Made by a program: the position numbers and the translations under genes. This document shows positions 1-28,944 of a stretch of 28,944 bases of DNA, in pieces. The DNA lies in the IMG/VR virus record IMGVR_UViG_3300046558_000241, positions 1 through 28,944 of that record, one strand, 5' to 3'. Under the pieces are notes generated by a model. It made no database searches and was not told where the DNA came from. It saw only the letters and a list, made by a program, of their open reading frames with translations. Source of the DNA: a virus. Within the stretch, counting starts at the first letter, position 1, and every line of letters starts with the position of its first letter.

Positions 1-337
1 CGCCACTCTGCTTTTCCAGCTTGAACGCTGGAATGGTGTAGTTGTTGGCTGCCGCTTCGATGATCATCTGGCCGGCATCATCTTCGACCCAGGCGCATTC
101 CATTTCAGCGTTCGGCAGCTTGTAGCTGCCCTTTTTCTCACGGTCGTGCGCATTGCTGACGGTCGACAGCGTGGACGTGCTGTACTCACGTCCTTTCACG
201 CCGCCCACATTGGTGATGTCGCCCACCTCGACCCAGATGAGCGCGGCGAAAGCGGCCACCGTGTCGGTTGCCGGACGGGCCGCACAGACGTACAGCTTGG
301 TGCCGGCGACTGTCTCGAAATCATTTTCGAATGCCAT
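1..337 (-). CDS. Phage major tail tube protein, 3' part cut by window edge
   Basis: The reverse strand reads from an ATG at 337 open to base 1 (112 codons), beginning MAFENDFETVAGTKLYV. An AAAGG Shine-Dalgarno lies about 7 nt upstream. The internal string VGDITNVGGVKGREYSTST is typical of siphophage tail tube subunits, which stack as hexamers around the tape measure. It follows the tail completion gene at 411-818, the expected order in HK97-type phages. It sits just downstream of a terminator hairpin (354-390), so it may begin a separately tuned transcript. The C-terminus is missing. Confidence 0.75.
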   Translation of the reverse strand, partial: MAFENDFETVAGTKLYVCAARPATDTVAAFAALIWVEVGDITNVGGVKGREYSTSTLSTVSNAHDREKKGSYKLPNAEMECAWVEDDAGQMIIEAAANNYTIPAFKLEKQSG

Positions 338-353
338 GTTGATACCTTTCAAT

Positions 354-390
354 AAAAAAGCCCGCACGCAAATTGCGATACGGGCGGGCT
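354..390 (-). terminator. Rho-independent terminator before the tail tube gene
   Basis: Read on the minus strand, AGCCCGC (390-384) pairs with GCGGGCT (365-359) and is followed by six T. A nested CGCAA/TTGCG pair lies in the loop. It separates the head-completion genes from the tail tube gene. Confidence 0.7.
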
Positions 391-410
391 GGGAAAACCT
401 GTGGAAACTG

Positions 411-818
411 CTAATTTGCTTCGACAAAGACCACTTTGAAGTCACGCGCCTGCTGATAGACACCGGCATCGTCGTCGGTCATATCGGGGCCGACCACATC
501 GCGCATCACGCTGCGCACGGTGACGCCGGCCACAGTGCCGGTGTGGGCGCCCGAGCCCAGCCTGGCCGCCTGCAGCACGGCTTTCTGTTCCGGGTATGCG
601 CTGGCGTGCACCGTGACTTGCACGCGGGCGGTGACCTGGACGGCGCGCTGGCCCAGCGATACAGTCGGCAGTTCGACCCGGCTGATTTCGGTCAGGCCAA
701 TGGCCGGCAGCGGTGTGCCCTGCGGCACGTTACCGGCCACGATGCGCGCCGCCGGCACCAGGGCCAGCACCGGCGCATGCGCTATCAGCAGAGCGCGGAT
801 CACTTTGATGGCGCTCAT
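411..818 (-). CDS. Tail completion / tail terminator protein (DUF3168, gp17-like)
   Basis: A 135-residue protein beginning MSAIKVIRALLIAHAPVLALV. It has the DUF3168 pattern: an N-terminal helix, then strands such as PAIGLTEISRVELPTVSLG, RVQVTVHAS and a C-terminal DFKVVFVEAN. Proteins of this family cap the tail and meet the head-tail connector. Position between the gp10-like gene and the tail tube gene supports this. Its start overlaps the stop of the upstream small gene by 4 nt, indicating translational coupling. The family assignment is by pattern recognition. Confidence 0.7.
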   Translation of the reverse strand: MSAIKVIRALLIAHAPVLALVPAARIVAGNVPQGTPLPAIGLTEISRVELPTVSLGQRAVQVTARVQVTVHASAYPEQKAVLQAARLGSGAHTGTVAGVTVRSVMRDVVGPDMTDDDAGVYQQARDFKVVFVEAN

Positions 819-1036
819 TTCTTGACGCGCACCTGGCGCACGGGCGCGGTCGCCACCTGGTCGCTGCCGATGGCGGCGTCAAGGACTTCGACGGCCTCGG
901 CGCGGCGGATGTAGGCAGCTGCACGCCGATGGCCGCGTGCGGCGTCGGTCATGGTGTATTCGGTACCAGCCTGCAACTCGATCACGGTCACGCCGTCGGT
1001 CGAGCCAGGGATAGTTGCGAGCATCTTGATTTTCAT
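815..1036 (-). CDS. Small hypothetical phage protein in the head-tail connector operon
   Basis: 73 residues beginning MKIKMLATIPGSTDGVTVIEL. The N-terminal half looks like a short beta-rich module (VTVIELQAGTEYTMTD) and the C-terminal half is basic and helical (RGHRRAAAYIRRAEAVEVLD). I do not recognise a named family. Small proteins of this kind are common between gp10-like and gp17-like genes in HK97-type phages. It starts 7 nt after the gp10-like gene and overlaps the next gene by 4 nt, so it is part of the same translated block. Confidence 0.6.
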   Translation of the reverse strand: MKIKMLATIPGSTDGVTVIELQAGTEYTMTDAARGHRRAAAYIRRAEAVEVLDAAIGSDQVATAPVRQVRVKK

Positions 1037-1043
1037 GGTGGTC

Positions 1044-1532
1044 CTAATCGGTTTCAGCCGCCGGCACGTTGATGCCCTCGGCAGTCAGGCGCTTGCGGAT
1101 CTGCGCGCCCACGGCAGCGATGGCGGCGTCAGGCTTGGTGTCAAACGCCGGCCGGATGAACGGATGAGGCTTGGCGCCCGGGTGATCGACCACCATGGAG
1201 CGGGTCTGGCCGATGACCAGCGCGCCCTTCTTCCTCGGTACGATCTTGTGCGGCTTGGTGCCGAACTCGACCATGTGACCATACCAGGCGCGCTTATTGC
1301 CTACGCGAACGGAGGCAGTGACACGGCCGCCCTTGGCCTTGGTAACCACGCGCACGCTGCGGCGCAACTCGCCGCTGTCCACCGGAATATTTTCCTGTAC
1401 CTCGGCCTTGAACACGTTGGCGCCCTGGCGCAGTGCCGAGCGCATGATGTTGCGCTCGACCTTGGCCGGCAGGGCCTTTAGGAAGTCGTCCAGCGCCTTG
1501 CCGCCGGTGATGTTGCGGTCGTCTGCCATCAT
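1044..1532 (-). CDS. HK97 gp10-like head-tail joining / tail component protein
   Basis: 162 residues. Hallmarks of the HK97 gp10 family are visible: VPVDSGELRRSVRV-type segment (here NIPVDSGELRRSVRV), WYGHMVEFGTKPHKI and a C-terminal HPFIRPAFDTKPDAAIAAVG. The family contributes to the head-tail interface. The start is at 1532 because it overlaps the upstream stop codon as ATGA and has an AGGGG site about 4 nt upstream. A second ATG follows directly. A longer reading frame to 1574 would run into the upstream gene without a ribosome binding site. Confidence 0.85.
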   Translation of the reverse strand: MMADDRNITGGKALDDFLKALPAKVERNIMRSALRQGANVFKAEVQENIPVDSGELRRSVRVVTKAKGGRVTASVRVGNKRAWYGHMVEFGTKPHKIVPRKKGALVIGQTRSMVVDHPGAKPHPFIRPAFDTKPDAAIAAVGAQIRKRLTAEGINVPAAETD

Positions 1533-1876
1533 TGCCCCTGGGTTGAGTACTGCTCGATCGTCATTTCCAGCCATTCCCGGCGGCCAATCTCGGCCGGGCC
1601 GCCAACGATCTGGAAAACCATGTCGGTGTCACCGTGCAGCGTGATGCGCATGTCGGAGGTGATGCCGCGCAGGTAGCGCATGCGCAGGCGCGCCGGGCGC
1701 GTGGCCACGGCCACGCCGTCCTGCACCGTTTCCGCCTTGCTGGGCAAGGCGTCCTGCACCCGAGCCGGTACGCGCGCGGCGAACGGCGCCCAGCCGCCAG
1801 GCTGCGGCCCATACTCGCCTTCCACCATGCCCGGGCGCTCGATGGTGATGCGCCGGTCCAGCTGTCCGGCGCGCAT
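1529..1876 (-). CDS. Head closure / head-tail adaptor protein (SPP1 gp16-like fold)
   Basis: 115 residues beginning MRAGQLDRRITIERPG. The opening (A-G-x-L-D-R-R-I-T-I) and the beta-barrel strands VATRPARLRMRYLRGIT, MRITLHGDTDMVFQIVGG and EWLEMTIEQ are typical of the phage head-tail joining family. These proteins form the ring that closes the connector after DNA packaging. It overlaps the preceding connector gene by one base and the following gp10-like gene by four, as in many HK97-type head operons. Confidence 0.8.
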   Translation of the reverse strand: MRAGQLDRRITIERPGMVEGEYGPQPGGWAPFAARVPARVQDALPSKAETVQDGVAVATRPARLRMRYLRGITSDMRITLHGDTDMVFQIVGGPAEIGRREWLEMTIEQYSTQGQ

Positions 1877-2217
1877 CAGACGCCATTCCCGATGCGGTGC
1901 GGCCGCAGCAGCTCGCGCGCGCCCAGCGGCAGCTGCGCCACCGACACGGCCAGCACGCTGTCCTCGCGGTTTTCGTACATGTCGCCGAACAGCTTCAGGA
2001 TGCCGACCTTGATATCGTCCGTGATGATCATGGGGAACAGGCCGGCGGTATCGACCTCGATCGCCGCCGCCATCGCTGCCGCGTCGACGAACACCTGGCG
2101 GTTCAGGTAGGCCAGCGCCGCCGTTTCGGCGGCCGACAGGATCAGGGCGATCACATCGTCCTCATCGTTGCCGACGATGCGCTGGTAGCCCTTGGCCAAC
2201 TCAAGTGTCAGGAACAT
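1876..2217 (-). CDS. Head-tail connector protein (gp6 / QLRG-type DNA packaging protein)
   Basis: 113 residues. Mostly helical, beginning MFLTLELAKGYQRIVGNDEDD. It has the family pattern of early acidic DDVIALILSAAETAALAYLNR, then IKVGILKLFGDMYENREDSVL. Members form a dodecameric adaptor ring beneath the portal. It lies three bases after the small protein gene at 2221-2382 and is followed by the head closure gene, matching the standard order. No unusual residues seen. Confidence 0.8.
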   Translation of the reverse strand: MFLTLELAKGYQRIVGNDEDDVIALILSAAETAALAYLNRQVFVDAAAMAAAIEVDTAGLFPMIITDDIKVGILKLFGDMYENREDSVLAVSVAQLPLGARELLRPHRIGNGV

Positions 2218-2220
2218 GGA

Positions 2221-2382
2221 TTACTTGTCCTTTTTCTTCGGATCGGCCGGTTCAGGCACCTCGAGCACTTCCAGGCTCAGCGCTGCGTCGACCAGCTCGG
2301 GCGGGCATTCGTCGCCGGGTTGGAACGTTTCGGGATAGATTTCGCCGTCGCGCACGCCTTTGAACTGTTTGATAAATTTCAT
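2221..2382 (-). CDS. Small phage protein of 53 residues after the capsid gene
   Basis: Begins MKFIKQFKGVRDGEIYPETF and ends in a lysine-rich tail (ADPKKKDK). The N-terminal half resembles small phage proteins with an SH3-like turn (GVRDGEIYPETFQPGDECP) often found between capsid and connector genes. The start at 2382 has an AGGA site about 6 nt upstream. A longer frame to 2478 would run through the terminator hairpin at 2393-2417 and is rejected. Function is not known. Confidence 0.7.
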   Translation of the reverse strand: MKFIKQFKGVRDGEIYPETFQPGDECPPELVDAALSLEVLEVPEPADPKKKDK

Positions 2383-2392
2383 GGTTTTTCCT

Positions 2393-2417
2393 AAAAAAAA
2401 AGCAACCCGAAGGTTGC
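2393..2417 (-). terminator. Terminator immediately after the capsid gene
   Basis: On the minus strand GCAACC-loop-GGTTGC (2417-2402) is followed by a run of T (complement of the A run at 2393-2401). It lies between the capsid stop and the next gene and would attenuate transcription after the highly needed capsid gene. Confidence 0.75.
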
Positions 2418-2444
2418 ATTGTTGGCCTGCTGGCTCTATTTCAC

Positions 2445-3728
2445 TTAGGCTGCAGCAATCCGCATGAATTTCATGCATTCAGGATTTTCCAAGCCGCCTC
2501 CCACTCGTTTGGTTGTATAAAACGACACGAATGGCTTGCTGCTATATGGATCCCGCAGCACGCGGACGCCGACACGATCCAGAATTTTGTATGCGCGCTT
2601 GAAATCGCCGAAAGCAATTGCCAGCGCGTTTGCCGCGACGTCTGGCATATCCGCAATGTCAGCGATCGCATAGCCGCCCAGCGTGGATGGCTGGCCGGCC
2701 TGCAGCGACGGCTGCCACAGGTAGTTATTATCCGAATCCTTCAGCTTGCGGATCTTCAGCATGGTGTTGCGGTTCATCGAGAACTTTGCATTTCCGGTAA
2801 ATTCCTGCGGAAGCGCGTACACCAGGTCGAGGATCGCGTCGGCGGCAATGCCATTAGCGGCACCGGAGCTGATTACAGCGATGCCGCCCAACGGGTGCAA
2901 ATTGGCGCCGCCCGCAGCGTAGGTCAACAGGCCGCGCGGCTTCTTCGTGCCATCGCCCGACACGAACGCGCGACCTTCCTGGTAAGCGAATTCAACGTCG
3001 ACTTCGCCAGCCAGCCAAGCTTCAATGTTGATCTCGCTGTCGTCCAGCATCTGCTGGGTGGCCGAAGGATTCGCATAGATCTCGCCCCAGCTGTACGCCT
3101 GCTGCGCCAGCTTCGGCGTCCCGGTTTCCGGGCGCTCGTCGGTCTCGCCGACCCAGCCAGATGTGGCTCCACGCAGGTTAACCAGCTTCTTGTAACCATC
3201 GCCGCCAACCTTTTGCACAGAACACAAGGCACGCATCGGCGAGACAATGATCAGCTTGTCGGTGATCGTGCGATCCCACTCAACCGGTGAGGTGTAGCCG
3301 CCGTCCTCGGCGGCGCCCTTGCTGAGAGCAGCTTGCACGTCGCCTTTGCGCATGTGTGCCTGGAAGGCGTCGCTGTATTCCTTGTCCTTCAACTGGTTAC
3401 CGCCGCCATTCATGGCAGCGGCAACCATGCGCTCATTGGCCGCGTCGACCGATGCCTGCAATTTGGCGATTTCGGCGTTGATGTTGTCGACTTTCAGCGC
3501 CTGCAGGGCATCGGCGTTGCCCTTCTTGACGTCTTCCAGTTGCTTGGTGTGCTCTTCCTTGAAGGCGTGAAATGCCTTGTTCAGATCGGTGATCAGGGCA
3601 TTCACGTCGCCGTCGGCACGCACGGCGACGATACCGCGCGGCACGGTTTGGCAGGCCTGGCCGGCGTGCGCCGCCAGGGCGCTGGCGATCATCGCCGTGG
3701 CGATGTTGGTCATCATTACTTTTTTCAT
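2445..3728 (-). CDS. Major capsid protein, HK97 fold
   Basis: 427 residues. The N-terminal quarter is a helical, charged region (about residues 40-110, coiled-coil-like) that acts as a scaffold (delta domain) in this family and is removed by the prohead protease encoded upstream. The mature part starts near residue 130 and shows HK97 landmarks: GGYTSPVEWDRTI, SPMRALCSVQKV, WGEIYANPSATQQMLDDS, GDGTKKPRGLL, SMNRNTMLKIRKLKD and LGGYAIADIADMPD. The start is coupled to the protease stop (TAATG) with AAAGG about 5 nt upstream. Odd feature: the first 23 residues are hydrophobic and end AHA, resembling a Sec signal peptide. Confidence 0.93.
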   Translation of the reverse strand: MKKVMMTNIATAMIASALAAHAGQACQTVPRGIVAVRADGDVNALITDLNKAFHAFKEEHTKQLEDVKKGNADALQALKVDNINAEIAKLQASVDAANERMVAAAMNGGGNQLKDKEYSDAFQAHMRKGDVQAALSKGAAEDGGYTSPVEWDRTITDKLIIVSPMRALCSVQKVGGDGYKKLVNLRGATSGWVGETDERPETGTPKLAQQAYSWGEIYANPSATQQMLDDSEINIEAWLAGEVDVEFAYQEGRAFVSGDGTKKPRGLLTYAAGGANLHPLGGIAVISSGAANGIAADAILDLVYALPQEFTGNAKFSMNRNTMLKIRKLKDSDNNYLWQPSLQAGQPSTLGGYAIADIADMPDVAANALAIAFGDFKRAYKILDRVGVRVLRDPYSSKPFVSFYTTKRVGGGLENPECMKFMRIAAA

Positions 3729-4576
3729 TACTTGCCTTTCAGATTGTTGATCAGGGTTTGCAGTGACGCTGCTACTTCTTTGGTGCCAGCGCTCGGCGTG
3801 GCGATTTTTCCAGCAGCGCCCGGCGTGCCAGAAAACAGGGACTTAATGGCTTCGCGGCGCACGGAGCGGGAATGCCCCGCCCGGGCCATGGCCGCTTCCA
3901 CCATCGCAAGATATTTCGTGTCGGCGCTGGCCTCGGGATCGTGACCCATCTGCTCGCGCGCCAGGATGCCGCTGGCGAAGCCTTGCTCGACGGCCTGGGC
4001 TGCGCCCAGCCAGCTTTCCTTGTCCATCATGGCGGCCGCTTCCGCCGCGCTCAGCCCGGACCGGGCGGCGTAAACGGAGGCCATGGCGGCATCGAAGGGC
4101 GCCAGCTGCTCGGATGCCTTGATCATGTCGTGGCGGTTGCCGATCGCCATGGCCCAGGCGTTGTGGATCATCAAGAAGGCGCCGTCACCCATCAGGATCT
4201 CGTCACCGGCCATGGCGATCACGGACGCGGCCGACGCGGCGATGCCCATCACCTTGACGGTGACCTTGGCCTTGTGCTCGCGCAGCAGGTTGTAGATGGC
4301 CACGCCCTGGAAGAAGTCGCCGCCGGGCGAGTTGACGTTCACCGTCACGGCGCGCGCGCCGATGTTGCGCAGGGCGGCGGAAATGCGCTTGGTGGTCACA
4401 CCCTCGCCGTCGTACGACTCGCCGATGCGGTCGTAGATGGAAATGGTGGGGCCGTCGTCGTCGGCCGCCGCGCGGATGCCCGGCTCCCAGCGCTCGAGCG
4501 CGTCAGGGCGCATATCGAACTGGATGTTGCCCAGGCCCTGGGCGGCGTTGATTTCAGGCAGTTTTAACAGGGTCAT
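3728..4576 (-). CDS. Prohead maturation protease, ClpP (S14) family
   Basis: 282 residues from MTLLKLPEIN. The ClpP-like core contains VNSPGGDFFQG (about 82-92), GIAASAASVIAMAG with the likely nucleophile Ser115, and FLMIHNAWAMAIGN with the likely catalytic His138. It cleaves the capsid scaffold domain during prohead maturation. The gene overlaps the portal gene by 23 nt and abuts the capsid gene, the usual portal-protease-capsid order. I chose the start at 4576 because the residues upstream (in frame to 4630) do not look like protease sequence and lie inside the portal gene. The ribosome binding site is weak, so coupling to portal translation is likely. Confidence 0.9.
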   Translation of the reverse strand: MTLLKLPEINAAQGLGNIQFDMRPDALERWEPGIRAAADDDGPTISIYDRIGESYDGEGVTTKRISAALRNIGARAVTVNVNSPGGDFFQGVAIYNLLREHKAKVTVKVMGIAASAASVIAMAGDEILMGDGAFLMIHNAWAMAIGNRHDMIKASEQLAPFDAAMASVYAARSGLSAAEAAAMMDKESWLGAAQAVEQGFASGILAREQMGHDPEASADTKYLAMVEAAMARAGHSRSVRREAIKSLFSGTPGAAGKIATPSAGTKEVAASLQTLINNLKGK

Positions 4577-5867
4577 TGGGTGTCTTCGCTTGGTTGGCGG
4601 GCGCGCGCAGCTCGTCTGCGCCCTTGTCATTGGAGCGAGCCAGGTCTTGCAGCTCGCGCACTTCGTTTTGTGTCATCCACGGCGCGTGGCCGCCGCTGCC
4701 CAGCGCCTTGGTAAAGAATTCGGCCTGGTCCTTCAAGGTGCCGCGCAGCAGCGCACGTTCGTTGAATTTGGCGCGCAGCTTCTTGCCGTCCTCTTTCGAC
4801 AGCAGGGTGCGCTCGATGCCCTGCTCCCAGATCGTGAACCAGTGTTGCAGCGAGAACTGGATGAACAGGATGGCCAGTTGCTCGATGCCGCTGCCCCAGG
4901 ACGTGTCGTCCATCATCAGCAGCGGGCGCGGTACGCCCATGGCACGGGCGATTTCTTCGATCTGGTGATTGCGGTTCTCGATGTGCTGGGCGTCGGCGGC
5001 CGTATTGGCCCATTTTTCCGCCTTGAGGCCCTCTTCGAGGATCATCCACTTGCCGGAATTTTCGGCGCCGGTCTTCTCGTTGATCGACTCTTTCAGTCGA
5101 CCGAAGGCGGTTTCGCTGAGCGCGGCGGGCGCGGACAGCGCGCCGCCAGCCATGACGCCATTCTTGAACAGGCGTGCTGCAGCCTTCTCGGCCTGCAGCG
5201 CGATGCCGATGGCTTCATGTGCCAGACGTACGCGCGACAGACCCACCACGCCATCTTCGGACAGGTCGCGCAGGTGGAATACCTCTTCCGCCGGCAGCGT
5301 GATCTGGCGGCCATCCTTGCGGGTGTACGTGTAGACCATGCTCCAGCTATCGTCCAGCTCGGCCTTCACGCGTTTCGGACACATCGGGATCAGGCGCAGC
5401 ACCTGTCCACGCGACCAGATCACGCGGGCGTATGCATTTCCATGCATCATGACGCGCAGTTGCATCAGCGCCTTGAACTCGTACGCCGTCTGCCAGTTGT
5501 TCGGCTTGGCCTTCAAGATGTCGTACAACGGGTGCTCGGTGGCATAGCGCTTCTCGTCGCCACGCTCGACCAGGTTGAGCGGTAGCATGCCGATCGATTC
5601 CGAGATCAGCGTGACGCAGCGCAGCAGGGCCATGTTCTGCAGCGCCTTCGACGCATTGACATAGGCGCCCGAGGCGGTCTCGCTGCCGGCGCGCATGAAG
5701 GCAAGCAGGTCGGGGTCGTCCAGGCCGGCGAACAGGGTGCCTGTCGATGCCTGGACGGTCGGTGCCGACGGCGCGGCGGCGACCGCCATCGGGGCATCAC
5801 CCGGTTCGTCCGGGCGTGACTGCGCCTCCGGCGCTGCAGATGGCCGGAAGAAATCTAATAAACTCAT
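4554..5867 (-). CDS. Portal protein, HK97 family
   Basis: 437 residues. Characteristic segments are present: ALLRCVTLISESIGMLPLNL, HPLYDILKAKPNNWQTAYEF, LRVMMHGNAYARVIW, EEVFHLRDLSEDGVVGLSR, a crown/clip region FKNGVMAGGALS, and IEEIARAMGVPRPLLMMDD near residue 310. The dodecamer forms the DNA entry channel at one capsid vertex and docks the terminase. The N-terminal 40 residues are low complexity (Ala/Pro). It starts 3 nt after the large terminase gene. Confidence 0.93.
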   Translation of the reverse strand: MSLLDFFRPSAAPEAQSRPDEPGDAPMAVAAAPSAPTVQASTGTLFAGLDDPDLLAFMRAGSETASGAYVNASKALQNMALLRCVTLISESIGMLPLNLVERGDEKRYATEHPLYDILKAKPNNWQTAYEFKALMQLRVMMHGNAYARVIWSRGQVLRLIPMCPKRVKAELDDSWSMVYTYTRKDGRQITLPAEEVFHLRDLSEDGVVGLSRVRLAHEAIGIALQAEKAAARLFKNGVMAGGALSAPAALSETAFGRLKESINEKTGAENSGKWMILEEGLKAEKWANTAADAQHIENRNHQIEEIARAMGVPRPLLMMDDTSWGSGIEQLAILFIQFSLQHWFTIWEQGIERTLLSKEDGKKLRAKFNERALLRGTLKDQAEFFTKALGSGGHAPWMTQNEVRELQDLARSNDKGADELRAPANQAKTPNDPVKTA

Positions 5868-5870
5868 GGG

Positions 5871-7559
5871 TTAAACAGTCCTTATGCCGCGCGATTCGTA
5901 CACCGAGCCACATTGCGCCGGCGGATTCAGTTCCATCAGGGAGACAGCGTCGAAGGTCGCCATCAGCGGATCGATCTTGGCGGACCCGGAAGCCTGCTTG
6001 GTAATTAAAATGGCATTGCCCCGCGGTTCGACTTTGGCATTACCTACGCACCAAGCCATCATCGGCTGGCCGCCGTGCTCGATCACGCCCTCGGCCAGCT
6101 TGCGCTCGGTGGTCTTGATAGCACCTCCCAGCCGCCAGCCCTGCGAAATAGCAACAATTTTTTCCTGCGGCACGCCGGCCTCGACCATGGCATCGAGAAT
6201 GGCGCCGATGCCGGCCGAGTCGGCGCCCACCTTGTGGAGCAGCCCGGATTGCTCCACTTGCAGCACGGCCGCCGCCACCTGCTCCACGTCCTCGCCGATG
6301 CGCTTGACCAGCACCAGGTCGCCCTGCTTGGCGAAGTCCTCGAAGCGGGCGGCTTCGAGTTTTCGCCGTTCCATCACGGAAGGGTGGGCCCAAGCCTTGG
6401 TCCACAACAGCCAGCGCCGCGTTTCTCGCTCGCGGCCGATCACCGCCAGGCCCAGCAAGTCGTCCAGTCCGCCGCCATCGATGCCGACGGTGGCCACTTC
6501 GCTGCGCGCCAGCAGATCGTCCAGGGTCAGCGCCGGGCGCAGGCCTTGCTGCTCCCAAAAATCGGCGCCTGGCCAGCGGTTCGACATCAGTGCCAGGCCG
6601 ATCTGCACATTCAAGTGCTTGGCCAGGAAGCCGCGGAACTCGACTTCGCCTTTTTCCTGTGCCTGGCGGAAGCCGCGCTCGATGAACTCCTCATCGACCG
6701 ATGTGCCCATGTTCGGGTTCGTCACATAGGCGTTCGCCACTTCCCGATGCGCACCGGCCTTGAGCATATGCTCCGGGAACTCGTAGAGGATCGGGTAATA
6801 CTGCGGGTCATAGATCCGCCCGTCACGCACGCCGCGCGCATACAGCAGCCGCGACAGGAACGCACCAGCTGGCGGGTCGTCCGACTGCGTGGTCGCGAAA
6901 ATCACGAAACCCTCGGGCCGTGACGCCAGGCCGCCAGTCGCCTCCAGCAGCATCGCGTCGGCGCGCGGGTTTTTGCCGAACAGCCACAGCTCATCGATAA
7001 ACACACCGATTGCCTTTTTGCCCGATACCGTCTCGCCATCGGCCGCTACCACCTTGAGCGTGGCGTTGGTGGTCAGGTGCGTGATGGTGCGAATGTGGTC
7101 CTGCACCTTGAGCAGCACGGCCAGCTCGTCATCGGCGCGGATCATGGCCGCCATCGGCTTGTAGCTGTTGTCCGCCACCTCCTTCGTCGGCGCCAGGACG
7201 ATGTATTCACCCTCCAGGCGCCAGTTCAGCAGCAGCGCAGTGATCATGATCCCGGCGGCGATGGTCGACTTGCCGTTTTTCTTGCTGATCAGGAGCATGA
7301 ACTCTTTGATCAGTCGGCGCCCGGTCTCCGGGTTGTAGGCACCGAAAATGGCAGCCACAAAATCCAGCACCCACTCACGCACTACCTCGCCCATGCGCGG
7401 GCTGCCGGGCGCGTCTACCATCCGCAGTTCCTTGAAGATCGCTAGCGCCGCTTCGGCCTGGTCAGGATAAAGCGGCGGGCACGGCGTCAGCGGCAGGCCC
7501 GCGACAATGCGCGTCTCCCAATCGTGGCATGCCGTCGTCCACTCTGGATACGGTGTCAT
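5871..7559 (-). CDS. Terminase large subunit (packaging ATPase and nuclease)
   Basis: 562 residues, the usual length. The ATPase domain has a Walker A-like LISKKNGKSTIAAG (about 90-103) and a Walker B IGVFIDELWLFG (about 184-195). The C-terminal RNase H-like nuclease begins near VGIDGGGLDDLLGLAVIG and continues through GADSAGIGAILDAM, supplying the acidic metal ligands. The protein drives DNA into proheads and cuts the concatemer. The family is that of HK97-type Terminase_1 proteins. It overlaps the small subunit gene by 4 nt. Confidence 0.95.
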   Translation of the reverse strand: MTPYPEWTTACHDWETRIVAGLPLTPCPPLYPDQAEAALAIFKELRMVDAPGSPRMGEVVREWVLDFVAAIFGAYNPETGRRLIKEFMLLISKKNGKSTIAAGIMITALLLNWRLEGEYIVLAPTKEVADNSYKPMAAMIRADDELAVLLKVQDHIRTITHLTTNATLKVVAADGETVSGKKAIGVFIDELWLFGKNPRADAMLLEATGGLASRPEGFVIFATTQSDDPPAGAFLSRLLYARGVRDGRIYDPQYYPILYEFPEHMLKAGAHREVANAYVTNPNMGTSVDEEFIERGFRQAQEKGEVEFRGFLAKHLNVQIGLALMSNRWPGADFWEQQGLRPALTLDDLLARSEVATVGIDGGGLDDLLGLAVIGRERETRRWLLWTKAWAHPSVMERRKLEAARFEDFAKQGDLVLVKRIGEDVEQVAAAVLQVEQSGLLHKVGADSAGIGAILDAMVEAGVPQEKIVAISQGWRLGGAIKTTERKLAEGVIEHGGQPMMAWCVGNAKVEPRGNAILITKQASGSAKIDPLMATFDAVSLMELNPPAQCGSVYESRGIRTV

Positions 7560-8029
7560 TTACCGCCGCCAGACACCAAGCGCGGCGGCGGGGGCGGCGC
7601 GCCGAAGCGGCCGCCGGCGGCCTTCTGTGCCGCATCCAGTTTTTCCTCTTTCTTGCCGATCTCGCCAGGCTTCTTGTGCACAAAGGGCATCAAGGCCTTT
7701 GCGGCATCGATGCGCAGCTTCTCGCCAAGTTCGATATCGTTCATCGCCGCCATCAGGAACGTTTTCGGGTCCGTATGCTGCAGCGCGCGGTTCAAATCGA
7801 ACGTGGGACGTGCCGGTGGAACAGCTGGTGGCAGCGCCGCCGGTGCGCCAGATGCCGCGCTGGCGCGCGCCGCCTTGAGGTACTCGGCTACGGCCGGGTC
7901 TTTAACAAGACGCGATCCGGCGGCCGATGCTGTCGCCGGGCTGTACCCGGCTATGATCGCCGCATCCTTATTGCTGCGGCCGGCCAAAACGGCATCGGCG
8001 AACGCACGCTTTTTGCCTGTTAAAGCCAT
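7556..8029 (-). CDS. Terminase small subunit
   Basis: 157 residues from MALTGKKRAFADAVLAGRSN. The N-terminal helix-turn-helix region (KDAAIIAGYSPATASAAGSRLVKDPAVAEYL) matches the Terminase_2/phage terminase small subunit pattern that recognises the packaging site. A helical C-terminal half ends in a Pro-rich, Gly-rich tail. The start at 8029 has a GAGGG site about 9 nt upstream; an in-frame ATG two codons earlier has none. The noncoding region just upstream (8041-8225), between this gene and the HNH gene, is the natural place for its target site. Confidence 0.85.
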   Translation of the reverse strand: MALTGKKRAFADAVLAGRSNKDAAIIAGYSPATASAAGSRLVKDPAVAEYLKAARASAASGAPAALPPAVPPARPTFDLNRALQHTDPKTFLMAAMNDIELGEKLRIDAAKALMPFVHKKPGEIGKKEEKLDAAQKAAGGRFGAPPPPPRLVSGGGK

Positions 8030-8040
8030 TAACAAAACCC

Positions 8041-8225
8041 TCAGTGAAGGAAAAATTCTGCGCGTGGGAGAGGACGCGGTCTAGGTCGGCGAGGGGTCGG
8101 AAACTTTTCGCCCCCCCTCCCCTGATATTGCTTTTTTGAAATGTTTCTCTTAATGCATGTTGTCATTTTACAACGAATGCGACATTTCTTTTTTGAAACA
8201 TTTCTTGATGTTGCTTTGGCGCCAT
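8041..8225. promoter_or_regulatory. Intergenic inverted-repeat region, candidate cos/terminase-binding site
   Basis: No gene seen in these 185 bases, which lie between the HNH nuclease and small terminase genes. It contains GAAATGTTTC (8138-8147) and its exact reverse complement GAAACATTTC (8195-8204), enclosing a small stem GTTGT (8159-8163)/ACAAC (8170-8174). AT-rich stretches and a CCCCCC run (8111-8116) are also present. In HK97-type cos phages the cos site commonly lies between HNH and terminase genes. The assignment is by position and symmetry only. Confidence 0.35.
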
Positions 8226-8636
8226 CTATTCGCCGCGCCGTTGGGCAGCCTCTTCGCGCTGTTTGTCCGCGCTGTGGTGCGTGCCGCACAGAGATTGCCA
8301 GTTGGCCTTGTTCCAGAACAGCACCTGGTCGCCACGATGCGGCTCGATGTGGTCGACCACGGAGGCCATGGGCGCAGCCAAGCCCAACTCGGCACAGCGC
8401 AAAATGGCCGTGCTGGGCGACATGTCACGGATGGCCGTATAGGCCGGATCACGCAGGCAGTACACGCACAGCGGATGGCTGCGTAAATGGCCAGCGCGGG
8501 CCTTCTGCCAGGCGTAGCCGTAGCCGCGCTTGGTGCTGCTCGTTTGATCGGTGCGCCATGACCCTGGCTGCATCACTGGCGCACGGCTCATGGACTGCTG
8601 CGGCAAGCGCGGCTTGAGCGCTGCGAGACGCCCCAT
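8226..8636 (-). CDS. HNH endonuclease next to terminase genes
   Basis: 136 residues. The ββα-metal HNH motif is clear: VVDHIEPHRGD followed by FWNKANWQSLCGTHHSADK. A cysteine pair CVYCL upstream and the Cys near the final His probably bind structural zinc. HNH proteins next to terminase genes in HK97-type phages assist terminase in cutting the packaging site. The N-terminal 40 residues are basic (KRGYGYAWQKARAGHLRSH). Its start overlaps the upstream small gene as ATGA, with no clear ribosome binding site, so translation is probably coupled. Confidence 0.92.
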   Translation of the reverse strand: MGRLAALKPRLPQQSMSRAPVMQPGSWRTDQTSSTKRGYGYAWQKARAGHLRSHPLCVYCLRDPAYTAIRDMSPSTAILRCAELGLAAPMASVVDHIEPHRGDQVLFWNKANWQSLCGTHHSADKQREEAAQRRGE

Positions 8637-8800
8637 CAGATGGCAACAGGCTTAAACGTCAACCCCTTGCGAACCCAGTAATCGACTCGATCCATGTTCG
8701 GCTCAACGCCGAGCAAGTAACACAGCACGAGAACGGTGTTCAGATAGGGAAATAGCCACCACGCTACGCGAATCTCGATGCACATCACTGAGGCACTCAT
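8636..8800 (-). CDS. Small protein with one membrane segment
   Basis: 54 residues from MSASVMCIEIRVAWWLFPYL. A single hydrophobic segment (about residues 13-32) is followed by a short polar tail (VDYWVRKGLTFKP). The start at 8800 overlaps the stop of 8797-9234 as ATGA, and its own stop overlaps the HNH start in the same way. A longer frame to 8941 would lie inside the upstream gene and is rejected. Similar short membrane proteins occur near the late gene start in siphophages. I do not assign a holin role, because one segment and no lysis neighbours are seen. Confidence 0.6.
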   Translation of the reverse strand: MSASVMCIEIRVAWWLFPYLNTVLVLCYLLGVEPNMDRVDYWVRKGLTFKPVAI

Positions 8801-9234
8801 CCTTGACTGGCGTAGCACTGACCGCCGCGGCGGGCGTGTCGCATCATTGCTTGATGCGCGCACTCGGCCCTTTCGCGCATCCAAGCGTCGAAGCCGATGG
8901 CCTCGGCGGCATGTGCAACTCCGGCTCGGTGGCATACCCATGCGTCATACGGCATGCCCTGTAGCAATGGGTTTGACTCGCGCGCCCATGCACTGAAGTC
9001 AAGCGACTGCACAGAATCACCAGCTGGCACCTCACGCCGCACCAACTCATACTCGCCGAAGACAGTCGCCAACTGGGCGATGCCTTGGACGTCGAGGCTC
9101 GGGTAGTATTGGCACTCGACCGTCACGATATCGTCGTGGCGCACGCGCAATTCGAACTGGGTGCACATCTCAGGCAGGCCGAGCAGCGCCTTCAACGCGG
9201 GGTATATCTGCATTGCCGTGACGGGATGGTCCAT
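8797..9234 (-). CDS. Hypothetical phage protein, 145 residues
   Basis: Begins MDHPVTAMQIYPALKALLGL. The first 65 residues look like a compact alpha/beta module (FELRVRHDDIVTVECQYYP). The second half contains a tryptophan- and alanine-rich repeat-like pair: LDFSAWARESNPLL and GFDAWMRERAECAH. The family is unknown to me. AAGGA about 7 nt upstream of the ATG, within the end of the preceding small gene, supports this start. It is the third gene of the late transcript. Confidence 0.65.
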   Translation of the reverse strand: MDHPVTAMQIYPALKALLGLPEMCTQFELRVRHDDIVTVECQYYPSLDVQGIAQLATVFGEYELVRREVPAGDSVQSLDFSAWARESNPLLQGMPYDAWVCHRAGVAHAAEAIGFDAWMRERAECAHQAMMRHARRGGQCYASQG

Positions 9235-9236
9235 GA

Positions 9237-9398
9237 TCAGTCCTTCATGCTCTTGATATCGACCGTCAAATCCTTGACGATCTCGGCGATCGGCTTAGAC
9301 ACCGCGCTGACTAGATCGACAGTAATTTCGACTGGCGCGAGCACGACCTTGGTCGCGTCGGTGGCGAGGCTGACTACAGAATTGAATAATCCAAACAT
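9237..9398 (-). CDS. Very small phage protein, 53 residues
   Basis: Reverse-strand ATG at 9398 to TGA at 9239-9237. The translation begins MFGLFNSVVSLATDATKVV and ends KDLTVDIKSMKD. It is an amphipathic, Val/Ala-rich helix-forming peptide with repeated (V/I)-x-x-(V/P) spacing. Small phage proteins of the form FSS(I/V)xSLxxDxxKVVxAPVEI are common in temperate phages, with no known function. The end of the gene supplies the ribosome binding site of the next gene, whose ATG lies 2 nt after the stop. This tight fit is the main support for it being real. Confidence 0.6.
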   Translation of the reverse strand: MFGLFNSVVSLATDATKVVLAPVEITVDLVSAVSKPIAEIVKDLTVDIKSMKD

Positions 9399-9405
9399 GG
9401 GCGGC

Positions 9406-9633
9406 TCATATGGGCTGTTGTTGCGAAAGTACGTGACTCTCAGTTGGTGGAGCCTGCGGAACCAAGGCTGCGGTGGCGCTGCTGCTCATGCCGGCTACCC
9501 CGTAACCGTTGGCGCGCAGGATCTCTTTGGCTCGCTCGGCATCGACCACATGCTCGACGATGAGGCCGAGCGTCTTGCCGTCACCCTCGCCCACGGCGCG
9601 GACGATCATGTCTCGATAGTGGCGTGGGTTCAT
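9406..9633 (-). CDS. Hypothetical phage protein, first gene of the late block
   Basis: 75 residues from MNPRHYRDMIVRAVGEGDGK. The N-terminal 50 residues form a likely helical domain (GLIVEHVVDAERAKEILRANGYG). The last 25 residues are low complexity (Ser/Ala/Pro). A strong GAGGTG site lies 5 nt upstream. It is the first gene after two tandem terminators (9648-9683 and 9713-9739), which marks it as the start of the late operon. I do not recognise a family. Confidence 0.65.
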   Translation of the reverse strand: MNPRHYRDMIVRAVGEGDGKTLGLIVEHVVDAERAKEILRANGYGVAGMSSSATAALVPQAPPTESHVLSQQQPI

Positions 9634-9647
9634 CGAACACCTCAAAT

Positions 9648-9683
9648 AAAAAGGCCGCTGACGCATTGTTGCGGTCAGCGGCT
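9648..9683 (-). terminator. Strong terminator in front of the late genes
   Basis: On the minus strand GCCGCTGAC (9682-9674) pairs with GTCAGCGGC (9662-9654), followed by CTTTTTATT. Stem of at least 9 bp. It lies directly upstream of the gene starting at 9633. Confidence 0.8.
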
Positions 9684-9712
9684 AAGCCAGGGAAGGCGGA
9701 GATCTGGAATGC

Positions 9713-9739
9713 AAAAAGCCCGCATCTTGGCGGGCTTTT
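9713..9739. terminator. Bidirectional terminator after the Q-like gene
   Basis: AAAAGCCCGC and GCGGGCTTTT are inverted around a 6-base loop, so a U-tract follows the stem on both strands. It is the second of two terminators that any late transcript must read through. Confidence 0.8.
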
Positions 9740-9748
9740 CTGTTCGCC

Positions 9749-9769
9749 ATAACTGCTTGGCACAGTTAT
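9749..9769. promoter_or_regulatory. Inverted repeat between the Q-like gene and the terminators
   Basis: ATAACTG (9749-9755) and CAGTTAT (9763-9769) form perfect 7-bp arms. The 50-base gap (9740-9789) also holds AT-rich sequence (TATATAAAAA, 9776-9785) and could contain the late promoter. Function is inferred from position. Confidence 0.35.
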
Positions 9770-9789
9770 CACGTGTATATAAAAACGGA

Positions 9790-10365
9790 CTATACCGGAC
9801 ACGTTTGTCCGGCGCAAGGCGATTCGTTGATCGCGCCGCACATTTCTTCCAGTCGCGCACTGGCGGCCCGCTGGGCGCGGCCATCCATATCCTTGAGCGC
9901 CTTATGGATGCGCGCCTTCTGATCATATGCCGTGGTCTTGGCAACATTTAGTTCCTTGGCCGCAGCAGTAATCGACACGCCGCGCTCATAGAACGAACGA
10001 ATAATGGCGCCGCGCATGTTCCTGATGCTCAGGCCAGTGCATGCGGTGATCGCCCATTCTGTCAGGGTGGCAATGGCCTCGCGGTACTGCTCGGTCATCT
10101 TGTCTTTGTTTTGGCAGCACGGGCATTCCTCGTACCGTGGCGCGTACCGTGCCGTGATGCAGGCCTGCTCCAGCGGCGTCAGTTGGGCCAAGCGCGTCAG
10201 GATAATGCCAGACTGGCCGGCACCGTCCAGCGAGACCAGGCCCTTGCCCGATCCGCCCCCGCCGCCCTTCATCAGCTTCGACATGGGCGACAGCGCGTAC
10301 TGCTGGGATGAATAGTTGTACGCGAACATCAGCGCGTCGTGTGTGTTTTTGAAGAGCTCTTCCAT
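9790..10365 (-). CDS. Q-like late gene regulator (putative antiterminator, helix-turn-helix)
   Basis: 191 residues. The middle has a cysteine cluster ECPCCQNKD (about 80-88). A C-terminal helix-turn-helix (about 131-152, SITAAAKELNVAKTTAYDQKA) resembles sigma region 4. The middle segment LEQACITARYAP is typical of phage antitermination/late regulator proteins of proteobacteria. An AGGGA site lies 6 nt upstream of the ATG. It is the last gene before two tandem terminators and the late genes, the same arrangement as lambda Q followed by its late promoter and terminator. The role is inferred from this position and domain make-up. It could also be a sigma-like activator. Confidence 0.55.
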   Translation of the reverse strand: MEELFKNTHDALMFAYNYSSQQYALSPMSKLMKGGGGGSGKGLVSLDGAGQSGIILTRLAQLTPLEQACITARYAPRYEECPCCQNKDKMTEQYREAIATLTEWAITACTGLSIRNMRGAIIRSFYERGVSITAAAKELNVAKTTAYDQKARIHKALKDMDGRAQRAASARLEEMCGAINESPCAGQTCPV

Positions 10366-10388
10366 TTCAATCCCTGTGCTGTTGCAAA

Positions 10389-10730
10389 TTAATCCGACGA
10401 GCAGCTGCTGCCGCTATCCGACGAGCCTGAAGACGAATCGCTGCTGCTGGACGAGCAGCTTGATCCACTCCAATCACCAGATGCGCCGCCGCCGTCGAAC
10501 GTGCCGCCACCAGCAAGGCCGTGGCCTTGCCAAGTAGGCAGCCCACTGACCGGAGGTGCTGCGCTTTCTGCTGAGCCGATCAGAACGCCATCTTGTGCGA
10601 TGTAACCGTCGTGCGGCACGCTGGCCAATCCGGCGCGACGTGGTGACTCGATGACGCTAGCGCGCGCCTTCTGTTCCGCCGCCTTGCGCGCTTCGCGGCG
10701 CTTGGTCCATGGAAATTTGAAGTTGAACAT
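10389..10730 (-). CDS. Small protein with Ser-rich C-terminus
   Basis: 113 residues from MFNFKFPWTKRREARKAAEQ. The N-terminus is basic and helical. The middle contains GYIAQDGVLIGSAES and the last 30 residues are almost only Ser, Gly, Asp and Cys. An AAAGG site lies 7 nt upstream of this ATG. The frame also extends upstream to a GTG at 10826, but that part reads through the integrase-tail-like repeat at 10761-10835 and lacks a ribosome binding site, so I exclude it. No known family. Ser/Cys-rich tails of this kind occur in small uncharacterised phage and bacterial proteins. Confidence 0.6.
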   Translation of the reverse strand: MFNFKFPWTKRREARKAAEQKARASVIESPRRAGLASVPHDGYIAQDGVLIGSAESAAPPVSGLPTWQGHGLAGGGTFDGGGASGDWSGSSCSSSSSDSSSGSSDSGSSCSSD

Positions 10731-10760
10731 TTTCAGCCTTTCGCTGTTGGTGGTGCTTTT

Positions 10761-10835
10761 AACCGATGATTCACAATAATCATGAAAGTGAGGAAATATG
10801 CGGCGTTGCGGGGTGGTCTTCGCCACTTTCCCGCC
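10761..10835 (-). repeat. Direct repeat copy, relic of an integrase 3' end
   Basis: These 75 bases match 12387-12461 at 56 of 75 positions by my count, same orientation. The second copy covers the end of the integrase gene. In the integrase frame this copy would read GGKVAKTTPQRRI against GEKVASSTPQTRI of the integrase. It overlaps no accepted gene. Probably a decayed fragment of another integrase gene or of a site used by it. Confidence 0.6.
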
Positions 10836-10852
10836 AACGTTTTTGCCGCGTC

Positions 10853-11143
10853 CTATGCTGGGTGCAGCGTCACCATCAGGCCCAACGACGTGGCAATGTG
10901 GTGTTCGAGCCTGGCGCCACGCGACACCCTCCAGCCGGGCAGAAGGTGGATACGGTCACACGTCACCAGCTCAGCGATATCGCGCCGCATGCATGCTTCC
11001 CACGACGTCGTCTGATCCGGGTTCACTTCGGCAGGGTTAATCACGGTGTGGCCCTGCGCGCGCAGCTCAGCGGTGGCTGCATGGAATGCGGGGAAGTTCA
11101 GGCTGGGCATGCCGGTCATCGGGCCTGCGATGTAGATTCTCAT
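10853..11143 (-). CDS. DUF4406 protein (nucleoside 2-deoxyribosyltransferase-like)
   Basis: 96 residues. Begins MRIYIAGPMTGMPSLNFPAF, the signature of DUF4406, a Rossmann-like family related to nucleoside 2-deoxyribosyltransferases. The later VINPAEVNPDQTTSWEACMRRDI and CDRIHLLPGW match the usual family pattern, including the conserved aspartate region. It may act on nucleotides or modified bases during phage replication. Overlap with the DUF550 gene (ATGA) and shared theme suggest a nucleotide-pool module. The catalytic role is inferred from family. Confidence 0.85.
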   Translation of the reverse strand: MRIYIAGPMTGMPSLNFPAFHAATAELRAQGHTVINPAEVNPDQTTSWEACMRRDIAELVTCDRIHLLPGWRVSRGARLEHHIATSLGLMVTLHPA

Positions 11144-11823
11144 GGTGCCACCGCCATGGCGGTCGACAGGTCAGCATATTCGTCCAGTGCCTCCTGTGCC
11201 ATCACCGCTAAATCTGAGCGGTCGCCGCAGCAGTTGCAAGCTTCGGCAATGTTATTCAGTGCAGCGAGCAGCAAAGTCTCCTGCGGCACGGCCACGGGCT
11301 GCGCTGGGGCTTTGAACAGTTCCACGATGGTAAAGCCCGCGTCGGGTGAATCGTTCAGCCCGTTCAATTCGCTATAGAGCGACTCAGCGTCAGGGCCGAC
11401 ACAGTTTTCGTCCATGTGAGCCTTGCCATCTGGACCCATGATGCCGTACATGAATGGCCCTTGCGTCGGCGCTGAGGCGGCTGCGACAACCGCGTGCTCG
11501 CCTGAGCGGTCGTGTTCGATCGCCTTGGCGGGATCTGCGGTTCGCCAGTCTGGCCAGGCCCTGCCCTCGTTCTTACTCTGCTTGGCCTCCAGCGCGCCGA
11601 TGATCTGCGCTGGCGTGGCGCCGCAGCGCCAAGCGCCATCGAGCGCCAGTATTGCCACATCGATCCACTCCTTCAGATCACCAGGTGCTGCGGCCACTTC
11701 CAGCAGCTCCTTGCGGATATGGTCGCAAATGCCTTCCGTGCGGGCGCCAGGGCCGAAGGTGCGCGCTGAAAATGCCGCCTGGCGGGCCAAATGTGCTTCA
11801 AAGTCGAAAGTGGGGAGATTCAC
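11140..11823 (-). CDS. DUF550 dATP/dGTP diphosphohydrolase-like protein
   Basis: 227 residues. Residues 8-110 match DUF550: HLARQAAFSARTFGPGAR, then IRKELLEVAAAPGDLKEWIDVAILALDGAWR with the MazG-like acidic metal-binding residues (EL-x2-V ... EWIDV ... D), then GRAWPDWRT. Proteins of this family hydrolyse deoxypurine triphosphates. The C-terminal 100 residues (GPFMYGIMGPDGKAHMDENCV onwards) are a second small domain seen in phage proteins of this type. The start is GTG, overlapping the upstream stop (GTGA) with GGAGC about 7 nt upstream. Confidence 0.8.
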   Translation of the reverse strand: MNLPTFDFEAHLARQAAFSARTFGPGARTEGICDHIRKELLEVAAAPGDLKEWIDVAILALDGAWRCGATPAQIIGALEAKQSKNEGRAWPDWRTADPAKAIEHDRSGEHAVVAAASAPTQGPFMYGIMGPDGKAHMDENCVGPDAESLYSELNGLNDSPDAGFTIVELFKAPAQPVAVPQETLLLAALNNIAEACNCCGDRSDLAVMAQEALDEYADLSTAMAVAP

Positions 11824-12062
11824 TGTGGTTGCTCCAAAAAGGTGATTTCATTCGGCTGGCGCGGTGTCGCGTCGCCCATCAGGTAAATAATTGTCGATAT
11901 CCCGCCGCCCAGCACCTGGGGATACATGCTGTGCAGGTGGTGCTGCCGGCCAGCGAACATAACGGGTTGGCAGGTGTAGAGCGCGCGCAGCAAGGCGCGG
12001 TCGCGCTTGTACGCTGCCTCGGCCGGGGTTTCCGGAGCCGGCGCTGGGCTGCGGGCGGTCAT
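11820..12062 (-). CDS. Small hypothetical phage protein, 80 residues
   Basis: Begins MTARSPAPAPETPAEAAYKR, with a disordered N-terminus, then a helix (RDRALLRALYTCQPVMF) and a likely strand region (GGGISTIIYLMGD). No family recognised. Its start overlaps the stop of the zinc-ribbon gene (ATGA), and its stop overlaps the GTG of the DUF550 gene, so it is translated as part of the cassette. A longer frame to 12173 lies inside the upstream gene. Confidence 0.55.
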   Translation of the reverse strand: MTARSPAPAPETPAEAAYKRDRALLRALYTCQPVMFAGRQHHLHSMYPQVLGGGISTIIYLMGDATPRQPNEITFLEQPQ

Positions 12063-12331
12063 GGTGCTACTGCCGCAGTCGCGGCGAGGCCGGCGGCAAG
12101 CTTGCTGCGTTCCCATGCTGTGATCTCGCGAGGCGTCATGTGGTAGTAGCCATGGGTACCGCAGGTTGGGCAAACCTTATCGGTCACACCCAGCCCGTGT
12201 CGCTTGCTGGCCACCCCAACAAGCTCGCCCTCATAGCCACGCCACTTACATTTCAGTTTGCCGCAGCGGATCGGTGCCGTGTTGTAGGCCGGACGCCCTT
12301 CCCTTGCCATGTTGCCGGTTTTCTCTTTCAA
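12059..12331 (-). CDS. Small zinc-ribbon protein
   Basis: About 90 residues with two cysteine pairs, CGKLKC and CPTCG, 32 residues apart, forming a likely zinc ribbon. The rest includes HMTPREITAWERSKLAAGL. I place the start at a TTG (12331) because AGGAGAA lies 5 nt upstream. The alternative is an ATG at 12310 giving MAREGRPAYNTAPIRCG, which lacks a good site. It begins immediately after the integrase stop. Likely a small DNA- or RNA-binding accessory protein, function unknown. Confidence 0.6.
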   Translation of the reverse strand: MKEKTGNMAREGRPAYNTAPIRCGKLKCKWRGYEGELVGVASKRHGLGVTDKVCPTCGTHGYYHMTPREITAWERSKLAAGLAATAAVAP

Positions 12332-12332
12332 T

Positions 12333-13490
12333 TTATTCTCCTGGTGTTGGTTCGGCTGGCGTCGATTTCGCGCCCGAATTGCCATCAACTGATGACTGAT
12401 GATAATCATCAACGTTTGTATCTATGCGGGTTTGCGGGGTACTGCTCGCCACTTTCTCGCCACGCCCGAAACCGATTTTCTCGGCGATATCGTTCTGCGC
12501 CTGCGCCGCCGTGTCCCGGTTTTTCTCCAGGTAGGCCATGGTGGTCATCGGCGACTTGTGGCGCATCACGGCCTGGATCGTCTGGATCGGCACGCCCTGC
12601 TCCGACAGCATCGTGGCAAACGTGCCGCGCAGCCTATGCGGGGTGATGCCCTTGATCTTGCAGCTCAGGTTGGCGGACTTCATGGCCTTGCGGGCGAAGC
12701 CCGGTGGATGCTGCTGGGCGCCGCCGCGCTTGCCGGCGATCAGGCCCTCCACCTGGCGGTGCGGCGCCAGCTGCTCGACCAACCAGGCCGGCACCGGCAC
12801 AGGCTCGGCTTCGCGGCCTTTAGTGATGCCCGGCGTGTAGGTGGCGCGCTGCCAGTCCAGCCATTCCCAGCGCGCGCCGGCCGCCTCGGACTCGCGCAGG
12901 CCCAAGCCGAACATCAGGCGGATGGCCGTGGCCACCGATGGGTCTACGCGCGTGACCTGGTCGACCGCGGCAAACCATTCAGCCACGGCCGCGATCGGCA
13001 GGATCGAGCGTGGCCGCTTCTGCACCTTCAGCATGCGCACCTGCCACGGGATCGAGCGGATGATCTCGCGCTTCACGGCCCAGTTGGCGATCAGCTTGAG
13101 CACGCGCAGCCAGTGGTTCGCGCTGGCTGGCTTGTGGTCGACCAGGTGCTGGTTGCGCGCCAGCTCGACGTGGCTGGTGGTGATCTGGTTCAGCGGCAGG
13201 TCGCCCAGGTCGTAGAAGTGCAGCCGGGCGGTGGTCTCGACACTGCGCTGGTGCGCGGCACTGCTGATCGGGCCGTTCACCTCCAGCCATTCCTGCGCCA
13301 TGGCCGCCAGCGTCGGCACGACTTTGCCGCCGTTGGTCAGGATCAGCGCCTCGTCGTACGCGCGCTGCGCTACAAGGTTGGCCTTCGCCTTGCTGCTCTC
13401 GCGGGTGCTGCGCTGGACGCGCGCGCCAGCGATCTGGAAGCGGTAGTGGTAATTCTTGGCCTTGCCGGCCCGGAACAGGTGAAAACTCAT
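12333..13490 (-). CDS. int: Tyrosine-type phage integrase
   Basis: 385 residues. The SAM-like core-binding domain is about residues 58-145 and the catalytic domain about 165-345. Catalytic residues visible: Arg199 in LGLRESEA, His285 and Arg288 in TPHRLRGTF, His311 in MRHKSPMTT and the nucleophile Tyr320 in MAYLEK. It performs site-specific recombination between phage and chromosomal attachment sites. The C-terminal 45 residues after GFGRG are low complexity and encoded by DNA that is repeated at 10761-10835. The gene lies among the early lytic genes, not at the prophage end, so excision relies on attachment sites about 11 kb away or more. Confidence 0.93.
   Translation of the reverse strand: MSFHLFRAGKAKNYHYRFQIAGARVQRSTRESSKAKANLVAQRAYDEALILTNGGKVVPTLAAMAQEWLEVNGPISSAAHQRSVETTARLHFYDLGDLPLNQITTSHVELARNQHLVDHKPASANHWLRVLKLIANWAVKREIIRSIPWQVRMLKVQKRPRSILPIAAVAEWFAAVDQVTRVDPSVATAIRLMFGLGLRESEAAGARWEWLDWQRATYTPGITKGREAEPVPVPAWLVEQLAPHRQVEGLIAGKRGGAQQHPPGFARKAMKSANLSCKIKGITPHRLRGTFATMLSEQGVPIQTIQAVMRHKSPMTTMAYLEKNRDTAAQAQNDIAEKIGFGRGEKVASSTPQTRIDTNVDDYHQSSVDGNSGAKSTPAEPTPGE
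12387..12461 (-). repeat. int: Direct repeat copy overlapping the integrase 3' end
   Basis: Partner of the repeat at 10761-10835 (about 75% identity over 75 bases, no gap). Includes the conserved blocks ATAATCAT, TATGCGG, TTGCGGGGT and CGCCACTTT. The pair brackets the zinc-ribbon, 80-residue, DUF550 and DUF4406 genes. Confidence 0.6.
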
Positions 13491-13499
13491 TCGTGTCTT

Positions 13500-14267
13500 T
13501 CAAATAACGCCAAGGGCGGTCTTGGCGTTGGTGATCTGCATGGCGTGCAGCGATTTATCGCCCTTGGCCAGGCGCGCCATGATCTTTCGCGCCCACGTCT
13601 TGTGGTCGAAATGCGTTGCCCGTGGCGACTTGGTCACGCCGCTGGCTTCCAGTTCGGCCAGCATGCGGGCCGCATCCTCGCGGGAGAGCGTGCCCTTGCC
13701 CGGCGCTGGCAGCGCTGGCACCGGCGCCGGGATCTCGGCCCATTCGCCGCGCGCCAGCTGCGCGCTCAGCGTGGCCGCCCAGCGATCCTTGACCTGGCCG
13801 TACGACTGCGTCATCAAATCGCGTGAGAGGAGCGTGGCGGCCCAATAAACTGCTGGGTGCGACCAAACCCCTACCTCCCCCTTTCGGCGGGCTTGTATAC
13901 CCTCCACAGCCTCGTGGTAAGCCTGTGGCGCGTTGGAGGACGGCTTGCAAGCTTGGATAAACTCTGCACACGACGGTGGTTTCTGGTGATGCAGACGACA
14001 CGCTTTCAGGCCGACAGCGACGTCCTTGGGGCTGATGCCTTCTTCCTCGAAGGCCTCGACCCATGATTCGGCCCAGTTCCGCAGCGCTACCTCGCTGGCG
14101 AAATTGGATGCCCACCAGTGCGGGTATGCGCCGTCGAGGCGGTTGTACAGATGCTCGATCATCGACACCTTGAGGGTCGGATGCACCTCGAACCAGCGCG
14201 AATCCGGCGCCGTGCTGGACTGGCCCAGGAAGCAGCTTTGGCTGCCAGCAGTTGCAACTTCGCTCAT
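13500..14267 (-). CDS. Replication protein P-like (helicase loader)
   Basis: 255 residues. The central segment MIEHLYNRLDGAYPHWWASNF, then NWAESWVEAFEEEGISPKDVAVGLKACR and PPSCAEFIQACKP, matches the phage replication protein P family, which recruits the host DnaB helicase to the phage origin. The C-terminal third is helical and basic. Start at 14267 with GGGAG about 7 nt upstream; it overlaps the O-like gene by 4 nt. The O-P order is the same as in lambda. Family assignment is by recognisable motif, moderately sure. Confidence 0.75.
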   Translation of the reverse strand: MSEVATAGSQSCFLGQSSTAPDSRWFEVHPTLKVSMIEHLYNRLDGAYPHWWASNFASEVALRNWAESWVEAFEEEGISPKDVAVGLKACRLHHQKPPSCAEFIQACKPSSNAPQAYHEAVEGIQARRKGEVGVWSHPAVYWAATLLSRDLMTQSYGQVKDRWAATLSAQLARGEWAEIPAPVPALPAPGKGTLSREDAARMLAELEASGVTKSPRATHFDHKTWARKIMARLAKGDKSLHAMQITNAKTALGVI

Positions 14268-15157
14268 GTCCGGCTCCCGGGCTGTGTTCGGCCACGATTG
14301 ACGAATGCGGTCGGGTCAAACTTCGCCGGGCGGCCGCCCGCAGCACCATGAGGCGCATGCTGCTGCGCACCCAGCTTGGCCCAGTCCTCCCGAATCGCGT
14401 TCTGCAACGCCTGATCCCAGTCCGCGTAGGTGTAGCCATTGGCACGCGCCTTGCCGACGAACGAATCGAAGTGCGCCTGCAGGTTCGTGTGGCCTTTGGC
14501 TTGGGCCCAAGCCTGGACGGCGGCCGAAATCGTGAAATCGGATGGCAGCGGCGTCTTGGCTGGCTTGCGCGTGGTTTTCGACGCGGGAGCGGCGGCGACC
14601 GGAACGGTCGCGTGCTCCTGCTCCTGCTCCTGCTCCTGCTCTTGTTCCTGCTCTTGTTCCTGCTCTTGTTCCTGCTCTTGGCTTGCAAGGGGCTTTGAAG
14701 GGGCTTGTAAAACCGGTGCAATACTGTCGCCGGCACCGCGCTTTCTCGTCATGCAAAAAGAGATGGCGTAATGCTCGAAGAATCGCGCCAGGAAAGGGTT
14801 TGCGGGCAGCGCGTCATACTCGTTTTGCACACCCTTGACGCGCAAATCCCTGCCGGTCAAAGCATCTGCAATCTGGTATTTGGCCATTTCGACTACCCAA
14901 ACCATCTCCGAAGCCTCGTCATACTCACAAAACCCTGCTTCGACGGCCCTAACAAGCCCCTTCGCAGCCCCTTCAAAGCCCAATCCCGTCTCATGCGCGA
15001 TGAACATTTGCGGCACGTAGTACAGCCCCAACATGTTGGCGTGCGGCGACGTCATCAGGTACAGCGCGACGATCTGCGCCTCTGGCCCAGCCGCGCGCAG
15101 CTTTTTCCCGGTGGCACCGATCCAGAACTTGGGGCCCACCTTTCCGTAGTCACGCAT
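14264..15157 (-). CDS. Replication initiator O-like protein with (QE) repeat
   Basis: 297 residues from MRDYGKVGPKFW, the usual start of this phage replication family. The N-terminal domain (to about 130) is a winged-helix-like module with KKLRAAGPEAQIVALYLMTSPHANMLGLYYVP. A run of about eleven Gln-Glu pairs links it to a C-terminal helical domain (PLPSDFTISAAVQAWAQAKG ... YADWDQALQNAIREDWAKLG). It probably binds the phage origin and hands over to the P-like protein. The gene carries paired AAGGGGCTT repeats that may be its own origin. The Gln-Glu linker is encoded by a six-base repeat prone to slippage. Confidence 0.75.
   Translation of the reverse strand: MRDYGKVGPKFWIGATGKKLRAAGPEAQIVALYLMTSPHANMLGLYYVPQMFIAHETGLGFEGAAKGLVRAVEAGFCEYDEASEMVWVVEMAKYQIADALTGRDLRVKGVQNEYDALPANPFLARFFEHYAISFCMTRKRGAGDSIAPVLQAPSKPLASQEQEQEQEQEQEQEQEQEQEQEHATVPVAAAPASKTTRKPAKTPLPSDFTISAAVQAWAQAKGHTNLQAHFDSFVGKARANGYTYADWDQALQNAIREDWAKLGAQQHAPHGAAGGRPAKFDPTAFVNRGRTQPGSRT
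14614..14680. repeat. Six-base tandem repeat encoding a Gln-Glu run
   Basis: About eleven units of (C/T)TGCTC or CTTGTTC type on the plus strand, giving alternating Gln-Glu on the minus strand. The units differ only at synonymous third positions (CTCCTG versus CTTGTT), a pattern produced by slippage plus drift. Confidence 0.85.
14687..14973. repeat. Two inverted pairs of AAGGGGCTT repeats, candidate phage origin
   Basis: Plus-strand copies at 14687-14695 and 14698-14706 are 11 bp apart. Minus-strand copies at 14954-14962 and 14965-14973 (last with one mismatch) are also 11 bp apart. The outer flanks form a perfect 15-bp inverted repeat (14690-14704 and 14967-14981). Lambda-type origins sit inside the O gene and use such iterons. 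Confidence 0.4.
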
Positions 15158-15212
15158 CGGCCTCGCGGCCAGGTGTAACTGGCGCCTCCGTTGATGTGCC
15201 ATGTTTCAGCAT
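15150..15212 (-). CDS. Possible 20-residue leader peptide before the O-like gene
   Basis: An ATG at 15212 with a good GGAG site 6 nt upstream opens a frame that ends at 15150, overlapping the start of the O-like gene (15157) by 8 nt. The product would be MLKHGTSTEAPVTPGREADA. The O-like gene's own ribosome binding site (GAGG) is very close to its ATG, so coupling from this short frame could set its translation. No homology recognised; it may be only a translational coupler. Confidence 0.3.
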   Translation of the reverse strand: MLKHGTSTEAPVTPGREADA

Positions 15213-15321
15213 GTGATCTCCAACCTTCCATCCAGCCATGAATGGGGACGGGGCGTGACCGGCGGGCTGGATTCGCCAGGTCGCAGCTGCGCAGCCGCTG
15301 CCCCGTTTGAAACCTGTTCTA

Positions 15322-15942
15322 TTACGCCTTTTCGCGTGGCCCACGTGTCGAATGCAGCACACGCTGCAGCACGTCCTTGGTGCGGGACATTGCCTTGCGC
15401 GCGCCGGTGAGGATGCGCACGATGCGCGCCTTCTTCTCGGCCGCCCGTGCCGCCTTGCGCAATGCGATCTCGTAATTAGCTTGCGTGGGCGCTGCCACGA
15501 CAGCAGCCAGCGATGCCAGTGCGTCAGCGTCGGCGCTGGCCAGGTCGCAGATATCGCCCAGGGCCAGGCCCGCCTCGTCGCTCGATTCGATGGCGCGCAC
15601 GCACAAGCCGAAGCGGCGCAGCATGTCGTTCAGGCAGTGCACGCGGGCGTCATCGGGCATGCCGGAGAGGATCGAGAACACGAAGTTCGCCGGCAGGAAA
15701 TTGGTGTCCTTGGTTTCGTCGTCGAGCCAGCGCAGCACGCGGTCGCTGTTGTTCTTCATGCGCTGGAACTCGTCCGTGTGCGCATCGAAGCGGATGCCGG
15801 TGACGGCCGGGCCGCCGACGTGCGCATGCGCCGCGACGATCATGTCGATGGCGCTTGCGCTGGACAGCCCAGCGGCCCGGCGCCAGTCGGCCACGTGCTC
15901 GCGCAGGATGCCGATCAGGGTTTTGTGCGACTCGTTACGCAT
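15322..15942 (-). CDS. YdaT-family / CII-position regulator
   Basis: 206 residues. The first 130 residues resemble the YdaT family: DWRRAAGLSSASAIDMIVAAH, FDAHTDEFQRMKNNSDRVLRWLDDETKD, then LPANFVFSILSGMPDDARVHCLNDMLRRFG. YdaT-type proteins lie directly downstream of the cro-like gene in lambda-like prophages and act as DNA-binding regulators; some are toxic when overexpressed in E. coli. The C-terminal 75 residues are Ala-rich and basic. Strong GGGAGG site 8 nt upstream, reaching into the end of the Cro-like gene. The family match is moderate. Confidence 0.55.
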   Translation of the reverse strand: MRNESHKTLIGILREHVADWRRAAGLSSASAIDMIVAAHAHVGGPAVTGIRFDAHTDEFQRMKNNSDRVLRWLDDETKDTNFLPANFVFSILSGMPDDARVHCLNDMLRRFGLCVRAIESSDEAGLALGDICDLASADADALASLAAVVAAPTQANYEIALRKAARAAEKKARIVRILTGARKAMSRTKDVLQRVLHSTRGPREKA

Positions 15943-15945
15943 GCT

Positions 15946-16164
15946 TTATGCCTCCCGCCTAGGTATAGTCGAAATGTCCTCACCGCAGACTTCATGATGA
16001 AGCGCCTGGATCGAGCGAAGGGTTTTGCCTTTGCAATCTGCCTGGCCGTTCAAAATTCGATTCACGGTGGGCTGAGAAATGCCCAGTTTTTGAGCGATAA
16101 CAGGCTCACTCAAGCGTGTTCGTGCTTTGATTTCGCTAAGAAGGGTCGAGATATTTTTATCCAT
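15946..16164 (-). CDS. Cro-like repressor
   Basis: 72 residues from MDKNISTLLSEIKARTRLSE. It contains a helix-turn-helix EPVIAQKLGISQPTVNRILNG. The recognition helix QPTVNRIL is nearly the same as that of the divergent CI protein (QPTINRIL), implying shared operators. The start at 16164 lies 5 nt after a TATATT -10 box, so the message is probably leaderless. A longer frame to 16236 would cross the promoter and is rejected. It should repress cI and act early in the lytic programme. Confidence 0.85.
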   Translation of the reverse strand: MDKNISTLLSEIKARTRLSEPVIAQKLGISQPTVNRILNGQADCKGKTLRSIQALHHEVCGEDISTIPRREA

Positions 16165-16169
16165 ACCGC

Positions 16170-16248
16170 AATATATACGCGAATGGATAGTTGCGCAATA
16201 CCTGAATGAATAGGCACTTGTGCCTAAACTATACACAGACGTATATTG
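16170..16248. promoter_or_regulatory. cI/cro divergent promoters with three operator-like sites
   Basis: Minus-strand cro promoter: TTGCGC (16198-16193), 17 bp, TATATT (16175-16170). Plus-strand cI promoter: TTGTGC (16218-16223), 18 bp, TATATT (16242-16247). Three 22-bp sites of the form AACTAT-N10-ATAxxx are seen: O1 16171-16192 (minus), O2 16194-16215 (minus, first bases GCCTAT) and O3 16227-16248 (plus). O1 covers the cro -10 box and O3 the cI -10 box. A separate dyad AGGCAC-TT-GTGCCT (16212-16225) lies in the middle. Confidence 0.7.
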
Positions 16249-16252
16249 GATT

Positions 16253-16957
16253 ATGGATATAGCAAGCCGTTTAGATGAAGCAATGAAGGCTGCGGATTTT
16301 GATTCGCAAAGTGCACTCGCCCGCGCCTCCGGGGTACCTCAACCAACAATTAATCGTATTCTCAAAGGCGCCGGTAAGCGCGGGCCCGAAACTCAAACAA
16401 TTTCCAAACTTGCGCTAGCGTGCAACGTCGCGTTTCAGTGGCTGCTTGACGGCACAGGAGAAAAGATCCGCACCTACAACGTGCAAGAGGCGCCATCCGC
16501 CTATCACCAAGTTGTTGCCGCTGGTCCAAATGATCCCGACTTCTACGAAATTCCAAAGGTGAAGCTGAGCCTGTCAGCCGGGCTAACTGGCTTCCAGACG
16601 GTCCCGGAAATATACGATGGAAGTAAGGTAAGCGTGCCACGCAACTGGGCTGACCGTAACGGGTACATTCCAAGCAAGCTACTTGCCTTGACCGTTAAGG
16701 GAGAGAGCATGGAACCAGGGCTCGGGGAGGGTGATGTGGTGATCGTAAACACGGCAGATGAGAAGCTTGTCGATGGAAAAGTGTATGCGATAAACTATGA
16801 AGGCGAAGCAGTAATCAAGCGCCTTATGAGAGATTCAGGGGAGTGGTGGCTGACATCTGACAACGCAGATCAAAGACGATTCCCCCGGAAGTCATGCGGA
16901 GGTGGCGAGTGCATCATTGTGGGCCGCGTGGTCCGCAAAGAAAGCGATCGAATCTAG
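16253..16957 (+). CDS. CI-type repressor with LexA/S24 self-cleaving domain
   Basis: 234 residues from MDIASRLDEAMK. N-terminal helix-turn-helix about residues 18-39 (SQSALARASGVPQPTINRIL). The C-terminal peptidase S24 domain has the Ala109-Gly110 cleavage site (LSAGLTG), Ser152 in VKGESMEPG and Lys189 in EAVIKRL. So it should be inactivated after DNA damage through RecA-stimulated self-cleavage. The start at 16253 lies 5 nt after the TATATT box, so the message may be leaderless; a longer frame to 16220 would begin upstream of its -10 box. It is followed by the 16972-17508 gene and a terminator. Confidence 0.92.
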   Translation: MDIASRLDEAMKAADFDSQSALARASGVPQPTINRILKGAGKRGPETQTISKLALACNVAFQWLLDGTGEKIRTYNVQEAPSAYHQVVAAGPNDPDFYEIPKVKLSLSAGLTGFQTVPEIYDGSKVSVPRNWADRNGYIPSKLLALTVKGESMEPGLGEGDVVIVNTADEKLVDGKVYAINYEGEAVIKRLMRDSGEWWLTSDNADQRRFPRKSCGGGECIIVGRVVRKESDRI

Positions 16958-16971
16958 TTATCGGAGAATTA

Positions 16972-17508
16972 ATGGCAGGAGTTAAATGCGCCGAATGTGG
17001 CACCCACATCACGGTTCGCGGTCTTACACAGTGCCCTATTTGCAAGGCCCAGGTGGAACCTATCGCTGACAGCCGCCTCGGCCATGCAACCGAAAAACAC
17101 AGGTCAAAAAGCAAAGGTCCCACTGCACTCTCACCTAAAACAAAACTGAGTTTCGGTCATTGGATAGGTTTAGTCAGCATCTGTGGAATTATTGCTTCCG
17201 TTGCGGCCATACTCTGGAGCATCGCTAATCCGTCACCTGAAAAACTGCGCAAACGGGCGCTTGCAAATGCGCTTCTTACGTGCCAATACGCAATAAAAGG
17301 CACAGCCGGGCATGGCGGAGCGGAGTTGCCACCTTACGCAAAAAATTACGGCACTGCAGCCGACGAGTTCTATTTTTCTTGGCCACGCGGCTCGTTCGAA
17401 TTTCAGAATGGGTTCGGTGGAAAAGAGCAGATGTCGGCAAGCTGCATAGGTATATTGTCAACAAATACAATCACTCAACTTACGGTCAATGGCAAAGATA
17501 TGCTCTAG
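16972..17508 (+). CDS. Zinc-ribbon plus one-transmembrane protein in the cI operon
   Basis: 178 residues. N-terminal double CxxC zinc ribbon (CAECGTHITVRGLTQCPIC, about 6-24), a basic linker, one transmembrane helix (about 63-86, WIGLVSICGIIASVAAILWS) and a C-terminal extracytoplasmic region with DEFYFSWPRGSFEFQNG. GGAG lies about 6 nt upstream of the ATG. It is transcribed with cI, so it is probably made in the lysogen. Lower GC than its neighbours. Lysogenic-conversion or superinfection-exclusion roles fit the position but are unproven; no family recognised. Confidence 0.7.
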   Translation: MAGVKCAECGTHITVRGLTQCPICKAQVEPIADSRLGHATEKHRSKSKGPTALSPKTKLSFGHWIGLVSICGIIASVAAILWSIANPSPEKLRKRALANALLTCQYAIKGTAGHGGAELPPYAKNYGTAADEFYFSWPRGSFEFQNGFGGKEQMSASCIGILSTNTITQLTVNGKDML

Positions 17509-17534
17509 TCCAAGCACCGCACGCCAAAAGAACA

Positions 17535-17559
17535 AGCCATTCACGAATGGCTTTTTTTT
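17535..17559 (+). terminator. Terminator of the cI operon
   Basis: AGCCATT-(CACG)-AATGGCT followed by eight T. It ends the cI transcript just before the DGR promoter, so the DGR operon needs its own promoter. Confidence 0.85.
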
Positions 17560-17565
17560 ATAAAA

Positions 17566-17611
17566 AACTATTCATTCACGTATTGACATAACTATTCATT
17601 CGCGTATAGTT
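17566..17611 (+). promoter_or_regulatory. DGR operon promoter with two CI/Cro-like operators
   Basis: TTGACA at 17583-17588, 16 bp spacer, TATAGT at 17605-17610. Site A: AACTAT-N10-ATAGTT (17590-17611) covers the spacer and -10 box. Site B: AACTAT-N10-ATTGAC (17566-17587) covers the -35 box. Bases 17568-17608 match the cro promoter region (minus strand of 16174-16213) at about 35 of 41 positions with one gap. GGAGAG at 17641-17646 serves the first gene. Confidence 0.75.
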
Positions 17612-17649
17612 CAATCCATCGACGCACCACCTCAACCGATGGAGAGAAA

Positions 17650-18312
17650 ATGTCACACGCCGCCAGCAGCACGCCAGTACCCAGCGCCACCGTCAAAATC
17701 CCCTACCTCACCTGCGCTGAATGCAACGCAATCATCCAGGCCAATGCCAGCGCGCAGCCTGCCGCCACGCCAGCATCGGCCATCGACCTGATCGCTGACG
17801 GCCTGCTCGACGCCGAACTGTGGCCCGAGGACAGCGAGCTCGTCGCCGAGATACGCGCCATGTTCCTGGCTCATTGGGGCATGGACCAGGCGCAGGCCGA
17901 CGCGCGCATGTCCCGCCTGAACTACAGCGACGCTATCGCCGTCCTGGAACTCCAGGCGGGGCCCGGCGCCATCGGCAGCACCTTCGCCGGCGGCATGTAT
18001 GCCGGCATCATCCGCGGCGCCGACGGCCGGCCAGACGAACACCTTGTGCTGCTGGACGGTGACACCGACGGCGTCACCTGGGACGCCGCATGCGTCTGGG
18101 CCGCCGCCAAGGGCGCAACCCTGCCAACACGGGCCGAACAGCGCCTGCTCATGGCAAACCTGCCTGATCAATTCCAGGCGCGCTACTACTGGTCCAGTGA
18201 GCAGGCCGGCCCCTCTATCGCGTGGAGTCAGGATTTCGGCAGTGGCGGCCAGTACGACTTCTACCGCTCGTACGAGGGCCGCGCCCGCGCCGTCCGCAGA
18301 TTCCCAATTTAA
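17650..18312 (+). CDS. DGR target protein 1 (DUF1566-like / C-type-lectin-type variable protein)
   Basis: 220 residues. An extra N-terminal domain (1-100) has a CAEC motif and a helical segment (IDLIADGLLDAELWPEDSEL). The C-terminal 110 residues are the shared module: FAGGMYAGIIRGADG, TWDAACVWAAAKGATLPTRAEQRLLMANLPDQ, YYWSSEQAGPSIAW and a constant end RSYEGRARAVRRFPI. VR1 lies within the last 40 codons. Such DUF1566-type scaffolds carry variable residues on a binding face, as in DGR targets with the C-type-lectin fold. First gene of the DGR operon. No signal peptide seen, so it is probably cytosolic or carried on the virion. Confidence 0.85.
   Translation: MSHAASSTPVPSATVKIPYLTCAECNAIIQANASAQPAATPASAIDLIADGLLDAELWPEDSELVAEIRAMFLAHWGMDQAQADARMSRLNYSDAIAVLELQAGPGAIGSTFAGGMYAGIIRGADGRPDEHLVLLDGDTDGVTWDAACVWAAAKGATLPTRAEQRLLMANLPDQFQARYYWSSEQAGPSIAWSQDFGSGGQYDFYRSYEGRARAVRRFPI
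18199..18301 (+). repeat. Variable repeat VR1 of the DGR
   Basis: 103 bases matching the template repeat. The nine AAC/AAT template codons read SDGSGYDFY here, with 12 of 18 template adenines changed and no other base changed in that block. The last 36 bases are identical to the template. The first codon is GAG where the template has ACG. Confidence 0.95.
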
Positions 18313-18353
18313 TCATTTATTAATTTTCTTTGCTTTTTTCTTAAGGGCGTCAC

Positions 18354-18644
18354 ATGAAATTCAATATCTATTTGGTCATAGCAGTGGCCATCATCGGCGC
18401 CATCACGGGCAGCCTGGCCATGAGCTTGGGCGAAATCGAGCCAGCGGCCAGCGCCGCCATCATCCTGGTATCCGTGCTGGTCTTGGGCTGGGGCGCCGGC
18501 AACATGTCGTCTCGCGCCGAGATCGAGCGCCTGAGCGGCATCGAGGAAGCGCGCCGCATCCAGGCCAGCTGCCTGGTCGCCATGCGCAACCGCTTGGAAA
18601 GCGAACTGGAGAGCCTGCGCGTTGTGAATGGCGGTGCATTGTGA
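18354..18644 (+). CDS. Small membrane protein with C-terminal coiled coil
   Basis: 96 residues. Two hydrophobic helices (about 5-24, VIAVAIIGAITGSLAM, and 30-51, AIILVSVLVLGWGAG) then a charged helical tail (SRAEIERLSGIEEARRIQ ... RNRLESELESLRVV). AAGGG lies about 7 nt upstream. Two membrane segments with a cytoplasmic coiled coil could be holin-like or a membrane tether, but no lysis neighbours are present. Not recognised. It overlaps the next gene (GTGA), so it belongs to the DGR operon. Confidence 0.65.
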   Translation: MKFNIYLVIAVAIIGAITGSLAMSLGEIEPAASAAIILVSVLVLGWGAGNMSSRAEIERLSGIEEARRIQASCLVAMRNRLESELESLRVVNGGAL

Positions 18645-19372
18645 GCGCCACGAAGACACCGAACCAGCAACCGATGGACATGACGGCTGGCACGCAAGCC
18701 TCCGCACACGATAGCTTGGTGCTGACTGCGAAATTCCTACCTATCGTGGCGCCATTCTTGTCCAAATTCGATCCTCGCTACTACTTGAAAGGCCTGAACG
18801 TGCGGCCTTTGTCGGGCGGTGGTGTAACTATCTGCGCGACCAACGGTCAGATTCTCGGGGTTTTTCGTGACCCGGATGGAATTTGCCTTGAAGAAGTGAC
18901 CCTGGTTATCGGCACTGAAGTGCGGGCGGCGTGCGCTGCCGGCATCGACAGCAATCGCAAGGTAGTGATGCGCAACGGTCGCCTGACGGTGATCGACGGA
19001 GCCGGCAACGACATCTGCATCCAGGCAGGCAACCCGATAGTCGACCCTTCGAAACCGTACCCGCGCTTCGAGAAAGTGGTACCGCCAGCAGGTGAATTGA
19101 ATCCAGGCCTGATTGGCGTCATCAATTCCCCCCTCTTGATGAAGCTGAACGCTGCGGCGGTCAGCGCCAGACGGGCGAGCGGCATCCGCAAAAGCTACCG
19201 CGATTTTCATGGACTGACGTTTTTCAACGTGGGCGGTGACGGCAACAAATGCACGGTGGCGCGCTTCGATTTCGATGCCGACTTCCTTGCGATCGTCATG
19301 CCACTGCGCGCTGAGAACGATATCAGCAAGCCGCTGCCATCTTGGATGCAAGACGAGCGAGACGCAGCATGA
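18641..19372 (+). CDS. Sliding-clamp-like protein (beta-clamp-related)
   Basis: 243 residues from a GTG overlapping the upstream stop; an in-frame ATG at 18674 is the alternative. The central segment FDPRYYLKGLNVRPLSGGGVTICATNGQILGVFRDPDG, then VVMRNGRLTVIDG and YPRFEKVVP, follows the pattern of the second and third domains of DNA polymerase beta clamps (RYYLNG..., ATDGHRLA..., FPDYRRVLP). The length is about two thirds of a full three-domain clamp. It may be a phage processivity or clamp-mimic protein. The resemblance is by eye and needs structure-based searching. Confidence 0.45.
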   Translation: MSATKTPNQQPMDMTAGTQASAHDSLVLTAKFLPIVAPFLSKFDPRYYLKGLNVRPLSGGGVTICATNGQILGVFRDPDGICLEEVTLVIGTEVRAACAAGIDSNRKVVMRNGRLTVIDGAGNDICIQAGNPIVDPSKPYPRFEKVVPPAGELNPGLIGVINSPLLMKLNAAAVSARRASGIRKSYRDFHGLTFFNVGGDGNKCTVARFDFDADFLAIVMPLRAENDISKPLPSWMQDERDAA

Positions 19373-19734
19373 AGCGCCCCCGCCTTCCTCACCCAAATTC
19401 GCGCTCCTACGCCTTGCTGCAGGCGCTGGTCGTGCGGCCCGGCACCTTTTACCAGGTCGTCGAGCGCGCCGGCTTCGATATCGAGGCCACCGGCATGGAG
19501 CAGCGCTTGCGCCTGATTTTCACGCACGGCATCCAGCGCCACGTGCACCAGGACGGGATCATGTACGAGATCAAAGCGACCTCCCGCGACGCAATGCTGG
19601 GCATCAACCCTGCGCCGGCGGACGCCGGACAGGTGGCTGCGCCACATTTTCGCGGCGCCGCCAGCGCGATGCCTGTGCTGGTCGTGCGCCGCAGCAGCAA
19701 AACCAATACCTCACCCATGCAGCAATCCACCTGA
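19369..19734 (+). CDS. Hypothetical protein in the DGR operon, 121 residues
   Basis: From MKRPRLPHPNSRSYALLQAL. The first 70 residues look like a winged-helix-type fold: SYALLQALVVRPGTFYQVVERAGFDIEATGMEQRLRLIF resembles small phage DNA-binding or regulator modules that sense subunit number. The tail is basic (VVRRSSKTNTSPM). The start overlaps the clamp-like gene stop (ATGA) and the stop lies 10 nt before target 2. Not recognised. Confidence 0.6.
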   Translation: MKRPRLPHPNSRSYALLQALVVRPGTFYQVVERAGFDIEATGMEQRLRLIFTHGIQRHVHQDGIMYEIKATSRDAMLGINPAPADAGQVAAPHFRGAASAMPVLVVRRSSKTNTSPMQQST

Positions 19735-19744
19735 AAGAGAAGCC

Positions 19745-20131
19745 ATGACCACCACTACCGCAGTTGCACTCTCCACCATCCCCGCCGCCATCGGCGCCGC
19801 ATTCGCCGGCGGCATCTACGCCGGTATCAGCCGCGGCGTGGACGGCGCGCCCGACCAGCACCTGGTGCTGCTGCCCGGTGAAGCTGTCGATGTCGACTGG
19901 GAGGCCGCTGGCGCCTTCGCTGCCAGTGTCGGTGGCGAGTTGCCGACGCGCGCCGAGCAGGCGCTGCTCTACGCCAATTTGAAAGACCAGTTCGAGCCGC
20001 GCTGGTACTGGTCCAGTACGCAGGCCGGCCCCTCTACCGCGTGGCTTCAGGGTTTCGACAATGGCTACCAGGACTTCGGCAACCGCTCGTACGAGGGCCG
20101 CGCCCGCGCCGTCCGCAGATTGCCAATTTAA
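19745..20131 (+). CDS. DGR target protein 2 (DUF1566-like variable protein)
   Basis: 128 residues, essentially the variable module alone: a short N-terminus, then FAGGIYAGISRGVDGAPDQHLVLLPG, WEAAGAFAASVGGELPTRAEQALLYANLKDQFEPRWYWSS, and the VR2 region ending RSYEGRARAVRRLPI. It keeps the scaffold of target 1 without its N-terminal extension. AGAGAAG lies just upstream of the ATG. The 3' flank (AATTTAA-x-C/T-ATTTATTAATTTTCTTT) is nearly the same as that of target 1, indicating gene duplication that included downstream DNA. Confidence 0.88.
   Translation: MTTTTAVALSTIPAAIGAAFAGGIYAGISRGVDGAPDQHLVLLPGEAVDVDWEAAGAFAASVGGELPTRAEQALLYANLKDQFEPRWYWSSTQAGPSTAWLQGFDNGYQDFGNRSYEGRARAVRRLPI
20018..20120 (+). 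repeat. Variable repeat VR2 of the DGR
   Basis: 103 bases. Nine template codons read LGDNYDFGN, with 11 of 18 adenines changed. The 5' codon is ACG as in the template, unlike VR1 and VR3, so its homing tract reaches further 5'. Confidence 0.95.
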
Positions 20132-20167
20132 CTATTTATTAATTTTCTTTCACTTCGAAAGCCCAGC

Positions 20168-20530
20168 ATGAGCAAACAACAATTCATGGCCGAGAACCTG
20201 CGGGAAGGCGAGATCTATGCCGGACTGATCCTCGGCAAGGACGGCGCCGCCGACTACCACCTGTTCCTGCAACCAGGCGCCGTAACTGGCGTGAAGTGGC
20301 AGGCGGCCATGGACTGGGCCAAGAAGCTCGGCCACAGCCTGCCGACGCGCGCCGAGCAGGCACTGCTGTTCGCCAACTTGAAACACGAGTTCGAACCCCG
20401 CTACTACTGGTCCAGTGAGCAGGCCGGCCCCTCTCACGCGTGGGATCAGGGTTTCGACTATGGCGTCCAGAACTACGGCCACCGCTCGTACGAGGGCCGC
20501 GCCCGCGCCGTCCGCAGATTAGAAATTTAA
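20168..20530 (+). CDS. DGR target protein 3 (DUF1566-like variable protein)
   Basis: 120 residues from MSKQQFMAENLREGEIYAGL. The same module as targets 1 and 2 (IYAGLILGKDGAADYHLFLQPG, WQAAMDWAKKLGHSLPTRAEQALLFANLKHEFEPRYYWSS) with VR3 at the end. Outside the repeat it differs clearly from target 2 in sequence, so it is an older paralogue and not a recent copy. It ends 18 nt before the Avd gene. Ribosome binding site weak. Confidence 0.88.
   Translation: MSKQQFMAENLREGEIYAGLILGKDGAADYHLFLQPGAVTGVKWQAAMDWAKKLGHSLPTRAEQALLFANLKHEFEPRYYWSSEQAGPSHAWDQGFDYGVQNYGHRSYEGRARAVRRLEI
20417..20519 (+). repeat. Variable repeat VR3 of the DGR
   Basis: 103 bases. Nine template codons read DGDYVNYGH, with 11 of 18 adenines changed. 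It shares the CAC codon with the template at the position where VR1 and VR2 have ATC and ACC. The 5' codon is GAG. Confidence 0.95.
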
Positions 20531-20548
20531 CCCCTTAACCATTTCAAC

Positions 20549-20923
20549 ATGGCCAACCATACCGACCTGCCGATTTCCAAAGTTGCCTACGACCTGCTGG
20601 TCGTGGCGACCGACTTGACCAAAAATATGCCCCGCGACTTCAAGGCATCGGTCGGCAAGGAAATCCGTGACGAGTGCGTGCGCTTGACGGTGCTCATCTT
20701 CCGCGCGAACGTCGCGGGCGACAAAACACCGTATCTCGACAAGCTACTCGAGCGCGCGCAGGTGATCGAGTTGCTGTTCCGGCTTTCCAAGGACTTGCGC
20801 TTTATCTCAGTCGCGCAGTATGCGCGGGCCATCGCACTGACCAGCATGATCGGCAAACAGGCCGGCGGCTGGAAGAAATACACCGCATCGTCGCCTGCAT
20901 CTTCCCGGTCAAGGCCGGGTTGA
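20549..20923 (+). CDS. avd: Avd, DGR accessory variability determinant
   Basis: 124 residues. Four-helix-bundle pattern typical of Avd: VAYDLLVVATDLTKNMPRDFK, VGKEIRDECVRLTVLIFRANVA, YLDKLLERAQVIELLFRLSKDL, SVAQYARAIALTSMIGKQAGGWKKY. Avd forms a basic pentameric barrel that binds the reverse transcriptase and template RNA and is required for mutagenic copying in the Bordetella phage DGR. Position between the last target and the template repeat is the canonical one. No clear Shine-Dalgarno; start chosen by family alignment. Confidence 0.9.
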   Translation: MANHTDLPISKVAYDLLVVATDLTKNMPRDFKASVGKEIRDECVRLTVLIFRANVAGDKTPYLDKLLERAQVIELLFRLSKDLRFISVAQYARAIALTSMIGKQAGGWKKYTASSPASSRSRPG

Positions 20924-21077
20924 CTGTGCGAATTTTTTAATCTGGTCGTGCCGCTGGCCCACAAGGCCACCGCTATGCGCACCACAGTAACCGTCTGGCG
21001 GTGTCCAGGCAGGCCTGGCGCAGTTTCCCCACTGATCGGCATGGCCTTCGGTGGGGCGACGTAGATAGCACGAATTG
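20924..21077 (+). ncRNA. Leader of the DGR template RNA (avd-TR spacer)
   Basis: A 154-base noncoding stretch between avd and the template repeat. Contains CCAGGC-AG-GCCTGG (21003-21016) as a strong small hairpin. In known DGRs sequence 5' of the template repeat is part of the RNA bound by Avd and the reverse transcriptase. RNA ends are unknown. Confidence 0.5.
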
Positions 21078-21180
21078 ACGCAGGCCGGCCCCTCTCACGC
21101 GTGGAATCAGAATTTCAACAATGGCAACCAGAACAACAACAACCGCTCGTACGAGGGCCGCGCCCGCGCCGTCCGCAGAT
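21078..21180 (+). repeat. DGR template repeat (TR)
   Basis: 103 bases holding nine AAC/AAT codons plus one CAC in the target reading frame (NQNFNNGNQNNNNRS). Outside the 5' codon and position 21096, all differences between TR and VR1-VR3 are at TR adenines. A GC-rich constant 3' part with the perfect palindrome CTCGTACGAG (21145-21154) is identical in all four copies and would act as the homing (IMH-like) end. Confidence 0.96.
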
Positions 21181-22284
21181 CATCCCGATACGGACTTCAC
21201 GCTCGAGCAGCTGGCCGTCGCATATTTCGACTGCCGCCGCAGCAAACGCAATACCCCCAGCGCCCTGGTGTTTGAGCAGCACCTGGAGCGCAACCTGATC
21301 AACCTGTTCGATGACCTGCAGGATGGCAGCTACCAGCCCGGCCAGTCGATATGCTTCGTCGTCACGCGCCCCAAAGCGCGCGAGGTGTGGGCGGCTGACT
21401 TCCGCGACCGCGTGGTGCACCACCTGCTTTACAACAAGATTTCGCCGCGCTTCTACGCCTCATTCATCAAGGACACCTGTGCCTGCATCCCCGGGCGGGG
21501 CACGATGTACGCGGCCAAGCGCCTCGAGGCGAAGATCCGCAGCGTCACGCAGAACTGGAGCAAGCCCGCGTTTTACCTGAAATGCGACCTGGCCAACTTC
21601 TTCGTCGCCATCGACAAGGACGTGCTGCGTGGGCAGATCGCGGCGCGCGTCAGCGAGCCATGGTGGCTGCGCCTGGCCGAAACGATCCTGTTTCACGACC
21701 CACGCGAGAACTACCAGCTGCGCGGCGCGCCCGAGCTGCTGGCGCGCGTGCCGGCGCACAAACGCCTGGTCAATCAGCCAGTGCACCTGGGCCTGCCGAT
21801 TGGCAACCTGTCGTCGCAGTTCTTCGCCAATATCTACCTCGATGCGCTGGACCAGCATGCCAAGCACAAGATCGGCGCCCGGCACTATATCCGCTACGTC
21901 GACGACTTCCTGCTGCTGCACGAATCGCCGCAGTGGCTGGGCACGGCGCTGGCCAACTTAAACGAGTTCCTGCCGCGCGTGCTGCACGCCAACCTCAATC
22001 CCAGCAAGACGATCCTGCAGCCGATCGCACGCGGCGTCGACTTCGTTGGCCAGGTCATCAAGCCTTGGCACAGCCGCACACGGCGCCGCACCGTGCACGA
22101 GGCAACCAGCCGTATTGCCGGCATCCCGGCGGCCGACGTGTTCGCGGCAGCCAACAGCTACTTCGGCCTGCTGCGCCAGGCGGACAGCAGCCATGCTGAC
22201 CGTGCTGCGCTGGCGCGTGCGGTGATGCGGCGCGGGCATTGCGTCAACGGAGCGCTTACCAAAACCTATAGGAAATCATCATGA
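21121..22284 (+). CDS. DGR reverse transcriptase
   Basis: 387 residues from the only ATG in frame; the true start may be later. Motifs: NKISPRFYASFIKDTCACIPGRG with GRG at 125-127, LKCDLANFF with catalytic Asp156, LGLPIGNLSSQFFANIYLD (223-241; the I/LGNLxSQ form is typical of DGR enzymes) and YVDD at 259-262. Then LNPSKT and VDFVGQVI (thumb). It copies template RNA into cDNA with random incorporation at adenines, and the cDNA replaces a variable repeat. The ATG at 21121 lies inside the template repeat and has no ribosome binding site, so residues 1-20 would be encoded by the repeat in another frame. The stop overlaps the next gene (ATGATG). Confidence 0.95.
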   Translation: MATRTTTTARTRAAPAPSADHPDTDFTLEQLAVAYFDCRRSKRNTPSALVFEQHLERNLINLFDDLQDGSYQPGQSICFVVTRPKAREVWAADFRDRVVHHLLYNKISPRFYASFIKDTCACIPGRGTMYAAKRLEAKIRSVTQNWSKPAFYLKCDLANFFVAIDKDVLRGQIAARVSEPWWLRLAETILFHDPRENYQLRGAPELLARVPAHKRLVNQPVHLGLPIGNLSSQFFANIYLDALDQHAKHKIGARHYIRYVDDFLLLHESPQWLGTALANLNEFLPRVLHANLNPSKTILQPIARGVDFVGQVIKPWHSRTRRRTVHEATSRIAGIPAADVFAAANSYFGLLRQADSSHADRAALARAVMRRGHCVNGALTKTYRKSS

Positions 22285-22706
22285 TGTACGACCCCGCCCA
22301 CATCGAACGCCAGCACCTGGCAAACCAAGCCGTGCCCGCCTATTCACTGATTCGCAAGGCCTGCGCATGCGGCAAGGCCAGCACCGCAAAACAGCTGGCC
22401 CAGCAAGGCAAATGCGCCGCATGCGCGCTGGTGGCCGTCCGCGACGCAATCATGCCTGGCGACTTCGCCAAGCTTCAGCACATGCTGGGCGCCGTGCGGC
22501 AATATCCGAAGTCCAAGTGGGGCTGGCGCAACTATTTTGCCGCCGGCAGCGGCCAGCAGCACGAGGCCATGCAGCGCCTCGTGACCGCTGGCCTTGCCAC
22601 GGCCGGCCGCGCATGCGGCGACATGACCTATTTCTACGCTACCCGCCTGGGTTGCAAGGCTGCTGGCCTCGATGGCGCTGGCATCAAGCGCGCGATGGAG
22701 GATTGA
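22281..22706 (+). CDS. Hypothetical protein after the reverse transcriptase
   Basis: 141 residues from MMYDPAHIERQHLANQAVPA. Two cysteine pairs (CACGKAST and CAAC, about 29-49) suggest a small zinc site, followed by a helical domain with FAKLQHMLGAVRQYPKSKWGWRNYFAAG and HEAMQRLVTAGLATAGRA. No family recognised; the tail resembles phage proteins of unknown function with a C-terminal winged-helix-like segment. Overlaps the reverse transcriptase stop and precedes the PAPS-reductase-family gene by 2 nt. Confidence 0.65.
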   Translation: MMYDPAHIERQHLANQAVPAYSLIRKACACGKASTAKQLAQQGKCAACALVAVRDAIMPGDFAKLQHMLGAVRQYPKSKWGWRNYFAAGSGQQHEAMQRLVTAGLATAGRACGDMTYFYATRLGCKAAGLDGAGIKRAMED

Positions 22707-22708
22707 AG

Positions 22709-23701
22709 ATGAGTCTTATCCATCTGGTATCCCTTTCGGGCGGCAAAGACAGCACGGCTACAGCTATCCTCGCGCTCGAGCAGCACGGTGCGACCGCATG
22801 CCGCTTCGTCATGGCCGATACGGGCAACGAGCACGAGAGCACGTTGGAATATGCGCTGGACTACTTGCCGGCGGCCTTGGGCATCAAGGTCGACGTGGTA
22901 CGAGCCGATTTCGCTGACGAGTTCGCCACCAAGCGCGCCAACCTAGCGCGCATCGCTGCCGGCGAACCCGAGTCTGCCGTGTATGGGAAGCGCAAGTTCA
23001 TGTATCACTGGACGGCCGAGGCCGCACAGCGTGCGCTTGAGTTGCTACATCCATCTGGAAACCCGTACCTTGACCTTTGCATGGTGCGAGGTGGCTTCCC
23101 ATCGCGCAAACGGCAGTTTTGCACGGAATATCTCAAAACCAAGCCCTTGACGGAGTTCGCCATGGATTTGATCGATCGTGAATGCGATGCGATCTGGTCC
23201 TGGCAGGGCGTCCGTATCGATGAAAGCCAATCACGTCGCGAACGGCTGCAAGGTACTGGCGCATGCGTCAAGCACTTTGAGGTGGTGGGCGGCGGCCTGT
23301 TCACCTACCGGCCCATCTTGCGCTGGAACGTCGGTGACGTGTTCGAGGCCCATCGCTTGGCTGGCATCGAGCCAAATCCGCTCTACAAGCAAGGCATGTC
23401 GCGCGTCGGCTGCATGCCTTGCATCAACTGTAGCAAAGGGGAGTTGCATGAGGTGTCGCGCCGGTTCCCCGAGCACATCGCTCGAATCGCGGAATGGGAG
23501 GCTCTGGTGTCGGAAGTGTGCCGGCCGCGCTCCCCCGTGTCGTTTTTCCATATGGGTACCAAGGCGCACGCGGGTCAGGCATCTACCATCGAATCGGTGG
23601 TCGAGTGGTCAAAGACCAGTCGCGGCGGCAAACAATTTTCACTGCTCACAGCGCTGGACGAACCAACGGCGTGCAGCTCTGCTTACGGATTATGCGAATG
23701 A
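22709..23701 (+). CDS. PAPS reductase-family ATPase (DndC-like superfamily)
   Basis: 330 residues from MSLIHLVSLSGGKDSTATAI. The N-terminal PP-loop SLSGGKDS (about 8-15) binds and adenylates, and VMADTGNEHESTLEY follows as in the family. The C-terminal part has GCMPCINCSKGELHEVSRRFPEH, a cysteine cluster with phage-type spacing. Proteins of this family transfer sulfur or adenylate groups; DndC-type members take part in DNA phosphorothioate modification. The role here is unknown. In the PAPS-reductase line phage copies are common near the right end of prophages. A longer in-frame region upstream of 22709 belongs to the neighbouring gene's shadow. Confidence 0.8.
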   Translation: MSLIHLVSLSGGKDSTATAILALEQHGATACRFVMADTGNEHESTLEYALDYLPAALGIKVDVVRADFADEFATKRANLARIAAGEPESAVYGKRKFMYHWTAEAAQRALELLHPSGNPYLDLCMVRGGFPSRKRQFCTEYLKTKPLTEFAMDLIDRECDAIWSWQGVRIDESQSRRERLQGTGACVKHFEVVGGGLFTYRPILRWNVGDVFEAHRLAGIEPNPLYKQGMSRVGCMPCINCSKGELHEVSRRFPEHIARIAEWEALVSEVCRPRSPVSFFHMGTKAHAGQASTIESVVEWSKTSRGGKQFSLLTALDEPTACSSAYGLCE

Positions 23702-23988
23702 CGACCAACATCACGAGCGACAAATGGCGCGGCGAACGCGGCGAACCGACCAATCCGGCTACGGTGCGCTTCAAGGCTCAAGAGGCGCAAGCACCCAGCT
23801 GCGAGGGCTGCCTGTTCGAGCGCTCTTACGGCGTGTGCTCGACGGCAGCAGTGCACGCTGTGGCCAACGACCAGCCGGACTGCGACGACCGCTCACCGGG
23901 CGGCATGACCTACATCTACGTGCTGGACCGCAGCGACCCGCGCCAGCTCGACCTTATCAAGACCCTGCAAATGGAGAACGCATCATGA
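23698..23988 (+). CDS. Small cysteine-containing protein, 96 residues
   Basis: From MTTNITSDKWRGERGEPTNP. A central cluster (CEGCLFERSYGVCS ... PDCDDRS, about 35-66) could bind zinc. The C-terminal YIYVLDRSDPRQLDLIKTL is a likely strand-helix. Start overlaps the upstream stop (ATGA). Similar short proteins with CxxC-x8-C spacing occur next to AlpA-type regulators in prophages. Function unknown. Confidence 0.65.
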   Translation: MTTNITSDKWRGERGEPTNPATVRFKAQEAQAPSCEGCLFERSYGVCSTAAVHAVANDQPDCDDRSPGGMTYIYVLDRSDPRQLDLIKTLQMENAS

Positions 23989-24185
23989 ACACTACGCCAC
24001 AACCTGTCGAACAACGCCTGTACAAAATCAGCAGCGCCATGGAGCGCCTGGAGGTATCCCGCGCCACACTGTACCGCATGGTGTCGCGCGGCCAGCTGGT
24101 CCTAGTCAAGATCAGCATCGGCGCCAGCAGAATCACATCGGAAAGCCTGGCTTTGGCCATGAGGGGAAGAAAGCCGGGCGAATAA
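23985..24185 (+). CDS. AlpA-like excisionase / helix-turn-helix regulator
   Basis: 66 residues. Begins MNTTPQPVEQRLYKISSAME, then the winged-helix motif RLEVSRATLYRMVSRGQLVLVKIS and a basic tail MRGRKPGE. Residues 12-55 follow the MerR-like DNA-binding pattern of excisionases and AlpA-type regulators. It is the last phage gene and overlaps the previous one (ATGA). Such proteins direct integrase towards excision. That would place control of excision in the same operon as the DGR. Confidence 0.75.
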   Translation: MNTTPQPVEQRLYKISSAMERLEVSRATLYRMVSRGQLVLVKISIGASRITSESLALAMRGRKPGE

Positions 24186-24229
24186 AGGCCGTGTATGATG
24201 CGGCAAGAAGCGCCCCAAAGTGGCTCATC

Positions 24230-24263
24230 AACGATTTGTAGCTAGAATTGTAGCCAGATCGTT
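24230..24263. repeat. Short tandem and inverted repeats at the prophage right end, possible attR region
   Basis: TTGTAGCTAGA (24236-24246) and TTGTAGCCAGA (24248-24258) form a tandem repeat with one mismatch and a 12-bp period. Flanking AACGAT (24230-24235) and ATCGTT (24258-24263) are inverted. Arm-type sites of integrases look like this, but the core cannot be confirmed without the left end. Confidence 0.35.
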
Positions 24264-24318
24264 TTTCACAAGACACGAAGCCTTGAAACCCGCATAAAAC
24301 ATGACTGTAAATCAAATA

Positions 24319-25083
24319 ATGAAAATAGCCACCTGGAACGTCAACTCGCTCAAAGTGCGCCTGCCGCAAGTGCTGCAGTGGCTGGCAGACAACCCGGTCG
24401 ACATACTCTGCTTGCAAGAGACCAAGCTCACGGATGACAAGTTCCCCGTCGCCGAGATCGAGGCGGCCGGCTACCAGGTGGTCTTCAGCGGCCAGAAAAC
24501 CTATAACGGCGTAGCCATCCTGTCGAAACTGCCGATCACCGACGTGGTCAGGAACAACCCGCGCTATGAAGATGCGCAGCAGCGCATCCTGGCCGCCACC
24601 ATCGACGGCGTGCGCGTCGTCTGCGCCTATGTGCCGAACGGCCAAAGCGTCGATTCGGACAAGTACGAGTACAAACTGGGCTGGCTGGCCGCCCTGCAAG
24701 AATGGCTGGCCGAAGAAGCGCTGCTGCACCCGCAGCTGGCCGTCGTCGGCGACTACAATATCGCCCCCGACGACCGCGACGTGCACGACCCTGTCGCCTG
24801 GGCTGGCCAGGTGCTGGTCTCCGACAAGGAACGCGCCGCCCTGCAGTGCCTGTTCGACATCGGCCTGACGGACGCCTACCGCCTGTTCGAGCAGGCGGAA
24901 AAATCGTTCAGCTGGTGGGATTACCGCCAGCTGGGCTTCCGCCTCAACAAAGGCCTGCGCATCGACCATATCCTGCTCTCGCCAGCCCTGGCCGCCCGCT
25001 GCACCGCCTGCGTGATCGACCGCGTGCCCCGTAAATGGGAGCAGCCATCCGACCATGCGCCGGTCGTGGCCACCATCGACTAA
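24319..25083 (+). CDS. xthA: Exodeoxyribonuclease III (host)
   Basis: 254 residues from MKIATWNVNSLKVRL. Signature motifs: WNVNSL, LCLQETKL (catalytic Glu), VVGDYNIAPDDRDVHDP (Asp and Asn) and LRIDHILLSP ... PSDHAPV (Asp-His). It repairs abasic sites (AP endonuclease) and removes 3' blocks. Full length for the family. An ATG six codons earlier (24301) is in frame but extends into sequence not typical of the family. The prophage ends 134 bp upstream, so its native promoter may be displaced. Confidence 0.95.
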   Translation: MKIATWNVNSLKVRLPQVLQWLADNPVDILCLQETKLTDDKFPVAEIEAAGYQVVFSGQKTYNGVAILSKLPITDVVRNNPRYEDAQQRILAATIDGVRVVCAYVPNGQSVDSDKYEYKLGWLAALQEWLAEEALLHPQLAVVGDYNIAPDDRDVHDPVAWAGQVLVSDKERAALQCLFDIGLTDAYRLFEQAEKSFSWWDYRQLGFRLNKGLRIDHILLSPALAARCTACVIDRVPRKWEQPSDHAPVVATID

Positions 25084-25198
25084 TCATTCAAAAACGCCTG
25101 ACAGAAGCGTCGCGAGCGGAAGGGAGAGGTGGCCGAGAAGCGCAGCCGTGCTCGAGCACGGTGAGCATCGCAGGTTACCTATACCGACGCGCAGCAGC
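25084..25198. other. Intergenic region with a perfect 16-bp palindrome
   Basis: 115 bases between the convergent xthA and GGDEF-EAL genes. CCGTGCTCGAGCACGG (25146-25161) is perfectly symmetric. No poly-T tract follows, so it is not a standard terminator. No gene seen. Confidence 0.5.
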
Positions 25199-28100
25199 TT
25201 ATGTCACGCGTTCCAATAGTACCTGCGCATTCGCTGCAGGCACTGGCGCGGAAAACAGATAGCCCTGCGCATAGCGGCAGCCGTTCGCCTGCAGCAGGGC
25301 GAACTGTTCTTCCGTCTCCACGCCCTCGGCCACGGCCGACAATTGCAGGCTGTCGGCCAGCGCGATGATGGCGGCCACGATGGCGCGGTCTTCCGCGCTG
25401 TGCTCGAGGTCCTTGATGAAGGCGCGGTCGATCTTGACCTTCTTTACGGGGAAGCGCTTCAGGTAGGCCAGGCTGGAATAGCCGGTACCGAAATCGTCGA
25501 TCGACAGGCGCAAGCCCATGCCATTGATCTGCCGCAAAATCTCCAGGGTATGCTCGCCGTGCTGCATCAGCGCCGTCTCGGTGATCTCGAATTCCAGCAA
25601 CGCCGGATCGATGCCCGTCTCCCGCACCACGGCGCCGATGGACGCCACCAGGCCCTTGTGCATGAACTGGCGTGGCGACAAATTCACCGCCAGCGGCACC
25701 GGCTGCAAGCCCTGGCGCTGCCACGCCATGCTTTGCTCGCACGCCTGGCGCATCACCCATTCGCCCACCGGCACGATCAGGCCGTTTTCCTCCATGATGG
25801 GAATGAAGCGCTCGGGCAGCACCAGGCCGTGGCCGGGACGGCGCCAGCGCAGCAGCACTTCCATGCCATGCAGGCGGCGCGTGGCGATGTCGATGACGGG
25901 CTGGTAAAACAACTCGAACTGCTGCAGCGCCAGCGCCGTGCGCAAGCTGCTTTCCAGGTCGAAGTGCAGGGCCGCCGCCTGGTTCATCGTCTGCGTGAAG
26001 AACTGGTAGTTATTGCGGCCATTGCCCTTGGCATGGTACATGGCCGCATCTGCATGGCGCATCAGGGTGTCGACATCGCCGCCGTCGTCCGGACACACGC
26101 AAATGCCGATCGATGGCGTCACGTGCAGCACATGGCCATCAAGCGGAAAGGCAGGCGTCAGCGCCTCGATGATCTTCTCGGCCACGCGTGCCGCTTCCTC
26201 GCCGCCGCGGATGCCCGGCAGCAGCACGACGAATTCATCGCCACCCAGGCGCGCCACCGTGTCGCTGGCGCGCACGGCGCGGCACAGCCGGGCGGCCACT
26301 TCCTTGAGCAGCAAATCGCCCGTCATGTGGCCCAGCGAATCGTTGATGGTCTTGAAGCGGTCCAGGTCGATGAACATCACGGCCAGCTTGTGCCCGGAGC
26401 GCTGTGCGGCCAGCATGGCCCGTTCCAGCCGGTCCGACAGCAGCGCGCGGTTCGGCAAGCCCGTCAGGTTGTCGTGGTAGGCCATGTGGTGCACCCGCGC
26501 CTCGGCCTGGCGCCGCTCGGCGATCTCGCCCTGCAGCAGCAAATTCGCGCCGGCCAGTTCGGCCGTGCGTTCCTGCACGCGCAGTTCCAGTTCGTCGCGC
26601 GCGCGGCGCACCGCCTCGGCCGCCTCGCGGCGCGCGGTCACGTCGTCGACCAGCCATACGGAACGGCCATGCGCATGCGCCAGGTCGAACGGCCTGCCTG
26701 ACAGGCGCGCCCAGAAGCGGCTGCCATCCTTGCGCACCAGTTGGTGTTCCGACATGTGCACGCGGCCCGCGCCGAAGTCGCGCGCCGTCTCGCCGCGCGC
26801 CACCTTCCACGCCGCCGCGTCCGGGTACAGGGCCTGCACCGACAGGCCGTTGATCTCGCCGGGCCCATAGCCGAACAGCTCTTCCATCTTGCTGTTGGCG
26901 CGCAGATTGTAGCCGCCCTCCACCACCGAGATGCCCAGCACGGCGCTGTCGAGGATGGCCTGGTTTTCCAGCAGCGCATTGCGCAAGGATTCTTCGGCGC
27001 GCTTGGCTTCCGTGCGGTCCTCGATGATCCAGATGGTGCCGGCGGCAGGATCGTCCGGATTGACGACATAGGCAATCAGCTGCGCCCACAGGGTGCTGCC
27101 GTCGCGGCGCATCATTTCCACTTCCGTCTGGAAGGGCTTGGCCACCGAGAGGAAGGGAAAGGCCGCCGCGCCCAGCAACTCGTACGACTGCTGCGATACA
27201 TACAGCGCGCGCCCGGGCAAGCCCAGCGCCTCGTCGCCGCTGTAGCCGAACATCGCGGCAAAACCCAGGTTATAGCGCGTGATCAGGCGGTTCTTGGTGT
27301 ACAGGATGCTCACCGAGGAATTCGTCATGATGGCCGCCACTTCCATCTGCGCCTGGCGGCTGGCAGTGACGTCTTCGAGGATCCAGATGGTGCCCTGCTC
27401 GCTGCGCGCCTGGTCGACGGCCTTGGCGCGGATGCGGCACCAGAACAGGCTGCCGTCGCGGCGGCGGAACAGCGATTCATCCTGCTCGTACGGCAAGCCC
27501 TGTCCCAGCAGCGGCGTGGCCTGCACGCCAAACTCCTCGTAGGCGGCGGGCGAGGGAAACAGTTCGGCGGCGGGCAGGCCCGTCATCTCCTCCTGCGCGT
27601 AGCCGAACATTTCGGCGAAGCGGGGATTGCAGCGCAGGATCAGGCGCGAACGCGAAAACAGGATGCCGACGGAGGCATTGTCGAGGATGGCCTGCTGCTC
27701 CAGCATCAGCTGGCGCGTGGCCTCCTCGGCCGCCTTCTGCGCACTGCGGTCGTCGAACAGCCAGATCGTGTCGCGCAAGCCGCGGTCGGTCTGGCTCTCC
27801 GTGTTCAGTACATAGCCATACGCCAGCGCCCAGAATGTGGAGCCGTCGCGGCGGCGCATCTCCATCTCGCCCTGGAACGGCAGACCGCGCCGCAGCAGCG
27901 GCGAAGCCTGCCGCACGACCTGCTCGTACGCCGCGCGCGAAGGGTACAGGTCGGCGACGGCCATGCCCACGCCGCTGTCGCCGTCGAAGCCGAAGCATTC
28001 GGCGAAGCGCCGGTTGTAGCGCAGCACGCCCTTGTCGCGCTGAAAACCGATGGCCAGCGGCGCGTTGTCCATCACGGCCTGCATTTCCAGCATGGCGCGG

Positions 28101-28900
28101 CGCAGCTGGTCTTCATCGCGCCGGTGGTCGCTGATATCTTCGATGATCCATACCGTGCCGTCATGCGTATTGAGCGGGTCGACGGCGCGCCCGTGCAAGC
28201 GGCTCCAGAACAAGCTGCCATCCTGGCGCCGCAATTCCAGCTCCGTGCGGTACGGCTTGCCCTTCGAGAGCAGCGGCGCCGCTTCCAGCCCCAGGGCGCG
28301 GCAATGCTCGGCGGAGCGGTACAGCACCGCGCCCGGCATGCCCGTCAGCTGGTGGCGCGCATAGCCGAGCATCTCGGCGGCGCGGATATTGCACTCCTCG
28401 ATGAAACCGCCCCTGGAAAACACGATACCCACGGCCGCGCTTTCCAGGATCGCCTGCTGCTCCAGCAAGGTCTTGCGCAAGGCTTGCTGGTCGCGCTGCT
28501 GTACGCTGATATCGGCAAACATCAGGGTCGCACCCGGCAAGCCGTCGCCGACCAGCAGGGGCCTGGCCCACACTTGCACGGCAATGGCGGCATTGACTCC
28601 TTCCAGGCTGCTGTCCCAGTGCCGTTCACGCCCGGCCGCGCCGAGCGCACCGCGCAGCATGCTGGTGCTCGAGGCGCGGTAGGCGTCGGTAAAACAGTCG
28701 GCCAGCAGCCGGCCCGACACATCCCTGCCCAGCAAGGCGCCCAAGGCATCATTGGCGGCCACCACCACACCGCAGGCATCGCAGGCGCAGGCCGGCAAGG
28801 CGATCAGTTGCAAGGCATCGGCAATGAAATCGGGACTCGTCGGCACGCGGTTCATGGACACCATGGGTCGGTTGGTAGCGGTCGGCATGCACCCGAGCAA
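25199..28900 (-). CDS. Multi-PAS diguanylate cyclase/phosphodiesterase (host)
   Basis: 1233 residues; start uncertain (ATG at 28900, 28888 and 28858 are in frame). No transmembrane segment seen. Six PAS domains in tandem (roughly 25-135, 140-260, 265-390, 395-515, 518-640, 640-765), most opening with LLEQQAILDNASVGI-type sequence, so they arose by internal duplication. A coiled coil (about 775-810) leads to a GGDEF domain with intact GGDEF near residue 886 and the RxxD inhibitory site (RASD) five residues before it. The EAL domain follows, with EVLLRW near 1013, NLSPRQF, EITET, IDDFGTGYSS and EGVETEEQF. Both domains keep their catalytic residues. It likely adjusts cyclic di-GMP in response to redox, light or other PAS ligands. 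Confidence 0.95.
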   Translation of the reverse strand: MLGCMPTATNRPMVSMNRVPTSPDFIADALQLIALPACACDACGVVVAANDALGALLGRDVSGRLLADCFTDAYRASSTSMLRGALGAAGRERHWDSSLEGVNAAIAVQVWARPLLVGDGLPGATLMFADISVQQRDQQALRKTLLEQQAILESAAVGIVFSRGGFIEECNIRAAEMLGYARHQLTGMPGAVLYRSAEHCRALGLEAAPLLSKGKPYRTELELRRQDGSLFWSRLHGRAVDPLNTHDGTVWIIEDISDHRRDEDQLRRAMLEMQAVMDNAPLAIGFQRDKGVLRYNRRFAECFGFDGDSGVGMAVADLYPSRAAYEQVVRQASPLLRRGLPFQGEMEMRRRDGSTFWALAYGYVLNTESQTDRGLRDTIWLFDDRSAQKAAEEATRQLMLEQQAILDNASVGILFSRSRLILRCNPRFAEMFGYAQEEMTGLPAAELFPSPAAYEEFGVQATPLLGQGLPYEQDESLFRRRDGSLFWCRIRAKAVDQARSEQGTIWILEDVTASRQAQMEVAAIMTNSSVSILYTKNRLITRYNLGFAAMFGYSGDEALGLPGRALYVSQQSYELLGAAAFPFLSVAKPFQTEVEMMRRDGSTLWAQLIAYVVNPDDPAAGTIWIIEDRTEAKRAEESLRNALLENQAILDSAVLGISVVEGGYNLRANSKMEELFGYGPGEINGLSVQALYPDAAAWKVARGETARDFGAGRVHMSEHQLVRKDGSRFWARLSGRPFDLAHAHGRSVWLVDDVTARREAAEAVRRARDELELRVQERTAELAGANLLLQGEIAERRQAEARVHHMAYHDNLTGLPNRALLSDRLERAMLAAQRSGHKLAVMFIDLDRFKTINDSLGHMTGDLLLKEVAARLCRAVRASDTVARLGGDEFVVLLPGIRGGEEAARVAEKIIEALTPAFPLDGHVLHVTPSIGICVCPDDGGDVDTLMRHADAAMYHAKGNGRNNYQFFTQTMNQAAALHFDLESSLRTALALQQFELFYQPVIDIATRRLHGMEVLLRWRRPGHGLVLPERFIPIMEENGLIVPVGEWVMRQACEQSMAWQRQGLQPVPLAVNLSPRQFMHKGLVASIGAVVRETGIDPALLEFEITETALMQHGEHTLEILRQINGMGLRLSIDDFGTGYSSLAYLKRFPVKKVKIDRAFIKDLEHSAEDRAIVAAIIALADSLQLSAVAEGVETEEQFALLQANGCRYAQGYLFSAPVPAANAQVLLERVT

Positions 28901-28944
28901 TATATTCCTCAGGCAACATGGTGCTGCTAGATCATAAACCAGTT

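Follow-up and report, generated by a model that had tools for sequence, protein, structure and literature searches.

The window, by which we mean the whole 28,944-base IMG/VR record, contains a prophage and, from about position 24185, flanking chromosomal sequence that is xthA-like. The minus strand carries the head genes (major head protein, portal and terminase) at 411-8636, along with the replication genes and a tyrosine integrase (12333-13490); the record is without most of the tail genes. On the plus strand a CI-like repressor is followed by the first target gene of a diversity-generating retroelement (DGR), three other genes, target genes 2 and 3, avd, the structured RNA RT-15, the template repeat (TR), a reverse transcriptase (RT) and more phage genes. 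RTs that are 94-96% identical point to a Janthinobacterium-like host. The first-pass annotation had described a plus-strand DGR with three targets, avd, a TR and an RT, and this is borne out by the four copies of the repeat and by profile matches of avd and the RT (phrog_3206 and phrog_1423). That these genes make up a single operon needs qualifying. The DGR genes do all lie on the plus strand, but target 1 is separated from target 2 by three unrelated genes (18354..19734, +), one of them RusA-like (phrog_3007), and further non-DGR genes, among them one of the PAPS-reductase family and one that is excisionase-like, occupy 22281-24185, so that the operon exceeds the DGR and is mixed with it. 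In related phages the neighbours of the DGR operon are genes of the recT, methyltransferase or restriction-alleviation type. Matches of the RT and of the PAPS-reductase protein in a defence library were taken to reflect similarity at the level of the family.

A repeat search that made no assumption about adenines recovered four repeats of 103 nt, all on the plus strand. The TR is at 21078-21180, and the three variable repeats (VRs) are VR1 at 18199-18301, VR2 at 20018-20120 and VR3 at 20417-20519. Between the TR and the three VRs 38/81 adenines are changed as against 4/228 other bases (odds ratio 49, p = 1e-21). There is no excess of mismatches at other bases, and the adenine-specific mutagenesis proposed in the first-pass annotation is upheld. 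Within the block of nine AAC/AAT codons a recount gave exactly the 34/54 changed adenines first reported, with no change at C, G or T, and the estimate of about 10^11 variants per target is reproduced as a theoretical repertoire of 15^9 x 4 = 1.5e11, in which stop codons are impossible. The earlier count had left out the differences at the edge of the repeat (AC vs GA) and the C->A differences of VR1 and VR2 at TR position 21096. The first two bases of the repeat, which lie outside the true repeat, account for two of the four non-adenine differences, and the remaining two are both at C21096, where VR1 and VR2 have A. It was probably the window template itself that drifted from A to C here, since ten related TRs read AAC at the codon that is CAC in the window. 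VR3 also reads CAC at this codon. We considered this as proof of writing after the change in the template, but the argument is weakened because one VR of a related locus, L005, reads CAC although the L005 TR reads AAC, and an origin from AAC is therefore possible too.

The pattern of variation among relatives is informative as to whether the element is active. For 11 Janthinobacterium-type loci the mean pairwise distance is 0.005 for the TR and 0.087 for the RT; in VR3 it is 0.547 at the adenine columns and 0.015 at the other columns, and all 11 VR3 sequences are distinct. Near-invariant TRs, together with a VR3 that is hypervariable only at template adenines, argue that the element writes or did so recently, and the DGR of the window is genuine and probably functional. 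An element that is decaying and inactive would seem very improbable. The drift of one template adenine in the window TR, to CAC where others have AAC, would fit with decay, as would the outcome of our search for ongoing writing in near-identical IMG/VR pairs with identical RTs, where the VRs were also identical and no event was caught. Against this, all of the open reading frames are intact, the RT retains its YVDD and LPIGNLSSQ motifs, and the differences of the VRs, both from the TR and among relatives, are almost confined to adenines. In the wider RT-15 DGR family, which is distributed among phages of Janthinobacterium, Burkholderiales and Pseudomonas, TR and VR differ at 620/1435 adenines and 18/3421 other bases, though the pairs came from an adenine-tolerant search, so the pooled non-adenine rate is biased low and is a lower bound. 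A change of length inside the repeat is seen in 13/179 family VRs, six of them by +3, with gap placement being rough. Three targets written from one template had been regarded as less common, which does not hold for these phages: 77 non-redundant family loci have two VRs in 53 cases, three in 20, four in 3 and one in 1, so that with 2-4 VRs in 76/77 relatives the multi-target arrangement is the norm in the family. For DGRs in general, several VRs are found in 28.6% (PMC6642488).

The avd gene (20549..20923, +) matches phrog_3206 with an E of 1.2e-32 and Pfam bAvd above its cut-off; the protein falls under the NCBIfam Avd cut-off, and a BLASTP comparison with the Avd of Bordetella phage BPP-1 was not significant. 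The RT is encoded at 21121..22284 (+), and the profile search proposed for it in the first-pass annotation gave phrog_1423 at E=8e-116. It is 31% identical to the BPP-1 RT, brt (E=2e-42). Between avd and the RT lies the RT-15 RNA (Rfam RF03018; 20889..21080, +), which scores 180.5 bits (E=7e-45) against a gathering threshold of 82. The match spans the full Rfam model and ends at the start of the TR. It was the only Rfam RNA found in 17000-24300 at E<=1, a search that gave no RF03022. RT-15 is located 5' of the TR in all ten relatives scanned. In the related locus L022, a methyltransferase gene parts the TR from the RT by ~960 nt and RT-15 remains beside the TR, a sign that the RNA goes with the template and not with expression of the RT. 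The Rfam entry gives just a name, 'RT-15 RNA'; the copy in the window adjoins a TR. A literature search of limited coverage found no paper on this RNA. The BPP-1 DGR (mtd-avd-TR-brt) is differently arranged. It has a spacer of 144 nt between TR and brt, and this holds the Rfam RNA Phage_DGR (RF03022; 2750-2882 in our control search), whereas the window has no spacer and carries RT-15 on the 5' side of the TR. Synthesis of cDNA in BPP-1 is primed by that spacer (PMC12875486).

Upstream of the RT homology the sole in-frame ATG, GTG or TTG is at 21121, inside the TR, and there is an in-frame stop at 21076. The open reading frame from 21121 would begin MATRTTTT; its residues 1-20 are encoded by the TR and the similarity to BPP-1 starts at residue 23. 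Translation of the RT through the TR would seem likely. If the TR were instead untranslated, the RT would have to begin at a non-canonical codon after the TR or from a separate signal, with the frame lock being inherited, and this we regard as rather unlikely. No obvious Shine-Dalgarno sequence precedes the ATG at 21121, which would suit an untranslated TR, and 16/77 loci do have a start after the TR; in the other 61/77 there is no ATG, GTG or TTG between the TR and the RT homology, and in the window the similarity to BPP-1 opens directly past the TR-coded part. Moreover, the distance from the 3' end of the TR to the RT keeps to a single frame in 72/74 loci over 9 different lengths. In the 190 nt upstream of the TR, the family loci have 60 stops in the RT frame and 217 and 231 in the other frames. 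We rejected the open frame through RT-15 and the TR as sufficient proof of translation because the same frame is also open in L022 and L086, although there the RT is not joined to it, and this too is in keeping with an untranslated TR. Parts of the DiGReF study describe DGRs in which the TR overlaps an annotated end of the RT (PMC3521204), among them cases that, as in the window, involve the 5' end of the RT reading frame. Those parts do not address translation of the overlap, and the frame lock across relatives goes beyond them in supporting an overlap that is translated.

Comparison of the flanks revealed an AT-rich ATT box after each VR, at 18300..18329 for VR1, 20119..20148 for VR2 and 20518..20547 for VR3, all on the plus strand. 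The box has ATT at offsets 0, 7, 15 and 23, i.e. about every 8 nt. It follows 149/175 VRs of the family and 0/74 TRs, with a background of 70/4620 (1.5%). Within a locus the flanks of the VRs are 58% identical at +1..30 and 31% identical at +31..60, which suggests that the constraint is local, though the similarity could be owed partly to descent. In BPP-1 a GC hairpin with a GAAA loop lies 4 nt after the VR. This hairpin is needed in BPP-1 and has been proposed as a conserved requirement for DGR homing (PMC3240598). Searching for a GC-rich hairpin of 7-10 bp with a 4-nt loop after the VR, which was positive for the BPP-1 control, found one after 6/175 family VRs and none in the window, and hairpins after the window VRs were rejected. 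One of the six hairpins is in L099, whose RT is 50% identical; its loop is GACA, and it may resemble the ancestral form. From its position, the ATT box would be the mark of the target in place of the hairpin.

The three targets are small proteins. Target gene 1 (17650..18312, +) encodes 220 aa with a C-terminal CLec-type domain, assigned from a match to phrog_4245 (E=1e-8) and from alignment with target 3; an AlphaFold2 model of the whole protein was unusable (pLDDT 44). Target gene 2 (19745..20131, +; 128 aa), which can also be aligned with target 3, matches phrog_4245 at E=1e-11 and Lcl_C at E=1e-4, the latter below the cut-off. The profile search suggested for the targets thus succeeded for targets 1 and 2 with phrog_4245, but not with Lcl_C (DUF1566). 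Target gene 3 (20168..20530, +; 120 aa) gave an AlphaFold2 model of pLDDT 97 with a CLec fold, for which the best PDB match in Foldseek was the C-terminal domain of Legionella Lcl (8q4e; E=9e-5, 22% identity). The model and this match place the VR at the C-terminus of a CLec-fold protein, as in other DGR targets. Unlike Lcl, no collagen-like or signal region is seen in the target.

By eye there is no obvious signal peptide in any of the three targets. They are encoded on the repressor-side operon, on the strand opposite to the head genes, and in the phages Magia, Haboob, Cruim01 and phPA-G the DGR is likewise on the repressor side with the tail or late genes elsewhere. The lack of an obvious signal peptide and the position kept in related phages make it plausible that the targets act inside the cell. 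The conventional role would be in tropism switching, with the targets being virion or receptor-binding proteins that widen the host range as in BPP-1. In several DGR clades most viral targets carry a tail-protein annotation (PMC8144416), the CLec fold is that of known targets, and a change of host range was proposed by the authors of the Magia study (PMC7883833). For the window we find this role less likely than not, as targets of 120-220 aa gave no match to a tail family in the profile searches and the operon lies on the repressor side here and in the four phages named above; the absence of most tail genes from the record tempers this view. Only tentatively do we suggest that in this family a DGR under repressor control varies small early proteins that seem to stay inside the cell and might be binders for counter-defence or host takeover, and not tail fibres, with a template RNA reversed relative to BPP-1 (RNA element 5' of the TR, RT start inside the TR) and an ATT box of ~8 nt period as the mark of the target. 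Burkholderia phage Magia (MT701587) belongs to the same family (RT 64%) and also has a cI-side operon with small lectin-fold targets, differing in the N-termini of its targets and in its operator-like word. A possible DGR was described by its authors, who placed the targets in genes 47 and 57 (PMC7883833). We find a third VR in gene 46, which they did not name as a target.

The CI-like repressor (16220..16957, +) has HTH and S24 autoprotease domains (Pfam Peptidase_S24 E=1.7e-20, HTH_3 E=1e-8), and its real start is probably about 16253. Opposite to it is an HTH protein (15946..16236, -; real start probably about 16164) with weak matches only, the best being HTH_24 (E=6.5e-5), which we call Cro-like from its position. 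Between the two genes are two operator-like repeats (16175-16190 and 16198-16213, -), each with 1 mismatch to CTATTCATTCRCGTAT, and two exact copies of this word (17568-17583 and 17592-17607, +) lie over the DGR promoter. The four matches in the window compare with 0.14 expected, and four were reached in 0/100 shuffles. The promoter-like site itself (17583..17610, +) is of the sigma-70 type, TTGACA-16-TATAGT, and was assigned by consensus match alone (11/12). Upstream of the operon there is also a terminator-like hairpin with a T run (17534..17553, +), though such sites are not above chance in this region. Two operator-like copies at the promoter, as at cI/cro, indicate that the DGR operon is probably repressor-controlled, a lambda-PL-like early operon that is switched on after induction. 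The shared operators suggest a link between diversification and induction of the prophage. In L005, L037, L040, L043 and Magia the cro/cI gap has a word in common with the sequence that precedes the first target; this word differs from that of the window and stands beside HTH/S24 genes in the first four and beside an annotated cro/repressor in Magia. In L043 the sites on the promoter side come before an open reading frame that lies at some distance ahead of the first VR mapped there. Several other relatives gave no such word, in a search that carried no chance calibration outside the window.

Taken together, we would put at roughly 0.8 the probability that the window carries a complete RT-15-family DGR of a temperate phage, with a repressor-controlled operon, an RT-15-TR template RNA, adenine-specific writing into three targets, marking by the ATT box and an RT start coded in the TR. 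CI and/or Cro would probably recognise one operator at both sites, cI/cro and the DGR promoter, keeping the operon silent in the lysogen and allowing its expression once the phage is induced or has infected a cell. Avd and the RT would then bind an RNA consisting of RT-15 followed by the TR, and the RT would copy the TR with errors opposite adenines, the adenine specificity being evident from the comparison of the repeats. The cDNA would then take the place of the VR in any one of the three target genes. The choice of target would depend on the 3' end that the copies of the repeat share and probably on the ATT box after each VR, which is absent from the TR. The TR probably also codes, in a different reading frame, for the first ~20 residues of the RT. 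Three proteins of the CLec fold would result, each of which could exist in up to ~1e11 variants.

The first-pass annotation had referred to the BPP-1 type. The comparison is apt for the order of avd, TR and RT, the adenine specificity of the VRs, the Avd family, the CLec-fold target and the homology to brt, but not for the position of the RNA, the TR-RT spacer or the hairpin after the VR; unlike that of BPP-1, the DGR of the window is on the early, repressor side. The DGR is ordinary in kind, but its family differs from the BPP-1 model on four counts. Judged from sequence, two of these are the position of the RNA element and the signal adjacent to the target, and the translation of the RT and the timing of its switch-on probably differ as well. 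A family that has neither the VR hairpin nor the TR-RT spacer offers a direct comparison for how DGRs are primed and how they choose their targets. If the targets do act inside the cell, the function of phage DGRs would reach beyond tropism switching.

The right chromosomal flank of the window is matched at 90-94% identity by positions 11099-12793 of L038, a metagenome contig, which suggests that the two share the same integration site. In the window the tyrosine integrase gene (12333-13490, minus strand) lies mid-prophage, whereas an excisionase-like gene (23985-24185) is found at the chromosomal edge beside xthA. Also in the flank, on the minus strand at 25199-28900, is a long open reading frame for a product of roughly 1233 aa, in which repeated PAS-like and GGDEF/EAL-like motifs were recognised by eye.

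Between targets 1 and 2 of the retroelement sits a plus-strand gene (18641-19372) whose product is weakly similar to the RusA-like resolvases of phrog_3007 (E=2.5e-10). Co-oriented with the operon is a gene for a PAPS-reductase-family protein (22709-23701, plus strand), which weakly resembles DndC, SspD and BrxP of the DNA-sulfur and defence families. A minus-strand DnaD-like helicase loader gene contains a GAGCAG-rich tandem repeat with a 12-base unit (14601-14680), which encodes an EQEQ run.

At base 9 of the aligned repeat (GCCGA), the template repeat (TR) of the related locus L009 reads A, all three of its variable repeats read C and the other TRs read G, a second apparent case of template drift. 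The reverse transcriptase lies apart from the TR in the relatives L022, where a C5-methyltransferase-like gene intervenes, L052 and L086, and these three loci provide natural tests of the linkage between template and reverse transcriptase.

Follow-up and report, generated by a model that had tools for sequence, protein, structure and literature searches.

The question raised by the locus described here is whether a DGR carried by a temperate phage is expressed under the control of the phage's own lysis–lysogeny repressor. The window, that is, the whole stretch of DNA analysed, corresponds to a viral record 28,944 bases long, which holds most of a prophage together with host genes at its right end. 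Among named genomes, its closest kin are prophages of Janthinobacterium (RT 94–96 % identical), and the host is best taken to be Janthinobacterium or a close relative. Capsid, terminase, integrase-family, replication and CII-like genes lie to the left of the immunity switch, and the order rightward from the pL promoter is VP1, three small genes, VP2, VP3, avd, the template repeat (TR), the reverse transcriptase (RT) gene and three or four further genes (Table 1). The integrase-family gene (12333–13490) sits amid the replication genes and well away from the right end of the prophage, where the gene for a small HTH_17 protein lies. The right-hand host gene, at 24301, encodes an exonuclease-III-type Exo_endo_phos protein; host xthA adjoins the prophage end.

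Table 1. Features of the immunity region and early operon (positions are those of the window)
Feature	Position	Strand	Basis or remark
CII-like regulator	15322–15942	−	phrog_4834
cro	15946–16164	−	leftward reading
OR site over cro promoter	16171–16192	−	operator-word match
Middle OR site	16194–16215	−	scored against best operator site
OR site, cI side	16227–16248	+	adjoins cI promoter
cI repressor	16253–16957	+	HTH and Peptidase_S24; A109-G110, S152, K189
orf16972, 3' of cI	16972–17508	+	probably co-transcribed with cI; rex-like position
Intrinsic terminator after cI–orf16972	17534–17559	+	stem 17534–17553, then T's; same hairpin in L004
OL1 operator	17566–17587	+	AACTATTCATTCACGTATTGAC; over pL −35 region
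pL promoter, TTGACA-N16-TATAGT	17583–17610	+	11/12 consensus positions
OL2 operator	17590–17611	+	AACTATTCATTCGCGTATAGTT; over pL −10; perfect AACTAT-N10-ATAGTT palindrome
pL-operon 5' leader	17616–17644	+	inverted repeat CCATCG...CGATGG ending at Shine–Dalgarno
VP1, first pL-operon gene	17650–18312	+	early N-terminal domain (~1–92) fused to DGR variable domain
VR1	18204–18301	+	13/14 differences at TR A
Operon gene, also in DGR-less relatives	18354–18644	+	relative comparison
Operon gene, also in DGR-less relatives	18641–19372	+	relative comparison
Operon gene, also in DGR-less relatives	19369–19734	+	relative comparison
VP2, DGR target	19745–20131	+	contains VR2
VR2	20023–20120	+	12/13 differences at TR A
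VP3, DGR target	20168–20530	+	contains VR3
VR3	20422–20519	+	11/11 differences at TR A
avd	20549–20923	+	phrog_3206, 1.2e-32; bAvd
Template repeat TR	21083–21180	+	TR/VR comparison
DGR reverse transcriptase	21121–22284	+	most homologous matches begin at residue 12–26
Operon gene, common to DGR-less relatives	22281–22706	+	relative comparison
PAPS-reductase-like protein	22709–23701	+	profile match
Small HTH_17 protein, operon end	23985–24185	+	below Pfam cut-off; excisionase-like by size and place

The local elements of the original prediction were recovered. The near-consensus promoter lying under two 22-bp sites was reproduced to the base, the alignment of this segment with the opposite-strand cro promoter region at about 35 of 41 positions was reproduced by counting, with a 1-base gap needed, and the terminator placed between the cI transcript and pL is a stem followed by T's (−10.4 kcal/mol, z −5.1). 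The recognition helices of CI (QPTINRIL) and Cro (QPTVNRIL) are, as claimed, almost alike. With up to three mismatches allowed, the OL2 word matches the window three times, at 17566, at 17590 and at the site over the cro promoter, and has no match in 100 dinucleotide shuffles. Scoring against the best site yielded five operators, three OR and two OL, of which the second and third OR sites were absent from the earlier list and complete the set. An origin of the operator matches by chance or artefact was ruled out by the shuffles, by the cross-phage permutation and by the own-OR matches of exchanged blocks (both described below). Promoter-like sites in general are no more frequent than expected by chance, so that the weight of the pL promoter lies in its conservation in relatives.

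In phage lambda, pR and cro read one way and cI the other, and in the cI direction there follow a terminator (timm) and then OL and pL. The window is laid out in the same manner: divergent cro and cI genes have three operators between them, a terminator stands after the cI transcript in the position of timm, and beyond cI two OL sites with the same recognition word cover an early promoter which reads away in the cI direction into early genes. The CI protein is of S24 type, with an Ala-Gly cleavage site and a Ser/Lys dyad as judged from the residues only; these residues are invariant in 12 relatives, and a phmmer search of CI against solved structures gave no match at 0.001. Unlike lambda, the window has another operator sequence, and the pL operon starts with genes targeted by the DGR and also includes avd, TR and RT. 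We conclude that the segment 17566–17611 is very probably a lambda-type OL/pL region repressed by CI in the lysogen, the DGR being cargo of the early operon and having early proteins, not tail fibres, as its targets.

The resemblance to the opposite-strand cro promoter could also be explained if the DGR had arrived with, or acquired, a CI-controlled promoter of its own, a duplicated cro promoter set before it so as to place it under the switch, and the first gene after OL is indeed a DGR target both in the window and in L006. However, the DGR-less relatives L004, L005, L008, L015 and L026 have the same type of block and leader, and the promoter thus belongs to the immunity region with or without a DGR; a captured promoter specific to the DGR was rejected on this ground, and its acquisition together with the DGR is scarcely credible. 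The arrangement of three OR and two OL sites recurs in L004 (CI 88 % identical), L005 (73 %), L006 (68 %), L019 and L027, and the spacing of OL1 and OL2 is 24 bp in all six phages of the window's operator type where it is readable. In L004, which lacks a DGR, the terminator, OL and leader are retained, as are orf22281 and the three operon genes after the first; C5-cytosine and N6-adenine methyltransferases (13024–15033 and 15611–16474) replace the VP2–VP3–avd–TR–RT segment of the window. Because OL/pL and the operon exist in L004 without a DGR, the DGR is to be regarded as cargo of the operon, and by this comparison the pL operon holds a variable cargo slot, occupied by methyltransferases in L004 and by the DGR in the window. 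Placing the DGR promoter under CI and Cro was therefore justified in so far as its operators are those of cro and cI, but the promoter is a general OL/pL which DGR-less relatives also possess. VP1 is a fusion protein: in DGR-less relatives the first pL gene encodes its N-terminal domain of about 92 aa and nothing more, which implies that an early protein already present either gained the variable domain or lost it; the homologue in L004 is 88 aa long, without the variable domain (L004:11396–11662).

The strongest evidence for a tie to the repressor is, on comparison of the sequences, the exchange of the operator block under a kept leader. The leader CCATCG...CGATGGAGAGAAAATGTCACACGCC is near-identical in many Janthinobacterium prophages and the block that precedes it varies, being TATTCATTCRCGTAT in the window and L004, GCAAATTGCTATAGTTT in L008, AGTATAGACNGTCTATACTT-like in L015 and L043, AAACACNNNTGTGTT in L026 and L096, AAGGTTTAACCTAAT in L041 and L106, CACTTAAATTTAAG in L044 and TTTAGGCATGCCTAA in L048; L098 has one more block, with no upstream sequence to compare. 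Seven unrelated operator types were checked by searching the preceding 4.5 kb, and each pre-operon block best matched the OR of its own phage, 1.2–2.3 kb upstream and directly before any CI-type gene recognised there; in L026 and L043 this match is weak. Between L044 and the window, VP1 is 86 % and RT 94 % identical whereas CI is only 29 % identical, and the operators differ accordingly. The leader repeat CCATCG-N-CGATGG abuts the Shine–Dalgarno sequence and is kept almost unchanged in relatives with an exchanged operator block; it might shield the mRNA or hold back its early translation.

A single-locus shuffle test, too weak at long intervals, was replaced by a cross-phage permutation in which the OR region of each repressor was compared with the repressor–DGR interval of every phage among 33 DGR phages. 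The sum of own-pair matches was 529, as against 479.5 (sd 4.1) when permuted, and none of 20,000 permutations scored as high. The own match was strictly best in 12 of the 33 phages, where about one would be expected; it was not so in the other 21, mostly those with a long interval to the DGR or a partial HTH match, and the operator arrangement is thus shown for a subset. Operator and repressor co-vary across phages, which shows that each set of operators goes with the repressor of the same phage. A search of relatives for the 22-bp operator upstream of DGRs had been suggested; an exact search of viral contigs returned two loci only and was uninformative, since relatives use other operators.

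Predicted repression in the lysogen follows from the operators shared with cro and cI, the separating terminator, the S24 residues and the co-variation of operator and repressor, and our best prediction is that the DGR is off in the lysogen and on with the lytic cycle. CI bound to OL1 and OL2 would cover the −35 and −10 regions of pL and keep the early operon off; on infection, or on self-cleavage of CI after DNA damage, pL would fire, and a single transcript starting at about 17617 would pass through VP1, VP2, VP3, avd, TR and RT to the phage end, with Cro, which has nearly the same recognition helix, damping pL later. Targets, template and RT would all be early products of the lytic programme, to which mutagenic homing would be restricted. 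The proposed link to SOS induction is thus kept for the self-cleavage residues of CI, but it describes one route only, as pL should fire at every new infection too.

Even with OL/pL repressed by CI, a lysogen could still produce RT, Avd and TR through an internal promoter or through readthrough, and the DGR would then not be strictly switched. Hankyphage lysogens diversify in ordinary cultures (PMC12135933), for which spontaneous induction could account, and many promoters escape simple scans, so that a weak or non-sigma-70 promoter near avd, TR and RT, or readthrough of the terminator, is conceivable. We consider such expression unlikely, given that no second promoter-like site was found on the plus strand between 17.5 and 24.4 kb and that a strong terminator stands before OL with no separate terminator within the operon. 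In the consensus scan, which weak or non-sigma-70 promoters escape, pL is the sole sigma-70-like site on the plus strand from 15.5 to 24.4 kb, and a scan of the operon found no terminator-like sites on that strand inside it. The position of the operon, beyond cI at the prophage end and beside host xthA, is a frequent site of lysogenic-conversion genes and could point to a locus active in the prophage, with the DGR diversifying proteins that benefit the host. This is very unlikely in view of the OL sites over the promoter and of the content of the same operon in related phages, namely RecT, Bet, exonuclease, RdgC and integrase, which are early lytic functions. A CI-repressed early operon accordingly remains our preferred reading of the locus.

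The DGR has both a DGR-type RT and Avd, and 36 of the 38 TR/VR mismatches, pooled over the three VRs, fall at TR adenines. The first codons of the RT open reading frame lie within TR; the true start of RT may lie after TR, or its first residues may be encoded by TR. Matches of the VP proteins to C-type-lectin-related profiles (FGE-sulfatase and Lcl_C) are weak only, and the predicted structure of VP1 is poor (pLDDT 43). The VRs differ among the near-identical VP1 genes of the window, L044 and L098, which fits DGR activity in nature.

To assess how widespread the arrangement is, 89 RT-bearing loci were grouped into 70 clusters. In 33 of these a CI-family repressor gene precedes the RT gene on the same strand, in two it is found on the opposite strand, and in none is it downstream; no CI-family repressor was recognised by this profile in the other 35, 13 of which have short upstream stretches. 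The opposite-strand cases are L055 and L101, whose DGRs may lie on the cro (pR) side. The isolated phages Magia (Burkholderia), Haboob and LPPA56 (Pseudomonas) and QDWS (Shewanella) have an RT of the same family (60–64 % identical) and carry the DGR between repressor and integrase. They resemble the window in their repressor-side DGR operon, recT/bet/exonuclease genes and short targets (recT or bet together with nuclease genes was found in the same region of Magia, Haboob and QDWS) and differ from it in their repressors and operators. Candidate OL sites that repeat the operator word of the respective phage are clearest in QDWS (18/18) and weaker in Magia, Haboob and LPPA56.

The complete genomes of these four phages contain three (Magia and QDWS) or two (Haboob and LPPA56) VRs each, and all ten lie in short genes of the repressor-side early operon and none in tail genes. 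In eight Janthinobacterium-type records the VRs are within about 5 kb of TR. No VR of the BPP-1 type, in a tail or receptor-binding gene, was found, the window itself being without most tail genes. Since the VRs all lie in repressor-side operon genes, the diversified proteins are probably not tail fibres. Differences between the Magia VRs and TR fall at TR adenines in 15/15, 11/11 and 8/8 cases. According to the Magia announcement, the phage has a DGR with two short targets, the regulation not being covered (PMC7883833); a third VR, outside those two targets, is located in gene 46 (L132, 32316–32780). Methyltransferases occur in or beside the corresponding place in L004, Haboob and QDWS, which suggests a counter-defence role for the diversified proteins, and a study of gut prophages (Nature 2025) reported second VRs in the vicinity of genes for counter-defence, methyltransferases among them (PMC12629997).

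The window shares with BPP-1 (mtd/avd/TR/brt) the order of Avd, TR and RT and the adenine-specific differences between TR and VR. The BPP-1 DGR, however, shares its strand with the tail and head genes and has its main VR in the tail tip gene mtd, whereas that of the window is in the repressor-side early operon. The BPP-1 record (L128) also annotates a 'variable region 2' in bbp36 (33229–33558), a gene of the repressor-side early operon, and this position is the one used by the repressor-side DGRs of the window and its relatives. In hankyphages, when the CI-like repressor RepC was silenced, most phage genes were expressed more strongly and the resulting virions showed active DGR mutagenesis (PMC12135933), and the earlier statement that no DGR under direct lysis–lysogeny control had been described is thus too strong. 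Hankyphages differ from the window in being Mu-like phages of Bacteroides with a tail-fibre target, and no operator at the DGR has been described for them (PMC12135933). The parts combined in the window are therefore of known kinds, a lambda-type OL/pL region and a DGR, and hankyphages already provide a case of a DGR that becomes active once a CI-like repressor is lost; we found no description in the open-access literature of a DGR in a CI-controlled pL operon, or of its retention across operator types.

It is tempting to speculate on the function of such an arrangement. We tentatively propose, as an idea to which we give rather less than even weight, that a widespread class of temperate-phage DGRs, rather than tuning tail fibres, hypermutates early non-virion proteins which are made only once the repressor lifts, and which are encoded in the slot that relatives use for methyltransferase, counter-defence or recombination genes, thereby forming a repressor-gated system of host takeover or counter-defence. 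If this is true, the early proteins would act in the cell just entered by the mutated genome, and genotype and phenotype would stay coupled. The architecture offers a concrete and testable answer for the whole class, namely that mutagenesis is gated by the lysis–lysogeny repressor, a gate that has persisted through many replacements of repressor and operator sequence, and cultivable members are at hand in Magia, Haboob, QDWS, LPPA56 and Janthinobacterium lysogens. Attention would move to targets other than tail fibres, which are likely to act early and inside the cell.
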